A DNA stretch of 64,000 bases from Lysinibacter sp. HNR. Its GTDB lineage: Bacteria; Actinomycetota; Actinomycetes; Actinomycetales; Microbacteriaceae. The notes below the pieces were generated by a model, which made no database searches, was not told where the DNA came from, and was given only the letters and a program-made list of their open reading frames with translations. The position numbers were made by a program, and so were the translations under genes. Each line of letters begins with the position of its first letter. Position 1 is the stretch's first letter. This document shows positions 1-64,000 of the stretch, one piece after another. The stretch is from contig NZ_CP121684.1 of the NCBI RefSeq assembly GCF_029760935.1, forward strand, positions 2,604,001 through 2,668,000. Reading direction: 5' to 3'.

Positions 1-260
1 GGACAATCAACGAAAAAATCCGATCCCTAACCGCGGCAACGACCCTCGGGCATACTATGCCTCGCAACACCAGCGAAGTCGATAGCCGACATTAACTCTC
101 TAAAATATCAATAACACCAAGAATAGGAGATAACAATGCGACCTCTCTTCCGTTTTTATCGATAGCCTCCAGTCAGCACACAAGCTATTCGACCGCAACA
201 CAGTCGATTGGCAACAATGAGAGCATCTCGCTTGGGTAGCATAAGCGCTCTGTCTGATTG

Positions 261-1247
261 TTAACGCTTGGTTGCGAGAATATCAACCACAAACGCTATG
301 TAGCCGGTGGAAGCGTTCTCCGTGACCGCCTCGCCGTAGCCGTTTTCAGGGTTGATTAAAACAACAACCTGCGAGCCAACACTCTGGCCGACGAGGGCCG
401 CACTGAACCCCGGGATCACACCCTCGGTTGTGAATTGTGCGGGTTCGCCACGCGACCAACTCTCATCAAAGATTTCGCCGGTAACCTGGTTGATTCCCCT
501 GTATTGCACGGTAACACAATCACCCTCTTCTACCTTTTTGCCGTCACCCGTAATTGAAACGGCGATTTTGAGTTCATTGGCGGGCTCAAAACCCTCGGGG
601 AAGGTAATCGTGGGTTCTCCGTTATCACCACGGGTCACCTCGGGGAAGTCTTCGGGCAGAGCCTCGGCCCTGCCCTCTGCATGCATTGTGAGATCCGCAG
701 GAATATCGTCAGTACAATTCGCGGGTTCTACGCCTTTCGCAATCGCGTCAACAACGATGATGAGGCTCGTTTCCGCTCCAATGTCAAAGTTTTCGTTGCC
801 CGTTTCTCCATAAAGATCTGCCCCGGTCATAGTGCTCACGGCACGACTACCGACCGGCATACACTCCATAATTGTGAGCCAGTTTTCGCTTGCTAACTGC
901 TGCACTTCAAGGGGAAATGAGAGCTCCTCCGAAATGATCTGGTCACCAGATTCACCATTGAACAGGCTAATCCGTGACTCAATAGTGTCGCCCCCTACGA
1001 TCATTGCGCCGTCACCCCGCGTAATGAGGGATCGTTGAATGCCGTCTACGGTCAAGGGCGCATCAAATTCGATCTGCGGTTCCTCACCAAAGTTACCCGT
1101 GACTTTAATGGAGTCGCTCTGTTCTCCAGAGGGAGGAATCACGCAGCCCGCGTCTCTTGCCTGTTGCTCGAGGTCACCCCCGGCGCTACACCCCGCTAAG
1201 GTGAGCGCCAGTGCGGTAATAAGTATTGGGACGGAACGAATTTTCAC
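261..1247 (-). CDS. FKBP-type peptidyl-prolyl isomerase lipoprotein
   Basis: The 328-residue product starts with a lipoprotein signal (hydrophobic stretch, then lipobox LAGC near residue 20), so it should be anchored outside the membrane. The last ~100 residues are a recognisable FKBP fold: GDCVTVQYRG, then GEIFDESW, then VIPGFSAALVGQSVGSQV and a final IAFVVDILA strand. The ~200 residues before it resemble a second, degenerate FKBP-like half with no clear active site. Proteins of this type in actinomycetes are predicted folding helpers for secreted proteins. The GTG start at 1247 gives the lipoprotein signal directly. It lies 73 bp downstream of the giant surface protein gene on the same strand, with a hairpin between them, so a role in folding that protein is possible but is inference only. 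Confidence 0.85.
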   Translation of the reverse strand: MKIRSVPILITALALTLAGCSAGGDLEQQARDAGCVIPPSGEQSDSIKVTGNFGEEPQIEFDAPLTVDGIQRSLITRGDGAMIVGGDTIESRISLFNGESGDQIISEELSFPLEVQQLASENWLTIMECMPVGSRAVSTMTGADLYGETGNENFDIGAETSLIIVVDAIAKGVEPANCTDDIPADLTMHAEGRAEALPEDFPEVTRGDNGEPTITFPEGFEPANELKIAVSITGDGKKVEEGDCVTVQYRGINQVTGEIFDESWSRGEPAQFTTEGVIPGFSAALVGQSVGSQVVVLINPENGYGEAVTENASTGYIAFVVDILATKR

Positions 1248-1278
1248 TTTTCTCGTTTCATTTCAGGGAAATTGCTGA

Positions 1279-1316
1279 GAGGTCACGCCATGGGAACCGC
1301 CTCCTGGCGCGACCTC
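1279..1316 (-). terminator. hairpin between giant surface gene and FKBP gene
   Basis: A 12-bp stem with one mismatch (1279-1290 with 1305-1316) sits directly after the stop of the giant gene. There is no long T tract on either strand, so it may attenuate or stabilise transcripts rather than terminate fully. Confidence 0.4.
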
Positions 1317-1320
1317 ATGA

Positions 1321-4300
1321 TCAACGTGGGCGTCGTCTCACCATAAGTAAGATTCCGGCCACAAGCAACAGGGAGGCAAGCAGCGAGATCGCTAGCGTGT
1401 CATTACCGGTGTGGGCAATCTGGTCTGTTTCGTTTTTGTTTCGGTGCCCATCACCGTCAGGATTACCAGGTCGATGCTCCTCGGTAGGGGGAGGCGGCCC
1501 CTGGGGCCCGTCGCCCCCTTCCGTTACGGTCACGGTATAGGTGAGGGTTACGCTCTGTCCCAGATCATCGTAAACGGTCACGGTGAAGCTTGTTGTTCCT
1601 ACCCAACCTTCCTCAGGAATGTACGCAACCATCGTGTCACCGCCCGGTCCGGTCACTATTCGCACCTTCCCGCTTCCAGGAGCACCCAGATTCGCCTCGG
1701 TCAGCCCCTGTAGGTTCACACCCACGGCATCGCTGAGCGGATCAAGTACGATTTCTGTTGTCCCCTGCCGCACAGTGAAGTCTTTACCCGATCCTGCGGG
1801 AGGAGCCTGCACGGTGACCCGGTAAGTAGCGGCGGCTTCCATACCCTTGTCGTCCCGATAGGTCACGTCAAAAGTGTAGACTCCGGGCTCCAAACCGTCG
1901 GCATCAAACGATACGTTGGTGCCGTCAAGGGTCGTTCGATCAGAGTGCCCGCCACCAAGAATACGATCCGTGATCTTTCCCGGGGTTGTTACCCGCTCGG
2001 TGAAGGTGTGGCTACCCCCAACGGGAACACGAATCGCCTGATCGTGAGCGGTCAGTCCCGCAACCACGGTTACCGTGTAGGTGACGGCGGTGCGCTGTCC
2101 CAGGTCATCCACGAACTCCACCGTGAAGGTGTAGTCACCCGGTTTTGCATCGCCCGCCTCAAACGTAATCGTTCCGGTGTCCGGGTCGATCACAACGCTT
2201 CCGCCACTCTCACCGTTTTCACCGGTGGGGCCGTTGGCCAACGCAATATCCGAGAGGGAACCGGTCGTCTCTACCTCGGGAGTGAAGACGTAGCTACCAC
2301 CCTCCGGGGTTTCACCCGTGGTTGGTCCGGTCACTGAGGGCCTCTGTTGTACCTCAAAGAGCACGGTATCCGAGTTCTCCAGACCCAATTCGTCGGTCAC
2401 CGTGAATTCGACCTCGTCGGGGTCGTAGTTTCCGAGGAAGGGTGTGTAGTGCACAACACCCTGGGATGTCGCGATCACCGTTTCACCGTTCACCGTGGCC
2501 CCCAGAGCGGTGAGGGTTTTTGGCGCGTAGATGGTACGCCGAACCTGCAGCACATCCTCAAGGAGCTCGTGTGTGGTGGCTGCTGCTTTCGCTTCCGCTA
2601 GGCTGGTCTCTGCCGTCGGCAATTCCTCGTCTGCCTCGTCCACGGAGAACACGTTGTACGCGGTCAGCACATCCTGGGGGACGATGACTGTCTGGTGGTG
2701 AGCCTGCGGCACAGCGTACACGTTGATCCGCACCACAGAGGAGCTTTCCTGACCGTATGCGTCACGAACCGTGTAAACAAAGGCATCGTGTCCGGTGAAT
2801 CCGGTCTCGGGGGTGTAGGTCACCACACCGGGTTGGGCATCCTCGTTATCGATATCTTCTGTATCGATGGACACCTCACCAAAGAGGGTTCCCGTCACTC
2901 CCACCAGCTCTGCGTTGGCAAAGAGCTTGGTGAGGTCTACCTGAACCGCAGTACCAATAGAGGTATTTGCCACGGTGTCGTTCGTAACCGGTCCCCCCAC
3001 CAGGGTTACCGTCACGGTTTTGGTGACCGTCTGGCCCAGGTCGTCGGTGAGGGTGTAGGTGAAGGTGTCCTCGGTAACCGACGAGGGAATTTCCGCGTTG
3101 GCGGTGTAGGTGACCAACCCGGTTTCTTCGTCGTATGAGACGGTTCCGTAGACTCCGCCGCTGACCGTAATCTCGCTGTTGGCAAGGTCGGCAATCGACG
3201 AGAATGCCGAGTTGGCGGCCAGATCGAACACCCCGGTTCCTGCGCGGCCGGCGTTAATCGCGCTGTCCTGAGCGGTTGGCACACCCTGTAGTTGCAGGGT
3301 GACGGTGGCACTGACCGCACGACCGCCGGAGTCCCGCACCACATACACGAGCGTGTCTGATGCGGTGCTCTGATCCTTTGCCGTGTAGACCAGCGATTGG
3401 CCGTCGATGGTTACCTCACCGTTTGTGGGTTCGGTCGAAATCTCGTCGAGCGCGAGTTCGTGTCCCGTGTCGTTGGCGAGAACGGGGAGCGTCACCGCCC
3501 GGTCGGTGCGGATCTTGATCGAGTCGTTCACCGCAACCGGAACAACCAAAACCGTAATGGTGACGGTTCCTGTTGCTTCGGCTCCCGATGCGTCCTTCAT
3601 CGTGTAGGTAAACGTGACCTGTTTTGAGGTGCTTCCCGCCGTAAAGTCTGCGGTGGGAACGTATGTCACCACACCGGTCTTGGTGTCGAAGCTCACCGTT
3701 CCGTCGTTTGGAGTGACGGCGGATACGGCGTTGATCACACGTGAGTCATGGCCCTCAGATACGGCCTTCGAGTCGAAGGTTGCGTTCGTGTCGGCGTGAA
3801 CCGTCAGCGTTACATTGTCGGCCGTGAGCACGACCATCGGTGTTGCTGTCGCGGTGTTACTCTCGTTACCCGCACCCGACGTGTTCGTGGGAACAACCAC
3901 AAACTCATACTCCGTACCGTTCGTGAGACCCGTCACCGTATACGCAGCATCCGTCGACGCGTGAACAACCTCAGTCCACGCACCCGGCAAAACACCCTTC
4001 ACACGGTACTTCACCACATAACCCTGAACCGGGTTCGCGGCATCCGCATCCGGTGCCGTCCACACCAGATCAACCCGCGAGTCACCCGGGGTGGCCGCAA
4101 GATTGGTCACATTCGAATCCTCATCGGGCGCACCAATCGGAGTTGCCGTCGCGGTGTTACTCGGGTTTCCCGAACCGCTCGCGTTCGTGGGAACAACCAC
4201 AAACTCATACTCGGTACCGTTCGTAAGACCCGTCACCGTAAACTCAGCATCCTTCGACGCGTGAACAACCTCGATCCACTCGGTCGCACCGGTCGCACGG

Positions 4301-7300
4301 TACTTCACCACGTAACCGGTCGCAAGAGAGCCCTCCGGCGCGGACCACTTCAGATCCACCACGGTGTCACCGGGTGTTGCCGCCAAATCGGTAACCGTGG
4401 ACTCCTCGCCCGGCGCACCAATCGGAGTCGCCGAAACCGTGTTACTCGGGTTACCCGAACCGCTCGTGTTCGTGGGAACAACCTGGAACTCGTACTGAGT
4501 ACCGTTCGTCAGACCGGTCACCGAGTAAGCAGCATCCGTCGACGCGTGAACAACCTCAGTCCACGCACCCGGCAAAATACCCTTCACACGGTACTTCACA
4601 ATGTAACCCTGAACCGGGTTCGCAGCATCTGCCTCGGGGGCAGTCCACACCAGATCAACCACGGTATTACCCGGAGTCGCCGCAAGGTCTGTTACGTTCG
4701 AATCCGCATCGGGCGCACCAATCGGGGTCGCCGAGAACGGTTCGCTCCACTCACTCTTCAGGTCGGCGGCGTTCACCGCGGCCACGCGGAACTCGTACTC
4801 CGTACCGTTGCTGAGCTTCGTTACGACCGTGCTCAGGTCCGACGCGGGAAGGCGCTCCCCCGCGTCTGCCCACTCACCGTCGGCAGTACGAACCTGCAAC
4901 ACGTAGTAGGTGAGCTCAGCGCCCCCCGTGTTGGAAGGAGCGGTCCAGGTCACACGCGCCTCGGTATCACCGGGACGAACCTCCGTAATCACGGGGGCAT
5001 CCGGGGTGCCCACGGGAGTTGCCGTGAGCACGTTGCTTTCCGGACCCACACCGGCGGTATTCATACCCGAGACGCGGAAGGAGTATTCGGTTCCATTTGT
5101 CAATCTACCAACCGTGTAGCTGAGATCGCCATCCAGATCTTCCAGAGAAACCGTAATCGAATCCCACGTGACACCCGCATCCGCAGAATACTCAATGAGA
5201 TATCCCGTCAGCGCTGAACCTCCCGTGTTTTCGGGGGCTTCCCACGTCAGCTTCACCTCGGTATCACCGGCTTCTGCCTCTAGTAGGACCGGAGCATCTT
5301 CAAGCGCGGGTGCCGGGGTGAGAATAAGCGTGTTGCTCCACTCACCCAATCCGGCACCGTTGCGAGCCGCAACCTGGAACCAGTGTTCGGTACCGTTTGT
5401 CAGCTGATCTTTAAGGGTCTCGCGATCCAGAGGCTCTTCCCCGGGGGCACGGGTGTGCGTCTGCCAGGTAACGCCACCGTCGGTCGAGTAGCGGATGCTG
5501 TACTCGGTAATCGCATCGCCACCGTCGCTCTCCGGCTGCGTCCACGAGAGCAAGGCTTCGCCGTCGCCCGCTCGTCCCGTGAGTACGGGAGCGCTTGCCG
5601 TGGTACGGGGAGTGGCCGTCACTATGGTCGACTCGGGGCTCGTGAAGCCGCCATCATTCGTAACCGTAATACGGAACCAATAGGGGGTGCCATTAATCAG
5701 GCCGCCCACCACACGAGCGGTATCCAGCTTGCCGTCCTCGGTTGCCGGAACAGGTGTCCACACCCCGTTTTCCGGGGTGCATTCGGTGTAAGCGGGGTTT
5801 TCGCCACCCGGCACCTGGCATATCTCAACCGTGTATTCAACCAGGTCGGATCCGCCGTCGTTGAGGGGCGCACGCCAGTTCAGCGTGACCTGCTCGTCAC
5901 CCGGAACAACGTCTTCTTGGTTCTGTTCAATTCTGGGTGCCGTGGGGGAACCAACCGGCTTATTAATGGTTTTGGTGCCGGGAACGTTTGTTTCGGGGGT
6001 GTTCCACGGGCCTCGACCGTCGCGGGTCTCGCTAGAGTCCTCGGCGTCGTTCACCGCGGCCACTCGGAACTCGTACCACTGGCCGTTCATCAGGTCGGTC
6101 ACGGTAATTTCCGTGTCGGTTGAAGGATCATGTTCAAATGTCTTCCAACCGATTTCGCCGGGAAGGCTCTCCGCTATCGATTGGAGGATGCCGGAGCTCT
6201 TGAGAACCCCTGACCCCTGCTGTGATGCGTCGGCACCCGGTGCGGAGGTCTCGCGGTACTGCACCACATAGTCCACAATCGTGAAACCACCGTTATTTTC
6301 CGGCGCTTCCCAGTTGAGATCAATCTTGCTGTCGCCGCTTGTTGTCTCAAGATTGGTTGGAGCGTCAGGAGTACCCATCGGGCGCGCCTTCACGGGGCCA
6401 CCCCAGGGACCGGTACCGTATGAGTTTGCTGCGGCAACGCGGAACCAGTAGTCCCTGTTATTTGTCAGGTCAAGAACCGTTTCGGGGGAACCGAGTACCT
6501 GCCCCGGATCGCCCGTTATCGGGTCCGTGGGAACCCACTCCATCCAGCCCGTGAGGGGGTCGGTATTCGTGTCCGGACCGGGGAGAGAGGCCCCGCCATC
6601 TTCTAATTCGCTGAGGTCAACCCTGGTGTACTGCAACGCGTGATGCGTCACCCCGGATCCGCCCGCAGGGGCCGTTGATATCTCAACAACACCACCCACA
6701 AGACCGTTAGCTTTGAGGACACGCCACCCCTCGGCAGAAACTGCAACGCTACTGAGCGCAGGGGTTCCGGCAGGGTTAATCTGTTCAGACCAGGTTTGTC
6801 CGTTGTTATCCGACGTCCACACCGCACCCGTGTAATGACGCCCACCCACAACCAAACGAGAACCATCATACGACGAATCAACACTCACCCACGACCCCGC
6901 CGTCGCCTCCGTCCCCAAACTAAACGCCTGGAAACCCTCCGCATCCACCAACGACCCAGCCGTCCCCAAACCAGCCAAAGCATCCGAACGAGAAACAAAC
7001 ACCCGCGACACCACACCAGCACCAGAACCCGTGGTACGCACCACCATCAACGTCCGACCATCACCCGACAGCGATACCGCCCGAACATCACCAGCACCCA
7101 TATCCGGACGATGCTGGAAAGCCCCACCACCCTCGGAAACATACACACCCGCATTCGCCGAACCATGATAACGAGCCGCAACAATCCGCGAACCATCACG
7201 CGAAATATCAACACCCGCCCACGACATCGTCGACGGAATATTCGTGCGATTCACCGTCCCCGCACTCACATCCTCCACCCACGACGCACCACCATCACGA

Positions 7301-10300
7301 GAAACATACAACGCCCTGTTATACCTCGTGGTGGCAGACGTAGTCACCCCCGACGGAGGAGCCGCAACAAGAACACTCCCATCCCCCGACACCGCAACCC
7401 GCCAACGAGAATCAGCCTGATTATTGGAATACTCCCAACCAGAACCAGTCACAACGTATGACCCCGTCGCAGGAACACCCCGCGCAATCTGACTCTCCCA
7501 CACCACAGAAGAACCATCAGTCACATTCCGCGCAAGAGACACATACCCATTCGCACCCGGAGAACCCACAAGAATCGTCTGACCATCACCCGACACCGCA
7601 ACAGCCATCTGGCCCCCCGCATACCGAGAACCACCCACGTTATAAGACCCAAACGACACACCCGCATCCGTGGAAACATACACCAAATTATCAAAGTTAA
7701 CAGAACCGGGCCGCCCTAACGCAATAACCCGACCATCATCCGACATCGAAACAGCCCACTCACCCTCAGCCCCAGCAGCAGGAAGACCAGCCAACCCCGA
7801 CCACGAACGAACCGCCTCAGACCACGACACCGTCGCCTCACGATCACCACCCAACGCAAAGAGATTCTGTGGTGCACCACCCGGAGCACTACTCCCCACC
7901 ATCGTCCTCGCGAACACAGGCTCGGACCACCCACTAACACCCACACTATTCACCTGCGCCACCCGGAACCAATACACCGTATCCGATGCCAAGCCCACCC
8001 GAGGATCAGCACCCGTGACCACCTGCGACAACGCAGGCGACGGCTCATGCTCAAAAAGCGTCCACGACGACTCAGCAAACCCCTCACCCGACGGATCCTG
8101 ATCCGTATACTGCACCAGATAATCAACCGGATTACTCCCACCATCAGCAGGAGTCGTCGAGATCTCAACATGACCACCCACAAGACCGTCAGCCCGGAGA
8201 ACCTTCCACCCATCCGCAGAAATAGCCACACTGCTCAGCGCCGGGGTGCGCGTGGAACGCGTCTCCGCGTTCCAGGTTTGTCCGTTGTTATCCGACGTCC
8301 ACACCGCACCCGTGTAATGACGCCCACCCACAACCAAACGAGAACCATCATACGACGAATCAACACTCACCCACGACCCCGCCGTCGCCTCCGTCCCCAA
8401 ACTAAACGCCTGGAAACCCTCCGCATCCACCAACGACCCAGCCGTCCCCAAACCAGCCAAAGCATCCGAACGAGAAACAAACACCCGCGACACCACACCA
8501 GCACCAGAACCCGTGGTACGCACCACCATCAACGTCCGACCATCACCCGACAGCGATACCGCCCGAACATCACCAGCACCCATATCCGGACGATGCTGGA
8601 AAGCCCCACCACCCTCGGAAACATACACACCCGCATTCGCCGAACCATGATAACGAGCCGCAACAATCCGCGAACCATCACGCGAAATATCAACACCCGC
8701 CCACGACATCGTCGACGGAATATTCGTGCGATTCACCGTCCCCGCACTCACATCCTCCACCCACGACGCACCACCATCACGAGAAACATACAACGCCCTG
8801 TTATACCTCGTGGTGGCAGACGTAGTCACCCCCGACGGAGGAGCCGCAACAAGAACACTCCCATCCCCCGACACCGCAACCCGCCAACGAGAATCAGCCT
8901 GATTATTGGAATACTCCCAACCAGAACCAGTCACAACGTATGACCCCGTCGCAGGAACACCCCGCGCAATCTGACTCTCCCACACCACAGAAGAACCATC
9001 AGTCACATTCCGCGCAAGAGACACATACCCATTCGCACCCGGAGAACCCACAAGAATCGTCTGACCATCACCCGACACCGCAACAGCCATCTGGCCCCCC
9101 GCATACCGAGAACCACCCACGTTATAAGACCCAAACGACACACCCGCATCCGTGGAAACATACACCAAATTATCAAAGTTAACAGAACCGGGCCGCCCTA
9201 ACGCAATAACCCGACCATCATCCGACATCGAAACAGCCCACTCACCCTCAGCCCCAGCAGCAGGAAGACCAGCCAACCCCGACCACGAACGAACCGCCTC
9301 AGACCACGACACCGTCGCCTCACGATCACCACCCAACGCAAAGAGATTCTGTGGTGCACCACCCGGAGCACTACTCCCCACCATCGTCCTCGCGAACACA
9401 GGCTCGGACCACCCACTAACACCCACACTATTCACCTGCGCCACCCGGAACCAATACACCGTATCCGATGCCAAGCCCACCCGAGGATCAGCACCCGTGA
9501 CCACCTGCGACAACGCAGGCGACGGCTCATGCTCAAAAAGCGTCCACGACGACTCAGCAAACCCCTCACCCGACGGATCCTGATCCGTATACTGCACCAG
9601 ATAATCAACCGGATTACTCCCACCATCAGCAGGAGTCGTCGAGATCTCAACATGACCACCCACAAGACCGTCAGCCCGGAGAACCTTCCACCCATCCGCA
9701 GAAATAGCCACACTGCTCAGCGCCGGGGTGCGCGTGGAACGCGTCTCCGCGTTCCAGGTTTGTCCGTTGTTATCCGACGTCCACACCGCACCCGTGTAAT
9801 GACGCCCACCCACAACCAAACGAGAACCATCATACGACGAATCAACACTCACCCACGACCCCGCCGTCGCCTCCGTCCCCAAACTAAACGCCTGGAAACC
9901 CTCCGCATCCACCAACGACCCAGCCGTCCCCAAACCAGCCAAAGCATCCGAACGAGAAACAAACACCCGCGACACCACACCAGCACCAGAACCCGTGGTA
10001 CGCACCACCATCAACGTCCGACCATCACCCGACAGCGATACCGCCCGAACATCACCAGCACCCATATCCGGACGATGCTGGAAAGCCCCACCACCCTCGG
10101 AAACATACACACCCGCATTCGCCGAACCATGATAACGAGCCGCAACAATCCGCGAACCATCACGCGAAATATCAACACCCGCCCACGACATCGTCGACGG
10201 AATATTCGTGCGATTCACCGTCCCCGCACTCACATCCTCCACCCACGACGCACCACCATCACGAGAAACATACAACGCCCTGTTATACCTCGTGGTGGCA

Positions 10301-13300
10301 GACGTAGTCACCCCCGACGGAGGAGCCGCAACAAGAACACTCCCATCCCCCGACACCGCAACCCGCCAACGAGAATCAGCCTGATTATTGGAATACTCCC
10401 AACCAGAACCAGTCACAACGTATGACCCCGTCGCAGGAACACCCCGCGCAATCTGACTCTCCCACACCACAGAAGAACCATCAGTCACATTCCGCGCAAG
10501 AGACACATACCCATTCGCACCCGGAGAACCCACAAGAATCGTCTGACCATCACCCGACACCGCAACAGCCATCTGGCCCCCCGCATACCGAGAACCACCC
10601 ACGTTATAAGACCCAAACGACACACCCGCATCCGTGGAAACATACACCAAATTATCAAAGTTAACAGAACCGGGCCGCCCTAACGCAATAACCCGACCAT
10701 CATCCGACATCGAAACAGCCCACTCACCCTCAGCCCCAGCAGCAGGAAGACCAGCCAACCCCGACCACGAACGAACCGCCTCAGACCACGACACCGTCGC
10801 CTCACGATCACCACCCAACGCACGCACACCCTGAGGCACCAGCCCCACACTGGGACCATCATAGGTATGAGCACTCACGGGAGCGCTCCACACCCCCCGG
10901 CCGATTTCGTTCAACGCAGCCACCCGGAACCAATAGGTTGTTCCAATTGCAAGTTGATCAATAGTTCGAGAGAGGGTTTCCGCATCGTATTCCCCAGCTG
11001 AGATCCAATCGTCTTCGGTTGCCTCTTCCGGGTCCACCGCAGAGTAGCTGAGCGCATAACCCGTCACGGGGGAACCACCGTCCGCAGGTGCCGCGGCCCC
11101 GCGCACCCGTCCGCCAGAGACTCCACTGCCAATATAGGTTGCCCAACCGTTAGAGGATATGGCAACCGTACTCGAGGCGGTCATGGCACGGGCAAAGGGC
11201 TGTATCGTCGACCACGTTTGGCCGTGGTCAACGGACTCCCACACGAACCCGTCTACGTGCTGCCCACCCACCAGAATGCGCTGACCGTCGAACGAGATAG
11301 CCGCGTTCAACCACGACCCGTTAAGACCCTGAGCCAAAAGACCCGAGGGGTTCACAAGCGAAGCCGTGGTACCGAGCCCCGAGGGGATTTCCGCCCGTGA
11401 AACAAAGAGCGTTGATACGCCACCGGTTCGCTTCACGATGGCAAGCGTTTTTGCGTCTCCCGAGAGCGCGACATCCCAATTGGTGCCCATGTTGACGCCC
11501 GAAACAGCAACAAGACCCATATCGGGCCGCGCGCTAAACGTAGCACCGGCATCCTCGGAAACATAGAGGCCGCCGTTATCGGTGCGCGCCACAACAATCG
11601 TGCGGCCATCGGCCGAGACATCCACGCTCCACAGTCCACCGGCAACCAGGCCGGAGCCGTTGGCCCAGGTTCGGCCACCGTCACGCGATACCGTCACGGT
11701 TCCGTCGACCCGGCCCACGGCGAGCACGTTGCCGTCATGCGAAGAAGCAACCGCCCAGCGGTCCACCACCCGGGAGGCCAAGTTGGGGAACGTCGCAACG
11801 GATTGCTGCTGCCACGACACATTGCTAGCATTGGCCACGTCACGCGCGACCCACACGTTACCGGCGGGGCGACCCACAATGAGGGTGCGGCCATCACCCG
11901 ACACATCAACACCCCACGAAAGGTTTGCGGCCAAAGAACCAAGGGCAGCCTGCTCCGTATAGGTGCGACCAAAGTTAGTGGATACGTAGAGTTTTCCGCC
12001 CGGCTGACCCATAATAACCACCCGACCGTCCTCGGAGGTTGCGGTTGACCAGTGACCGCTGGCCCCATTGGCCCCCGCAAGCGTGGGGTCGGCAATCTTC
12101 ATCTCGTTGCCCAGAGCTTTCCAGCGAACATCCGCCGATTCGGAAAGGCCCCTCGCGCTGAGACCACTCGGTGCTTCAATGGGTGCGGATACCGAACGAT
12201 CCGTGCGCGTAGACTCCACGCTCGACCACTCGCCCGGGCCAAAGGAGTTCACCTCGGCCACCCGGAACCAATACTGCGTATCACGGTTGAGCCCCGTGAA
12301 GAGACGGGACAGATCCAAGCGATCAACCTCGGCGTGGGTCTGCCACGACACGGCTTCGGGGTTCTCCCCCGGATTTTCGCTCGTGATCTGCACCCGGTAG
12401 CCCGTAGCAGCCTGCTTCGCTCGCTCATCCATGCTCGGCAGCCACGCATCCGCGCTCACGCCCCCGCTCACCCCGTTACCCGTGATAACGCGGCGTCCTG
12501 AACCGGAGAGGGCAACGGCCGTTGTTGCCTCACCCTTTACCCGAGTACGCTGCTCTGTCCACGAGGAGCCTCGATCGTAGGATGCCCAGATTGAGCCCTG
12601 TGCGTGATACCCACCGGCAATAATGCGCGAACCGTCTCGCGATACGCTCACCGACCCGAGAGTGCTACCCGCACCGCCCGGGAAGAAGCCCTGGGGGTCT
12701 ACCAGCGAAGCGGTCGTTCCGAGCTCGGCCGGGGAATCCGCCCGTGACACCAAAAGCTGTGACGACGCGCCCACCCGCTTCACCACGGCCAGGGTACGGC
12801 CGTCACCCGAGAGGTCAAGCTCCCAAAGGTTGCCCCAGGTGAGCCAGGTATTCGCGGGAATTGTACCCATATCGGGGCGCGTTGCAAACGACACCCCACC
12901 GTTGGTGGAGACGTAAAGCCCCCCGCCGGAGAACGCAGCCACAATCACCTGGCCGTTGTCCGAGATCGCGACCGACCAAAACTCGCTGCTCAGCGGGGGT
13001 GTTCCCACCCCAGCCGCCGGAGCCCAACTGGCACCCGCGTTACGCGAGACATAGAGAGGACCGGTCAAAGAGTTTGCCGATACGGGCCGAGCGGCAATAA
13101 GCGTCTGCCCGTCAAGCGACGAGGCAACATCCCAGCGAACCGTGGGATTGATATCGTTATTGGCCACGCTATTTCCGGTGAGCGGAACACCCTTGTTTGT
13201 TTGGATCTCCCACGACGCTTTTTGCGCATCGGTCACGTTCTGGGCAAGCCAGAGGCCCTGCGAGGCACCCGGTTTACCCACGAGCACCGTGCGGCCATCG

Positions 13301-16300
13301 CCAGACACGTTCACACCCCAGGTCAGCCCCTGCGGCGCGGTTCCCAGGGTCTCTTGGGGGTGAAAAGTCTTACCGGCATCAGTCGAGAGAAACACCCGAC
13401 CGCCCGGCTGGCCCTTCACCACAACCCTGCCGTCGAGAGAGGAGGCAATAGACCACGACGAACGATCCGCGGCAAACCCCGTGTTGGAACCCGGCACTTC
13501 GGCGGGGTTCTTATCCCATTCCCAGGCATCCTCGACACCTCGATTCCACTTCACTTCCACCCGGTCAGAACCAGCGGAGCCCGATACCGAATGCGGGGTG
13601 ACACCCTTGCGCTCAAAATCCAAACCGTCGGGCACCGTGTATGCAGAACCAGGAAGACTCCACGATCCCCTGCCGTTCACGTTGACCGCTGCCACCCGGA
13701 ACCAATACTGTGTGGCGGCATCCAATCCATCGACAACCCTACGCTTTTCGAGCGACGGCGAGCCCTCGGAATCGACATCCTTCCAGTTCACCTCATCCGG
13801 TTTGTTCCCCGGATCCTCAGCCGTGTACTGGACCCTGTAGTCACTATTTGCCAGCGCGGCCAGAGCCTCAGCCCCCGGCACCCACGCCGTTCTTGCCACA
13901 CCGTCTTTCAGACCGTTACCCACGATGGCACGCAACCCGTTATTGGAGAGCTCAACAGTGGTCGAGGATGCCTTACGCTCAAAGCCTCCCTGCTCACTCC
14001 ACGAGATTCCACCGTCGACTGACAGCCACACACCGCCCCGGGCGCTATACCCCGAAGCGACCAAGCGCTGACCGTTTCCGGAAACCGAAACGTTCAGAAT
14101 GTTCCCCGCAGGAACGGCTCCGGTGGGCTTCACGAGAGACCCGGTGGTGCCCAGCCCAGCCAGGTCGGCGGAACGCGATACCAGCACTTGAGAGCCCTCC
14201 GCGTTCGAGCGTTTCACCATGGCAAGAGTGGTGCCGTCATCCGAGAGGCTCAGGCTCCAATTCGAGGTGAATTCCGTATAAACCGAGTTGAGCGGCACCG
14301 TGCCCATATCGGTCTTTTGGGTGAAGGTCACCCCGGAGTCGGTGGAGATATAGAGCCCTCCCCCGGCGCGGGCCGCGGCCACGACGCGACCGTCGGCAGA
14401 AACATCAACGAACCAGTTACTATCCGATGCGTTTCCCGGGTTAGTTATCGTGCTCCAGGTGGCACCGCCGTTACGTGAAACAAAAATATTGGTGTGATAA
14501 CGTCCCACAACAAGCACCTGCCCGTTGGCGGAGGAGGCAACCTCCCAGCGCACCCCGGCAGAACTCCAGGTTCCCGCGTTGGTCATTGCCGGAATCCCTC
14601 CCTGTACCGCCCAGCTCACCGCGTTCGCATCACTCACATTGTGGGCAACCCGCACGGTTCCGGCGGCACCCGGCTGACCAACGATGACCGTGCGGCCGTC
14701 AGCAGAAACGTCTACCGCCCAGCTCGTTGCGGCGGGGGCGGTACCCACATCCTGAGCAACAAAGTTTTTACCCGCGTCTGTCGAGAGGAACATCCGCCCA
14801 CCCGGCTGACCCTTCGCCACGACCCGGCCATCGGCAGAGGAGGCAACCGCCCATGAGGAGAAGTTGTCCCCCACCGAACTATTCGAAGCAGGGTTATCCT
14901 GCGGAGCCGCATCCCATTCCCACGCATTAGCGAGACCGGCACCCCATGACACCTCTGCCTGGTGCTCGCCGCCAATAGCAACGACATCCTGTGGTGTTGC
15001 ACCCTTCGCGGTAAACCCGTCACGACTTCCAACAAGCGCGCGCACGGGGGCAGACCACTCACCCTGACCGTTTCCGTTCACCTCGGATACCCGAAACCAG
15101 TAGTCCGAGCGCTGGGTAAGCCCCGTGACAACCCGGCTCTTTTCGAGAGAGGCGGTGCCTTCCCGGTCATAATCCGTCCAGCGCGCCTCGTCCGGCTTGT
15201 TCCCCGGGTTCTCCGTGGTGTATTGGATCTTGTAGTCGATGGGGGTGTAGCTTTCACGCGGCGGCGCGGTCTCATCCCAGTTGATATTGGCGGTCGAAAC
15301 TTTTCCGCCGTTTAAACCGTTACCTAGGAGAAACTGGCCCGAGGGATCAATCGCAGAAAGAGCCATATACGAGACCGGCTTCTTATCAGCAGACGGTCTT
15401 TCATCCCACGTTTTTCCACCATCGGTCGAAGCCCAGAAAGACCCCTCCGCATGATAGCCACTCACCACTATGTGGTCGCCGCCGTGCGAAGTAGCCGCTT
15501 TCACCCAGTTGTTCCCGGTTCCCTGCGAGGCAAATCCTGCGGGCTCCACAAACGTTGCCGCGGTGCCCAGAAGGCTCGGATCATGTGTTTGCGAAACAAA
15601 AGCCACCGAGGAACCACTAATCGTGCGGGTTACCACAAGGGTGCTCGCATCACCAGAGATAGCTACACCCCAGCCTTGACCACCGGGGCCATCCGTTGCC
15701 GCACCAAAATCCGCTTTACGGGTAAAAGTAACACCGGAGTCCACCGATACGTACACACCGGGATTCGTTCCGTTTGCACGAGCCGCAACGATAACCTTGC
15801 CATCGTGTGAGATATCCATATCACTCCAGGAGGAGTCATATGAAGCACCCACCACGCCTGCTGTTGATGACACCCCCCACGTAGCACCCGCATCCCGCGA
15901 AACGTATAGGCCGCCACTGTAGTAACCACCCTCTACCATAACCTGGCCGTTACCGGACACCGCAGCAGAGCTACGGGCTCGAGGGTTAGCAGTTCCACCA
16001 TCAGCCGGAGCGGTTGTGAGTGTCCAGGAAATCGCATTGGGGTCTTGCACATTCTTGGCAACCCACGGGCGTTCACCCTGGCCCTGTCGAATCGCAATGA
16101 TGGTTTTACCGTCGGCGGAGACATCAACCCCCCACGACATACCGCTCTGCGGAACCGGCACGGGTTTACCCGTACCGGTCTGCGGCACAAATGTGACACC
16201 ACCATCGGTAGACACGTAGAGTGATCCGCCGGGTTGGCCCAGCACCACCGTTTGACCGTCGGCAGAAGAGGCAACAGCCCATCGGGTAATGCCTGCGGCC

Positions 16301-16611
16301 TGGTTTGTTATTGCACTGGGAGAGTTTTCGAGTGTTACCGGCGGCACCCAGCCCCGAAGTCGGGGTTTACCCGCCTCCCACGAAACGGTAGCCTCGTTTT
16401 CGCCACCAACGGCAGAAACGTTAACGGGTATCGCACCCAGATCTTGGGGAAGTATCTCGACGCCAGAGTTGGCCGCACCCGCGCTGCCCTCCACCGAGAA
16501 CGCGGGCTCAGCAAACGTGAGGGGTGCGAGCAGAGCAGCGGACAGCGCCAGTGCTGTCGATATCCGAAAGCCACGAAACTGATTCACCGAAATGTTGGTT
16601 AAAAAGCTCAC
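1321..16611 (-). CDS. giant multi-module wall-anchored surface protein
   Basis: A single reading frame of about 5,096 residues. The open frame reaches a TTG at 16626, but the GTG at 16611 is preceded by GGGGA at good spacing and gives a clean signal peptide ending near AEPAFS, so I prefer it. Residues ~45-3,420 are seven modules of 430-495 residues. Each module is a run of BNR/propeller-like motifs (S.DG..V..G, YVS.DGG.TF) followed by one fibronectin type III domain ending in YWFRVA.VN. Residues ~3,420-4,265 are eight further FnIII domains. Residues ~4,265-5,030 are about seven or eight cadherin-like/Ig-like domains. A Pro/Gly/Asn-rich linker leads to IAHTG, a hydrophobic helix and RRRPR, which is a variant LAxTG sorting signal. 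The likely role is adhesion or glycan binding; no catalytic signature was seen. Modules 5-7 lie in tandem DNA repeats with different codon use. Confidence 0.85.
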   Translation of the reverse strand: MSFLTNISVNQFRGFRISTALALSAALLAPLTFAEPAFSVEGSAGAANSGVEILPQDLGAIPVNVSAVGGENEATVSWEAGKPRLRGWVPPVTLENSPSAITNQAAGITRWAVASSADGQTVVLGQPGGSLYVSTDGGVTFVPQTGTGKPVPVPQSGMSWGVDVSADGKTIIAIRQGQGERPWVAKNVQDPNAISWTLTTAPADGGTANPRARSSAAVSGNGQVMVEGGYYSGGLYVSRDAGATWGVSSTAGVVGASYDSSWSDMDISHDGKVIVAARANGTNPGVYVSVDSGVTFTRKADFGAATDGPGGQGWGVAISGDASTLVVTRTISGSSVAFVSQTHDPSLLGTAATFVEPAGFASQGTGNNWVKAATSHGGDHIVVSGYHAEGSFWASTDGGKTWDERPSADKKPVSYMALSAIDPSGQFLLGNGLNGGKVSTANINWDETAPPRESYTPIDYKIQYTTENPGNKPDEARWTDYDREGTASLEKSRVVTGLTQRSDYWFRVSEVNGNGQGEWSAPVRALVGSRDGFTAKGATPQDVVAIGGEHQAEVSWGAGLANAWEWDAAPQDNPASNSSVGDNFSSWAVASSADGRVVAKGQPGGRMFLSTDAGKNFVAQDVGTAPAATSWAVDVSADGRTVIVGQPGAAGTVRVAHNVSDANAVSWAVQGGIPAMTNAGTWSSAGVRWEVASSANGQVLVVGRYHTNIFVSRNGGATWSTITNPGNASDSNWFVDVSADGRVVAAARAGGGLYISTDSGVTFTQKTDMGTVPLNSVYTEFTSNWSLSLSDDGTTLAMVKRSNAEGSQVLVSRSADLAGLGTTGSLVKPTGAVPAGNILNVSVSGNGQRLVASGYSARGGVWLSVDGGISWSEQGGFERKASSTTVELSNNGLRAIVGNGLKDGVARTAWVPGAEALAALANSDYRVQYTAEDPGNKPDEVNWKDVDSEGSPSLEKRRVVDGLDAATQYWFRVAAVNVNGRGSWSLPGSAYTVPDGLDFERKGVTPHSVSGSAGSDRVEVKWNRGVEDAWEWDKNPAEVPGSNTGFAADRSSWSIASSLDGRVVVKGQPGGRVFLSTDAGKTFHPQETLGTAPQGLTWGVNVSGDGRTVLVGKPGASQGLWLAQNVTDAQKASWEIQTNKGVPLTGNSVANNDINPTVRWDVASSLDGQTLIAARPVSANSLTGPLYVSRNAGASWAPAAGVGTPPLSSEFWSVAISDNGQVIVAAFSGGGLYVSTNGGVSFATRPDMGTIPANTWLTWGNLWELDLSGDGRTLAVVKRVGASSQLLVSRADSPAELGTTASLVDPQGFFPGGAGSTLGSVSVSRDGSRIIAGGYHAQGSIWASYDRGSSWTEQRTRVKGEATTAVALSGSGRRVITGNGVSGGVSADAWLPSMDERAKQAATGYRVQITSENPGENPEAVSWQTHAEVDRLDLSRLFTGLNRDTQYWFRVAEVNSFGPGEWSSVESTRTDRSVSAPIEAPSGLSARGLSESADVRWKALGNEMKIADPTLAGANGASGHWSTATSEDGRVVIMGQPGGKLYVSTNFGRTYTEQAALGSLAANLSWGVDVSGDGRTLIVGRPAGNVWVARDVANASNVSWQQQSVATFPNLASRVVDRWAVASSHDGNVLAVGRVDGTVTVSRDGGRTWANGSGLVAGGLWSVDVSADGRTIVVARTDNGGLYVSEDAGATFSARPDMGLVAVSGVNMGTNWDVALSGDAKTLAIVKRTGGVSTLFVSRAEIPSGLGTTASLVNPSGLLAQGLNGSWLNAAISFDGQRILVGGQHVDGFVWESVDHGQTWSTIQPFARAMTASSTVAISSNGWATYIGSGVSGGRVRGAAAPADGGSPVTGYALSYSAVDPEEATEDDWISAGEYDAETLSRTIDQLAIGTTYWFRVAALNEIGRGVWSAPVSAHTYDGPSVGLVPQGVRALGGDREATVSWSEAVRSWSGLAGLPAAGAEGEWAVSMSDDGRVIALGRPGSVNFDNLVYVSTDAGVSFGSYNVGGSRYAGGQMAVAVSGDGQTILVGSPGANGYVSLARNVTDGSSVVWESQIARGVPATGSYVVTGSGWEYSNNQADSRWRVAVSGDGSVLVAAPPSGVTTSATTRYNRALYVSRDGGASWVEDVSAGTVNRTNIPSTMSWAGVDISRDGSRIVAARYHGSANAGVYVSEGGGAFQHRPDMGAGDVRAVSLSGDGRTLMVVRTTGSGAGVVSRVFVSRSDALAGLGTAGSLVDAEGFQAFSLGTEATAGSWVSVDSSYDGSRLVVGGRHYTGAVWTSDNNGQTWNAETRSTRTPALSSVAISADGWKVLRADGLVGGHVEISTTPADGGSNPVDYLVQYTDQDPSGEGFAESSWTLFEHEPSPALSQVVTGADPRVGLASDTVYWFRVAQVNSVGVSGWSEPVFARTMVGSSAPGGAPQNLFALGGDREATVSWSEAVRSWSGLAGLPAAGAEGEWAVSMSDDGRVIALGRPGSVNFDNLVYVSTDAGVSFGSYNVGGSRYAGGQMAVAVSGDGQTILVGSPGANGYVSLARNVTDGSSVVWESQIARGVPATGSYVVTGSGWEYSNNQADSRWRVAVSGDGSVLVAAPPSGVTTSATTRYNRALYVSRDGGASWVEDVSAGTVNRTNIPSTMSWAGVDISRDGSRIVAARYHGSANAGVYVSEGGGAFQHRPDMGAGDVRAVSLSGDGRTLMVVRTTGSGAGVVSRVFVSRSDALAGLGTAGSLVDAEGFQAFSLGTEATAGSWVSVDSSYDGSRLVVGGRHYTGAVWTSDNNGQTWNAETRSTRTPALSSVAISADGWKVLRADGLVGGHVEISTTPADGGSNPVDYLVQYTDQDPSGEGFAESSWTLFEHEPSPALSQVVTGADPRVGLASDTVYWFRVAQVNSVGVSGWSEPVFARTMVGSSAPGGAPQNLFALGGDREATVSWSEAVRSWSGLAGLPAAGAEGEWAVSMSDDGRVIALGRPGSVNFDNLVYVSTDAGVSFGSYNVGGSRYAGGQMAVAVSGDGQTILVGSPGANGYVSLARNVTDGSSVVWESQIARGVPATGSYVVTGSGWEYSNNQADSRWRVAVSGDGSVLVAAPPSGVTTSATTRYNRALYVSRDGGASWVEDVSAGTVNRTNIPSTMSWAGVDISRDGSRIVAARYHGSANAGVYVSEGGGAFQHRPDMGAGDVRAVSLSGDGRTLMVVRTTGSGAGVVSRVFVSRSDALAGLGTAGSLVDAEGFQAFSLGTEATAGSWVSVDSSYDGSRLVVGGRHYTGAVWTSDNNGQTWSEQINPAGTPALSSVAVSAEGWRVLKANGLVGGVVEISTAPAGGSGVTHHALQYTRVDLSELEDGGASLPGPDTNTDPLTGWMEWVPTDPITGDPGQVLGSPETVLDLTNNRDYWFRVAAANSYGTGPWGGPVKARPMGTPDAPTNLETTSGDSKIDLNWEAPENNGGFTIVDYVVQYRETSAPGADASQQGSGVLKSSGILQSIAESLPGEIGWKTFEHDPSTDTEITVTDLMNGQWYEFRVAAVNDAEDSSETRDGRGPWNTPETNVPGTKTINKPVGSPTAPRIEQNQEDVVPGDEQVTLNWRAPLNDGGSDLVEYTVEICQVPGGENPAYTECTPENGVWTPVPATEDGKLDTARVVGGLINGTPYWFRITVTNDGGFTSPESTIVTATPRTTASAPVLTGRAGDGEALLSWTQPESDGGDAITEYSIRYSTDGGVTWQTHTRAPGEEPLDRETLKDQLTNGTEHWFQVAARNGAGLGEWSNTLILTPAPALEDAPVLLEAEAGDTEVKLTWEAPENTGGSALTGYLIEYSADAGVTWDSITVSLEDLDGDLSYTVGRLTNGTEYSFRVSGMNTAGVGPESNVLTATPVGTPDAPVITEVRPGDTEARVTWTAPSNTGGAELTYYVLQVRTADGEWADAGERLPASDLSTVVTKLSNGTEYEFRVAAVNAADLKSEWSEPFSATPIGAPDADSNVTDLAATPGNTVVDLVWTAPEADAANPVQGYIVKYRVKGILPGAWTEVVHASTDAAYSVTGLTNGTQYEFQVVPTNTSGSGNPSNTVSATPIGAPGEESTVTDLAATPGDTVVDLKWSAPEGSLATGYVVKYRATGATEWIEVVHASKDAEFTVTGLTNGTEYEFVVVPTNASGSGNPSNTATATPIGAPDEDSNVTNLAATPGDSRVDLVWTAPDADAANPVQGYVVKYRVKGVLPGAWTEVVHASTDAAYTVTGLTNGTEYEFVVVPTNTSGAGNESNTATATPMVVLTADNVTLTVHADTNATFDSKAVSEGHDSRVINAVSAVTPNDGTVSFDTKTGVVTYVPTADFTAGSTSKQVTFTYTMKDASGAEATGTVTITVLVVPVAVNDSIKIRTDRAVTLPVLANDTGHELALDEISTEPTNGEVTIDGQSLVYTAKDQSTASDTLVYVVRDSGGRAVSATVTLQLQGVPTAQDSAINAGRAGTGVFDLAANSAFSSIADLANSEITVSGGVYGTVSYDEETGLVTYTANAEIPSSVTEDTFTYTLTDDLGQTVTKTVTVTLVGGPVTNDTVANTSIGTAVQVDLTKLFANAELVGVTGTLFGEVSIDTEDIDNEDAQPGVVTYTPETGFTGHDAFVYTVRDAYGQESSSVVRINVYAVPQAHHQTVIVPQDVLTAYNVFSVDEADEELPTAETSLAEAKAAATTHELLEDVLQVRRTIYAPKTLTALGATVNGETVIATSQGVVHYTPFLGNYDPDEVEFTVTDELGLENSDTVLFEVQQRPSVTGPTTGETPEGGSYVFTPEVETTGSLSDIALANGPTGENGESGGSVVIDPDTGTITFEAGDAKPGDYTFTVEFVDDLGQRTAVTYTVTVVAGLTAHDQAIRVPVGGSHTFTERVTTPGKITDRILGGGHSDRTTLDGTNVSFDADGLEPGVYTFDVTYRDDKGMEAAATYRVTVQAPPAGSGKDFTVRQGTTEIVLDPLSDAVGVNLQGLTEANLGAPGSGKVRIVTGPGGDTMVAYIPEEGWVGTTSFTVTVYDDLGQSVTLTYTVTVTEGGDGPQGPPPPTEEHRPGNPDGDGHRNKNETDQIAHTGNDTLAISLLASLLLVAGILLMVRRRPR
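6790..8271 (-). repeat. tandem 1,482-bp repeat in giant gene, C-proximal copy
   Basis: One complete 494-codon unit, holding a propeller portion and the FnIII linker. It appears identical to 8272-9753, since shared reading frames on both strands line up base for base at an offset of 1,482. The identity starts abruptly at 6790, where the preceding sequence turns to a different codon style. Confidence 0.92.
8272..9753 (-). repeat. tandem 1,482-bp repeat in giant gene, middle copy
   Basis: Second full unit, in frame with its neighbours. The period is divisible by three, so copy-number changes by recombination would keep the protein in frame. Confidence 0.92.
9754..10822 (-). repeat. tandem 1,482-bp repeat in giant gene, partial N-proximal copy
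   Basis: The first 1,069 bp of the unit in plus-strand order. Identity with the other copies stops at 10822, within the segment that begins module 5. The linker that follows belongs to module 4 and differs. Confidence 0.9.
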
Positions 16612-16626
16612 TAAAATTCCCCACAA

Positions 16627-17009
16627 TTGTTGCCATGTATGATCGCATTCCCCGCGAAGCGCTCATTCGTCCCCGTATAGCACCGTGCCTGCCATTCTTA
16701 AGGTTTTGATTTACCCCACAAATAACTACTCAGGTGTTAACAGGAAAAAGTTAACGCGTAGTTAAAGACTCAAAACAGCCACAGATACAACATAGTGTAA
16801 TATTCTTTTGCCTTGTTTCAACTTTCTTGCGGCAAACTATCAGTAGACGAAGATCCGATTCAACGATCTGAGGGGTTCCACCAAGCCTCTAAACGATGAT
16901 TGTACACTCACTCAGGGTACTGACCACGTAGCAGCATCACCCAGGCTTGTTCCTCAGGTTTCATCGAACTCAAATCCTCTGAACGGGTCGTGACATTGAG
17001 CGAAAGCAC
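16627..17009. other. intergenic region upstream of giant gene
   Basis: AT-richer non-coding stretch between the giant gene and the nrdF terminator. It should hold the giant gene's promoter on the minus strand. It contains short AT-rich inverted motifs around 16736-16760. No convincing gene, RNA or operator was found. Confidence 0.4.
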
Positions 17010-17047
17010 AAAAGGCTCGGAATCGCAATACCTTGCGATTCCGAGCC
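17010..17047 (-). terminator. nrd operon terminator
   Basis: A perfect 14-bp stem (17014-17027 with 17034-17047) with a 6-nt loop, followed on the minus strand by four T residues. It lies 46 bp past the nrdF stop and is a standard rho-independent terminator. Confidence 0.85.
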
Positions 17048-17092
17048 TCAGACTAGTTCCACTCGGGTGTCGTGTTGGACTACCTCACGACA

Positions 17093-18091
<999 letters not shown>

Positions 18092-18143
18092 TCAAAGTGG
18101 CAGTATGCACGTTCCGATTGCTCGGATACGGTTATGAAACCGC

Positions 18144-20288
18144 TTACAGCATACAGCTCACGCAGCCCTCTACCTCGGTTCCTTCGAGCGCCAATTGACG
18201 CAGACGGATGTAGTAGATCGTTTTGATACCCTTGCGCCACGCGTAAATCTGAGCCTTGTTAATGTCGCGGGTTGTCGCCGTGTCTTTGAAGAACAGTGTG
18301 AGCGAAAGGCCCTGGTCTACGTGCTGGGTTGCGGCCGCATAGGTGTCAATAACTTTTTCGGCACCGATCTCGTAGGCGTCCTGATAGTATTCGAGGTTAT
18401 CGTTTGTCATGAAGGGGGCGGGGTAGTACACACGCCCGATCTTGCCCTCTTTGCGAATCTCGATCTTTGACGCCACCGGGTGGATCGACGAGGTGGAGTA
18501 GTTGATATACGAGATTGACCCGGTGGGGGGTACCGCCTGAAGGTTCTGGTTGTAGATTCCGTGTTTCATGATGGAGTCACGCAACTCAGACCAGTCTTGC
18601 TGTGTGGGGATGGCGACGCCAGCTTTCTCGAAGAGTTCTTTAACCTTGGCGGTGGCGGGCAGCCACTCCTGATCAATGTATTTGTCGAAGTATGTTCCCG
18701 ACGCGTAGGTGGAATCATCAAAACCGTCGAAGGTTTCGCCACGCTCGATGGAGAGCAGGTTGGATGCTCGAAGCGCGTGATACACCACCGTGTAGAAATA
18801 CATATTGGTGAAGTCAACACCCTCTTCGGAGCCGTAGAAGATACGTTCGCGAGCCAGATAGCCGTGCAGGTTCATCTGTCCAAGGCCGATGGCGTGTGAC
18901 ATGTCGTTGCCACGCTCAATGGAGGGCACCGAAGAGATGTGGCTCATGTCGCTCACCGCGGTTAAACCACGGATAGCCGTCTCGACGGTTTGGCCGAAGT
19001 TGCCCCCGTCCATCGACGCGGCGATGTTCATCGAACCAAGGTTGCAGGAGATGTCTTTTCCGACCTGATCATAGCTAAGGTCGGCGTTATAGGTGGTCTG
19101 TGCGTTGACCTGCAGTATCTCTGAACACAGATTGGACATGTTGATGCGCCCCTTGATGGGGTTGGCACGGTTGACGGTGTCTTCATACATGATGTACGGG
19201 TATCCCGACTCGAACTGGATCTCGGCGAGAGTCTGGAAAAACTCACGGGCGTTGATCTTGCTCTTGCGGATGCGCGAGTCGTTGACCATCTCGTGATATT
19301 TCTCGGTGACCGATATATCGGAGAGAGGAACCCCGTAGACCCGCTCTACGTCGTAGGGCGAGAAGAGGTACATGTCCTCGCCGTTCTTGGCCAGCTCAAA
19401 CGTAATGTCGGGAACTACCACGCCGAGTGAGAGGGTCTTAATCCGGATCTTCTCGTCGGCGTTTTCGCGTTTGGTATCGAGAAAACGCAGGATGTCGGGG
19501 TGATGCGCGTTCAGGTAAACGGCCCCCGCTCCCTGCCGAGCGCCCAGCTGATTTGCGTAGCTAAAGGAGTCTTCCAGCAGTTTCATGATGGGAATAATTC
19601 CGCTGGACTGATTCTCGATTTTTTTGATGGGGGCGCCCGATTCACGCACATTGGTGAGCAGGAACGCGACACCACCACCGCGCTTGGAGAGTTGCAGGGC
19701 GGAGTTAATGGATCTCCCGATGGACTCCATGTTGTCCTCGATACGCAGGAGGAAACAGCTCACGAGCTCTCCTCGCTGCTGCTTGCCCGAGTTGAGGAAG
19801 GTGGGGGTTGCCGGCTGGAAACGGCCGGAGATAATCTCTTCTACCAGGGAGGAGGCAAGCTTCTCGTCGCCCTGTCCCAGCGCAAGAGCGACCATCACCA
19901 CGCGGTCTTCGTAGCGCTCCAGGTAACGCTTGCCGTCAAACGTTTTCAGTGTGTAAGAGGTGTAGAACTTAAACGCCCCCAGGAATGTGGGGAAACGGAA
20001 CTTCTTTGCATAGGCCTGGTCGTAGAGAGAGCTGATGAACTCAAAGCTGTACTGATCCAGCACCGCCTTTTCGTAGTAGTGATTCTCTACCAGGTAGTCG
20101 AGCTTTTCGGCGAGCGAGTGGAAGAAGACGGTGTTCTGGTTAACGTGCTGCAGAAAGAATTGACGCGCAGCCTCTCGATCTTTATCAAACTGAATGTTGC
20201 CGTCTTTGTCGTAGAGGTTAAGCATCGCATTGAGCGAGTGGTAATCCATCTGGCCCGTCTGAGGAGCGTCGATTACTGTTGCTTCCAA
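18144..20288 (-). CDS. nrdE: class Ib ribonucleotide reductase, large (catalytic) subunit
   Basis: The 714-residue protein reduces NDPs to dNDPs using electrons from NrdH. Family landmarks are visible: [18 protein letters not shown] at the N-terminus, the active-site cysteine in SNLCSEIL, the loop NLGSMNI, the [15 protein letters not shown] motif, and the C-terminal EGCVSCML carrying the CxxC that is re-reduced by NrdH. The start is not certain. The TTG at 20288 overlaps the end of nrdI by 16 bp and gives family-like length. An ATG at 20249 would remove 13 residues that precede the conserved [10 protein letters not shown]. Overlap with nrdI suggests translational coupling. Confidence 0.95.
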
Positions 20289-20674
20289 AATTCTTCCAAT
20301 CCTTCGTGGACGACGTTCACGTCATCCGGTGTTCCAAAAAGTTCAAAGCGGTACATGTGTGGAACTTTGCATTTACCGCTGATTACATCACCTGCCAGGC
20401 AATAGGCTTCACCGAAGTTAGTATTTCCTGCCCCAATAACTCCCCGTATGAGGGAGCGGTTTGCTTCATCATTCAGAAATCGAATGACCTGTTTGGGCAC
20501 CGCCTTCGAGGTGGGTCCGCCCCCGTAAGTGGGAACAATCAAAACATATGGTTCGGTGACCTTGAGCGGTTCGTCTCTGGGATAGAGCGGAATCCGCCGT
20601 GCGGGCATATCGAGTTTGCTCACAAACCGATGAGTGTTACCCGAAACACTTGAGAAGTAGACCAGGCTGCTCAT
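20273..20674 (-). CDS. nrdI: flavodoxin-like NrdI
   Basis: The 133-residue flavodoxin-like protein helps assemble the dimanganese-tyrosyl radical cofactor of NrdF. The FMN-binding loops are visible: [13 protein letters not shown] near the start, then PTYGGG, and [18 protein letters not shown]. It starts at an ATG 16 bp after nrdH and overlaps the start of nrdE, the normal order of this operon. Confidence 0.95.
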
Positions 20675-20690
20675 GGCGCTGTTAAAATCG

Positions 20691-20924
20691 CTACGCTAGC
20701 CGGCTGGCCAGCTCGTCGATTTTGTCAGGACGGAACCCAGACCAGTGCTCGTCGTCTGCGACAACAACCGGAGCCTGAAGATACCCCAGTTCTTTTACTG
20801 TTTCTAGGGCTTTTTCATCAACCGATAGGTCGAGGATCTCGTAGTCGATTCCTTTTTTGTCGAGCGCACGGTAGGTTGCGGTGCACTGAACGCAGGAGGG
20901 CTTCGTATAAACGGTAATAGCCAC
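20691..20924 (-). CDS. nrdH: NrdH redoxin
   Basis: A 77-residue glutaredoxin-like protein with the redox motif CVQC at residues ~11-14 and the NrdH-typical end [13 protein letters not shown]. It reduces NrdE and is itself reduced by thioredoxin reductase. It is the first gene of nrdHIEF; the regulatory region lies at 20925-21200. Confidence 0.95.
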
Positions 20925-21042
20925 AATGACCCCTTAAAAATAGTTGCGAGTAACGGATGCTCAGGGAAGGAAAATATCACCGCGCGGGCGATAATTCACC
21001 TATTTTTCTTTTACTTCGAGGCGACGCCAACGCCGCCCCTTA

Positions 21043-21090
21043 ATACTACATATAGGTTCCGACATTGGGAACAACCACAAGATGATGTAG
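21043..21090 (-). promoter_or_regulatory. paired NrdR-box-like sites upstream of nrdH
   Basis: Two 16-bp sites, 21043-21058 (about 12 of 16 positions fit the general NrdR box acaCwATATwGtgt pattern) and 21075-21090 (about 10 of 16), start exactly 32 bp apart. NrdR boxes normally come as pairs separated by about three helical turns (31-32 bp). They lie 119-166 bp upstream of nrdH. The match was made by eye. Confidence 0.55.
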
Positions 21091-21115
21091 TTACACACTT
21101 GTAGTTTTACACTCG

Positions 21116-21200
21116 TTATCCACGAGTTATCCACCGTTCATCAACACCCAAAAAAGGCAGCTTCGGCGTCAAATCAAGCCTCTCGCAGAAACTATCCACA
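21116..21200. promoter_or_regulatory. cluster of DnaA-box-like sites
   Basis: Three near-consensus DnaA boxes: TTATCCACG at 21116-21124, TTATCCACC at 21127-21135 (11 bp apart, about one helical turn) and CTATCCACA at 21192-21200. Each differs by one base from TTATCCACA. No dnaA or dnaN gene is nearby, so this is not obviously the origin; control of nrd or titration of DnaA is more plausible. Confidence 0.45.
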
Positions 21201-21505
21201 GGGTCTCGAATATGCAAAAAGTTTCAACCTTTTCTCCTCCTCGGCGTGTCGCAAACCACAACACCTAGTGGTTCCCAACGAGACACTCCACAACTCCTAC
21301 CCTAAGAAGCCATCGGGAGAAAAACCATTAAAAGCCGGCGCTCTCCTTGAGCACCATCACATTACTTTGTCAGGGTGATTTATTGCTGAGCAGGGGTTAA
21401 ATCCGCTCGAAAGATGCTTATAGCTCCTACGGCTTGGATAGACTTGCCGCTGCTTAGGCTCCAGTCCTAATAGAAAAATTGCCATATTTCGAAAGGAACA
21501 CCCCC

Positions 21506-23125
21506 TTGTTAACACAGACTCTTCTCAGCGGCAAAAAGCCGCCCAAGTCTCGTCCGAAAAAAACCTCCAGCCTTTTCAGCGTCCTTGCCGTGTGTGCGGC
21601 CTCCACCCTCGTGATATCGGCTTCACCGAGTGTCGCTCACGGCGTCTCCTTCCCCACAAGTGACCTTAATACAGCGGGTATCTTCAACACGGTAAAGGAT
21701 CCTGCCCGAGCTGCAACAACGTTTGACCCTCATTCCACCGAATCCTCAACAGCTGTACACCACCTCTCGGACATTACTGAGGAACCCCCCACACAAGCCG
21801 TCACCCTCGACTCATCAAACGAAAGGATTATTCAAACCACACCCCAGACCTCCATTCCCAAGTTCAACGCGATAGGGGTTTCCTGGAAAGATGCGGACCT
21901 AACCGACTCCACGGATGAAATCGTCATTAGAGCACGAATCCTTGAGGGCGACACCTGGAGCGCATGGGGGGATATGGAACAGGCAGATGAGCCCGAAAAG
22001 CCCGGAGCGAACCCAACATCTGTAACAGAGCCCTTCCTGTCACTCGGTGCAACCGGTTATCAATTTGCACTAGCCCTCCCAGAGGGACTCACTCCACAAG
22101 AGATAGAAATCAACCTCATTACGGTGGAGGACGAGAGTAAAGGCAAAAAGAACGGCTCTTCCCGACAACTCTCCACCTCATCTGACAACAACGCACCGCA
22201 GATCATTACACGCGAAAAGTCACAGTTAGACAAAGACGAAGACGGCAACGATGTTAAGTGCCCCCGAAGCGAGACTACTCCTGATGAAACCTGTTTCTGG
22301 CCGGAGGAACTCATGCCGGAGATGAAGGCAATGACCCTGCACCACACTGGCGGACCCACGGATAACAACTACAACACGCCAGAAGAGGCCACACGACTGC
22401 TCCGCGCACTCTACGTTTACCAAGCCGCCGAGCAAAACTATGAAGATTTTGGATACAACTTTATTGTCGACAAGTTTGGAACAATTTACGAGGGCCGTAA
22501 GGGCAGCATTGACAGACCGGTTATAGCCGGCCACGCATATGGTTTTAACACCCAAACTATGGGTGTTGCAGTGTTGGGAAATTTCAACACAGAGCCAGTC
22601 TCGGAAGAATTAATTAAAAGCCTGGGAGACCTCTTCGGGTGGAGATTAGAGATGGCCGGAGTCAAGGCAGGCCCCACAAGCGAGACAACTCTCACCGTCG
22701 GACCGGATCACGTCGAAACAAAGACGGTAAACACAATTCACGGGCATCGTGACCTCAACCCCACAGAATGCCCTGGCGAAAACCTGTACCCACGTTTGGG
22801 GGAAATCCGTGAGTTGGCAGCCGCCTTTCAGGGCATACCACCCACAGACGACAACCCTTCCGAACCTGATCCAGAAGACAACACTTCACCAGGCACTCAG
22901 GACCCAAGCGACAATAACGATGCCGCTCTCCCCGCCGTCGGGCCCGGCCAGACGGCCAATGGCGGATCAACACCACCCAACCAGACCGGAGTTATCTCTG
23001 CAGCAAAATCGCTTGCCACAACTGGTGATCACTACACAGGATGGATACTTGCGCTTGCACTGGGGATTATCGTGACAGGAAGCCTGTTTGCGTTCCGCAG
23101 CTACGGTCGGAAAAAGTCCGCCTGA
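21506..23125 (+). CDS. secreted wall-anchored N-acetylmuramoyl-L-alanine amidase (amidase_2/PGRP family)
   Basis: About 539 residues from the TTG at 21506, which has GAAAGGA at good distance; an in-frame TTG at 21479 lacks one. A signal sequence (FSVLAVCAASTLVISASPSVAHG) is followed by ~200 residues of unassigned secreted sequence. The zinc amidase domain then shows MTLHHTGG, YNFIVDKFGTIYEGR, GHAYGFNTQTMGVAVLGNF and INTIHGHRDLNPTECPG-type ends, giving the His, His and Cys ligands. A Pro/Asp/Asn-rich linker leads to LATTG, a hydrophobic helix and RSYGRKKSA, a clear LAxTG sorting signal. The enzyme should cut the bond between muramic acid and the peptide stem at the cell surface, in wall remodelling or attack on other cells. 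Divergent from nrdH, with which it shares the 580-bp control region. Confidence 0.88.
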   Translation: MLTQTLLSGKKPPKSRPKKTSSLFSVLAVCAASTLVISASPSVAHGVSFPTSDLNTAGIFNTVKDPARAATTFDPHSTESSTAVHHLSDITEEPPTQAVTLDSSNERIIQTTPQTSIPKFNAIGVSWKDADLTDSTDEIVIRARILEGDTWSAWGDMEQADEPEKPGANPTSVTEPFLSLGATGYQFALALPEGLTPQEIEINLITVEDESKGKKNGSSRQLSTSSDNNAPQIITREKSQLDKDEDGNDVKCPRSETTPDETCFWPEELMPEMKAMTLHHTGGPTDNNYNTPEEATRLLRALYVYQAAEQNYEDFGYNFIVDKFGTIYEGRKGSIDRPVIAGHAYGFNTQTMGVAVLGNFNTEPVSEELIKSLGDLFGWRLEMAGVKAGPTSETTLTVGPDHVETKTVNTIHGHRDLNPTECPGENLYPRLGEIRELAAAFQGIPPTDDNPSEPDPEDNTSPGTQDPSDNNDAALPAVGPGQTANGGSTPPNQTGVISAAKSLATTGDHYTGWILALALGIIVTGSLFAFRSYGRKKSA

Positions 23126-23499
23126 GACTCCCCGTAACACAATTAAAAGTTCCTCACCCGTGGACAGCAGCGCTCGCCCTCGCAGGGCCTTCCCTTGTAC
23201 TGTGAGATTCACACAGTATAAGGTTTCACAACCGCAAGCTGAAGAACAATAGGCGCCGTCCCACTGTTTAAATCCGTTCGTTTGTGAGTTATTGGGTTTT
23301 TGTGCGTCAAGTGCAAGCTTGCGCCCACTCCACCGGAGGTTGGAACTCCCCCACAGGAGCGCCGACGCCCGGATTGTACTAGTCTCTGAGCTACTGGTTA
23401 CAATCCGGGCATGACCATTCTCCGCGCTCCCACCCGGGCATCTTAAACCACCTTTTATTCCCCCTGCACAATATACATCGACGAGTTGCAGAGGAGACG
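23126..23499. other. intergenic region with a 12-bp-stem inverted repeat
   Basis: Non-coding. It holds a perfect 12-bp inverted repeat (23367-23378 with 23399-23410) around a 20-nt loop, without a T tract. It could be a terminator-like hairpin, an operator for the downstream gene, or a scar of a mobile element. No tRNA found. Confidence 0.4.
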
Positions 23500-24576
23500 G
23501 TGCGGCTTAACGAGGCTCTTGGTATTGTTTCGCAACTCGACTCTCCTGAGCTCCCACCTTCACCTCAAGGCAGGCCCCCCAACCTCGGATATCGTCCACT
23601 TTCGTGGGTAATAGAGCGAGAGATAATCGTAAAAACCGATATCGAGCAACGGCTCAGAATCAAACCCTCAAGAAGAATGCTTGCACACGCGAATTTATGT
23701 AGACTAAAATACTATCTCGACATGAATAAAATAATTACAAATTTACTAAGTCCTCGACAAGTACTCATTTGGTTGATAGCTTTCACCGCAGTAATTGCGG
23801 CCATGTTAATTATTACAAGCATATTATTTCCATCGGGTCTCACAGAACATAAAGCCTCCTCCGAAAAACACGAGAATAGGCTTACTCAGATACAGGAGTC
23901 CGGCGTGCTGAGAGTGTGTTCGCCCGGAGACTACCTCCCCTTCGCACTTCAAGACAAAGAATCGGGCGAGTGGACGGGAATAGATGTTGAGATGATGGAT
24001 GACCTAGCCGATTCGTTGAGTGCAAAGACTGAATACATTACCTCACCCTGGTCGACCATAGCGGAAGATACACAGAAAAAATGTGATATTGGTGTCGGTG
24101 GCGTTACTATAACTGCCAACAGAGCGAAGCATTCTTACTATTCAATTCCTACGGTTCCCAATGACGGAAAAACACCCATTGTCCGCTGCGGAACAGAATC
24201 GGGTTACGACACCGTACAGAAAATCAATCAGTCAAACGTTCGCGTCATTACACCGATAGGGGGAACAAACGAGGCTTTTGTTCGGAGCAAACTGGAAAAC
24301 ACTCAGGTTATTCTACATCGAGACAACACCACTATCTTCCAAGAAATTCTCGAGGGGGCTGCGGACGTCATGATCACTGACGTGAGTGAGGTTAAGTGGG
24401 CCAGTAAAAAATACCCCGGACTATGCAGCGCATCACCTGACCAACCTTTTACCTTTACGCAAAAAGGTTATCTCCTACCCCTGGGAGACAATTCTTTCAA
24501 ACAATATGTAGACGTGTGGCTCAACATCGCTCTGAACGACGGAACCTATAATTCGGTTGCTGCTCGTTGGGAATAA
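23500..24576 (+). CDS. family 3 extracellular solute-binding protein (amino-acid type)
   Basis: The C-terminal ~270 residues are an SBP_bac_3 domain: GVLRVCSPGDYLPFAL, GIDVEMMDDLADSL, CDIGVGGVTITANRA, and a final WLNIALNDGTYNSVAARW. Such proteins bind amino acids for ABC import; some relatives are periplasmic cyclohexadienyl dehydratases. The GTG at 23500 has a strong GAGGAG 3 bp upstream and gives an ~80-residue cytoplasmic extension before one membrane helix (residues ~85-111). An ATG at 23722 would make a conventional membrane-anchored protein but lacks a clear ribosome-binding site. No partner permease or ATPase lies next to it. Codon use is AT-richer than its neighbours. Confidence 0.7.
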   Translation: MRLNEALGIVSQLDSPELPPSPQGRPPNLGYRPLSWVIEREIIVKTDIEQRLRIKPSRRMLAHANLCRLKYYLDMNKIITNLLSPRQVLIWLIAFTAVIAAMLIITSILFPSGLTEHKASSEKHENRLTQIQESGVLRVCSPGDYLPFALQDKESGEWTGIDVEMMDDLADSLSAKTEYITSPWSTIAEDTQKKCDIGVGGVTITANRAKHSYYSIPTVPNDGKTPIVRCGTESGYDTVQKINQSNVRVITPIGGTNEAFVRSKLENTQVILHRDNTTIFQEILEGAADVMITDVSEVKWASKKYPGLCSASPDQPFTFTQKGYLLPLGDNSFKQYVDVWLNIALNDGTYNSVAARWE

Positions 24577-24607
24577 GCACAGCAGGAAAATTATTTACTC
24601 TTAAACA

Positions 24608-24656
24608 CGTGAAGGGAATCCCTGTTTACTCGGGATTCCCTTCACGTTTAATTTTT
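24608..24656. terminator. bidirectional terminator between solute-binding gene and 5S rRNA
   Basis: A perfect 15-bp stem (24608-24622 with 24632-24646) with a 9-nt loop, followed on the plus strand by TTTAATTTTT. It separates the convergent solute-binding gene and rRNA operon and can serve both. Confidence 0.85.
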
Positions 24657-24775
24657 GTTCGGCGGTGTCCTACTCTCCCACACGGTCCCCCGTGCAGTAC
24701 CATCGGCGCTGTGAGCCTTAGCTTCCGGGTTCGGAATGTCACCGGGCGTTTCCCTCACGCTATAACCACCGAAAC
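24657..24775 (-). rRNA. rrf: 5S ribosomal RNA
   Basis: About 117-119 nt. The complement shows the conserved 5S features: terminal stem made by the ends, loop with CCGAAC-type sequence, and the 3' end reading GGACACCGCCGAA. Ends are estimated to within a few bases. It is the last RNA of the operon. Confidence 0.93.
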
Positions 24776-24992
24776 ACTCGTGATACAACCAACCACCCAC
24801 ACCCCCACACACAAGGAAGAGGGGCGGGTTCTGGAGTAATCAACAACATGTTCCAATCACACATTATTTACTTACATCAGTTCTTGATCGTCTATCAAGA
24901 ACCACAAAGTGGACGCACACAACACACAACAATAACTGTCTTACACAACCCCACCACCACCATAAAATACAGGCGGGGTGAGTAAAGAATTT
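24776..24992 (-). other. 23S-5S internal transcribed spacer
   Basis: About 217 nt without a tRNA. It contains an anti-terminator/processing-like motif near 24890-24915 similar to those flanking the other rRNAs. Confidence 0.6.
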
Positions 24993-30212
<5,220 letters not shown>

Positions 30213-30650
30213 ATGCATAAAAAGCAACAACCCCACCACCCACACAAGTGAACAGCACAGCTGCGCTAAACATAAAACAACACCACACACCCCCACAACA
30301 GCGAAAGCATGCAGCATCACGAGTTCAAAACTGACACACAAATCAAAAACTGACTTGCATAATCAAATAAATAAACCAAAAAGTCCCCACAACACACACC
30401 ACAACCAACCACAACGATCAGCCACAGCACATGCCACAGAAACCAAAAAATTGGCATATAACATTAGTGCACACTATTGAGTTCTCAAAGACCAGACACA
30501 CCACAACCAACAAGCCACCACACAAGCAACCCACCAGAAACGGCACACACCCACCAACAAAACAACCCCCACACAAGAGAGCATCCCACTAGCAAGCAAG
30601 AACCCCGTACAAGCCACAACACAACATCACGACCCCGGGGTACTTCGAAT
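30213..30650 (-). other. pre-16S leader
   Basis: G/U-rich on the RNA strand and almost free of C. It contains TTTGAGAACTCAATAG (30475-30490), the box A-like motif of actinobacterial rRNA leaders, and the 5' half of the 16S processing stem at 30455-30463. Confidence 0.65.
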
Positions 30651-30679
30651 ACACTACGCCCAAACCCCACCCAACACAA
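30651..30679 (-). promoter_or_regulatory. candidate rRNA operon promoter
   Basis: On the minus strand TTGTGT (-35 like, 30674-30679) and TAGTGT (-10 like, 30651-30656) are separated by exactly 17 bp and followed by a GC-rich discriminator. Only partly consensus; other promoters may lie further upstream up to ~31000. Confidence 0.35.
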
Positions 30680-31139
30680 ATCCCCACCACCCACCCACCC
30701 ACCACACACCCCAAAAACCCCCAAAAAACAACACAAAACCCACCACAAACACCACCACCACAAACACACCCCGGGCGTGTCGCACACCACCACACCACCA
30801 ACAACACAACACCCCAAAACACCCCAAAACACGAACGGCCACCCCTGGACGAGAGCCCTAACAAGAACATATCGGGCAGCAAGCAGGCAGAGAAGAAATA
30901 CCTTATGGATCTCATGAACTATGCGTGAACGATACCAACACGGCCCACCAGCAACCCTAGGCAGCGCAATAGACACCACTCGCTGACTCGATCTTTAAGC
31001 TTCACGAAGAGCGAAGCCCTCCTTCAAGGAAAGAATCTTCCTGATTTATTAGATTTAGTTATAAATTAGATAACTTTTATTTACATTAAACATTACTTAT
31101 TTAAGTTGATTTGGTACAAAGCAATTTTATATATTTTTT
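30680..31139. other. strand-biased and AT-rich region between rRNA operon and LPMO gene
   Basis: From 30680 to ~30840 the minus strand is strongly G-rich, with five runs of three or more G at 30682-30712 (a potential G-quadruplex). From ~31035 to 31140 the sequence is very AT-rich and should hold the plus-strand promoter of the LPMO gene and perhaps UP-like sequence. No gene seen; open frames here are low-complexity artefacts. Confidence 0.5.
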
Positions 31140-31175
31140 GTATCGACACCTAGAAATTTTCTTAGGTGCCGATAC
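31140..31175 (+). promoter_or_regulatory. imperfect 36-bp palindrome upstream of the LPMO gene
   Basis: 31140-31175 forms a stem of about 15 bp with a small mismatch and an AT-rich centre. It lies 45 bp before the start codon. It may be an operator or a 5'-UTR hairpin; there is no T tract positioned as in a terminator. Confidence 0.5.
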
Positions 31176-31220
31176 CGTAATTCAATCTCAATTACACAAG
31201 CCGAAAGAGGGCAAACATTA

Positions 31221-32588
31221 ATGTCGATTAAAAAATTACGCTATGCCGCCATGGGTATAGCAGCCGCACTCATCGCCGGAGGAGCAACCTTCGGCGTCGC
31301 ACTATCTGCATCAGCACACGGCTACGTCGGAGGCGGAGACAGCGACCTCATCGCCCGACCCGCGATAAAAGAAAACACCAACCTGGGTGCTGCACAATAC
31401 GATAAGCACAGTCTCGAGGGGCCCAAAGGCTTCCCTGAGAATGGGCCCAAAGATGGACAGCTTGCCTCCGTCAACAGCCTCTTTGGTAAAGAATTAGACG
31501 AGCAAAGCTCAACCCGATGGATCAAAAACAAAATAAACACGGGCCCCAACACCGTGTACTGGACCTACACCCAAGTACACAGCACCTCCAAATGGCACTA
31601 CTACATCACCAAGGACGGCTGGGACCAAAACGCCCCGCTCACCCGCGCCGCTCTAGAGCCTCTAGCAACTGTGATGCACGACGGAAGCAGCTCCGGGAAT
31701 AATCCCCGCCACACTATCGATATCCCACAGACCAAGCACGGATATCACATCATCTACGCCGTATGGGACGTTGCCGACACACCCAATGCGTTCTATAACA
31801 CTATCGATGTCGACATCAACGGTGACGCACCCATCGACAACGAAGCACCAACCACACCGCAAGAGGTGAAGAGCACCAAGGTAACCGACTCCGCCGTCAC
31901 ACTCACCTGGTCCCCCTCCACCGACAACGTCGGCGTCGCGGGATACGACATCTATCGCGACGGAACGTTCGTAGGTTCAAGCACCACCACCTCCTACACC
32001 GATAAACCACTCCAGGCCGAGACCAAGTACACCTACACCGTTGTCGCTTATGATCGTGCAGGAAACAAATCACCCGCAAGCGCACCACTCACCGTAACCA
32101 CAAAGGTCGCAGCCGGACCCGACACGGAAAACCCCACCGCCCCCAGCGGTGTACACTCCATGGGCACCACCGCAACCAGCGTCGACCTCATGTGGACACC
32201 CTCCACCGATAACGTCGGAGTTGTTGGATACGACGTCCTCCGCGCAACCAACAACCAGAGCTACAACAAGATCGGCTCCACCGAAGACGCTCGATACCTC
32301 GACAAAACGGTTCGCCCCAACACAACCTACAACTACAAAGTTGTTGCTAAAGACGCAGCCGGAAACACCGCCACCAGCGAGCCCTTCACCGTCACAACCC
32401 CCGAAGCCCCCGCAACCTGCGACTACCCCGAGTGGGACGCCCGCGGAACCTACAGCAAAGGCGACCGAGTAACCCACAAGGGACTGGCCTATGAAGCGGT
32501 ACAGGGCTACACGGGCAACGGTGACCCCAACTGGATCAATGCCCCCTCCCTCTGGAAGCAAATCGACGACACAACCAACTGCAAATAA
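31221..32588 (+). CDS. AA10 lytic polysaccharide monooxygenase with two FnIII domains and a chitin-binding module
   Basis: The 455-residue secreted protein has a signal peptide cut before His33 (SASA|HGYV), so His33 becomes the N-terminal ligand of the copper histidine brace. The second brace histidine is His120 in YTQVHSTSKW and the axial aromatic is Phe191 in NAFYNTIDV, as in AA10 enzymes that oxidatively cleave chitin or cellulose. Residues ~205-300 and ~305-395 are two FnIII domains (PSTDNVGVAGYDIYRDG and a near copy). The last ~50 residues (WDARGTYSKGDRVTHKG ... WKQI) form a CBM5/12-type chitin-binding module, which favours chitin as substrate. The start has AAAGAGG upstream. No regulator or chitinase is next to it in this window. 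Confidence 0.93.
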   Translation: MSIKKLRYAAMGIAAALIAGGATFGVALSASAHGYVGGGDSDLIARPAIKENTNLGAAQYDKHSLEGPKGFPENGPKDGQLASVNSLFGKELDEQSSTRWIKNKINTGPNTVYWTYTQVHSTSKWHYYITKDGWDQNAPLTRAALEPLATVMHDGSSSGNNPRHTIDIPQTKHGYHIIYAVWDVADTPNAFYNTIDVDINGDAPIDNEAPTTPQEVKSTKVTDSAVTLTWSPSTDNVGVAGYDIYRDGTFVGSSTTTSYTDKPLQAETKYTYTVVAYDRAGNKSPASAPLTVTTKVAAGPDTENPTAPSGVHSMGTTATSVDLMWTPSTDNVGVVGYDVLRATNNQSYNKIGSTEDARYLDKTVRPNTTYNYKVVAKDAAGNTATSEPFTVTTPEAPATCDYPEWDARGTYSKGDRVTHKGLAYEAVQGYTGNGDPNWINAPSLWKQIDDTTNCK

Positions 32589-32607
32589 ACCGAACAGAAA
32601 CGCCTAC

Positions 32608-32697
32608 GATTTGTGAAACGTCAGCAATTTCGTCAGACGTCACAAATCAATGAAGCGGTGCGGGGTTCGTACTAACGGTACGGTTCCGCACCGCTTC
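32608..32697. terminator. two hairpins between convergent LPMO and peptide-transport genes
   Basis: The first hairpin (32608-32648) has a ~13-bp stem with a two-base bulge. The second has a perfect 12-bp GC-rich stem (32652-32663 with 32686-32697) followed by TCTCTATCTCC on the plus strand. They probably terminate transcription from both sides. Confidence 0.7.
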
Positions 32698-32759
32698 TCT
32701 CTATCTCCTCAGGTTACGGACACCACCACAGCTACTATCCGTAGTATTAACCGCTCACG

Positions 32760-33542
32760 CTACCCGGGAAGCACTCCCAGCCCATCAACTCGGGGAATTG
32801 CCGCGAGCAGCCGCTGCGTATAAAAATCTTTGGGAGCCGACCACACCCGTTCGGTCGGACCTCGCTCAATAATCTGCCCCGCCTTCATCACAGCCACCTC
32901 ATCCGCAATGGTGCGAACCACCGCCAAATCGTGGCTGATAAACAGCAGCGAAGCTCCGCTCTCAAGGGCTAGTTTACGCATGAGCGCAGCCACCTTAGCC
33001 TGCAGGCTCGCGTCTAGAGAGGCAATCGGCTCATCACCAATGAGCAGTTCCGGACCGCAGGCAATCGCACGGGCAATCGCGATGCGCTGCCTCTGACCGC
33101 CCGAAAACTGGTGAGGAAAGCGCGTGGCTGCCTCGGTGGAAAGCTCAACCTCAGTGAGAAGATCACCCACCGACCAACTCGTCTTGTCCGGGTTAATGCG
33201 CAGGCCATCCTCAATTTGACTGCCAATGGTGCGGCGCGGGTTAAGCGATGCGTAGGGATTTTGAAAGACCATCTGGATGCGCCTCTGAATCTCGGGTCTC
33301 TTACGCATCCCCAGCGGGGTAATGGGAACATCACGGAAATGAATACTGCCCCCGCTCATCGGCTCAAGGCCGCAGACGGCGCGAGCGAGCGTTGATTTCC
33401 CGCAACCAGACTCACCCACAAGGCCAAGAACCTGACGCGGCCGAACGCTCAGGTCCACGTTGTTCACCGCGGTGAGGCGACCACGACCCGGCAAACGATA
33501 CGTCACAGAGAGACCCTCTATAGCCAATAAAACGTCAGTCAT
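32760..33542 (-). CDS. dppF: peptide ABC transporter ATP-binding protein, second ATPase
   Basis: About 260 residues from the ATG at 33542, which overlaps the stop of the preceding ATPase gene in ATGACTGA. Walker A GESGCGKS at residues ~43-50, the signature FSGGQRQRIAIA, Walker B LLIGDEPIASLD and the switch histidine in FISHDLA are all present. The upstream in-frame TTG-type extension to 33677 lies inside the neighbour and is not likely to be used. It powers oligopeptide or dipeptide import together with the other genes of this operon. DppF-type naming is by family, the substrate is not determined. Confidence 0.9.
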   Translation of the reverse strand: MTDVLLAIEGLSVTYRLPGRGRLTAVNNVDLSVRPRQVLGLVGESGCGKSTLARAVCGLEPMSGGSIHFRDVPITPLGMRKRPEIQRRIQMVFQNPYASLNPRRTIGSQIEDGLRINPDKTSWSVGDLLTEVELSTEAATRFPHQFSGGQRQRIAIARAIACGPELLIGDEPIASLDASLQAKVAALMRKLALESGASLLFISHDLAVVRTIADEVAVMKAGQIIERGPTERVWSAPKDFYTQRLLAAIPRVDGLGVLPG

Positions 33543-34500
33543 CTGAATCCTCCCGCTGGGAAACCCGCCCTGTCGCGGCGTGTGTAGGATGTTCTTGGGG
33601 AAGTGCATCGATGAGTGACCTGGTGTATTCGTGCTGGGGTTTACGCAGCACGCTAAACCGATCCCCCTCCTCCACAATCTCGCCGCTGCGCATCACCGCG
33701 ATTCGATCCGCCAGGCTCGACATCACCCCCAGATCGTGAGTGATGAGCATAATTGCCAGATCAAACTCGTCGCAGAGCATCCGTAAAAGCTGAAGAATGC
33801 CCGCCTGAACCGTCACGTCGAGGGCGGTTGTGGGTTCATCCGCGATCAGAATCCGCGGCTCGCAGATGATCGCTATCGCAATAGCGATTCGCTGCAGCTG
33901 TCCACCCGAAAATTGGTGTGGATACTTTTTGAGCGCGGTCTCTGGGAGCGGAACCTTCACGAGTTGCAGCATCTCAAGTGCGCGTGCGGAGGCCTGGGCA
34001 CGGCTCATTTTCTTGTGCACCCGCAGATGATCGGTGAGTTGCCTCTCAATGGTGAGCATGGGATGCAGGCTCGCGGTCGGATCCTGAAAGACCATACCGA
34101 TCTCGCCGCCCCGAAAAACGTTCATCTGCTTCTCGTGAAGCGTCAGCAGATTGCGAGAGAGAAAATCGATGCTCCCGGAGGTTTGGGCACCCTCCGGCAG
34201 AAGGCCGCAGATAGAAAGACCCGTCATCGATTTACCCGAACCGGATTCGCCCGCCAGACCGGTAATCTGACCGGGAACCAGTTCAAGGTCAATACCGTGA
34301 ATAATTTCCCGGGGATTCTTACGACCTCCCAGAGTGACCCGGAGATCTTTTATACGAAGCCCCTCGCGTACGGGGTGTGCGTCTTTCTCCCGCGTGGCAC
34401 GCGCGTCGCCCTGCCTCGCGGAACCTATACCCTTGCCCCAAACGGAGCCCGTGTGATTTTCCCGGGCAAAGCTCATATCTTCCCTACCTGTGGAACTCAC
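33535..34500 (-). CDS. dppD: peptide ABC transporter ATP-binding protein, first ATPase
   Basis: 321 residues starting at a GTG that overlaps the stop codon of the permease gene; GGGGAGG lies upstream. The first ~45 residues are an Arg/Glu-rich extension without match to the family, then the ATPase follows: Walker A GESGSGKS at ~84-91, signature FSGGQLQRIAIA, Walker B ILIADEPTTALD, and ITHDLGV. The second of four overlapping junctions in the operon. Confidence 0.9.
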   Translation of the reverse strand: MSSTGREDMSFARENHTGSVWGKGIGSARQGDARATREKDAHPVREGLRIKDLRVTLGGRKNPREIIHGIDLELVPGQITGLAGESGSGKSMTGLSICGLLPEGAQTSGSIDFLSRNLLTLHEKQMNVFRGGEIGMVFQDPTASLHPMLTIERQLTDHLRVHKKMSRAQASARALEMLQLVKVPLPETALKKYPHQFSGGQLQRIAIAIAIICEPRILIADEPTTALDVTVQAGILQLLRMLCDEFDLAIMLITHDLGVMSSLADRIAVMRSGEIVEEGDRFSVLRKPQHEYTRSLIDALPQEHPTHAATGRVSQREDSDD

Positions 34501-35381
34501 ATCGTCCTCCCCTGTACGGAGTCTGCCGTGTGCGGATCAAGCGAATCACGCAGCGAATCACCGATGAAGTTAAACGCCATCACAACCGTAAAAATGGCGA
34601 GGCCGGGAAACGCCGCAATCCACCAGGACGAAAACTGTTGAACACCATCACCCACCATCGCGCCCCAATCGGGTGTGGGGGGTACCGCTCCCAGTCCCAG
34701 GAAAGAAAGCCCAGCTAACAGAAGGATCGCAGTTCCCACGTCAAGCATTGCAAGCACAAAAATCGGGGAGAGCACGTTGGGGAGAACATCCTTACGCAGC
34801 GAGGTAAAGGGGCCATTACCCATCAGACGACCGGCGATCACATACTCACGACCACGAGTGCTCAACACCAGAGAACGGGTTACCCGGGCATAGGCGGGCC
34901 ACGACACTATAAGCATCGCTATCACCGCGTTGGTGAGGCTGGGGCCGAGAGCCGCGGCAATCACCATCGCAAGGATAATCGTGGGAAACGCAAACACCAG
35001 ATCGGCAGTCCGCATGATGACCTCGTCAACGGCCTTGCCAAAGTATCCTGCTATCGCACCCAACAATCCACCAAGAATCATTGAGGCCGCCACCAGCATC
35101 AGGGCCAGCGGTAGCGAGATTTGTGCCCCGCTGAGCACACGCGAAAATACATCGCGCCCCACCTGATCCGTTCCGAAAAGGTGCTCCGCACTGGGCGGTT
35201 GGAGCCTCGGAAAATCCTGGGCTAGTGGATTAAACGGCACGATCCACGGGGCGAATATTGCCACAAGCACCCAGGCACCCGCGATTGTGATTCCCGCGAT
35301 TGCCAAGGGGGTTCGGAACGACGGGGAAATTTTCAGACGGCGCTTACGCCGGGCCTGCACACTCAGAACGTCTGCGGTCAT
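34497..35381 (-). CDS. dppC: peptide ABC transporter permease, DppC type
   Basis: A 294-residue membrane protein with about six helices. The N-terminal TM and the PPSAEHLFGTDQVGRDVFSR motif are typical of DppC/OppC, and the EAA loop appears as VLPNVLSPIFVLAMLDVG. It overlaps both neighbours by 4 bp. It forms the membrane channel with DppB. Confidence 0.92.
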   Translation of the reverse strand: MTADVLSVQARRKRRLKISPSFRTPLAIAGITIAGAWVLVAIFAPWIVPFNPLAQDFPRLQPPSAEHLFGTDQVGRDVFSRVLSGAQISLPLALMLVAASMILGGLLGAIAGYFGKAVDEVIMRTADLVFAFPTIILAMVIAAALGPSLTNAVIAMLIVSWPAYARVTRSLVLSTRGREYVIAGRLMGNGPFTSLRKDVLPNVLSPIFVLAMLDVGTAILLLAGLSFLGLGAVPPTPDWGAMVGDGVQQFSSWWIAAFPGLAIFTVVMAFNFIGDSLRDSLDPHTADSVQGRTM

Positions 35382-36472
35382 GAGACCCTCACTCTCGGGT
35401 CAATAACCCCGTAGAGAATATCAACAAGAAAGTTCAGCCCAATATAGACAACACCCACCACAAGGCCAACACCCATAATCGCGGGAAGATCAAGCCGGGT
35501 TGCCGCCGCATACGAGTACTCTCCCAACCCGTGCCACGAATACACCTTCTCCACCAGCACGGTCCCCGAGAGCAGAGCGCCAAATGCCAGTCCAAGAACC
35601 GTGATAATCGGCACCAGGGCCCCGCGCAGCACGTAACCAAAAATAACCGTGCGCCGGGGCAAACCTTTAGCACGTGCGGCCTTGACGTAGTCCATGTCAA
35701 GCACCTCCATCACCGACGAGCGGGCAAACCTCGTGAGCAACCCGATGGTGTAGAGCGCAAGCACGGAGGCCGGGAGCACTAGGTGATAAACGGCATCAAC
35801 AAAGGTGGACCACTGACCCGCCAGGAGGGAATCCACGGTATAGAGACCCGTCACATGCGGCGGCGGAATAGCGGCAGGATCGAGCCGTCCTGAACCGGGG
35901 AAGATTCCGAGCACAAAGAAGAACACGTAGTACACCACGAGCGCCAGCCAGAAGGTTGGCCAGGACAACCCGATCAGGCTCACCACGCGGATAACCTGGT
36001 CGGTGATGGTGCGGCGCTTCATTGCCGCCCAGAGCCCCAGTCCAACTCCGATGAGGGCGGAAAAAACGATAGCACTCAGGGCCAGTTCAATGGTCGCGGG
36101 AAACGCCCTCGCCAACTCCTCGGCAACGGGCATCCGCGTCTGTGTTGAGGTACCTAAATCCCCCTGAAGAATATGTGCCAGGTAGGTAAAATATTGCACT
36201 ATGAGCGGTTTGTCCAGCCCGGATTCCTCACGAAACTTCGCAACAATCTCAGGGTTTGACGCGGCCTGCTCGCCCAGCGCCGCCTGCACCGGATCCGCCG
36301 GAACCAGGTTGGTGAGGACAAAGGTCACCACCGTCACACCCACCATGAGCAGCGCCGTCAACCCCAAACGGATGCCTAGGTAACGCACCAGGGGCGGAAT
36401 TCCCCTTCGTGGTGCGTTACCCTCGCGAGGTACGGTCGTGTTCTTTGCGCTATTTGATGAGCGCAAGATCAA
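35378..36472 (-). CDS. dppB: peptide ABC transporter permease, DppB type
   Basis: A membrane protein of up to 364 residues with about six helices; family motifs LVPADPVQAALGEQA near the start, the EAA loop in YVLRGALVPIITVLGL, and the end VDILYGVIDPRVRVS. The TTG at 36472 overlaps the upstream gene by 23 bp and adds a 28-residue polar leader. A GTG at 36388, with AGGGGA 11 bp upstream, starts at MRYLGIRLGLTALL and matches the normal family start, so the true start is uncertain. Confidence 0.92.
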   Translation of the reverse strand: MILRSSNSAKNTTVPREGNAPRRGIPPLVRYLGIRLGLTALLMVGVTVVTFVLTNLVPADPVQAALGEQAASNPEIVAKFREESGLDKPLIVQYFTYLAHILQGDLGTSTQTRMPVAEELARAFPATIELALSAIVFSALIGVGLGLWAAMKRRTITDQVIRVVSLIGLSWPTFWLALVVYYVFFFVLGIFPGSGRLDPAAIPPPHVTGLYTVDSLLAGQWSTFVDAVYHLVLPASVLALYTIGLLTRFARSSVMEVLDMDYVKAARAKGLPRRTVIFGYVLRGALVPIITVLGLAFGALLSGTVLVEKVYSWHGLGEYSYAAATRLDLPAIMGVGLVVGVVYIGLNFLVDILYGVIDPRVRVS

Positions 36473-38018
36473 CCGTCCACACGGGGTTGGTCACAACCGA
36501 CACAATTGACGAGACCGTCACCACATTTTGCGCGGGCTGTAGCAGCGGAACGAAGGGACCGGAGAGGTTCATCTGCTGCTGCATAGCCTCGTATGCGGGC
36601 GCACGCTCGTCACCCACAGCTGCCCGGGCCGCGGCGGCCAGATCCGTTACAACGGGGTCGGCTCCCGCCTCCCACCCGGCGCGCAAGCCCACCAGCTCGC
36701 CCGGGGCAAAGACCAGGTAGTTCGAGGGGTCTGGGAAATCGGGTCCCCAGTACCAGAGGCCAGCCTGCTCGGTTCCACCGCGATACGCATCAAGCTCGGT
36801 TGCAACGGGCGCGGGGGCCAGTTCAAGATTAATACCGATTGACGACACCTGAGCCTGGATGGCCTCCGCCACGCTCTGGAGCGAGAGTCCCTGAACCGTG
36901 ATGTCGTTGGGGAAGCTCAGGGTGACCTTCTCACCGCTGTACCCGGACTCGCTGAGGGCAGTCTTCGCTGCCTCAAGATCGCGCTGGTTGCCCTGGCCTG
37001 CTGTGAGGGCACCCACAAAGATCGAGGGAATCACTCCGCCAGGACGTACCGAGCCGGTACCGGCCAGGTCGACTATCCTGTCATAATCGATCGAGTGCTT
37101 AACCGCCTCAACAAACTTGGGATTTGAAGTGACCTTACTCACGCTCTCCTGCTGGTTGAGGAAGAGAAAGATCATGTAGCGGGAGGCGTGACTAATAATG
37201 TTCACATCCCTGCCCTCAAGCTCCGCCACCTGGTCGGGGTTGAGGTCAAGAGCAACCTGGGATTCGCCTTTTTCAACGTTGAGCTTCTGGGTGGGTCCAG
37301 CAACGTTACGCAGGACAACCCGATCGTAGGCGGGTTTTTCCCCCGTGTACTCCGGGTTAACGGAGAGCACAACCTGTGAGGCCGCGTCAAACGATTCCAG
37401 TTGATACGGGCCGGAGCCAGCCGACTGCGAGTTCAGAAACCTCTCAGCATCGTCGGATTCCGTTGCTGAGCCACCATTTTGCTCCACGACGTCCTGATTT
37501 ACCACGCTAAGCGCGGGGTTCGGCAGGATAAAGGGCAGCGCGGGGTTCGGCTCGTCCGAGGTGAGGGTGAGAGTGCTGTCGTCTACCTTCTCAACGGTCA
37601 CTCCGTCAAGCAAAAACGAGGGGTTTCCCTGCACCCCCTGAACCCGCTGCAGGGAGAAGACCGCATCGTCAACCGTCACATCGCTGCCGTCGGAAAATTT
37701 TGCCCCGCCCTTCATAGTGAGGGTGAGAACGGTATTGTCCTCATTTGTCTCGTAGCTTGCCAGACCGTCAACGGGGGTCGTAACGTCGTCACCATCAAAG
37801 GTGAGCAGAGTTTCATAGAGGGCATGCGCGACTATTGCACCCGTTGTTTCGTATTGACGGTTGGGATCCGCCGTCTTGAGATCGAATGATGCGTCAACCA
37901 CAAGCGACCGCGCACCGCCCCCACCCTCTGGGGAGCCTCCCGCACACGCGGTCAGAAAAAGAGCGGTTGCGGCAAGCACGCTGGTCACGCTCAGGGCACG
38001 TCTCAGAGACAGATTCAT
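36450..38018 (-). CDS. dppA: peptide/nickel-type solute-binding lipoprotein
   Basis: The 522-residue SBP_bac_5 protein captures the substrate for the operon's transporter. A lipoprotein signal ends in LFLTACAGG, so it is tethered outside the membrane. Family features include ANRQYETTG-like ligand pocket start, LTMKGGAKFSDGSDVTVDDAVFSLQR, and the C-terminal half beginning near ALTAGQGNQRDLEAAK. GGGAGG precedes the ATG. It is first in the operon dppABCDF, whose gene starts and stops all overlap. The substrate class (peptide, nickel or other) cannot be told from sequence alone. Confidence 0.92.
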   Translation of the reverse strand: MNLSLRRALSVTSVLAATALFLTACAGGSPEGGGGARSLVVDASFDLKTADPNRQYETTGAIVAHALYETLLTFDGDDVTTPVDGLASYETNEDNTVLTLTMKGGAKFSDGSDVTVDDAVFSLQRVQGVQGNPSFLLDGVTVEKVDDSTLTLTSDEPNPALPFILPNPALSVVNQDVVEQNGGSATESDDAERFLNSQSAGSGPYQLESFDAASQVVLSVNPEYTGEKPAYDRVVLRNVAGPTQKLNVEKGESQVALDLNPDQVAELEGRDVNIISHASRYMIFLFLNQQESVSKVTSNPKFVEAVKHSIDYDRIVDLAGTGSVRPGGVIPSIFVGALTAGQGNQRDLEAAKTALSESGYSGEKVTLSFPNDITVQGLSLQSVAEAIQAQVSSIGINLELAPAPVATELDAYRGGTEQAGLWYWGPDFPDPSNYLVFAPGELVGLRAGWEAGADPVVTDLAAAARAAVGDERAPAYEAMQQQMNLSGPFVPLLQPAQNVVTVSSIVSVVTNPVWTVDLALIK

Positions 38019-38234
38019 ACAGGCCTCCCGGGGGGTGGAGCCATCTCACGCGGGACGGCGGGGTGTAAGACTAACTGTGTGGAAAAGAAATTCATATCCA
38101 CTAGAGGAATCATATAGCAATATATAACTAGCTTTTTACGCTGAACCGCGCACTAAACTCAGCAATATCGTTTTGTGACCACCGGCAACGTGGAAAAATG
38201 AGGTCATCATTCACAAAACGCCAACAAAAACAGC

Positions 38235-38627
38235 CTAGACAACCTGCGTACACACGCTGACCTGCGGGGAACCATCCGCCGAGGTATAAAACTCCGTGAG
38301 CCGCAGGAGCCCGTCGGGTTGGCGCGAGATAACAGACTCGGCCTGACCCGCCGTAACACCGGAACCGTGTTGCCGATGGTGGTAGGACAGGCGTACGGTA
38401 TCGCCGCTGCGAAGGCCGGAGAAGCGCCCCACAATCACGGTGTCACCCGAGTACTCCCCCCACACCACATCCCGATCCTCGTGATAGGTGAAACGGGTAG
38501 GTGTGCTACTCACGGCGCTTGTTGTGGATGACAACATCTCAAAAACGACCCCGTCGAGGGATACGGCCTCACGCACCCCGACAATCTCGGCGCTATCGGT
38601 CAGCTTTTCTGTTGAATGGTCCGACAC
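38235..38627 (-). CDS. conserved hypothetical protein, probable calycin-like fold
   Basis: A 130-residue protein starting at the second GTG, which has a strong AGGAGG 7 bp upstream; the first GTG (38633) is too close to that site. The middle reads RFTYHEDRDVVWGEYSGDTVIVGRF, a motif I recognise from small actinobacterial proteins with no settled function, and the whole is mostly beta strands with no signal peptide or membrane helix. It lies 46 bp after the FprA-like gene on the same strand and may be co-transcribed with it. No function is proposed. Confidence 0.6.
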   Translation of the reverse strand: MSDHSTEKLTDSAEIVGVREAVSLDGVVFEMLSSTTSAVSSTPTRFTYHEDRDVVWGEYSGDTVIVGRFSGLRSGDTVRLSYHHRQHGSGVTAGQAESVISRQPDGLLRLTEFYTSADGSPQVSVCTQVV

Positions 38628-38672
38628 GGACACACCTCCTGGTTGGGAAATACGGTGAAAAAGTGAGCAGCT

Positions 38673-40031
38673 CTAGTCTTCTTCGCGAGAAATACGTATC
38701 ATCTCATCACGCGGAACAACTTTGATGCGGGGGCGATCACTCTGCTGACCCCGCTGAATCTCGTGCTCATCAAGCAAACGCCATCCCTCAACCGTGGTGT
38801 ATTTAATCCCGCGGGAATCGAGCAGAGCGTCAACAGACTCTTCAGCGGGGTCCTCGGGAGTCCACCACAGTTCACGATCCTGCGTGAGGTGGCTCAGGGT
38901 CTCCATCGCGTCTGATTTGGTGTGGCCGATAAGCCCAACCGGCCCACGCTTAATCCACCCCGTGGCATATACACCGGGAATCACCTGTCCGGTCTCGTCA
39001 ATAACCTGACCGCCGTTATTGGGAATCACACCCCGCTCAGAGTCGAACGGAATGCCGTCAACCGGCGATCCAAAGTATCCCACCGCACGATAGATCGCTT
39101 GAATGGGGAGCTCACGGATTTCCCCGGTACCGGTTACACCGCCGTCTCCGTCAGGAAGCATCCGCTCGTATCGAATCGCGCTCACAACACCGTCCCGGCT
39201 TACAATCTCAACGGGCTTGGAGTAAAAGTGTAAGTGCAGGCGGCGAGACGCCGAACCGCTCTCGCGCTCACGCCACTGCCTCATCACACGATCAATTACC
39301 ATCACCTGCTTGTTCCCGGCGATCGCTGCTTCGGCGGAGGGGTCGTGAATCTCAAAGTCTTCTTCGTACAAGACCATGTCTACATCTCGCACCTCACCCA
39401 GCTCACGCAGTTCAAGGGGGGTGAACTTGACGCTCGTGGGACCGCGGCGGCCAAAAACGTGCACATCCGTCACGGGATTGTCTTTGAGTCCTCGGTAGAC
39501 GTTGTCAGGGATCTCCGTGGGCAGTAAATCATCCGCGTGCTTGATAAGCATGCGCGAGATATCGAGAGCCACGTTGCCGTTTCCAATCACAGCGATCTTC
39601 TCGGCCTCAAGCGGCCAGGTACGAGGAACATCCGGATGCCCGTCAAACCAGCTCACAAAGTCGGCGGCACCGTAGGAACCCGGGAGTTCGATTCCCGGGA
39701 TGTCGAGGTTGGCATCCCGAATCGCCCCGGTTGCAAAGATGACGGCGTGGTAGTGCTTTTTCAGGTCAGAAAGAGTGATGTCCGTGCCGTAGTGTATATT
39801 TCCGAAGTAACGAATATCACCCCCGTCAAGCACCTCGCGCAGGGCGTTGATGATCCCTTTGATTCGGGGATGATCAGGAGAGACTCCATAGCGCACCAGC
39901 CCATAGGGAGCGGGAAGGTGCTCAAAGAGATCGATGGACACGTCAAAGTCGCGCTCCCCCTTTACCAGAAGATCTGCGGCATAGATGCCCGCGGGTCCAG
40001 CACCAACAATTGCAAGCCTCAATTTTGTCAT
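38673..40031 (-). CDS. fprA: FprA-type ferredoxin/flavodoxin-NADP reductase
   Basis: The 452-residue protein carries an N-terminal FAD motif (AIVGAGPAGIYAADLL) and the adrenodoxin-reductase-like hallmarks LPAPYGLVRYGVSPDHP and VIGNGNVALDISRML, plus the C-terminal YATGWIKRGPVGLIGHTKSDA. It transfers electrons between NADPH and ferredoxin in the cytoplasm. The start has GAGG 6 bp upstream. The partner ferredoxin and P450 are not in this window. FprA-like rather than classical FNR is judged from these motifs. Confidence 0.92.
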   Translation of the reverse strand: MTKLRLAIVGAGPAGIYAADLLVKGERDFDVSIDLFEHLPAPYGLVRYGVSPDHPRIKGIINALREVLDGGDIRYFGNIHYGTDITLSDLKKHYHAVIFATGAIRDANLDIPGIELPGSYGAADFVSWFDGHPDVPRTWPLEAEKIAVIGNGNVALDISRMLIKHADDLLPTEIPDNVYRGLKDNPVTDVHVFGRRGPTSVKFTPLELRELGEVRDVDMVLYEEDFEIHDPSAEAAIAGNKQVMVIDRVMRQWRERESGSASRRLHLHFYSKPVEIVSRDGVVSAIRYERMLPDGDGGVTGTGEIRELPIQAIYRAVGYFGSPVDGIPFDSERGVIPNNGGQVIDETGQVIPGVYATGWIKRGPVGLIGHTKSDAMETLSHLTQDRELWWTPEDPAEESVDALLDSRGIKYTTVEGWRLLDEHEIQRGQQSDRPRIKVVPRDEMIRISREED

Positions 40032-40104
40032 TTTTTCCTCACTCTAATGCCTGAACGAAAGAAACGTCACGACCTAAAATCGTGACTATTGTGAGCACAC
40101 TGCC

Positions 40105-41178
40105 CTAGTGCGTACGGTTAATAACTGAGTCAGCCAGCTTTATGAGAGACTGTTTAACCTGACCGTCGGGCAGCACATCAAGAGCCGCAATTGCCTCGGC
40201 TCCCCATCGCTCAGCCACCCGCTGTGTTTCACGTGTAACTTCGTGTTGCCTCAGCGCGGTCACAACGGTTTCAAAATCAACATCGTTCTCGGCGGGCAGC
40301 GGTTCGCCCTCTTCTTGCGCCACAAGAGCTTGCGCTCTTTCCTCTTCGATGCGAGCAAGCAGTGTAGCGTCAGCAACACTGTTCTGGGCATTCTTCCGCA
40401 ATAGAAGCAGCGGCAGGGTGACAACACCGGCCCGCAGGTCGGTTCCCGCACGCTTGCCTGTCTCGCCGGAGGAGGGTGAGAGGTCGATAACGTCATCAAT
40501 GAGCTGGAACGCAACACCCAATTTATGACCGTACTCAACAACCGGCTTTTCATATTCGCTCGGAGCTTCAGAGAAAACCACGCCCATCTGGGCGGCGAGT
40601 GAGATAAGCGAACCGGTCTTGTCGCTCAGCACGCCCATGTAGTGCTCAACGGGATCCTCACCGGGCGCAGGGCCGACGGTCTCATGCAATTGTCCCAGGC
40701 ACAGGCGCTCAAATGTGTCTGCCTGGAGCCTGATGGCACGTTCTCCCAGGTGTGAAATGAGCTTGGACGCACGGGCGAACAACAGATCCCCGGCAAGAAT
40801 TGCAACGTTGTTAGACCAGGTCATATGGGCTGCCGTGATACCGCGCCGAAGTATGGCCTCGTCCATAACGTCGTCGTGATAGAGAGACGCAAGATGAGTG
40901 ATCTCGATTGCCCTGGCCGCGATGATGACATTTTCGTTCGCTCCGGAACCGAGCTCGGAGGCCAGCAGGGTGAGCCTCGGTCGAATTCGTTTCCCACCGG
41001 CCTCCAGGAGGTAGCGGGCAACCGCGTCTGCAACGGGCGAGGCAAAGGCAACGTCTTCCCGTAGACCGTCTTCAATCCGCTCAAGTCCCCCATCAACCCG
41101 ATCAGAGAGTTCTTTTTCGGCGGGAGTTAAAACGGTGGTGGGGGAAGCAAAGCCCTCCGCTTCATCGAATGCTGTCAC
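40105..41178 (-). CDS. all-trans polyprenyl diphosphate synthase
   Basis: 357 residues. It makes the side chain of menaquinone by chain elongation with isopentenyl diphosphate. The two Asp-rich motifs that bind Mg and diphosphates are present: first DDVMD at residues 102-106 and second in FQLIDDVID, together with GGKRIRPRL. It starts with GTG directly behind the menG stop (TAG then GTG), so it is co-transcribed and perhaps translationally coupled with menG, which fits a heptaprenyl- or octaprenyl-type menaquinone pathway. Product chain length cannot be told. Confidence 0.93.
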   Translation of the reverse strand: MTAFDEAEGFASPTTVLTPAEKELSDRVDGGLERIEDGLREDVAFASPVADAVARYLLEAGGKRIRPRLTLLASELGSGANENVIIAARAIEITHLASLYHDDVMDEAILRRGITAAHMTWSNNVAILAGDLLFARASKLISHLGERAIRLQADTFERLCLGQLHETVGPAPGEDPVEHYMGVLSDKTGSLISLAAQMGVVFSEAPSEYEKPVVEYGHKLGVAFQLIDDVIDLSPSSGETGKRAGTDLRAGVVTLPLLLLRKNAQNSVADATLLARIEEERAQALVAQEEGEPLPAENDVDFETVVTALRQHEVTRETQRVAERWGAEAIAALDVLPDGQVKQSLIKLADSVINRTH

Positions 41179-42177
41179 CTATCTCACACTACCCGGTCTT
41201 GTATCAGTAATTTTATTATTTGCATCCTTGGGGGCTGCAGCAGGCTTCTTATGTCCACCCGTCGACTTTTTACTCGAGCCAGTTGATTTTTTATTCGGCT
41301 CAGATTTTTTGCCGGGCTCAGATTTTTTGCTGGACTCGGGGTTTTTGCTGGACTCGGGGTTTTTGCTGGACTCAGATTTCTTAGTCGAGTCAAATTTTTT
41401 GCTCGTTCCAGACTTCTTGGACAGCTCAGGTTTTTCGCCCGGCGCCACATCACGGTTATCTTCTCGCACAGTCTTCCCCATCGGAACAAAACCGCGGTGT
41501 AGGGCAACCACACCACACGTAAGATTACGGTACTCTACACGCTCAAAACCGGCCTGCCCTATCCACGAGGCCAGGGTTGTCTGATCGGGCCACTCTCTAA
41601 TCGAGTCGTTCAGGTAGTCGTAAGCGTCTGTCGCGCCGTTGACCCACCCCGCAATCTTGGGCAGTACGTTTTGTGTATAAAAGTAATAGGTCTCACGGAT
41701 GACCGTGTTGGTTGGCCGAGAAAATTCGCAGATAACCACACGCCCGCCGGGCTTGGTCACCCGATACATCTCCGCGAGGGCTTTCTGCGGCTCGTCAACA
41801 TTACGCAGCCCAAATGAGATAGTGGTGACGTCAAAAGAGTTATCACCAAACGGCAGATCGGTCGCGTTGGCCTCGATAAAATCAATATTGTGTATGCCCG
41901 CACTACGTGCTCGCCCCACCGCAATCATTCCGGGTGAGAAGTCAGCGGCAACAACGTGCGCACCGCCGCGCGCAAAAGCCACACTCGAGGTACCCGTACC
42001 CGCGGCAATATCAAGCACTCTCATACCCTTACGCGGCTGAACGGCCCGAGCGGTACTCACACGCCAAAGACGAGAATTTCCCACAGATAGGAGGTCGTTG
42101 GTGAGATCGTATCGTGGCGAAACCTCGTCAAACATGCGGGAGACGACTCCCGCGTCCTTGGTACTGTCCGGGCGCAT
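41179..42177 (-). CDS. menG: demethylmenaquinone methyltransferase with an unusual Lys/Ser-rich tail
   Basis: The 332-residue protein from the ATG at 42177 methylates demethylmenaquinone with SAM, the last step of menaquinone synthesis. UbiE/MenG motifs are visible: FDEVSPRYDLTNDLLSVG, VLDIAAGTGT (SAM site), LPFGDNSFDVTTISFGLRNV and YRNLTCGVVALHRG, the family's usual end near residue ~235. Then comes a ~95-residue tail built of SKK, SSKNPE and KKSEP units. The tail contains a short 18-bp tandem DNA repeat near 41331-41370. Open frame continues upstream to 42393 but only across the menF promoter region. It is divergent from menF. Confidence 0.9.
   Translation of the reverse strand: MRPDSTKDAGVVSRMFDEVSPRYDLTNDLLSVGNSRLWRVSTARAVQPRKGMRVLDIAAGTGTSSVAFARGGAHVVAADFSPGMIAVGRARSAGIHNIDFIEANATDLPFGDNSFDVTTISFGLRNVDEPQKALAEMYRVTKPGGRVVICEFSRPTNTVIRETYYFYTQNVLPKIAGWVNGATDAYDYLNDSIREWPDQTTLASWIGQAGFERVEYRNLTCGVVALHRGFVPMGKTVREDNRDVAPGEKPELSKKSGTSKKFDSTKKSESSKNPESSKNPESSKKSEPGKKSEPNKKSTGSSKKSTGGHKKPAAAPKDANNKITDTRPGSVR
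41331..41370 (-). repeat. 18-bp tandem repeat in the MenG tail
   Basis: Two adjacent copies of an 18-bp unit that encodes SSKNPE, with further degenerate units on both sides. Such repeats can change copy number by slippage; the unit length keeps the frame. Confidence 0.7.
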
Positions 42178-42312
42178 CACACTCTCTATGTTAGCGTCAC
42201 GTCTTCCTACTTCGAGACAGAACGTAAGACCACACAGCCAACACTCACCTGACCGATCGAGAACCGAACCCCTTATACAGCAAAAATACTCATTCAGAGG
42301 TAAAGTTGTCAG

Positions 42313-43572
42313 GTGACTCTCTCCGGGCAGGCCACACCCCATGTACGGGTTCAAACAACCGCCGCAAGCCCCCATCCCAGCCTTATCCCCCACCTGGACC
42401 CACAGGGTCCTCAGTTATGGATGCGCAATAACAACGGCATTGCCGGAATCGGCACCCTGCTTCGCTTAGAATTCACCGGCCCTACGCGCTTCACGGATGC
42501 TGCAGACGCTTGGCGCAGTATCGTGTCTCACGCCACCATTGATGACCAGGTGCAGCTTCAGGGAACCGGACTCATTGCCTTTGGAACATTTGCATTTGCA
42601 GATAGTTCCGCCACCACAAGTGTTCTGCACATACCCCGCATAGTTATTGGGAGAAACGATACTTCCGCCTGGGTAACGCAGATCCGTTTTGCGCACGAAG
42701 ATAGTTTCGACACGATTCCCCAAGCAATACCACTGGGAGAGAGCTACCGGGTAAGTTTCCGCAACGGCTCAATGAGTCCCTCCGCATTTTCTGAAGCGGT
42801 GTCCCGGGCCACCACACGAATCACCGCCGGTGAACTGGAAAAAGTTGTTTTATCACGCGAGCTGGTCGGAGAATTTCCGTTGGGAGCCGATCGCAGACTT
42901 CCCCTGGCCTACCTCTCACGTGAGTACCCCGACTGCTGGACCTTCTCCATCGACGGCCTGTTTGGAGCCAGCCCAGAAACGCTGATCGAAGCACAGAATG
43001 GTCTAGTACACGCCCGTGTCCTCGCGGGAACTACCGCGCGCGGAACAACTCAAGAAGAGGACGCATTTCTTGCCGAATCGCTCGCAACAAGCTCTAAAAA
43101 CATCGCGGAGCACAAGTTGGCGGTGGGAAGCGTCTTAGAGACGTTAAAACCCTATGTCTCCCAGGTGAGCGCTAATGACCATCCTTTTCTTCTCAAGCTT
43201 CCCAACCTCTGGCACCTGGCAACCGACGTCAACGCTCGGCTGATAGACACAACAACTTCGCTTGACCTGGTTAGTGCGGTGCATCCCACAGCCGCAGTAG
43301 CGGGAACCCCCACACCTTTGGCCCTGCAGCTCATTGAAGAGCTCGAAAACTTTGATAGGGGTCGGTATGCCGGGGCGACGGGGTGGCTCGATTCCATGGG
43401 TAACTGTCAATGGGCGGTGACCCTGCGTTGCGCCCAAATCTGCGGCGACACAATCACCGCCTATGCCGGGAGTGGAATCGTCGCGGGCAGCGAACCTGAA
43501 GACGAATTGGCAGAGACCCAGATCAAATTTACCCCCATCGTCGACTCACTCACCCGAGGTGCGTCTCTTTAA
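42313..43572 (+). CDS. menF: isochorismate synthase
   Basis: The 419-residue protein converts chorismate to isochorismate, the first committed step of menaquinone synthesis. Chorismate-binding family motifs: GASPETLI, ARVLAGTTARG, AVHPTAAVAGTP, then GRYAGATGWLDSMGNCQWAVTLR and AGSGIVAGSEPEDELAET. The GTG start has AGAGGT upstream. It is divergent from menG, with which it shares a 135-bp region, so the two halves of the pathway may be co-regulated. The stop overlaps the convergent AsnC-type gene by 4 bp. Confidence 0.93.
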   Translation: MTLSGQATPHVRVQTTAASPHPSLIPHLDPQGPQLWMRNNNGIAGIGTLLRLEFTGPTRFTDAADAWRSIVSHATIDDQVQLQGTGLIAFGTFAFADSSATTSVLHIPRIVIGRNDTSAWVTQIRFAHEDSFDTIPQAIPLGESYRVSFRNGSMSPSAFSEAVSRATTRITAGELEKVVLSRELVGEFPLGADRRLPLAYLSREYPDCWTFSIDGLFGASPETLIEAQNGLVHARVLAGTTARGTTQEEDAFLAESLATSSKNIAEHKLAVGSVLETLKPYVSQVSANDHPFLLKLPNLWHLATDVNARLIDTTTSLDLVSAVHPTAAVAGTPTPLALQLIEELENFDRGRYAGATGWLDSMGNCQWAVTLRCAQICGDTITAYAGSGIVAGSEPEDELAETQIKFTPIVDSLTRGASL

Positions 43573-44525
43573 GAGTCACCCCTTACGGGAACACCCCCGC
43601 GCATAAAGGGTGTTGTCACCAGAGAGGTCTTGACGGTGAGCACCGTGCTCGCCCATTCCGAATCGGTCAGAAACACTCTCAGGTGCTCCAGTGACCGCAT
43701 GTTCACATGGACAAGAATCTGGAACTCACCCATGAGCATCACCGCATAGCGCACCGCGGGCTCTTCAGCAATCATCTGTCCCACCCACATCACACTGGAT
43801 GGTGGAACCTGAATCCACAGCATGGCCTCCACGGGAAATCCCAGAGGCACGGGGTCGACAATGGCCCGCACCGAGACAAACCCCTCCTCCAACAGGGATC
43901 TGAGTCTGCGACGGGCCGTGGGCTGTGACAGGTTTGCCGCATCGGCAAGTTCTGTGAGAGAGGCCCTCCCATCCGTGACCAGTAGTTCGATGAGACGTCT
44001 ATCGGTCTCTGACGGGGGAAACTCAGGTTCACCGGGCTCCACACGGGGGACCGCCGATGCGAGACGGGTCGTCTCTGCCTCTGAGAGAAGAGAGGGATGC
44101 CATCCAGCTACCGTGCGAAAATAGTGTAAAACGGGGCTTGCCGACACCTCACGCACCCCGTCAATGGCGGGAATCGCCTCGTGTACCAGGGCCGCTACAC
44201 TGGTCTCGGCCTGCTGCGCCTCAACCATCAGACGGGAGGGGGAGGCAAGAACGTACGCAAAAACTATGCCGGGATATCGACTCACGCTGAGCGCGGCCTC
44301 CCTCATTTTCAGGGGGTCACACTCCACCTCAATGACAGAGGTATAACCGTAGTGGGCAAGCCCGACAACCGAAACTAACCGGGATTGCAGAAGCTCGTTG
44401 CCTCGGCGGCTCACTGTGCGAAGAGGCTCGCCAAGAACCTCGGCAATCGTCTTCCAGGATGCCCGTCCGTTAATCTGAAGCGCACCGATGATTCGCCGAT
44501 CCAGCGCATCAAATTTCTTGGACAT
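43569..44525 (-). CDS. tandem Lrp/AsnC-type transcription regulator
   Basis: 318 residues with two copies of the AsnC unit: helix-turn-helix IIGALQINGRASWKTIAEVLG near residue 12 and again LIELLVTDGRASLTELADAANLSQPTARRR near residue 185, each followed by an effector-binding region. Such duplicated regulators sense small molecules, often amino acids. It ends 5 bp before the murB stop region on the same strand, and overlaps menF in the opposite direction. Its targets are unknown. Confidence 0.88.
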   Translation of the reverse strand: MSKKFDALDRRIIGALQINGRASWKTIAEVLGEPLRTVSRRGNELLQSRLVSVVGLAHYGYTSVIEVECDPLKMREAALSVSRYPGIVFAYVLASPSRLMVEAQQAETSVAALVHEAIPAIDGVREVSASPVLHYFRTVAGWHPSLLSEAETTRLASAVPRVEPGEPEFPPSETDRRLIELLVTDGRASLTELADAANLSQPTARRRLRSLLEEGFVSVRAIVDPVPLGFPVEAMLWIQVPPSSVMWVGQMIAEEPAVRYAVMLMGEFQILVHVNMRSLEHLRVFLTDSEWASTVLTVKTSLVTTPFMRGGVPVRGDS

Positions 44526-44530
44526 GATGT

Positions 44531-45697
44531 TCAGAGTTCCAGCCCAATCAGATGTGGTTCCGGCTGCAAAATCACGCCGAATTCCGCCTGCACTCGCTGC
44601 TGAACAAATCGCGCGAGTTGAACCACCTGTTCAGCCGTGGCACCGCCCCGATTGGTGATTGCCAGGGTGTGCTTAGTTGATATACCCGCTAACGATCCGG
44701 GTAGGCTATACCCGCGCGAAACGCCCGCGTTTTCGATCAGCCAGGCCGCACTGAGCTTGACATGTCGGGGGCCGGGATTTAGCTGAACCTGTCGTATCGG
44801 CAATCCCTGAGCAATATCCGCGAGGGGAGTAACGGCAACCGCTTCCTCCTCAGCCTGCATGGGCCACCGGGGGGCTTCGGAGGGCAGCTCACGCGCAAAA
44901 GCCTCAGAGACAATCGGATTGGTAAAGAAGGATCCAGCGCTCACCGAGTCGGCATTCCCCTCCTCAAGAACCATTCCCTTGTCCTGGCGAAGGGACAGAA
45001 CCGACCGGCGAAGCTCCGCAAGCGAAACCCTATCCCCGAGGCTCACGCCCAGAGAATCGGCCAATTGGCCGTAGAGCACGGGAGCACTGGGGGACAGTGC
45101 GGCACTTTTACCCCGGGTGAGTTCCACATCGATTGACAGCACCACACCCAAGCGTCCCTGCTTAATGGCGGAGGTACGGTATCCCAACTCCAGTTCCTCC
45201 GCGGGAACGACGCTCACGGCACCGGTTTCGTAGTCGAGAAAAGTGATGGAGCGCAGCACCTCTGACAGTTCGTGTCCATAAGCACCAATGTTTTGCACGG
45301 GGGCCGCACCCGCTGAACCGGGGATACCCGAGAGCGCCTCAAGCCCTACATAACCACGCTGCACGGTGTGTTTTACCAGGGCGTCCCACGAGTGCCCAGC
45401 CTGTACACGCAAACGTACGACATCAGGACTACCAGATTCGACCTCATTGATTCCCGTTGTGCGCATCAGGATGACACTGCCGTCAAAGCCCTCGTCCGCA
45501 ACCACCGTATTGGAGCCGCCCGCAAGCAGCATCCAATCTGTCCCGGACTCCCACGCGCTCGTGCTCATACGCACCACGTCGTCACTCGTCAGGGCAACCC
45601 AAATATCTGCGGCTTCTCCGCCAACATGCAGAGTGGTAAGCTCTCGAAAAATTCCCGGTCGTCCGGGTTCTGGGATGATCGTGATGGGGTCGGTCAT
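44531..45697 (-). CDS. murB: UDP-N-acetylenolpyruvoylglucosamine reductase
   Basis: The 388-residue enzyme makes UDP-MurNAc with NADPH and FAD. FAD-binding motif LAGGSNTVVADEGFDG, EALSGIPGSAGAAPVQNIGAYG, the catalytic serine region SAGSFFTNPIV and the end LQPEPHLIG are present. Its start overlaps the stop of the MaoC dehydratase gene (ATGA), implying coupled translation. Confidence 0.95.
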   Translation of the reverse strand: MTDPITIIPEPGRPGIFRELTTLHVGGEAADIWVALTSDDVVRMSTSAWESGTDWMLLAGGSNTVVADEGFDGSVILMRTTGINEVESGSPDVVRLRVQAGHSWDALVKHTVQRGYVGLEALSGIPGSAGAAPVQNIGAYGHELSEVLRSITFLDYETGAVSVVPAEELELGYRTSAIKQGRLGVVLSIDVELTRGKSAALSPSAPVLYGQLADSLGVSLGDRVSLAELRRSVLSLRQDKGMVLEEGNADSVSAGSFFTNPIVSEAFARELPSEAPRWPMQAEEEAVAVTPLADIAQGLPIRQVQLNPGPRHVKLSAAWLIENAGVSRGYSLPGSLAGISTKHTLAITNRGGATAEQVVQLARFVQQRVQAEFGVILQPEPHLIGLEL

Positions 45698-46116
45698 ACA
45701 ACCCTCACGCGAGCCTGGGCCTTGCCTAAGACGGTTGCTCCATCGTAGGTGACGGTGAGGTCAACACGGGCAACCCCCTTCTCAAGGGCCCCAATCGTGG
45801 CGGTGATCTCCACCTCAGCCCCGATTTCGGGGTCAACAACAACGGGACGGGTAAATTTTACCTGGTAGTCAATCACGGCTGCAGGGTCACCCGCCCAATC
45901 AACCACGGGCTGAATCGCAACCCCCATCGTGAGCATGCCGTGGGCAATCACACCGGGGAGGCCAACCCGCGCCGCAAAATCGTCACGGTAGTGAATCGGG
46001 TTAAAGTCTCCGGAGGCTCCCGCATAACGCACTAGAGAGTCGCGTGTGATCGCGACCGCACGCGTCGCAATGATATCGCCCACCGATAGATTTTCAGAGG
46101 CTGTGGATGCAGTCAT
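45694..46116 (-). CDS. MaoC-like hot-dog dehydratase
   Basis: 140 residues. The conserved motif GDFNPIHYRDDFAARVGLPGVIAHGMLTMG contains the Asp/His pair of R-hydratases and hydroxyacyl-ACP dehydratases. It pairs with the next gene, a single hot-dog protein, as in the HadA/HadB heterodimer of mycobacteria, and is 2 bp from it. The role in a group without mycolic acids is not settled; fatty-acid elongation is likely. Confidence 0.85.
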   Translation of the reverse strand: MTASTASENLSVGDIIATRAVAITRDSLVRYAGASGDFNPIHYRDDFAARVGLPGVIAHGMLTMGVAIQPVVDWAGDPAAVIDYQVKFTRPVVVDPEIGAEVEITATIGALEKGVARVDLTVTYDGATVLGKAQARVRVV

Positions 46117-46118
46117 GA

Positions 46119-46565
46119 CTATTCGTCTCCTCTCACAACAAGCGTGGAAATTGCCGTAACCACGTGGTCACCGGCATCGTCTACGATATTTGTCTCACTC
46201 GTAACCATTGAGTGGGCACCGAGCGTTTTTACCGAGGTCACAGTGAGAGTCGCACGAAGCTCATCCCCCGCAACCACCGCGCGGGTGTAGGTAAACTGCT
46301 GGTTGCCGTGCACTACACGAGAGAAGTCAATTCCGGCCTCCGGATCTTCAAGCAGCTGCCGCAGCGTCAGTTCCTGGATAACCACGGGAAATGTCGTGGG
46401 TGCGATCAGATCTGAGTGACCGAGGGCGTGTGCCGCCTCCACCTCAAAGTGGGCCGGGCCGTGAGCATATACGGCGCGAGCAAACTCCCGTATTTTCTCT
46501 CGTCCGACAAGATAGGGGGAAGTACGCGGATAGCTCTTACCTTGAATAGCAGTATTAATGGACAC
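46119..46565 (-). CDS. FAS1-like hot-dog dehydratase, HadA type
   Basis: 148 residues with REKIREFARAVYAHGPAHFE near the start and the hot-dog region VVHGNQQFTYTRAVVAGDEL. It probably forms a heterodimer with the MaoC protein encoded 2 bp downstream. The GTG at 46565 gives a complete protein; the frame has no earlier likely start. Confidence 0.85.
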   Translation of the reverse strand: MSINTAIQGKSYPRTSPYLVGREKIREFARAVYAHGPAHFEVEAAHALGHSDLIAPTTFPVVIQELTLRQLLEDPEAGIDFSRVVHGNQQFTYTRAVVAGDELRATLTVTSVKTLGAHSMVTSETNIVDDAGDHVVTAISTLVVRGDE

Positions 46566-46683
46566 AAGACAAGTCTATGTCCACCGTTCCTGAGACGTGT
46601 CTCAGGGCTAGAAAAACACTCTGAGCCACGCCGACGCAAAACGTGAAGATATGTATACGACGGTACATGCGCGCACAAAGAGG

Positions 46684-47484
46684 CTACCCACGCCTGCGCA
46701 GGGCGTGAAGCGCCATACGCACCGTGATGATAACGAGAAACGAGGCAAAAAGAAGATTGCTCGCAAGGGGGGTGAGCATAGTGGCCAAGATCGCCCCCAG
46801 CCAGGTGATAGAGGAGGCAGAAAGCCCCAACACTATGGCCGCCCTCACGTGAATATTTTTACGCTTAATGTTTGCTGCAGTACCGGAGAGAGCGCCCGGA
46901 ATCATCATGAGGAGGGATGTGCCCTTGGCGATCAGGTCGCTTGCACCAAAGAACACGATAAGCATGGGGACTACCACCACACCACCGCCCACACCGAGCA
47001 ACCCGGAAAGGAGTCCCGTGGCCAGGCCAAGGACTATCAGCCCACTGATCGATACCCCAGTGAACTCAATCATCCCCGCACGGGAGGGCACATTAATAAA
47101 CATCTGCACAATAACAAATACCAAAAACGCAATGAACATCCACTGCAGCACGTCGTGCCGAACCCTGGCCATGTAGTAGGTGCCGATCTGGGTACCGGCG
47201 ATCATTCCCGCTGCAAGAATCAGGGCGGCTAGGACATCAACGTTTCCGCTGGCCGCGTATCCAATCAGGCTGACGATCACGGTGGGGACAATAGCAGCGA
47301 GCGAGGTACCAGCCGCTGTTCTCTGATCAAATCGCATTATGAGCACCAGGGCGGGCACTAAAACAACACCGCCACCCACCCCAAAGAGACCGGTGAGTAA
47401 TCCACAGAACAGCCCCAAGAGTATCAGTTTCACATACCACCCGCGCGGGTATACCCGGGAGTCGTCTGGCGTGTTTGTCATCAT
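46684..47484 (-). CDS. TauE/SafE-family membrane permease
   Basis: 266 residues with about eight helices and the family glycine-rich duplications GLFGVGGGVVLVPALVL and GLLGVGGGVVVVPMLIV. Members export sulfite, sulfoacetate or other organic anions; the substrate is unknown here. It starts with ATGATG and ends in RRG. No linked sulfur gene. Confidence 0.88.
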   Translation of the reverse strand: MMTNTPDDSRVYPRGWYVKLILLGLFCGLLTGLFGVGGGVVLVPALVLIMRFDQRTAAGTSLAAIVPTVIVSLIGYAASGNVDVLAALILAAGMIAGTQIGTYYMARVRHDVLQWMFIAFLVFVIVQMFINVPSRAGMIEFTGVSISGLIVLGLATGLLSGLLGVGGGVVVVPMLIVFFGASDLIAKGTSLLMMIPGALSGTAANIKRKNIHVRAAIVLGLSASSITWLGAILATMLTPLASNLLFASFLVIITVRMALHALRRRG

Positions 47485-47643
47485 TCCAGTCTGGCAGTAC
47501 CGCGCTGACCTCCGCCAATTTTAAATTTCACCTCGTTATAAACCTTAAAATCTGGTGAATTTCACAACAACCTCGACGCTCCGCGAGTAACGTTGTGCAG
47601 CGTCGTTCCCCAACACTCCCGCGTTATGAAATGAGGCACCGCC

Positions 47644-48945
47644 GTGGACAACACCCCCTTGTCTATCCCCATTACCCAGGGATGGGGACTTATCGCCCTG
47701 TATGTCTTAGCCTCGCTGGCGTTAACGCTGCTCATCCTGCGTCCTCGCAGACTAAAAAACAACCTCACTATCGCCGGTGTGGTTTTTATCGCTGGATCGC
47801 TTATGGGCTTATTTCTCAGCTGGTTTATCGGCGATTTCCTTGACGTTTTTGGAATCAGCCTCACCCCGGTTACGCGCATGTGGGTGTGTCTGGGGTGTGT
47901 CGGCATATTGTTAGCCTGCACAAACCTCTGGAAGACAGGTTGGGGACGGAGGTTCTTCGCGCTTATGAGCATTCCGGTGTTTGTTGTGGCAGCCGCAGCC
48001 GGCATCAACGTGGAATTTGGTGAATACCCCACGATTGGTGATCTTGTCGCTCCGGAAGGACCTCAAGAGTTCAATCTTGCCGCACTCACCGCGGAAGGCA
48101 AAAAGACTGACTTCCCCATCTACAAGTCCTGGGTCGCACCGGACACCATGCCCGCCGCGGGAAAGGTGACAACCACCACCATTCCCGCAACACTGTCTGG
48201 GTTTCCCGCTCGACCCACACTCGTCTACCTTCCTCCCGCCGCACTCGTTCCCACCCCTCCGGCGCTCCCCGTTATAGTGATGTTGGCGGGGCAGCCGGGT
48301 GGTCCCGAGGATCTCCTCACGTCGGGTAAGTTACCGGCGATACTCGATGGATACGCTTCCGCACACAAAGGCTTGGCTCCCATCGTCATCATGCCCGACC
48401 AGTTGGGCGATCCCCTGAACAACCCGATGTGTGTGGATTCCCCCCTGGGAAACTCGCAGACCTATCTCACCCGGGATGTTGTTAACTGGACCCGGTCCCA
48501 TCTGCCGGTAGATAACTCCCCGGAAAAATGGACGATTGGCGGCTTCTCCCAGGGAGGAACCTGCGCGGCCCAACTCGGGGCCGGATTTCCCCGAATATTC
48601 GGTAACCTCATTGATATCGCGGGAGAGCTTGAACAATCCATGGGGGATCAAACAGTACGGGAAGGGTTCGGGGGATCACAGGAGAAATATGATGCAGCAA
48701 AACCGCTTAACCTCCTCGCAGCCAACACCCCATATGCTCACTCCTACGGAGTATTCGGTGCGGGCTCTAACGATTCAAGGTTTCTAGAACACACACATAA
48801 AGTTCATGATGCGGCACAAAAAGCGGGTTTTCAAACCGAATATGTCGAATCCCCCGGAAGCGCACACGATTGGCACACCGTAAACTATGTTTTCGAAAAA
48901 GCTATATCTTTCCTCGGGGTACGGTTAGGATTATCCGCAAAGTGA
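47644..48945 (+). CDS. membrane-anchored esterase-like protein (Esterase D/antigen 85 fold), possibly AhyD-like
   Basis: 433 residues from a GTG with GAGG upstream. About four membrane helices (residues ~10-120) are followed by an exported alpha/beta-hydrolase domain: GGFSQGGTCAA is the nucleophile elbow and GSAHDWHTVN supplies the histidine. It precedes by 47 bp an MprF-like aminoacyl-phosphatidylglycerol synthase on the same strand. In corynebacteria an alpha/beta hydrolase in the same arrangement acts on alanylated lipids; that link here is inference from the gene pair. Confidence 0.8.
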   Translation: MDNTPLSIPITQGWGLIALYVLASLALTLLILRPRRLKNNLTIAGVVFIAGSLMGLFLSWFIGDFLDVFGISLTPVTRMWVCLGCVGILLACTNLWKTGWGRRFFALMSIPVFVVAAAAGINVEFGEYPTIGDLVAPEGPQEFNLAALTAEGKKTDFPIYKSWVAPDTMPAAGKVTTTTIPATLSGFPARPTLVYLPPAALVPTPPALPVIVMLAGQPGGPEDLLTSGKLPAILDGYASAHKGLAPIVIMPDQLGDPLNNPMCVDSPLGNSQTYLTRDVVNWTRSHLPVDNSPEKWTIGGFSQGGTCAAQLGAGFPRIFGNLIDIAGELEQSMGDQTVREGFGGSQEKYDAAKPLNLLAANTPYAHSYGVFGAGSNDSRFLEHTHKVHDAAQKAGFQTEYVESPGSAHDWHTVNYVFEKAISFLGVRLGLSAK

Positions 48946-48992
48946 TAACCAATAATATCTTTCAGCCCAGGTGGACCGAGGCGGTCTAGCTT

Positions 48993-51491
48993 ATGATTAG
49001 TGCACTGAGATTCATAGTGAATTATTTCAGCACGAGATATGTCACACTCATTATCGCGTTGATAGTGCTCTCCCTCGGCGTCATCGGAATTTTTCTCCGT
49101 ATCCCACACGAAACTCTCGGTCACCTCGGCAGTACCGGCTACGGCCCCATAATTCTGGAAAACAGATGGTGGTCTCCCTTCACCGCCCTTTTTGTGACGG
49201 CCAACTATGCTCGGCTTATCGCGGGGATATTCCTCGTCATATTCCTTGTCGGGGCAGTTGAGCCCGTGCTTGGCTCTTGGCGCACACTGTTGGCCTGGGT
49301 CACCACCCCTACCGTTGGCATTATCGTAGGCGTTCTCCTCCAAGAGTTTGGCATGCAGCACAACGGATACTGGGCACACAGCGTTCAGGGTTATGTGAGC
49401 GCCACTATATTTGGAGCGGTCACCGGAGTTCTCACCACCGCGAGCGCTTTTTACGGGCCTCTCTGGCGCAGACGAATACGCCTGTTTACGCTCATGAGCG
49501 CCCTCATGTTTGTTCTGTACTCCGGGCGTCCAGCGGACGTGTACTTGCTCCTGGCAGGCTGTGCGGGCCTGGGACTCGGCATCCTGCTCCGACGCAAGCG
49601 TCCACAGGTGGGGTGGCAGCGCAGCTCTCACAACGAAGCTCGCGTGCTCATGGCCTCGACCGTGACGATTACCGCAATCGGACCGATCATCGCGCTCTTG
49701 AGCACTTCCCGGTGGGGCTTGCTTGCTCCCCTGGGCCTATTGCTGAGCCCCGGGGGTGCAGCCTCTCACGCAAAGATCATCGAGTGTCAGGCTCATGCGC
49801 TGACTAACCAGTGTTTTCACGAGATAGCGCTCTCAAAAATCACTCAGGCGGGACCCCTGTCGATCACGCTGATCCCTCTCGTGATCATGCTCATTTCAGC
49901 CTATGGAATTCTTCGCGGAAGACGTTTTGCTCTCTGGCTGGCCATCGGTGTTAACATCCTCTTTTCAATGCTTGCTCTGTTCTATTTTGGCCTAGCTCCG
50001 CTGCTCGGTTTTGCCAACTATATCCGTGAACGCCATCACTATTGGCAACTCTCACTGTCGATAACACTCTCGATTGTGATTCCCCTCGCAATTGCAATCA
50101 CACTATTTTTGCTACGCCGCCACTGCACCATACCGCCTCGTCCGGGTAGTATTCGCCGGGCCCTTATTGCCGTTTTGGCGACAGCTCTCAGCCTGTCTGC
50201 GATATACCTCCTTATCGGGGTACTCATGCCGCACAGTTTTGACCCAGAAGTTAGCCTGGGGGAACTTCTGGCTGATCTTCCCAAACGTTTTGTACCGGTG
50301 AGCTTCCTTGCGGAATCGAGTTCCTTTACCCCCTCCGGGCACATCACGGGTTTTATTTACCACGCTGTTGGACCCCTGCTCTGGATCATCATTTTGGTAG
50401 CCTTGATCGCGCCTCTTGCCTCTTCACGTCCCACGCAAAATGAGGAGGATGAGTCTCGAGCCAGGGATATGTTTAAGCGCGGTGGAGGGTCATCACTGTC
50501 TTATATGGCACTCTGGCCCGGAAATACCTGGTGGTTTGATCAGGAATCAGACACAGTAATTGGCTATCGGGTGGTTAACGGGGTGGCCATCACCACCGGC
50601 GGACCTTTTGGCCCCGGTTCCGGTTCATACGAGCCTCTCTACCGGTTTGCACGGTTCTGCGACGATAACGGATGGTTGCCCGTTTTTTATAGCATAGAGG
50701 AGCGCTATGCTCCCGCTTTTTCCACGATGGGTTGGGTCACCATGACCGTTGCGGAGGAGACCGTTCTCCGCCCGCAGCAGTGGAACACAACCGGCAAGAA
50801 ATGGCAGGATGTTCGAACAGCGGTTAACCGCGCCAAACGCACGGGTATTCGATCTGAGTGGGTCTCCTACACTAGCCTTCCTCACAACCTACGCACCCAA
50901 ATCACCCATATCTCGGATCAGTGGATTGCCGAAAAAGAACTCCCCGAGATGGGCTTCACCCTGGGAGGGGTCAAAGAGCTTGTCGACCCCGAGGTCATGC
51001 TGATGCTTGCGATTGATTCCGAGGGTCAGATACAGGGGATAACGAGTTGGCTACCCCAATACGATAGCGGTCAGGTTGTCGGCTGGACCCTCGACTTTAT
51101 GCGGCGCGCACCCGAGGGTCCCAACGGCATCATGGAATTTCTCATAGCGGAAGCGGCGGAGCATATGCGTGATAGTGGTATCCGGCTCATGAGCCTCTCG
51201 GCCGCACCACTCACCCGTGAAACAGCAGAACCCTCAGCTGCTTCTAACACTGATCGTTTACTCGCCTATTTGAGTGATTCCCTTGAACCCGTATACGGAT
51301 TCAAATCGCTTTTTGCCTTCAAGAAGAAGTTTCAGCCGGAGTTTCACCCTCTTCTTATGGCCTACCCCGACAGCACCTCACTACCCGCGGTCGGTTGGGC
51401 GCTCACCCGAGCTTATCTGCCGGGCGTCTCCACTCGACAATTGGCAAAAATGGTACGGGGAGCAACCGCTTCTTCGGGAGACAAACACTAA
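48993..51491 (+). CDS. aminoacyl-phosphatidylglycerol synthase with multi-helix membrane domain (MprF-like)
   Basis: 832 residues. The N-terminal ~480 residues hold about twelve helices, of which the first six look rhomboid-like. The C-terminal DUF2156 catalytic domain shows SYMALWPGNTWWF, AITTGGPFGPGSG, NRAKRTGI and GWTLDFMRRAPEGPNGIMEFLI, which is typical of the GNAT-like transferase that moves an amino acid from tRNA onto phosphatidylglycerol or diacylglycerol. The amino acid (alanine or lysine) cannot be read from the sequence; nearby alanine genes favour alanine. It would change surface charge and resistance to cationic peptides. Confidence 0.88.
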   Translation: MISALRFIVNYFSTRYVTLIIALIVLSLGVIGIFLRIPHETLGHLGSTGYGPIILENRWWSPFTALFVTANYARLIAGIFLVIFLVGAVEPVLGSWRTLLAWVTTPTVGIIVGVLLQEFGMQHNGYWAHSVQGYVSATIFGAVTGVLTTASAFYGPLWRRRIRLFTLMSALMFVLYSGRPADVYLLLAGCAGLGLGILLRRKRPQVGWQRSSHNEARVLMASTVTITAIGPIIALLSTSRWGLLAPLGLLLSPGGAASHAKIIECQAHALTNQCFHEIALSKITQAGPLSITLIPLVIMLISAYGILRGRRFALWLAIGVNILFSMLALFYFGLAPLLGFANYIRERHHYWQLSLSITLSIVIPLAIAITLFLLRRHCTIPPRPGSIRRALIAVLATALSLSAIYLLIGVLMPHSFDPEVSLGELLADLPKRFVPVSFLAESSSFTPSGHITGFIYHAVGPLLWIIILVALIAPLASSRPTQNEEDESRARDMFKRGGGSSLSYMALWPGNTWWFDQESDTVIGYRVVNGVAITTGGPFGPGSGSYEPLYRFARFCDDNGWLPVFYSIEERYAPAFSTMGWVTMTVAEETVLRPQQWNTTGKKWQDVRTAVNRAKRTGIRSEWVSYTSLPHNLRTQITHISDQWIAEKELPEMGFTLGGVKELVDPEVMLMLAIDSEGQIQGITSWLPQYDSGQVVGWTLDFMRRAPEGPNGIMEFLIAEAAEHMRDSGIRLMSLSAAPLTRETAEPSAASNTDRLLAYLSDSLEPVYGFKSLFAFKKKFQPEFHPLLMAYPDSTSLPAVGWALTRAYLPGVSTRQLAKMVRGATASSGDKH

Positions 51492-51979
51492 AGTTCCACG
51501 GCTTGATTGCCCAGCCTATTAGCGTGGTGCTCAAAAACCATGCTTGTGCGGGTGGTGGCAACCGCGGGGTGTGCGGAAAGGTTTTCTACGACGAACTCAC
51601 GCACGTGATCCGCATCGCGAACGGCCAGGTGCACAATAAAGTCCTCGACCCCGCCGAGGAAGAAAACTTGCAGAACCTCGGGAAGCTCGCGGAGTTCCTG
51701 GCTAAACTCTGCGATGCGTTGGCGAGCACCGGATCGGATAGTAACGCTCACAAGAACCTGCAGGGTGAGCCCAAAACGCGCCGGGTCCACCTGCGCGGAG
51801 AACCCCATAATGACACCTCGGTCGATCAGGGAGCGAACCCGACTGATGCAGGTGGAGGCAGCAATACCTACTTTTTGTGCCAGCTCGTTGTTTGACATTC
51901 GCCCGTTGCCCTGCAGGAGCCCCACAATTGACATATCGATTTTGTCCAACTCAGCGCCGTTCCGAAATTTATTCGACAT
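51488..51979 (-). CDS. aldR: Lrp/AsnC-family regulator, AldR-like
   Basis: 163 residues with an N-terminal helix-turn-helix (IVGLLQGNGRMSNNELAQKVGIAASTCISRV) and a C-terminal RAM effector domain. It is divergent from alanine dehydrogenase, the arrangement of AldR, which senses alanine and controls ald. AGGGGAGGA precedes the ATG. It overlaps the stop of the MprF-like gene by 4 bp. Confidence 0.88.
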   Translation of the reverse strand: MSNKFRNGAELDKIDMSIVGLLQGNGRMSNNELAQKVGIAASTCISRVRSLIDRGVIMGFSAQVDPARFGLTLQVLVSVTIRSGARQRIAEFSQELRELPEVLQVFFLGGVEDFIVHLAVRDADHVREFVVENLSAHPAVATTRTSMVFEHHANRLGNQAVEL

Positions 51980-52165
51980 TCCTCCCCTTTTTACGCATCA
52001 AATCCGCTATTAATTCTATGATATGGCACACTGGTTTTACTTTATACAAAACTTTCCCATCAAAGGCGAATTTACTGCACTATATTTGTAGTGGCGGTCT
52101 GGCGAGACACACGGGTGTGCTCACCCACCCACTTAGGGTCACAACACAACCAATGGAGCAAACTA
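51980..52165. promoter_or_regulatory. divergent control region of aldR and ald
   Basis: 186 bp with AT-rich patches between aldR and ald. It must hold both promoters and the regulator sites; no clear repeated operator was found by eye. Confidence 0.55.
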
Positions 52166-53284
52166 ATGCGTATAGGCATCCCCACCGAAATCAAAAATAA
52201 CGAGCACAGGGTTGCAATAACACCGAGCGGTGTCTTTGAACTCACTCGGAACAAACACGAGGTTTTTATCCAATCCGGGGCTGGCGAGAACTCCGGTATT
52301 TCTAACGAAGAGTACATCAGCGCCGGGGCAATTCTTCTTGACACCGCCGCAGAGGTCTGGGCCACCGCCGAACTGCTCCTGAAGGTCAAGGAACCCATCG
52401 CTGCAGAGTACGGTTATCTCCGCAAAGATCTGGTTGTTTTCACCTACCTGCACCTGGCCGCCGAAAAGGAACTCACCCACTCCCTCGTGGAGGCGGGCAC
52501 CACGGCCATCGCATACGAAACGGTACAGCTTCCTAACCGCAGTCTTCCCCTCCTCGCCCCGATGAGCGAGATCGCGGGTCGTCTGGCGGCACAGGTTGGG
52601 GCGTACCACCTGATGAGCTCTGCGGGCGGGCGCGGCGTTTTACTCGGCGGAGTTCCAAGCACCCGCAAGGCCAAGGTTGTTGTTATCGGAGCGGGTACGG
52701 TAGGCGAACAGGCCGCGATCATTGCTCTTGGCATGCAGGCAGACGTGACGGTGATCGATATTAATCTGGCCCGGCTACGTGAGATCTCAATGACACACGG
52801 CGGAGCCATCCAGACCCGTGCCTCTTCGCAATACGAGATTGCCGAGCAGCTTCGCGAGGCTGATCTTGTTATCGGCTCGGTTCTTATCCCCGGCGAAAAA
52901 GCGCCCAAGCTGGTCACCGACGAGATGGTTGCCACCATGAAAAAGGGTTCCGTGCTCGTTGATATAGCCATCGATCAGGGAGGATGCTTCGAAAACTCGC
53001 ACCCGACAACTCACGACGACCCCATCTTCACCGTTCACAACAGCATCTACTACTGTGTGGCAAACATGCCCGGAGCGGTTGCCGAGACCTCCACTCGGGC
53101 ACTCACTAACGCCACCCTCCCCTACATCGTTGCCCTGGCAAACAAGGGCTGGGAGCGTGCGCTGCGCGAGGACAAGGCTCTTGCTCAGGGGCTCAACACC
53201 CACAACGGGCAGATAACCAATGCTGGCGTGGCCAAGGCGATGGACGCCGAACTTGTTGACGTTGCGCAGGTACTCGGTTCCTAA
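52166..53284 (+). CDS. ald: alanine dehydrogenase
   Basis: 372 residues from the ATG at 52166 (GGAG 8 bp upstream); an extension back to 52091 would cross the aldR control region. It interconverts L-alanine and pyruvate with NAD. Motifs: MRIGIPTEIKNNEHRVA, the NAD site VVIGAGTVGEQAA, KVKEPIAAEYGYL, and DIAIDQGGCFE. The length equals that of known enzymes. Followed by a hairpin. Confidence 0.95.
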   Translation: MRIGIPTEIKNNEHRVAITPSGVFELTRNKHEVFIQSGAGENSGISNEEYISAGAILLDTAAEVWATAELLLKVKEPIAAEYGYLRKDLVVFTYLHLAAEKELTHSLVEAGTTAIAYETVQLPNRSLPLLAPMSEIAGRLAAQVGAYHLMSSAGGRGVLLGGVPSTRKAKVVVIGAGTVGEQAAIIALGMQADVTVIDINLARLREISMTHGGAIQTRASSQYEIAEQLREADLVIGSVLIPGEKAPKLVTDEMVATMKKGSVLVDIAIDQGGCFENSHPTTHDDPIFTVHNSIYYCVANMPGAVAETSTRALTNATLPYIVALANKGWERALREDKALAQGLNTHNGQITNAGVAKAMDAELVDVAQVLGS

Positions 53285-53589
53285 GACCGCTTCATCAGGG
53301 ATTCTCTCTTACAGTTCCTTGAACTCTTGTGAACGCCCCTCACACTCGTAGGGCGTTCACAATGGGTTCTGAGGCGCACAAAAAGCGGCGACCTATCGCC
53401 ACATCTCGATCCAGGGCTCTCTACTTCTTGCGAACTCACCGACACTTAAATAATAATTAGTCTCCGTAATGATAAGGGAGGCAATTAACAGAATTTTATA
53501 GTGTACTCTCGAAAGATACGCAACGATAGCAAAGTATTACCGTGACACGACCCCAGTGCTTGGCATAGGCTATCTCCATCGAGGAAATA
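53285..53589 (+). terminator. ald terminator hairpin and promoter region of DedA gene
   Basis: A perfect 10-bp stem (53329-53338 with 53351-53360) lies 45 bp past ald. It has no T tract. The rest to 53589 is AT-rich and presumably carries the DedA promoter. Confidence 0.6.
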
Positions 53590-54291
53590 ATGATTGAAAC
53601 CGCACTTATCCCCTGGCTTGATCCCGCGACCATAATTCCCAATCTTGGCGCGTGGGCCCTGTTCGGGGTCTGTGCCATCATCTTTGCCGAAACCGCGCTC
53701 CTCGTCGGGTTTCTCCTACCCGGCGACACCCTGCTCTTCTTCACGGGCCTACTCACCTTCACCGGGGTCATCACCTATAACATCTGGTGGACATCTTTGG
53801 CCATCGGCCTGGCCGCTTTTTTGGGGGGTGAGGTAGGGTATCTGATCGGCCACAAGGCGGGTCCCCGCATATTCGAACGCAAGGAATCGGGTCTTTTCAG
53901 TAAAGAAAACGTCAAACGAACCAACGCGTTTTTCGAACGATTTGGAGGGATGGCAGTTATCCTCGCCCGTTTTGTCCCGGTGGTTCGCACCTTCACACCC
54001 GTTGCGGCCGGAGTCGCACACATGAACTACCGAAAGTACTCGCTCTACAACCTCATCGGGGCCGTAGTCTGGGGTATGGGCCTCACCATGCTCGGGTATC
54101 TCCTGGGGCAAATCCCCTGGGTAGAAGAGTTTGCAACAAAGTATATGGATTTGGTCATCCTCGGCGCGGTGCTTCTCACGGCGGGACCCACCATCTACCA
54201 TTACGCACGCAGCGCGCGCCTTGCCAAAAAACGAGCGCAGCAGAGTGCCAACGACAATCCCGGTGAAGGGACAGAGGGCATCGCACCATAG
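53590..54291 (+). CDS. DedA-family membrane protein
   Basis: 233 residues with about five helices. The family motifs ETALLVGFLLPGDTLLF, FFGGEVGYLIGHKAGPR-like and GGMAVILARFVPVVRTFTPVAAGV are present; the conserved Arg-containing loop ARFVPVVRTF is typical of DedA. DedA proteins act in lipid handling across the membrane, including undecaprenyl phosphate recycling. The start has GAGGAA before the ATG. Confidence 0.9.
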   Translation: MIETALIPWLDPATIIPNLGAWALFGVCAIIFAETALLVGFLLPGDTLLFFTGLLTFTGVITYNIWWTSLAIGLAAFLGGEVGYLIGHKAGPRIFERKESGLFSKENVKRTNAFFERFGGMAVILARFVPVVRTFTPVAAGVAHMNYRKYSLYNLIGAVVWGMGLTMLGYLLGQIPWVEEFATKYMDLVILGAVLLTAGPTIYHYARSARLAKKRAQQSANDNPGEGTEGIAP

Positions 54292-54395
54292 CTAAAATGC
54301 AGGTTTAACTCTAATGTCCGCACATAGAATACCCAGGATTTTCTGCAACCCTTAAGTTCCATCTTTCACTAGCGCAAAGGGTTTTCCTGCGTCCC

Positions 54396-55100
54396 ATGTC
54401 TCAACCGACCCCAAGGTTATCTCGCAGGCTGCTCGCGTGGTTGCTTCCACTCACAGTTACAGTGATCGTGGCGACCCTCACCGCGCTCGCCTGGCCGGCA
54501 AGAACTCTTGATCCTGATGACCCTCTTGGGCCGACTAGCTTCTCAGAGCCGCTTGACTTCCTAATACGTGATCTCAATAACCCCCTCGCCCTGGGTTCGG
54601 TGGATGCCCCGGTCAGAATATTCGTTCACTCCGATTATCAGTGTGACCTGTGTGCGGTATGGTCCCACACCACGCTACCCGAGATCGTAAACACGTATGT
54701 AAACAGTGGCAAAGTACGCCTCGTATGGCAAAGCAATGCCCTTGTGGGAAGCGATTCCGAGCGCGCCACACGTGCCGCGTACGCAGCTGGTCTCCAGGGC
54801 CGGTTTAGCGACTACCACGCCGGCCTTTTCCCCAACGGAAGCAAGCGCACAACTGATCAGCTCACCGACGACGCCCTTTTCGCTCTGGCTCGTGAAATCG
54901 GGCTGAACGAACCCCAGTTTCACAGCGACTTTTACTCGGTGAAAACAGCACAGGCTTTGCTCCAAAACGTCAACGAAAGCAGGATGTTTGACATTACATC
55001 TATCCCCGCAATCATAATCAACGGGGAACACCTGGAACAAACGCTATCAACCGAAGAGACATTCTCTCTCATCGAAGATAACCTCAGGGTTCCACAATAG
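54396..55100 (+). CDS. DsbA-like membrane-anchored thiol protein
   Basis: 234 residues: one N-terminal helix (residues ~12-33), then a thioredoxin/DsbA fold with CDLC at 83-86 in VHSDYQCDLCAVW, and a cis-Pro region TSIPAIIING. The protein should fold or oxidise exported proteins outside the membrane. The gene ends before the insertion-sequence remnants. Confidence 0.87.
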   Translation: MSQPTPRLSRRLLAWLLPLTVTVIVATLTALAWPARTLDPDDPLGPTSFSEPLDFLIRDLNNPLALGSVDAPVRIFVHSDYQCDLCAVWSHTTLPEIVNTYVNSGKVRLVWQSNALVGSDSERATRAAYAAGLQGRFSDYHAGLFPNGSKRTTDQLTDDALFALAREIGLNEPQFHSDFYSVKTAQALLQNVNESRMFDITSIPAIIINGEHLEQTLSTEETFSLIEDNLRVPQ

Positions 55101-55277
55101 GTTGTGTGCGGTAGCGGTGTGACAGAGCGATCCTTCAATCGTTCAGTCGAGGTCAAGTCCCGCGCGGTGAGGCAACGCGTTGACGGCTGTGCACCCCAAC
55201 CTGGAAAAGGCTGAACACACCTCGCCAGCAAGTCCGGAAATGGTCTCCAGGATGGAGCCTAGACAGATTTCTGAGCG

Positions 55278-55951
55278 GTGAAGATCGAATGCCCAGATGA
55301 TAATTCTGGGCATATTAGTTATGAGGCGATTTACCGAGCTCTCTTGTATTCAGGGCATGTTACTGCTGACGGACGTTCTCCGAGCGCCCTGCCCCGGCTG
55401 CTGATCTTACTGTTCCAGGGCACTAGGAGGGGACCTCATCGTTGGTACGAACCGCTCAGTAATCGGGACACTCGTTGAGCGGAGTGGTCGTTCGACACTG
55501 TTAGCACACCTGCCCAGGCTTGAAGAGCACGGAATACAACCCGTGGTGAAGAACGGGCCATCACTTAGTGGGTACGGTAATGAAACAATAGTCAAAGCAC
55601 TTACGGTATCGACGAATGGGCTACCGCAACAGTTACATAAAAGCTCACCCGGGGTTAAGGGAAAGAAATCGCTGATCATGCAAGGTTTGCACTTGACACG
55701 GGAGGAAAGTGTTTTTCGCTGACTCTCACTCGCTTTGCCAGCGGCCCACGGCCGAGAACACGGACGGGCTGCTGCGGCAGCGCCTCCCGAAGGGGGTACT
55801 GATTCATCTTGATGAGGCGTGGACGAGCTTACAGCGGTTGCGTATACGTTGAACAATCCGCCGAGGAAAGACCTCGGCTGGAAAACTCCAGCCGAGGTCT
55901 TTGCTGAGCAGCTAGAATTAATTGAAGAAGACAGTATTGCGACGACTGATT
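55278..55951 (+). pseudogene. degraded IS30-family transposase
   Basis: In several broken frames the plus strand encodes IS30-type pieces: ISYEAIYRALLY, then EGDLIVGTNRSVIGTLVERS (the preceding Trp has become a stop), and the C-terminal NNPPRKDLGWKTPAEVFAEQL with SIATTD and a stop. At least three stops or frameshifts interrupt it, so it is inactive. Terminal inverted repeats were not found. Confidence 0.75.
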
Positions 55952-56158
55952 GAATCTACCACCGGGCCATATAAGACAGAACCCATCCAGCGAAAAGGTC
56001 CCGGGAAAATAGTCGAACAAGTTGAACTCGCCACCCTTGAGCACGTGTGTGGGTGGAATAACGAGCATCTTCACGGAGAGCTAAGCCTGCGCACCCAGTC
56101 GAGGTCGAATAAGCACACTACACTCAAACTTGAAACATTCCAGATGCCGGCCAGGTAA
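55952..56158 (+). pseudogene. IS3-family transposase OrfB C-terminal remnant
   Basis: Directly behind the IS30 remnant, the plus strand encodes GPYKTEPIQRKGPGKIVEQV, ATLEHVCGWNNEHLHGELSL and a plausible natural end. These match the last ~70 residues of IS3-type OrfB, which carries YKTE, W.D.W..W and RLHG-like motifs. The rest of the element is missing. Confidence 0.7.
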
Positions 56159-56349
56159 CCGGAGCCTAAGCCAGTCCAAACCAGAATGGTTCAGCTCACG
56201 GCCTACCTCATTCTTGATAGAGCTGCTACCAAGATTCCAACAGACCGACTCCATTAAAGCTATGCCACATCAGAGCTTCCAAGATACCCAGAGCGCTTTA
56301 TCCTAGCCGTGCAGTGGCTCCAGTGCTTTGCCCTGTTAAAGCTCAAAAA

Positions 56350-56437
56350 GTGTGGCGACCGTTATTCAAACGATCGCCACACCTCACGGGCTACTAAGAG
56401 CCATTTACAAAGAGGGTTTCATAAAGAAACCCTCTTT
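56350..56437. terminator. two hairpins downstream of the RCC1-repeat surface gene
   Basis: A 9-bp stem with an inner extension (56350-56358 with 56374-56382) and a perfect 12-bp stem (56409-56420 with 56426-56437) directly behind the minus-strand stop at 56440. The T residues of the second lie inside the stem. Together they should end transcription from the minus strand. The segment 56159-56349 holds nothing recognisable. Confidence 0.7.
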
Positions 56438-56709
56438 ACCTATGAAGATTTTGATGCCCGCCCGCGAAGACGCAAGACTACACCAACACCTAACAGAGCC
56501 AGTACCGCCCCAACCAGCAAGAACGGATCGTGCGCTCCGGTCTTACTTAGTGTGGCAGGAGAACCCTTAGCGTTAGCTTCCGCTGCTTTCTGAGCATCAG
56601 AGGGAACTGTCACAGCCCCACCCTTCTGCTCAGCAGCTTTAGGCGTCTCCGTATTGGAACCAGCAACGTTAGGCTCTTCCTTCTCAGGCTTCTCCTCAGG
56701 CTCAGGCTT

Positions 56710-57420
56710 AGGCTCCTCAGCATTCTGAGCCTCCGCAACCACCTTCAACGCAGCAGCATCATCCTTTAGAAGATCCTGAACCTTACCCAGAAGAGCAGCT
56801 TTCTCTTCCCCTTCCAGCTTTCCAACAGTCTCAGCAAGAACCTTCTTCACCTCATCAAGCTTCTGACGCTCAGTTTCCTGACCGGCAAGAATACCCTTGA
56901 TCTGCGCAGCAATCTTGTCCTCAGGCTTCTCCTCAGGCTCAGGCTTAGGCTCCTCAGCATTCTGAGCCTCCGCAACCACCTTCAACGCAGCAGCATCATC
57001 CTTTAGAAGATCCTGAACCTTACCCAGAAGAGCAGCTTTCTCTTCCCCTTCCAGCTTTCCAACAGTCTCAGCAAGAACCTTCTTCACCTCATCAAGCTTC
57101 TGACGCTCAGTTTCCTGACCGGCAAGAATACCCTTGATCTGCGCAGCAATCTTGTCCTCAGGCTTCTCCTCAGGCTCAGGCTTAGGCTCCTCAGCATTCT
57201 GAGCCTCCGCAACCACCTTCAACGCAGCAGCATCATCCTTTAGAAGATCCTGAACCTTACCCAGAAGAGCAGCTTTCTCTTCCCCTTCCAGCTTTCCAAC
57301 AGTCTCAGCAAGAACCTTCTTCACCTCATCAAGCTTCTGACGCTCAGTTTCCTGACCGGCAAGAATACCCTTGATCTGCGCAGCAATCTTGTCCTCAGGC
57401 TTCTCCTCAGGCTCAGGCTT
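56710..57420 (-). repeat. three tandem 237-bp repeats
   Basis: Three apparently identical 237-bp units (79 residues each), with offsets of exactly 237 bp. They encode Lys/Glu/Ala-rich helical sequence (for example GQETERQKLDEVKKVLAE) that should act as a stalk. Confidence 0.93.
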
Positions 57421-58529
57421 ATCTGCGGCCTGAACAGTGATTGTGTATTGACGAGTTGTCTCTCCCAGCTCATTTTTTGCAACTAGAGCAAAAGTATATT
57501 CTCCTGGAGATACAGTTTTTTCCACATTGCCCTCAATGAGTAAGGTATCGGGATTCAAAGTCAAACCCTTAGGAAGCAATCCTCCCGTACCCGTGTCCGT
57601 CTTGACCCCTACCCTAGGTGCAGGAAAGCCCCCAGCTATAACTTTGAGCGAAACCAGCTCACCAACCTTTACTGTTGCGCCTGAAATCTCACCCAGAGTC
57701 GGAGTACCACTAAACTTGGCGGTAATAGGGTAACCTTCTGCCTTGATCGCTTTAATGTAACCGACATGCGCCTCAATCGTATACTCACCAGGTTTTTTAC
57801 CAATAATCCTTGTCTTTGCAACACCAGAAGAATCCGTGACGACACGCTCCGATGTCAAGCTGGCACCCAGATCATCATTATTCGCAATAGAGAAATTAAC
57901 CACAGCCTTTTCTATAGGCTTATCTGTCGCCAGATCCTTCAGCACAACCGTTGCTTCATGAGAATAATCGCTGCCCGTCGAAACAAGGCCCCTAGTCACC
58001 TGCAGTGTAGGAGCCATCTTGGTGTGGGTCTCCACGTAGGGTGCATAGTATGAAGTACCCATTCTTGTAACCGTACCTTCACCCTTCACCTCTTTGGGGA
58101 CAGTTGTTTGCCCGTCATAGTTCGATCCCCACGCGTAGACCTTTCCCTCAGTGGTCAAAGCCATTGAGTGCCACGCAGCGGCAGCAATCGCGACAACAGT
58201 CTTGCCCGTTAAGTCCCCAGGAACCTTCGCTTGACCATTATCGTTATACCCCCAAGCTTCAATTTTGCCCTCTGAATTCAGAGCCAGGGAGTGATGATAA
58301 CCGGAAGCTATCGCCGTATACACGCCTTGTGATAGTGTATCGGGAACAGGAATCATATTCTTAGGGTCATTTTCGATTTTGTTGGATTTTCCCCAGTTGA
58401 CCACTTTTCCATCGTTAGTCAATGCCACACCATGGTCTGTACCGCCGGTTAATGCCGCAATATTTCCCGCATTATTCTTCAACTCCGGCGGAGCATCTAA
58501 CTGCCCACCGGTATTACTCCCCCAGGAAA

Positions 58530-58720
58530 AGAACTGATTGTCCTCAGTAACCACCATTGAATATTCTTCGCCGGTGCTAATAATTCTGGCCTTAGCTCCC
58601 GTATCCCCTTTCAACGCATTAGGAAAATTAGTCTGCTGCTTGTAATCGTCTGCTCCCCACGAGTAAACTCTTCCATCTTCAGCCTTCGCAAGTAAGTGAC
58701 TGTGCCCAGAGACTAGACCC
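58530..58720. repeat. left copy of long direct duplication flanking the IS
   Basis: 191 bp identical to 60369-60559. The duplicated sequence belongs to the RCC1 surface gene. The last two bases (CC) could belong to the inverted repeat of the element, giving 189-191 bp. Interpreted as a target-site duplication. Confidence 0.93.
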
Positions 58721-60368
58721 TGAGTTGACCGTTTTTTGGTGGTCTTGCCTATTTTGGCTCGGGGAATGGCTTGTTTACGCGAGAGTAGCAGCACGGTCGG
58801 GGCACTAAGGGGGGTGTCTGTACCCTGGTTTCATGGGTGAATACGTACGCCGTGTGAAAACCGGGTCAGGTGCGACCGCGGTGCAGATCGTGTCGAAAAC
58901 GCGCGGGGTGCGCAGCATTATTGAACATATCGGTTCCGCGCACACTGATCTGGAACTCGAGTTCATGGTCCAGACCGCGAAAACTCGCATCAGGGAACGC
59001 GCTCAGGCTACCGGTCAGACAGAACTCCAGATCGATACCCCAGCCGATCCTGCCGGGCCGCGTATCACGATGCAGCACTCTTACTCGCGTGTGCTCTACG
59101 ACACTCTCGTCAGCGTTTACGACCGGCTTGGTTTCACTGATGCTGTGAACGATCGGGTATTTCGTGACCTCGTGATCGCGCGTATCATCGAGCCCTCTTC
59201 CAAACTCGATACGATCCGTATCCTTGATAATCTCGGACTCAAAGCGCCCTCGTATAGTGGCATTCACCGGTCATTGAACCAGGCCGCGAAGGGCAACTAT
59301 CGTGATAAGTTCTCTGCTGCCTGCGTCGCGTTCCGGGGGACTGAGCACCTCACGTTGGTGCTCTACGACGTCACCACACTGTTCTTCTACGTCGAGCAAG
59401 AGGATGAGTATCGCAAGCCTGGTCTCTCCAAAGAACGCAGGCTCGAACCCCAGATCGTGCTGGGGCTTCTCGTTGACGAACACGGGTTCCCGCTGCAGTT
59501 ACATTCGTTCGAGGGGAACACAGCTGAAACGCTCACTCTCGTGCCCGTGCTCGACAGGTTTCGGGCGCAGCATCCCGAGGTGACGGTGAGTGTTGTGTGT
59601 GACGCAGGTATGCTCTCCGCAGCGAATCTTCTCGCGTTAGAGACGGCTGGTTACTCGTTCATTGTGGGGTCCCGGATCGCGAAGACTCCACCTGAGGTTA
59701 CCGAGTATCAACACGATGGTTCTGAACTCTGTGACGGGCAGGTATTTGAGTGTCGACAGTGGTTTGGTCAAGGTGAAAGGCGGCGTGAACGGCGGGTGGT
59801 GTATCAGTACCGTGAGAAACGTGCCCGTCTGGATCTGCGTAATATCGAGAAACAACTCGAGAAAGCGAAAAAGGTCGTTGCCGGGACCACGCCTGTGAAA
59901 AAGAGTCGGTTCGTGAAGATCAGTGGCGCAGCCAAGAGCATTGATCAGGTTTTGGTGGAATCGGCTAGGCAGCGGGCGGGGATCAAGGGGTATGTCACGA
60001 ATCTACCTGTCTTAACGGTGAGCGCGCTGAGGGTGATTGATGCATACCATCAGCTCTTCAATGTTGAGGCGTCATTTCGGATGGCGAAGACTGACCTCAA
60101 AGCCAGGCCGATCTATCACCGGCATCGGGAGAAGATCGAGGCGCATCTCACGGTTGTGTTCTGCGCGATCGCGGTCTCACGGCATATTCAAGAAGCAACC
60201 GGGGTATCGGTGAAGAAGTTCGTGCAGCAACTTGCCCGGGTACAAGACGGGGTGATCAGGATCGAGGGTGTGGAGCATATTGTTCCAGCCGCGATACCGG
60301 CAGAAGTACGTGAGCTATTGACCCGGCTCGGTGACTCGGGCGCGGGGCACTAAACCGGTCAACTCAGG
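58719..60368 (+). mobile_element. IS1634-like insertion sequence
   Basis: A ~1,650-bp element inside the RCC1 gene. Its ends are perfect 13-bp inverted repeats (CCTGAGTTGACCG at 58719-58731 and complement at 60356-60368). It carries one transposase gene and is flanked by 189-191 bp duplications of the target. IS1634 and IS1549 are known to make unusually long, variable target duplications, which supports this family. Confidence 0.9.
58833..60353 (+). CDS. IS1634-family transposase
   Basis: 506 residues, uninterrupted. The DDE catalytic core is visible as LVLYDVTTLFF, VVCDAGMLSAANL and the HREKIEAHLTVVF region. The length is near that of the family. It is probably functional as judged by intactness. 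GC content is higher than in the surface gene it interrupts. Confidence 0.92.
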   Translation: MGEYVRRVKTGSGATAVQIVSKTRGVRSIIEHIGSAHTDLELEFMVQTAKTRIRERAQATGQTELQIDTPADPAGPRITMQHSYSRVLYDTLVSVYDRLGFTDAVNDRVFRDLVIARIIEPSSKLDTIRILDNLGLKAPSYSGIHRSLNQAAKGNYRDKFSAACVAFRGTEHLTLVLYDVTTLFFYVEQEDEYRKPGLSKERRLEPQIVLGLLVDEHGFPLQLHSFEGNTAETLTLVPVLDRFRAQHPEVTVSVVCDAGMLSAANLLALETAGYSFIVGSRIAKTPPEVTEYQHDGSELCDGQVFECRQWFGQGERRRERRVVYQYREKRARLDLRNIEKQLEKAKKVVAGTTPVKKSRFVKISGAAKSIDQVLVESARQRAGIKGYVTNLPVLTVSALRVIDAYHQLFNVEASFRMAKTDLKARPIYHRHREKIEAHLTVVFCAIAVSRHIQEATGVSVKKFVQQLARVQDGVIRIEGVEHIVPAAIPAEVRELLTRLGDSGAGH

Positions 60369-60924
60369 AGAACTGATTGTCCTCAGTAACCACCATTGAA
60401 TATTCTTCGCCGGTGCTAATAATTCTGGCCTTAGCTCCCGTATCCCCTTTCAACGCATTAGGAAAATTAGTCTGCTGCTTGTAATCGTCTGCTCCCCACG
60501 AGTAAACTCTTCCATCTTCAGCCTTCGCAAGTAAGTGACTGTGCCCAGAGACTAGACCCACAGCTTTTTTCCCGTTCGCCAAGTCCTCGGGGAGCTTCTT
60601 CACCCCATGGCGATTATCTCCCCATACAAGCACATCGCCATCAACAGTTAAAGCAGCTCCATGACGATAACCTCCCGTTAGGATCTTTGTCGCCTTAACT
60701 TTCAAATCATCGGGAAGTTCCCTCTGACCATCTCCGGCAGAACCCCAAGATACAATTTTATGTCCAGGCATAAGCTCCGTGGCAGGTGCGGCATATGCAG
60801 CAGAACCGCCAACCATCGCCGATCCCAATCCGAAAGCGCCCACAAGAAGTCCCCCCAGAACCTTCCTGCTCAGGCCAGAGCCCTTAGGTCCTTCAGAGGT
60901 ATCTTTTATTTGTTCTAAAGTCAT
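60364..60924 (-). pseudogene. RCC1-repeat surface protein, N-terminal part (split by insertion)
   Basis: From the ATG at 60924 (GAGG upstream; the TTG at 60942 is less likely): signal peptide (VLGGLLVGAFGLGSAMVGGSA ending at AYAA), then RCC1-like blades KIVSWGSAGDG, VLVWGDNRHG, VYSWGADDYK. Translation now stops at 186 residues, three codons into the element. Before the insertion the frame ran on into 58529 and downward. It is preceded by an AT-rich promoter region. Confidence 0.85.
60369..60559. repeat. right copy of long direct duplication flanking the IS
   Basis: 191 bp identical to 58530-58720; the preceding two bases of the element are GG. Recombination between the two copies would excise the element and restore the gene exactly. 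Confidence 0.93.
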
Positions 60925-61504
60925 TATTCGAAATAACCTCAATTCATAATCTTAAATAGCAAGCAACCATAAGGTAAATGATTACGATTATCATCATAAC
61001 TTTTACAAACTTATATTTAGCTGAGAATTAGCAATTAAAAGATATGGGCTAAAAATAATGAACTGAAGTAAACTATTGAGTTTTTACAGCAATACCTAAT
61101 TGCGCATCATTGCGCTACGGCCAGTTAATCCACGTGAGAGAACAACAAGACAAGCGCTCGATACCCAGAAATCCAGGGGGTCAAATCCATAAACGCAGCC
61201 CAGAAAAACAAATAACCACAAACCAAGGCACTCAATGAGTAAACGCGTGTGACCAAACCGCCTCTACGACGCGTAGCCTTCGCATCTACAGCATGCATAA
61301 GAATAACATTGCCTATTCTGCAAATATCCTGATATATAAACTAGCCATAGATAAATCACAGGTTTTAACCGCTTATACTTCTGATGGCATTTACAATAAT
61401 TTATCACCCAGGGCAGAAAAGATACTCCTGACAAAAGACGAAGCAGCGATAACTTACCCTGATCAGTCAGCAAAACAGGGGCTCCCGCGGAAACAGCTAT
61501 ACAC
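60925..61504. other. AT-rich intergenic region
   Basis: 580 bp, AT-rich near 60940-61080 where the surface-gene promoter should be on the minus strand. The rest has no convincing gene, RNA or repeat; the short open frames are not supported by a ribosome-binding site. Confidence 0.45.
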
Positions 61505-62488
61505 TTAATCCACAACAGTAAAACGCACTAGGTTTCCCCACGGGTCTGCAACCACCACATCAGAACTTATCGATGTGTAGCCGAGGCCATCCCGACCAAG
61601 CCGTTTGATAAGCGCCGTGATCTCATCTGCGCTCTCCACCGTAACCGTGAGCGACCCTAGACCCAGAGCTGTTGTTCGCTCTAGAGCATTATTGCTGCTC
61701 CAGGTGTTAGTCGCGAGGTGGTGATGATATCCGCCCGCAGAATAAAATACTGCTCCGTCAATCTGGCTCGTGATATCAAATCCCAGAGAATCAGTATAAA
61801 AAGACTTAGCATCCTCCAGGTTTCCCACCTTGAGGTGGACGTGTCCCATAACGGCGTCCCTGGCCTCCTTATCCCCGAGATGCTGGGCAATAAATTGGGA
61901 TGGATCAAGCACAACCGTGGTCATATCCACGCTTCCTCCATTCCACCTCCACTGATCACGCGGACGATCCACGTAGAGTTCCAAACCGTTATTGTCAGGG
62001 TCTCCGAAATAAAAAGCCTGGCTCACGCTGTGGTCAGCAGAACCCTGAAAAGACTCGGGAGCACTCTCTGCCAATCGCACCAGCGTAGTTGCCAAAGAAG
62101 CTTCATCAGGATAGAGAATGGCGGAGTGGTAGAGTCCGGGCTCAGAAGCGGTTGGGGCAGGTGAATCCAGATCTTCAACCAGGCTGATGAGCTCATTTCC
62201 GCCCAGCCCAAGCACGGTAGAATTCTCCGTCGACTCCATGACCTCAAGGCCAACCTTATTACCGTAATAGTCGCTGAGCCCCTCTACGTCACCCGTGACG
62301 ATCTCAACAACACCCATCTGAGTCTTATCTCCCAAGACCCCCGAAGCCGAGGCGGGCTGCCCACTGGAAGATATCCACAACCAACCGCCGCCACCCATTA
62401 GGGCAAGAACCGTTACGGCAGTGATTCCCCAAAAAACCTTTCGTAGGCTGCGAGGATTGGGGGCTGAATTATTTTTCGAGGGGGTCAT
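61505..62488 (-). CDS. membrane-anchored VOC-fold (glyoxalase/dioxygenase-like) protein
   Basis: 327 residues. One N-terminal helix (residues ~17-37) leads to two VOC modules, each with the split beta-alpha-beta pattern: module one VEIVTGDVEGLSDYYGNKVGL to FYFGDPDNNGLELYV, module two MGHVHLKVGNLEDAKSFYTDSLGF to DPWGNLVRFTV. His in GLYHSAIL and GHVHL with Glu in GLELYV are the expected metal ligand positions, so it resembles catechol-2,3-dioxygenase or CatE-like proteins, here exported and anchored. Exact reaction unknown. AGAAGG lies directly before the ATG with no spacing, so a leaderless transcript from the TATATAG just upstream is possible. Confidence 0.8.
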   Translation of the reverse strand: MTPSKNNSAPNPRSLRKVFWGITAVTVLALMGGGGWLWISSSGQPASASGVLGDKTQMGVVEIVTGDVEGLSDYYGNKVGLEVMESTENSTVLGLGGNELISLVEDLDSPAPTASEPGLYHSAILYPDEASLATTLVRLAESAPESFQGSADHSVSQAFYFGDPDNNGLELYVDRPRDQWRWNGGSVDMTTVVLDPSQFIAQHLGDKEARDAVMGHVHLKVGNLEDAKSFYTDSLGFDITSQIDGAVFYSAGGYHHHLATNTWSSNNALERTTALGLGSLTVTVESADEITALIKRLGRDGLGYTSISSDVVVADPWGNLVRFTVVD

Positions 62489-62622
62489 CCTTCTATATAA
62501 CCACCTCTATACCCCCTTCATTCCTGTGAAAGCCCACCACAAAGAAGATTGTTCCTACCACCCCACTAGAGTGTTACTGGCTCAACAGTAGTGTAAAGCT
62601 TTCTAGAAAGATCCTATAGATG

Positions 62623-62890
62623 TCAAGTCGTTCCGAGGTCGGTTCTCAGATCGTGGAAAACTTCGCGTTTGATAAAGAGCTTAAGGCATCTGAACACATC
62701 TTTCTTAGAGAGACCCTCACTGAGCCTGCGCTGCATATAGTCAATGGTTCGGGCGTCGTATCGGCACCTGACTGCAGCCATCATATGGAACACACGATTG
62801 ACTTTCCGGTTACAACCCCGGTGGAGTCTACGATGGCTCTTACTAGAGGACACGGATACAGGTGCGGTTCTAAACGCAGCCTCGCTATGG
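62623..62890 (-). pseudogene. IS110-family transposase C-terminal remnant
   Basis: The minus strand encodes RRLHRGCNRKVNRVFHMMAA, then CRYDARTIDYMQRRLSEGLS, KKDVFRCLKLFIKREVFHDL and a natural end. This is the C-terminal region of IS110-type transposases. Sequence upstream is out of frame or unrelated, so only ~90 codons remain. From 62891 to 63180 I see no recognisable gene; some plus-strand codons near 63070 faintly recall another IS3-type end but not enough to call. Confidence 0.65.
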
Positions 62891-63180
62891 ACCCGATCCG
62901 TCGCATCCAATTTAATGTGCAGGAGATCTCTCACTGTACGAGTCCTCCACAAGGTAAGCGGTGACACTCACGAGCAGAAGTACTCACCATCTGACTCCTG
63001 CGAGTCGTGATAACGGAACAGGCTGAGTCTGCGATTTTCCCGTATACGACACCGTAGGTGAGGCCCTGAATGAGTTTATCGAATGCTATACGATCTGGTA
63101 TTCGTGAACGGTAGCACCCAGAGGAAGTCGATTCGTGGTTGGCAGAAGGGCCATTGCAAATTGATGCCAAGCACAAGACA

Positions 63181-63222
63181 GCGCGGTGCCTCTCTTCGTT
63201 TGGAAAAAGACACCGCGCTTTT
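63181..63222. terminator. hairpin terminator
   Basis: An 8-bp GC-rich perfect stem (63181-63188 with 63211-63218) with a mostly paired inner part, followed on the plus strand by TTTT. It lies 53 bp beyond the orphan LAQTG fragment. Confidence 0.6.
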
Positions 63223-63274
63223 CAAGCTATTTATATAGCCTATGTTCTGCGGTTTACTCGCAAGCCCTATCTAG

Positions 63275-63478
63275 TTAGGATTCCTTTGTGTTGCGACGAA
63301 GGCGAAGAACTACGCCAAGACCAGCCAATGCTGACACAAGAACTCCTGCTAGCCATCCCATATCTTCTGCACCAGTTTGGGCCAGTGCATCCGAGTTTGC
63401 CTGAGGAGCAACACTGAACGCGGGAAAAGCTCCCGCACGGAAAGCAGAATAAACAACATCCCATACGTCCCATTGTCA
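63275..63478 (-). pseudogene. orphan LAQTG sorting-signal fragment of a lost surface protein
   Basis: The minus-strand frame ending at 63275 reads VVYSAFRAGAFPAFSVAP, then LAQTG, a hydrophobic helix (WLAGVLVSALAGLGVVLRL) and RRNTKES. This is a complete LAxTG sorting signal. A stop (TGA) lies in frame about 15 codons upstream of VVYS, and no start follows, so only the C-terminus of a former wall protein remains. Confidence 0.7.
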
Positions 63479-63554
63479 CTTCCAGGAAAAAATAGCTAAA
63501 ACTTAACCCTGTCACGAATTGACGAGAACCACCCGCAGGCGTATTGTGGGTATG

Positions 63555-63735
63555 CAGCACCTCGTTAGGCGAGGCTCCTGCACGAACACAGGCCACTGAT
63601 CTGACGACATCGAGAGATGCCCAAGGTTAGGACAGGTCTCCCCGGTTTAAGGGGTTACCCAAAGTGGCTTCCGCAAATTTTTACTGAGCGGATAAGTCGT
63701 GCAGTGCCAAAGCTCTTACGTGGAGGTGAAGGCTA
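63555..63735 (+). ncRNA. M-box (ykoK-type) magnesium riboswitch
   Basis: The plus strand carries the conserved elements of the M-box in order: CGTTAGGCGAGGCTCC at 63563-63578, ACAGGCCACTGATCTG, GATGCCCAAGG, ACAGGTC and CAGTGCCAAAGCTCT at 63702-63716. The closing helix can form between CACCTC (63559-63564) and GAGGTG (63722-63728). M-box RNAs sense Mg2+ and control magnesium transporters such as MgtE or MgtA. The target gene should lie downstream, beyond or near the window edge. Confidence 0.85.
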
Positions 63736-63827
63736 CCCACTCGGCCACGGGTGTGACCGGCCTTTTGCTGTGGAGGCACGCGCATTTGCCGTGCCCACAA
63801 AACCCGAGCCTGAGGAGGTGGACCCCC

Positions 63828-63911
63828 GTGGACGACCCGCATAGTCGTTCTAGCTACGCCGCCGCAACCCCGCAGGGGTTTCTCCCCACGGTGATTCTCT
63901 CGCGCCAGTAG
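63828..63911 (+). CDS. candidate 27-codon leader peptide behind the M-box
   Basis: A GTG start with GAGGAGGTG nine bases upstream opens 27 codons (VDDPHSRSSYAAATPQGFLP and a tail VILSRQ) and a TAG stop. It contains a short hairpin (AACCCC with GGGGTT near 63867-63881). It could be a regulatory leader peptide for the following gene, but could also be chance. No similar family recognised. Confidence 0.4.
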   Translation: MDDPHSRSSYAAATPQGFLPTVILSRQ

Positions 63912-64000
63912 CGTCGGCTTTCACATTCTCGTTCGCGTTACCAGGGTATCTAGCCCGACGCGTTCCTCAGTGTGCGCTACACAATACTGTGCAGCGCTGT
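63912..64000 (+). other. window end downstream of the leader peptide
   Basis: No open frame of note in the last 89 bases. The gene controlled by the magnesium riboswitch is expected to begin past this point. Confidence 0.5.

Follow-up and report, generated by a model that had tools for sequence, protein, structure and literature searches.

In the part of the Lysinibacter sp. HNR genome that we have examined, repeated DNA carries an excess of keto bases (G and T) on the leading-sense strand. This bias is linked to repeats, rises with repeat identity in two genes, depends on the replication strand, and is also present in non-coding spacers. From this strand-linked pattern we infer a mechanism, to which we give about an even chance of being right: repeats homogenised by recombination would drift to G and T on the leading-sense strand, via conversion limited by NucS, and with no import of foreign DNA.

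A tandem array with unusual codon use

The window, a stretch of 64,000 nucleotides of a genome that is a single contig, includes a giant gene for a putative surface protein, with these features.

1321..16626 (-): the giant gene itself, 5101 codons when counted from the first TTG
6790..10822 (-): array in which a 1,482-bp unit is present in 2.72 identical tandem copies, with keto-rich third positions
9341..10822 (-): array copy 1, first in the gene
7859..9340 (-): array copy 2
6790..7858 (-): array copy 3, partial
3832..4734 (-): older fn3 repeats, 75-86% DNA identity, intermediate keto bias

The predicted protein has a signal-peptide-like start (judged by eye), about seven BNR/propeller-plus-fn3 modules together with fn3 and Big_9 domains, and a C-terminal IAHTG motif, which may be a sortase motif, followed by a hydrophobic anchor. 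Going by its sequence, it is probably located at the surface.

One 1,482-bp unit is one propeller-plus-fn3 module of 494 codons. Its length keeps the reading frame, as an earlier note on this DNA had pointed out. The same note had counted about 2.7 identical copies, and indeed there are zero mismatches at offset 1482 over 6790-9340, which gives the array span 6790-10822, and zero at offset 2964 over 6790-7858. In copy 3 the identity ends mid-module, and the diverged tail past that point has normal composition. A PDB sequence search with the unit's sequence gave zero matches.

The third bases of one unit are 1.6% A, 6.7% C, 47.8% G and 43.9% T; those of codons 1-1935 and 3301-3950 of the giant gene are 10.8% A, 32.2% C, 32.8% G and 24.2% T. 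The G/T-ended codons already remarked upon thus make up about 92% of third positions inside the array (0.917 for the unit). The codon switch had been placed at the repeat edges, and a three-segment fit finds it there, with change-points at 10851 and 6808, only 29 and 18 bp off those edges (log-likelihood gain 355), and A/C-ended codons amounting to 41.6% before the array, 7.5% inside it, and 46.8% after. With amino acids held fixed, the keto excess of the unit has z = 17.2, treating codons as independent. For comparison, the 483 leading-strand ORFs of at least 250 codons without detected repeats have a mean third-position keto fraction of 0.564 (SD 0.047, maximum 0.69). We set aside the spectrum of synonymous differences between copies, as composition alone may produce such a spectrum.

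Repeat identity and replication strand

Within the giant gene, synonymous keto use grows from 0.476 in repeats of less than 70% identity to 0.597 (70-80%), 0.761 (80-90%), and 0.895 (at least 90%); outside repeats it is 0.500. One further gene shows the same rise with identity. The window also has a second array with a keto bias like that of the first (z 5.3).

56683..57421 (-): a 237-bp unit in 3.1 identical copies, within the stalk of an RCC1-like protein

We examined 56% of the genome (1.628 Mb). Among its 1041 ORFs of at least 200 codons, 13 have 100-codon windows with A3+C3 of at most 0.2, and in 10 of those 13 the windows lie inside internal DNA repeats (about 72-100% identity). Internal repeats are found in 21 ORFs, one of which, a CRISPR-like array of opposite sign (0.419 vs. 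0.727 outside, z -2.3), was dropped beforehand, leaving 20 for analysis (15 leading, 5 lagging). For 11 of the 15 leading-strand ORFs, the keto fraction of the segment with the highest identity exceeds that of the remaining gene by more than 0.1. Of the five on the lagging strand, two have a coding strand with a strong excess of A and C, with z -8.3 (scored against the genome, since fewer than 40 codons are left outside its repeat) and z -4.9; there is little such excess in the remaining lagging-strand repeats. The strand rule, keto on the leading sense regardless of coding direction, is followed with a shift above 0.1 by 13 of the 20, not by the other 7, and none of the 20 shifts by more than 0.1 against it. 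The lagging-strand exceptions are an LRR gene at 2062804 (z +5.8 within its repeats of 80-90% identity and +3.6 outside them) and a prophage-like gene at 1363324 (z +4.1; +9.5 outside its repeats), and a leading-strand repeat of 77% identity at 2841139 has z -2.2. A 375-bp duplication, 99.7% identical (95763-97067), is of ordinary composition.

Non-coding spacers of the rRNA operon

The bias is also found in non-coding parts of the rRNA operon, given here in the rRNA sense.

30214..30839 (-): non-coding leader, located upstream of 16S, 82.7% G+T
28131..28690 (-): 16S-23S spacer (ITS), 71.3% G+T
24774..24989 (-): 23S-5S spacer, 66.7% G+T

The operon copies are 99.98% identical over 24649-30839, and the leader bias stops where that identity stops, the keto fraction beyond being 0.562. 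Pooled intergenic DNA is 54% keto (0.543, vs. 0.827 in the leader and 0.713 in the ITS), and on this ground we reject a plain leading-strand equilibrium. We reject a codon or translation effect as well, because two lagging-strand arrays are A/C-ended and the spacers are non-coding. Not all multicopy DNA has drifted: four near-identical IS1634 copies lack the keto bias and are of ordinary composition.

In a hand-picked set of records, in which the contrast between actinobacteria and others is confounded with phylogeny, the ITS keto fraction is 0.584-0.732 in 9 of 9 actinobacteria and 0.482-0.558 in 14 of 14 others. In the 400 bp upstream of 16S the two groups overlap (0.495-0.792 vs. 0.44-0.608).

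How the bias may arise

NucS is a mismatch nuclease that cuts G-T, G-G and T-T mismatches, and hardly cuts A-C. It is found in this genome, where there is no MutS match. We propose that the nascent lagging strand of one repeat copy may anneal to another copy's lagging-strand template, and that NucS would cut those mismatches that join two keto bases (G-T, G-G, T-T). A template bearing G or T would therefore resist conversion, while one bearing A or C would be converted freely. Successive rounds would ratchet the leading-sense strand to G and T wherever selection on the protein or the RNA leaves sites free. On this view the keto bias would record homogenisation over a long time, and recombination would still be going on in the 1,482-bp array. 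In M. smegmatis, oligonucleotides on the lagging template are rejected when they form dG-dT or dG-dG, and six mismatches with A or C are tolerated (PMC11551744). The ITS survey fits this reading. The general form of the proposal, in which NucS makes inter-repeat conversion one-way and ratchets long-lived multicopy DNA of NucS-dependent organisms to leading-strand keto bases, is more tentative, and we consider it possible but doubtful.

Other genomes bear on that generality. In nine others with NucS and no MutS match, none of nine arrays has a clear third-position keto shift (repeat/rest.31/.31,.40/.43,.45/.45,.39/.39,.45/.44,.49/.42,.38/.49,.59/.54,.46/.47; 75% identity cut, best pair at least 80%, amino acids uncontrolled and strand guessed), and therefore NucS alone is insufficient. 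The shift does occur in collagen-like repeats of one genome from the same family that has NucS. Among genomes without NucS and without MutS over the cut-off, none of 10 array ORFs has a keto rise above 0.05 (amino acids uncontrolled), and several are richer in C-ended codons. With amino acids again uncontrolled, Staphylococcaceae plasmid arrays (n=3) have more A-ended codons, Lactobacillus arrays (n=2) change little, and a Planctomyces array (n=1) not at all; two further loci beside this set have no array above 80%. Nine array ORFs of 75-80% identity, taken irrespective of NucS, change in keto by -0.12 to +0.07.

Alternatives to the proposed NucS-limited conversion

A mutational origin, which we judge fairly unlikely, is the strongest competitor. 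Errors in recombining repeats would escape mismatch repair, and the raw bias of the leading-strand polymerase (A to G, C to T) would set the composition. In nucS-free Streptomyces lines, PMC11109965 gives for the leading strand 1150 A>G vs. 412 T>C and 715 C>T vs. 274 G>A, about 2.7:1; therefore raw errors push in the same direction as the observed drift without any ratchet. But a rough estimate from 2.7:1 puts the equilibrium at about 73% keto, short of the 92% at the unit's third positions, and the escape of repeats from repair is left without explanation. In the fourfold codons of the unit, transitions alone also fit worse than the dropping of A/C-ended codons (chi-square 42.7 vs. 11.7, 8 df), as they do in six units pooled (64.2 vs. 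34.4), so that deamination or other transition-only change is disfavoured, though not decisively.

Less probable still is that RecA, preferring G/T-rich single strands, lets segments already keto-rich on the lagging template duplicate and persist. A preference for TGG repeats is described in PMC3763553, and the unit exceeds the expectation from its own codon use in GTG (58.0 vs. 50.6 +/- 2.3 per kb) and GGTG (35.1 vs. 27.3 +/- 2.3 per kb), but not in TGG itself (51.3 vs. 52.2 +/- 2.4). Moreover, there is no single-copy pool of such DNA to draw from, as the maximum among leading-strand ORFs given above indicates, the 375-bp duplication and the IS1634 copies have ordinary composition, and the composition edges match the homology edges.

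Selection for arrays with little ssDNA or mRNA structure, in which G/T third positions reduce folding of both strands, is improbable. Folding of the unit, as an approximate energy summed over 120-base windows, is indeed weak at -146.9 vs. -220.5 +/- 11.6 in 40 synonymous resamplings (opposite strand, -109.6 vs. -196.0 +/- 11.0). An A/C-rich leading sense should reduce folding too, so that the fixed direction is unexplained, and the rRNA spacers have the keto bias as well. Selection for G-quadruplexes is rejected: GGGG is no commoner in the unit than its codon use predicts (12.1 vs. 16.1 +/- 2.6 per kb).

The earlier note had interpreted the array as one module imported from another source and then amplified in tandem. 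Recent amplification, or else homogenisation, is supported, and the codon switch and the frame-keeping unit stand; import, despite the sharp edges and unusual codons that speak for it, we regard as very improbable, because no donor lineage with such codon use was found and a like signature recurs in unrelated repeat families of this genome, in lagging-strand genes as its mirror image, and in the spacers of the rRNA operons. A search of genome contigs with the unit itself returned no relative, a nine-module profile found six loci, matching only residues 389-487 (the fn3 end), and 58 other related genomes gave weak matches in 3 (E 1e-4 to 8e-4). The nearest relatives of the unit are modules of two other genes in the same genome.

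What the pattern would mean

When a composition change ends at the homology edge, tracks the replication and not the coding strand, and occurs in repeats of proteins as well as in spacers of rRNA operons, it provides a natural record of copy conversion. If NucS is the cause, the strange composition would be explained, MutS-less genomes could be searched for repeats that recombine and for arrays of the past, and there would be a caution that the codon use of repeats can appear foreign without any transfer. If the ratchet is true, it would be a strand-asymmetric biased gene conversion, a recombination record readable from the genome. What NucS does in vivo when copies recombine becomes directly testable.

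Comparison with known systems

The titles and abstract openings covered, most subscription papers lying outside that scope, contain no description of such a pattern. GC-biased gene conversion is alike in being a recombination-linked composition change limited to recombining DNA. However, it predicts a rise in GC, and here GC3 falls in the array unit from about 0.65 to about 0.55; and unlike it, the change here is strand-asymmetric, with keto on the leading sense.

The vls cassettes of Borrelia are also a gene-conversion array with a strongly asymmetric coding strand (GC skew 0.52 vs. 0.18 for the leading strand). This is attributed to selection of G-rich clusters (PMC11499132), whereas the unit described here has no GGGG enrichment, and in two lagging-strand arrays the sign is reversed. 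For silent cassettes, our comparison is covered by a paralogue search only.

Periscope proteins share long, highly identical tandem repeats in surface proteins (the surface location here being predicted), which may vary in number; the portion of PMC8201768 available mentions no codon or strand signature, and in our array each repeat comprises an entire propeller-plus-fn3 module. The WiSP genes of Tropheryma whipplei are likewise actinobacterial surface-protein genes with recombining repeats, the WND repeats, with 99% identity over 784 bp between two (PMC2078596). Those repeats are dispersed, unlike the tandem array here.

Composition of the array in the giant gene

The Lysinibacter genome is a single contig of 2.918 Mb, of which the window covers 2604001-2668000. 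The array belongs to a giant gene for a putative surface protein:

1321-16626 (-): giant gene, 5101 residues; propeller-plus-fn3 modules, fn3 and Big_9 domains, C-terminal anchor
6790-10822 (-): tandem array, 2.72 exact copies of a 1,482-bp unit

All three copies contain the initial 1,069 bp of the unit, and two contain the remainder; the third has a diverged tail with ordinary codon use. The identical copies reported in the earlier note are there, and so is the composition switch at their edges: the fitted change-points are 10851 and 6808, and the repeat edges 10822 and 6790. The unit's third positions are A in about 2% of codons, C in 7%, G in 48% and T in 44%, compared with 11%, 32%, 33% and 24% in giant-gene codons 1-1935 and 3301-3950. 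First codon positions are also shifted. Leucine in six repeat units is TTG 46, CTG 12, CTC 3 and CTT 20, and in leading-strand ORFs without detected repeats TTG 2406, CTG 6587, CTC 5733 and CTT 5273. For fourfold codons of the giant-gene unit, dropping A- and C-ended codons fits better than allowing transitions only (11.7 vs. 42.7, 8 df, lower is better). The order is the same for the six units pooled (34.4 vs. 64.2, 8 df), where both models fit poorly, but the transitions-only model is better for some single units (2660443, 682899 and, barely, 2847180; ORFs are named by genome position).

The predicted structure of one unit is nearly all beta (mean pLDDT 75.6, 9 sequences), and the best PDB matches of this model are mostly beta-propellers. 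Adjoining the giant gene are nrdF and nrdE (class Ib ribonucleotide reductase, 17093-20288).

The same bias in unrelated repeat genes

We sampled 68 blocks (1.628 Mb, 56% of the genome). GC skew switches sign at about 1.5 Mb, which makes leading-strand genes + before that point and - after it. Windows with a third-position A plus C fraction of at most 0.2 occur in 13 of 1041 ORFs. Ten of the 13 are repeat genes of unrelated make-up, with repeats of about 72-100% DNA identity; by sequence reading they are two propeller, two collagen-like, four RCC1-containing (in one, the repeat is the stalk), one HtaA-like and one Ig-like. Of the remaining three, read likewise, two are prophage-like and one encodes a small membrane protein. 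A third collagen-like gene, outside the blocks (locus L148, 2411-12175, 3255 codons), has a keto (G or T) use of 0.837 vs. 0.565 expected, and is G/T-ended across about 2,900 codons. Within 2847180-2849399, keto is 0.874 in two 98.8% identical copies, and 0.613 and 0.535 in more diverged repeats.

The earlier note had proposed recent import of a module followed by amplification. We replace that reading with replication-strand-directed drift in homogenised copies, which is well supported over the 56% of the genome read.

Dependence on replication strand

Internal DNA repeats are present in 21 ORFs. One, 402874, was left out of the strand comparison (keto 0.419 vs. 0.727 outside); it lies in a CRISPR-like array at 402.9-404.4 kb, with false ORFs, a repeated motif and dissimilar spacers. 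With amino acids fixed, synonymous keto use has z = 5.3 to 17.2 in segments of at least 80% identity in all seven leading-strand ORFs that have such segments. Lagging-strand ORFs 2294434 (z -8.3) and 1321499 (z -4.9) have A/C-rich coding strands, so their leading sense (the sequence of the leading strand) is G/T-rich. There are counter-cases. On the lagging strand, an LRR gene (2062804) has z +5.8 at 80-90% identity, +0.2 at 90% or above and +3.6 outside repeats, and a prophage-like gene (1363324) +4.1 in the repeat and +9.5 outside, the surplus of G/T-ended codons in both extending beyond the repeat; 1000001 has +1.8 in the repeat and +3.1 outside. On the leading strand, 2841139 has z -2.2, and 75341, 320954 and 413934 have no repeat-specific keto shift above 0.1. 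Keto is also raised in some non-repeat parts (597010, z 13.9; 75341, z 8.6), which are perhaps decayed older repeats.

Non-coding and mobile copies

In leading sense, 65 of 10,764 windows of 300 bp reach at least 68% keto. Repeats of at least 70% identity hold 40 of them, and rRNA-operon spacers in two places 15 of the other 25; the last ten are at 708 kb, 134.5 kb, 1376 kb and 2880 kb. A keto-rich stretch without repeat label runs from 707.9 to 711.4 kb. The rRNA operon of the window comprises:

24657-24773 (-): 5S rRNA
24990-28130 (-): 23S rRNA
28691-30213 (-): 16S rRNA

Over 24649-30839 it is 99.98% identical to the operon at 2.005-2.012 Mb; a third copy, at 2.780 Mb, is partly covered by the blocks. 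The spacers of the window's operon have 71.3% and 66.7% keto and its 16S leader 82.7%, falling to 56.2% over 30840-31220, past the end of identity.

Near-identity between copies is not enough for the bias: IS1634 copies in four places (99.7-100% identical) have 53% keto, and a 375-bp duplication at 95763 (99.7% identical) has 59%, and the third positions of its ORFs are not shifted. The IS1634-family transposase of the window (58833-60353, NCBIfam E 1e-102, within 58530-60559) appears to interrupt an RCC1-like gene. This copy is bordered by 191-bp identical direct repeats, and the one at 2085 kb by 117-bp repeats; target duplications of IS1634 are long and variable.

NucS and other genomes

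NucS is present in the Lysinibacter genome (E 2.7e-41), and MutS gave no match. According to PMC8228993, NucS prefers G-T, G-G and T-T mismatches, acts weakly or not at all on others, least on A-C, and curbs recombination between non-identical sequences. For M. smegmatis, PMC11551744 reports that an oligonucleotide on the lagging template is rejected if it forms dG-dT or dG-dG, and that six mismatches involving A or C are tolerated. From this mismatch preference we infer a possible chain of conversion. Strands of one copy would pair with another copy's lagging template; a G/T template opposite a G/T donor would be cut, and an A/C template converted, and the leading sense could then only gain G and T. 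We offer this ratchet as a testable but tentative proposal, more doubtful than probable.

The 16S-23S spacer has keto 0.584-0.732 in nine of nine actinobacterial records (Lysinibacter plus eight of the ten actinobacterial records among the best 40 matches, the omitted two being second replicons of strains used) and 0.482-0.558 in 14 of 14 hand-picked non-actinobacterial records, a contrast confounded with phylogeny. The 14 are two E. coli operons, five Bacillales, one 'Stenotrophomonas' (its spacer Bacillus-like in appearance), five other Proteobacteria and Thermomicrobium. In the 400 bp upstream of 16S the groups overlap (0.495-0.792 vs. 0.44-0.608). For the named species, NucS is assumed from its conservation in Actinobacteria (PMC8228993); E. 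coli and B. subtilis are among the MutS control matches and absent among those of NucS.

In nine protein arrays, all from genomes that have NucS and lack a MutS match, keto does not shift clearly (-0.11 to +0.07), and NucS is therefore not sufficient. What decides may be how fast and for how long the copies have been homogenised, or codon selection. A genome of another genus of the same family (NucS present, no MutS match) has collagen-like repeats with keto of about 0.80-0.85 vs. 0.46-0.49 at one locus and 0.61-0.78 vs. 0.50 at a second, amino acids not controlled. Two perfect or near-perfect arrays, L177 6110-11914 (C3, the third-position C fraction, 0.77 vs. 0.43 outside) and L182 7044-11363 (0.68 vs. 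0.32), are almost purely C/G-ended. Their genomes have no NucS or MutS match over the cut-off, and it is as if a different bias were amplified there. In nucS-free Streptomyces, the leading-strand error bias described in PMC11109965 has the same direction as the keto drift.
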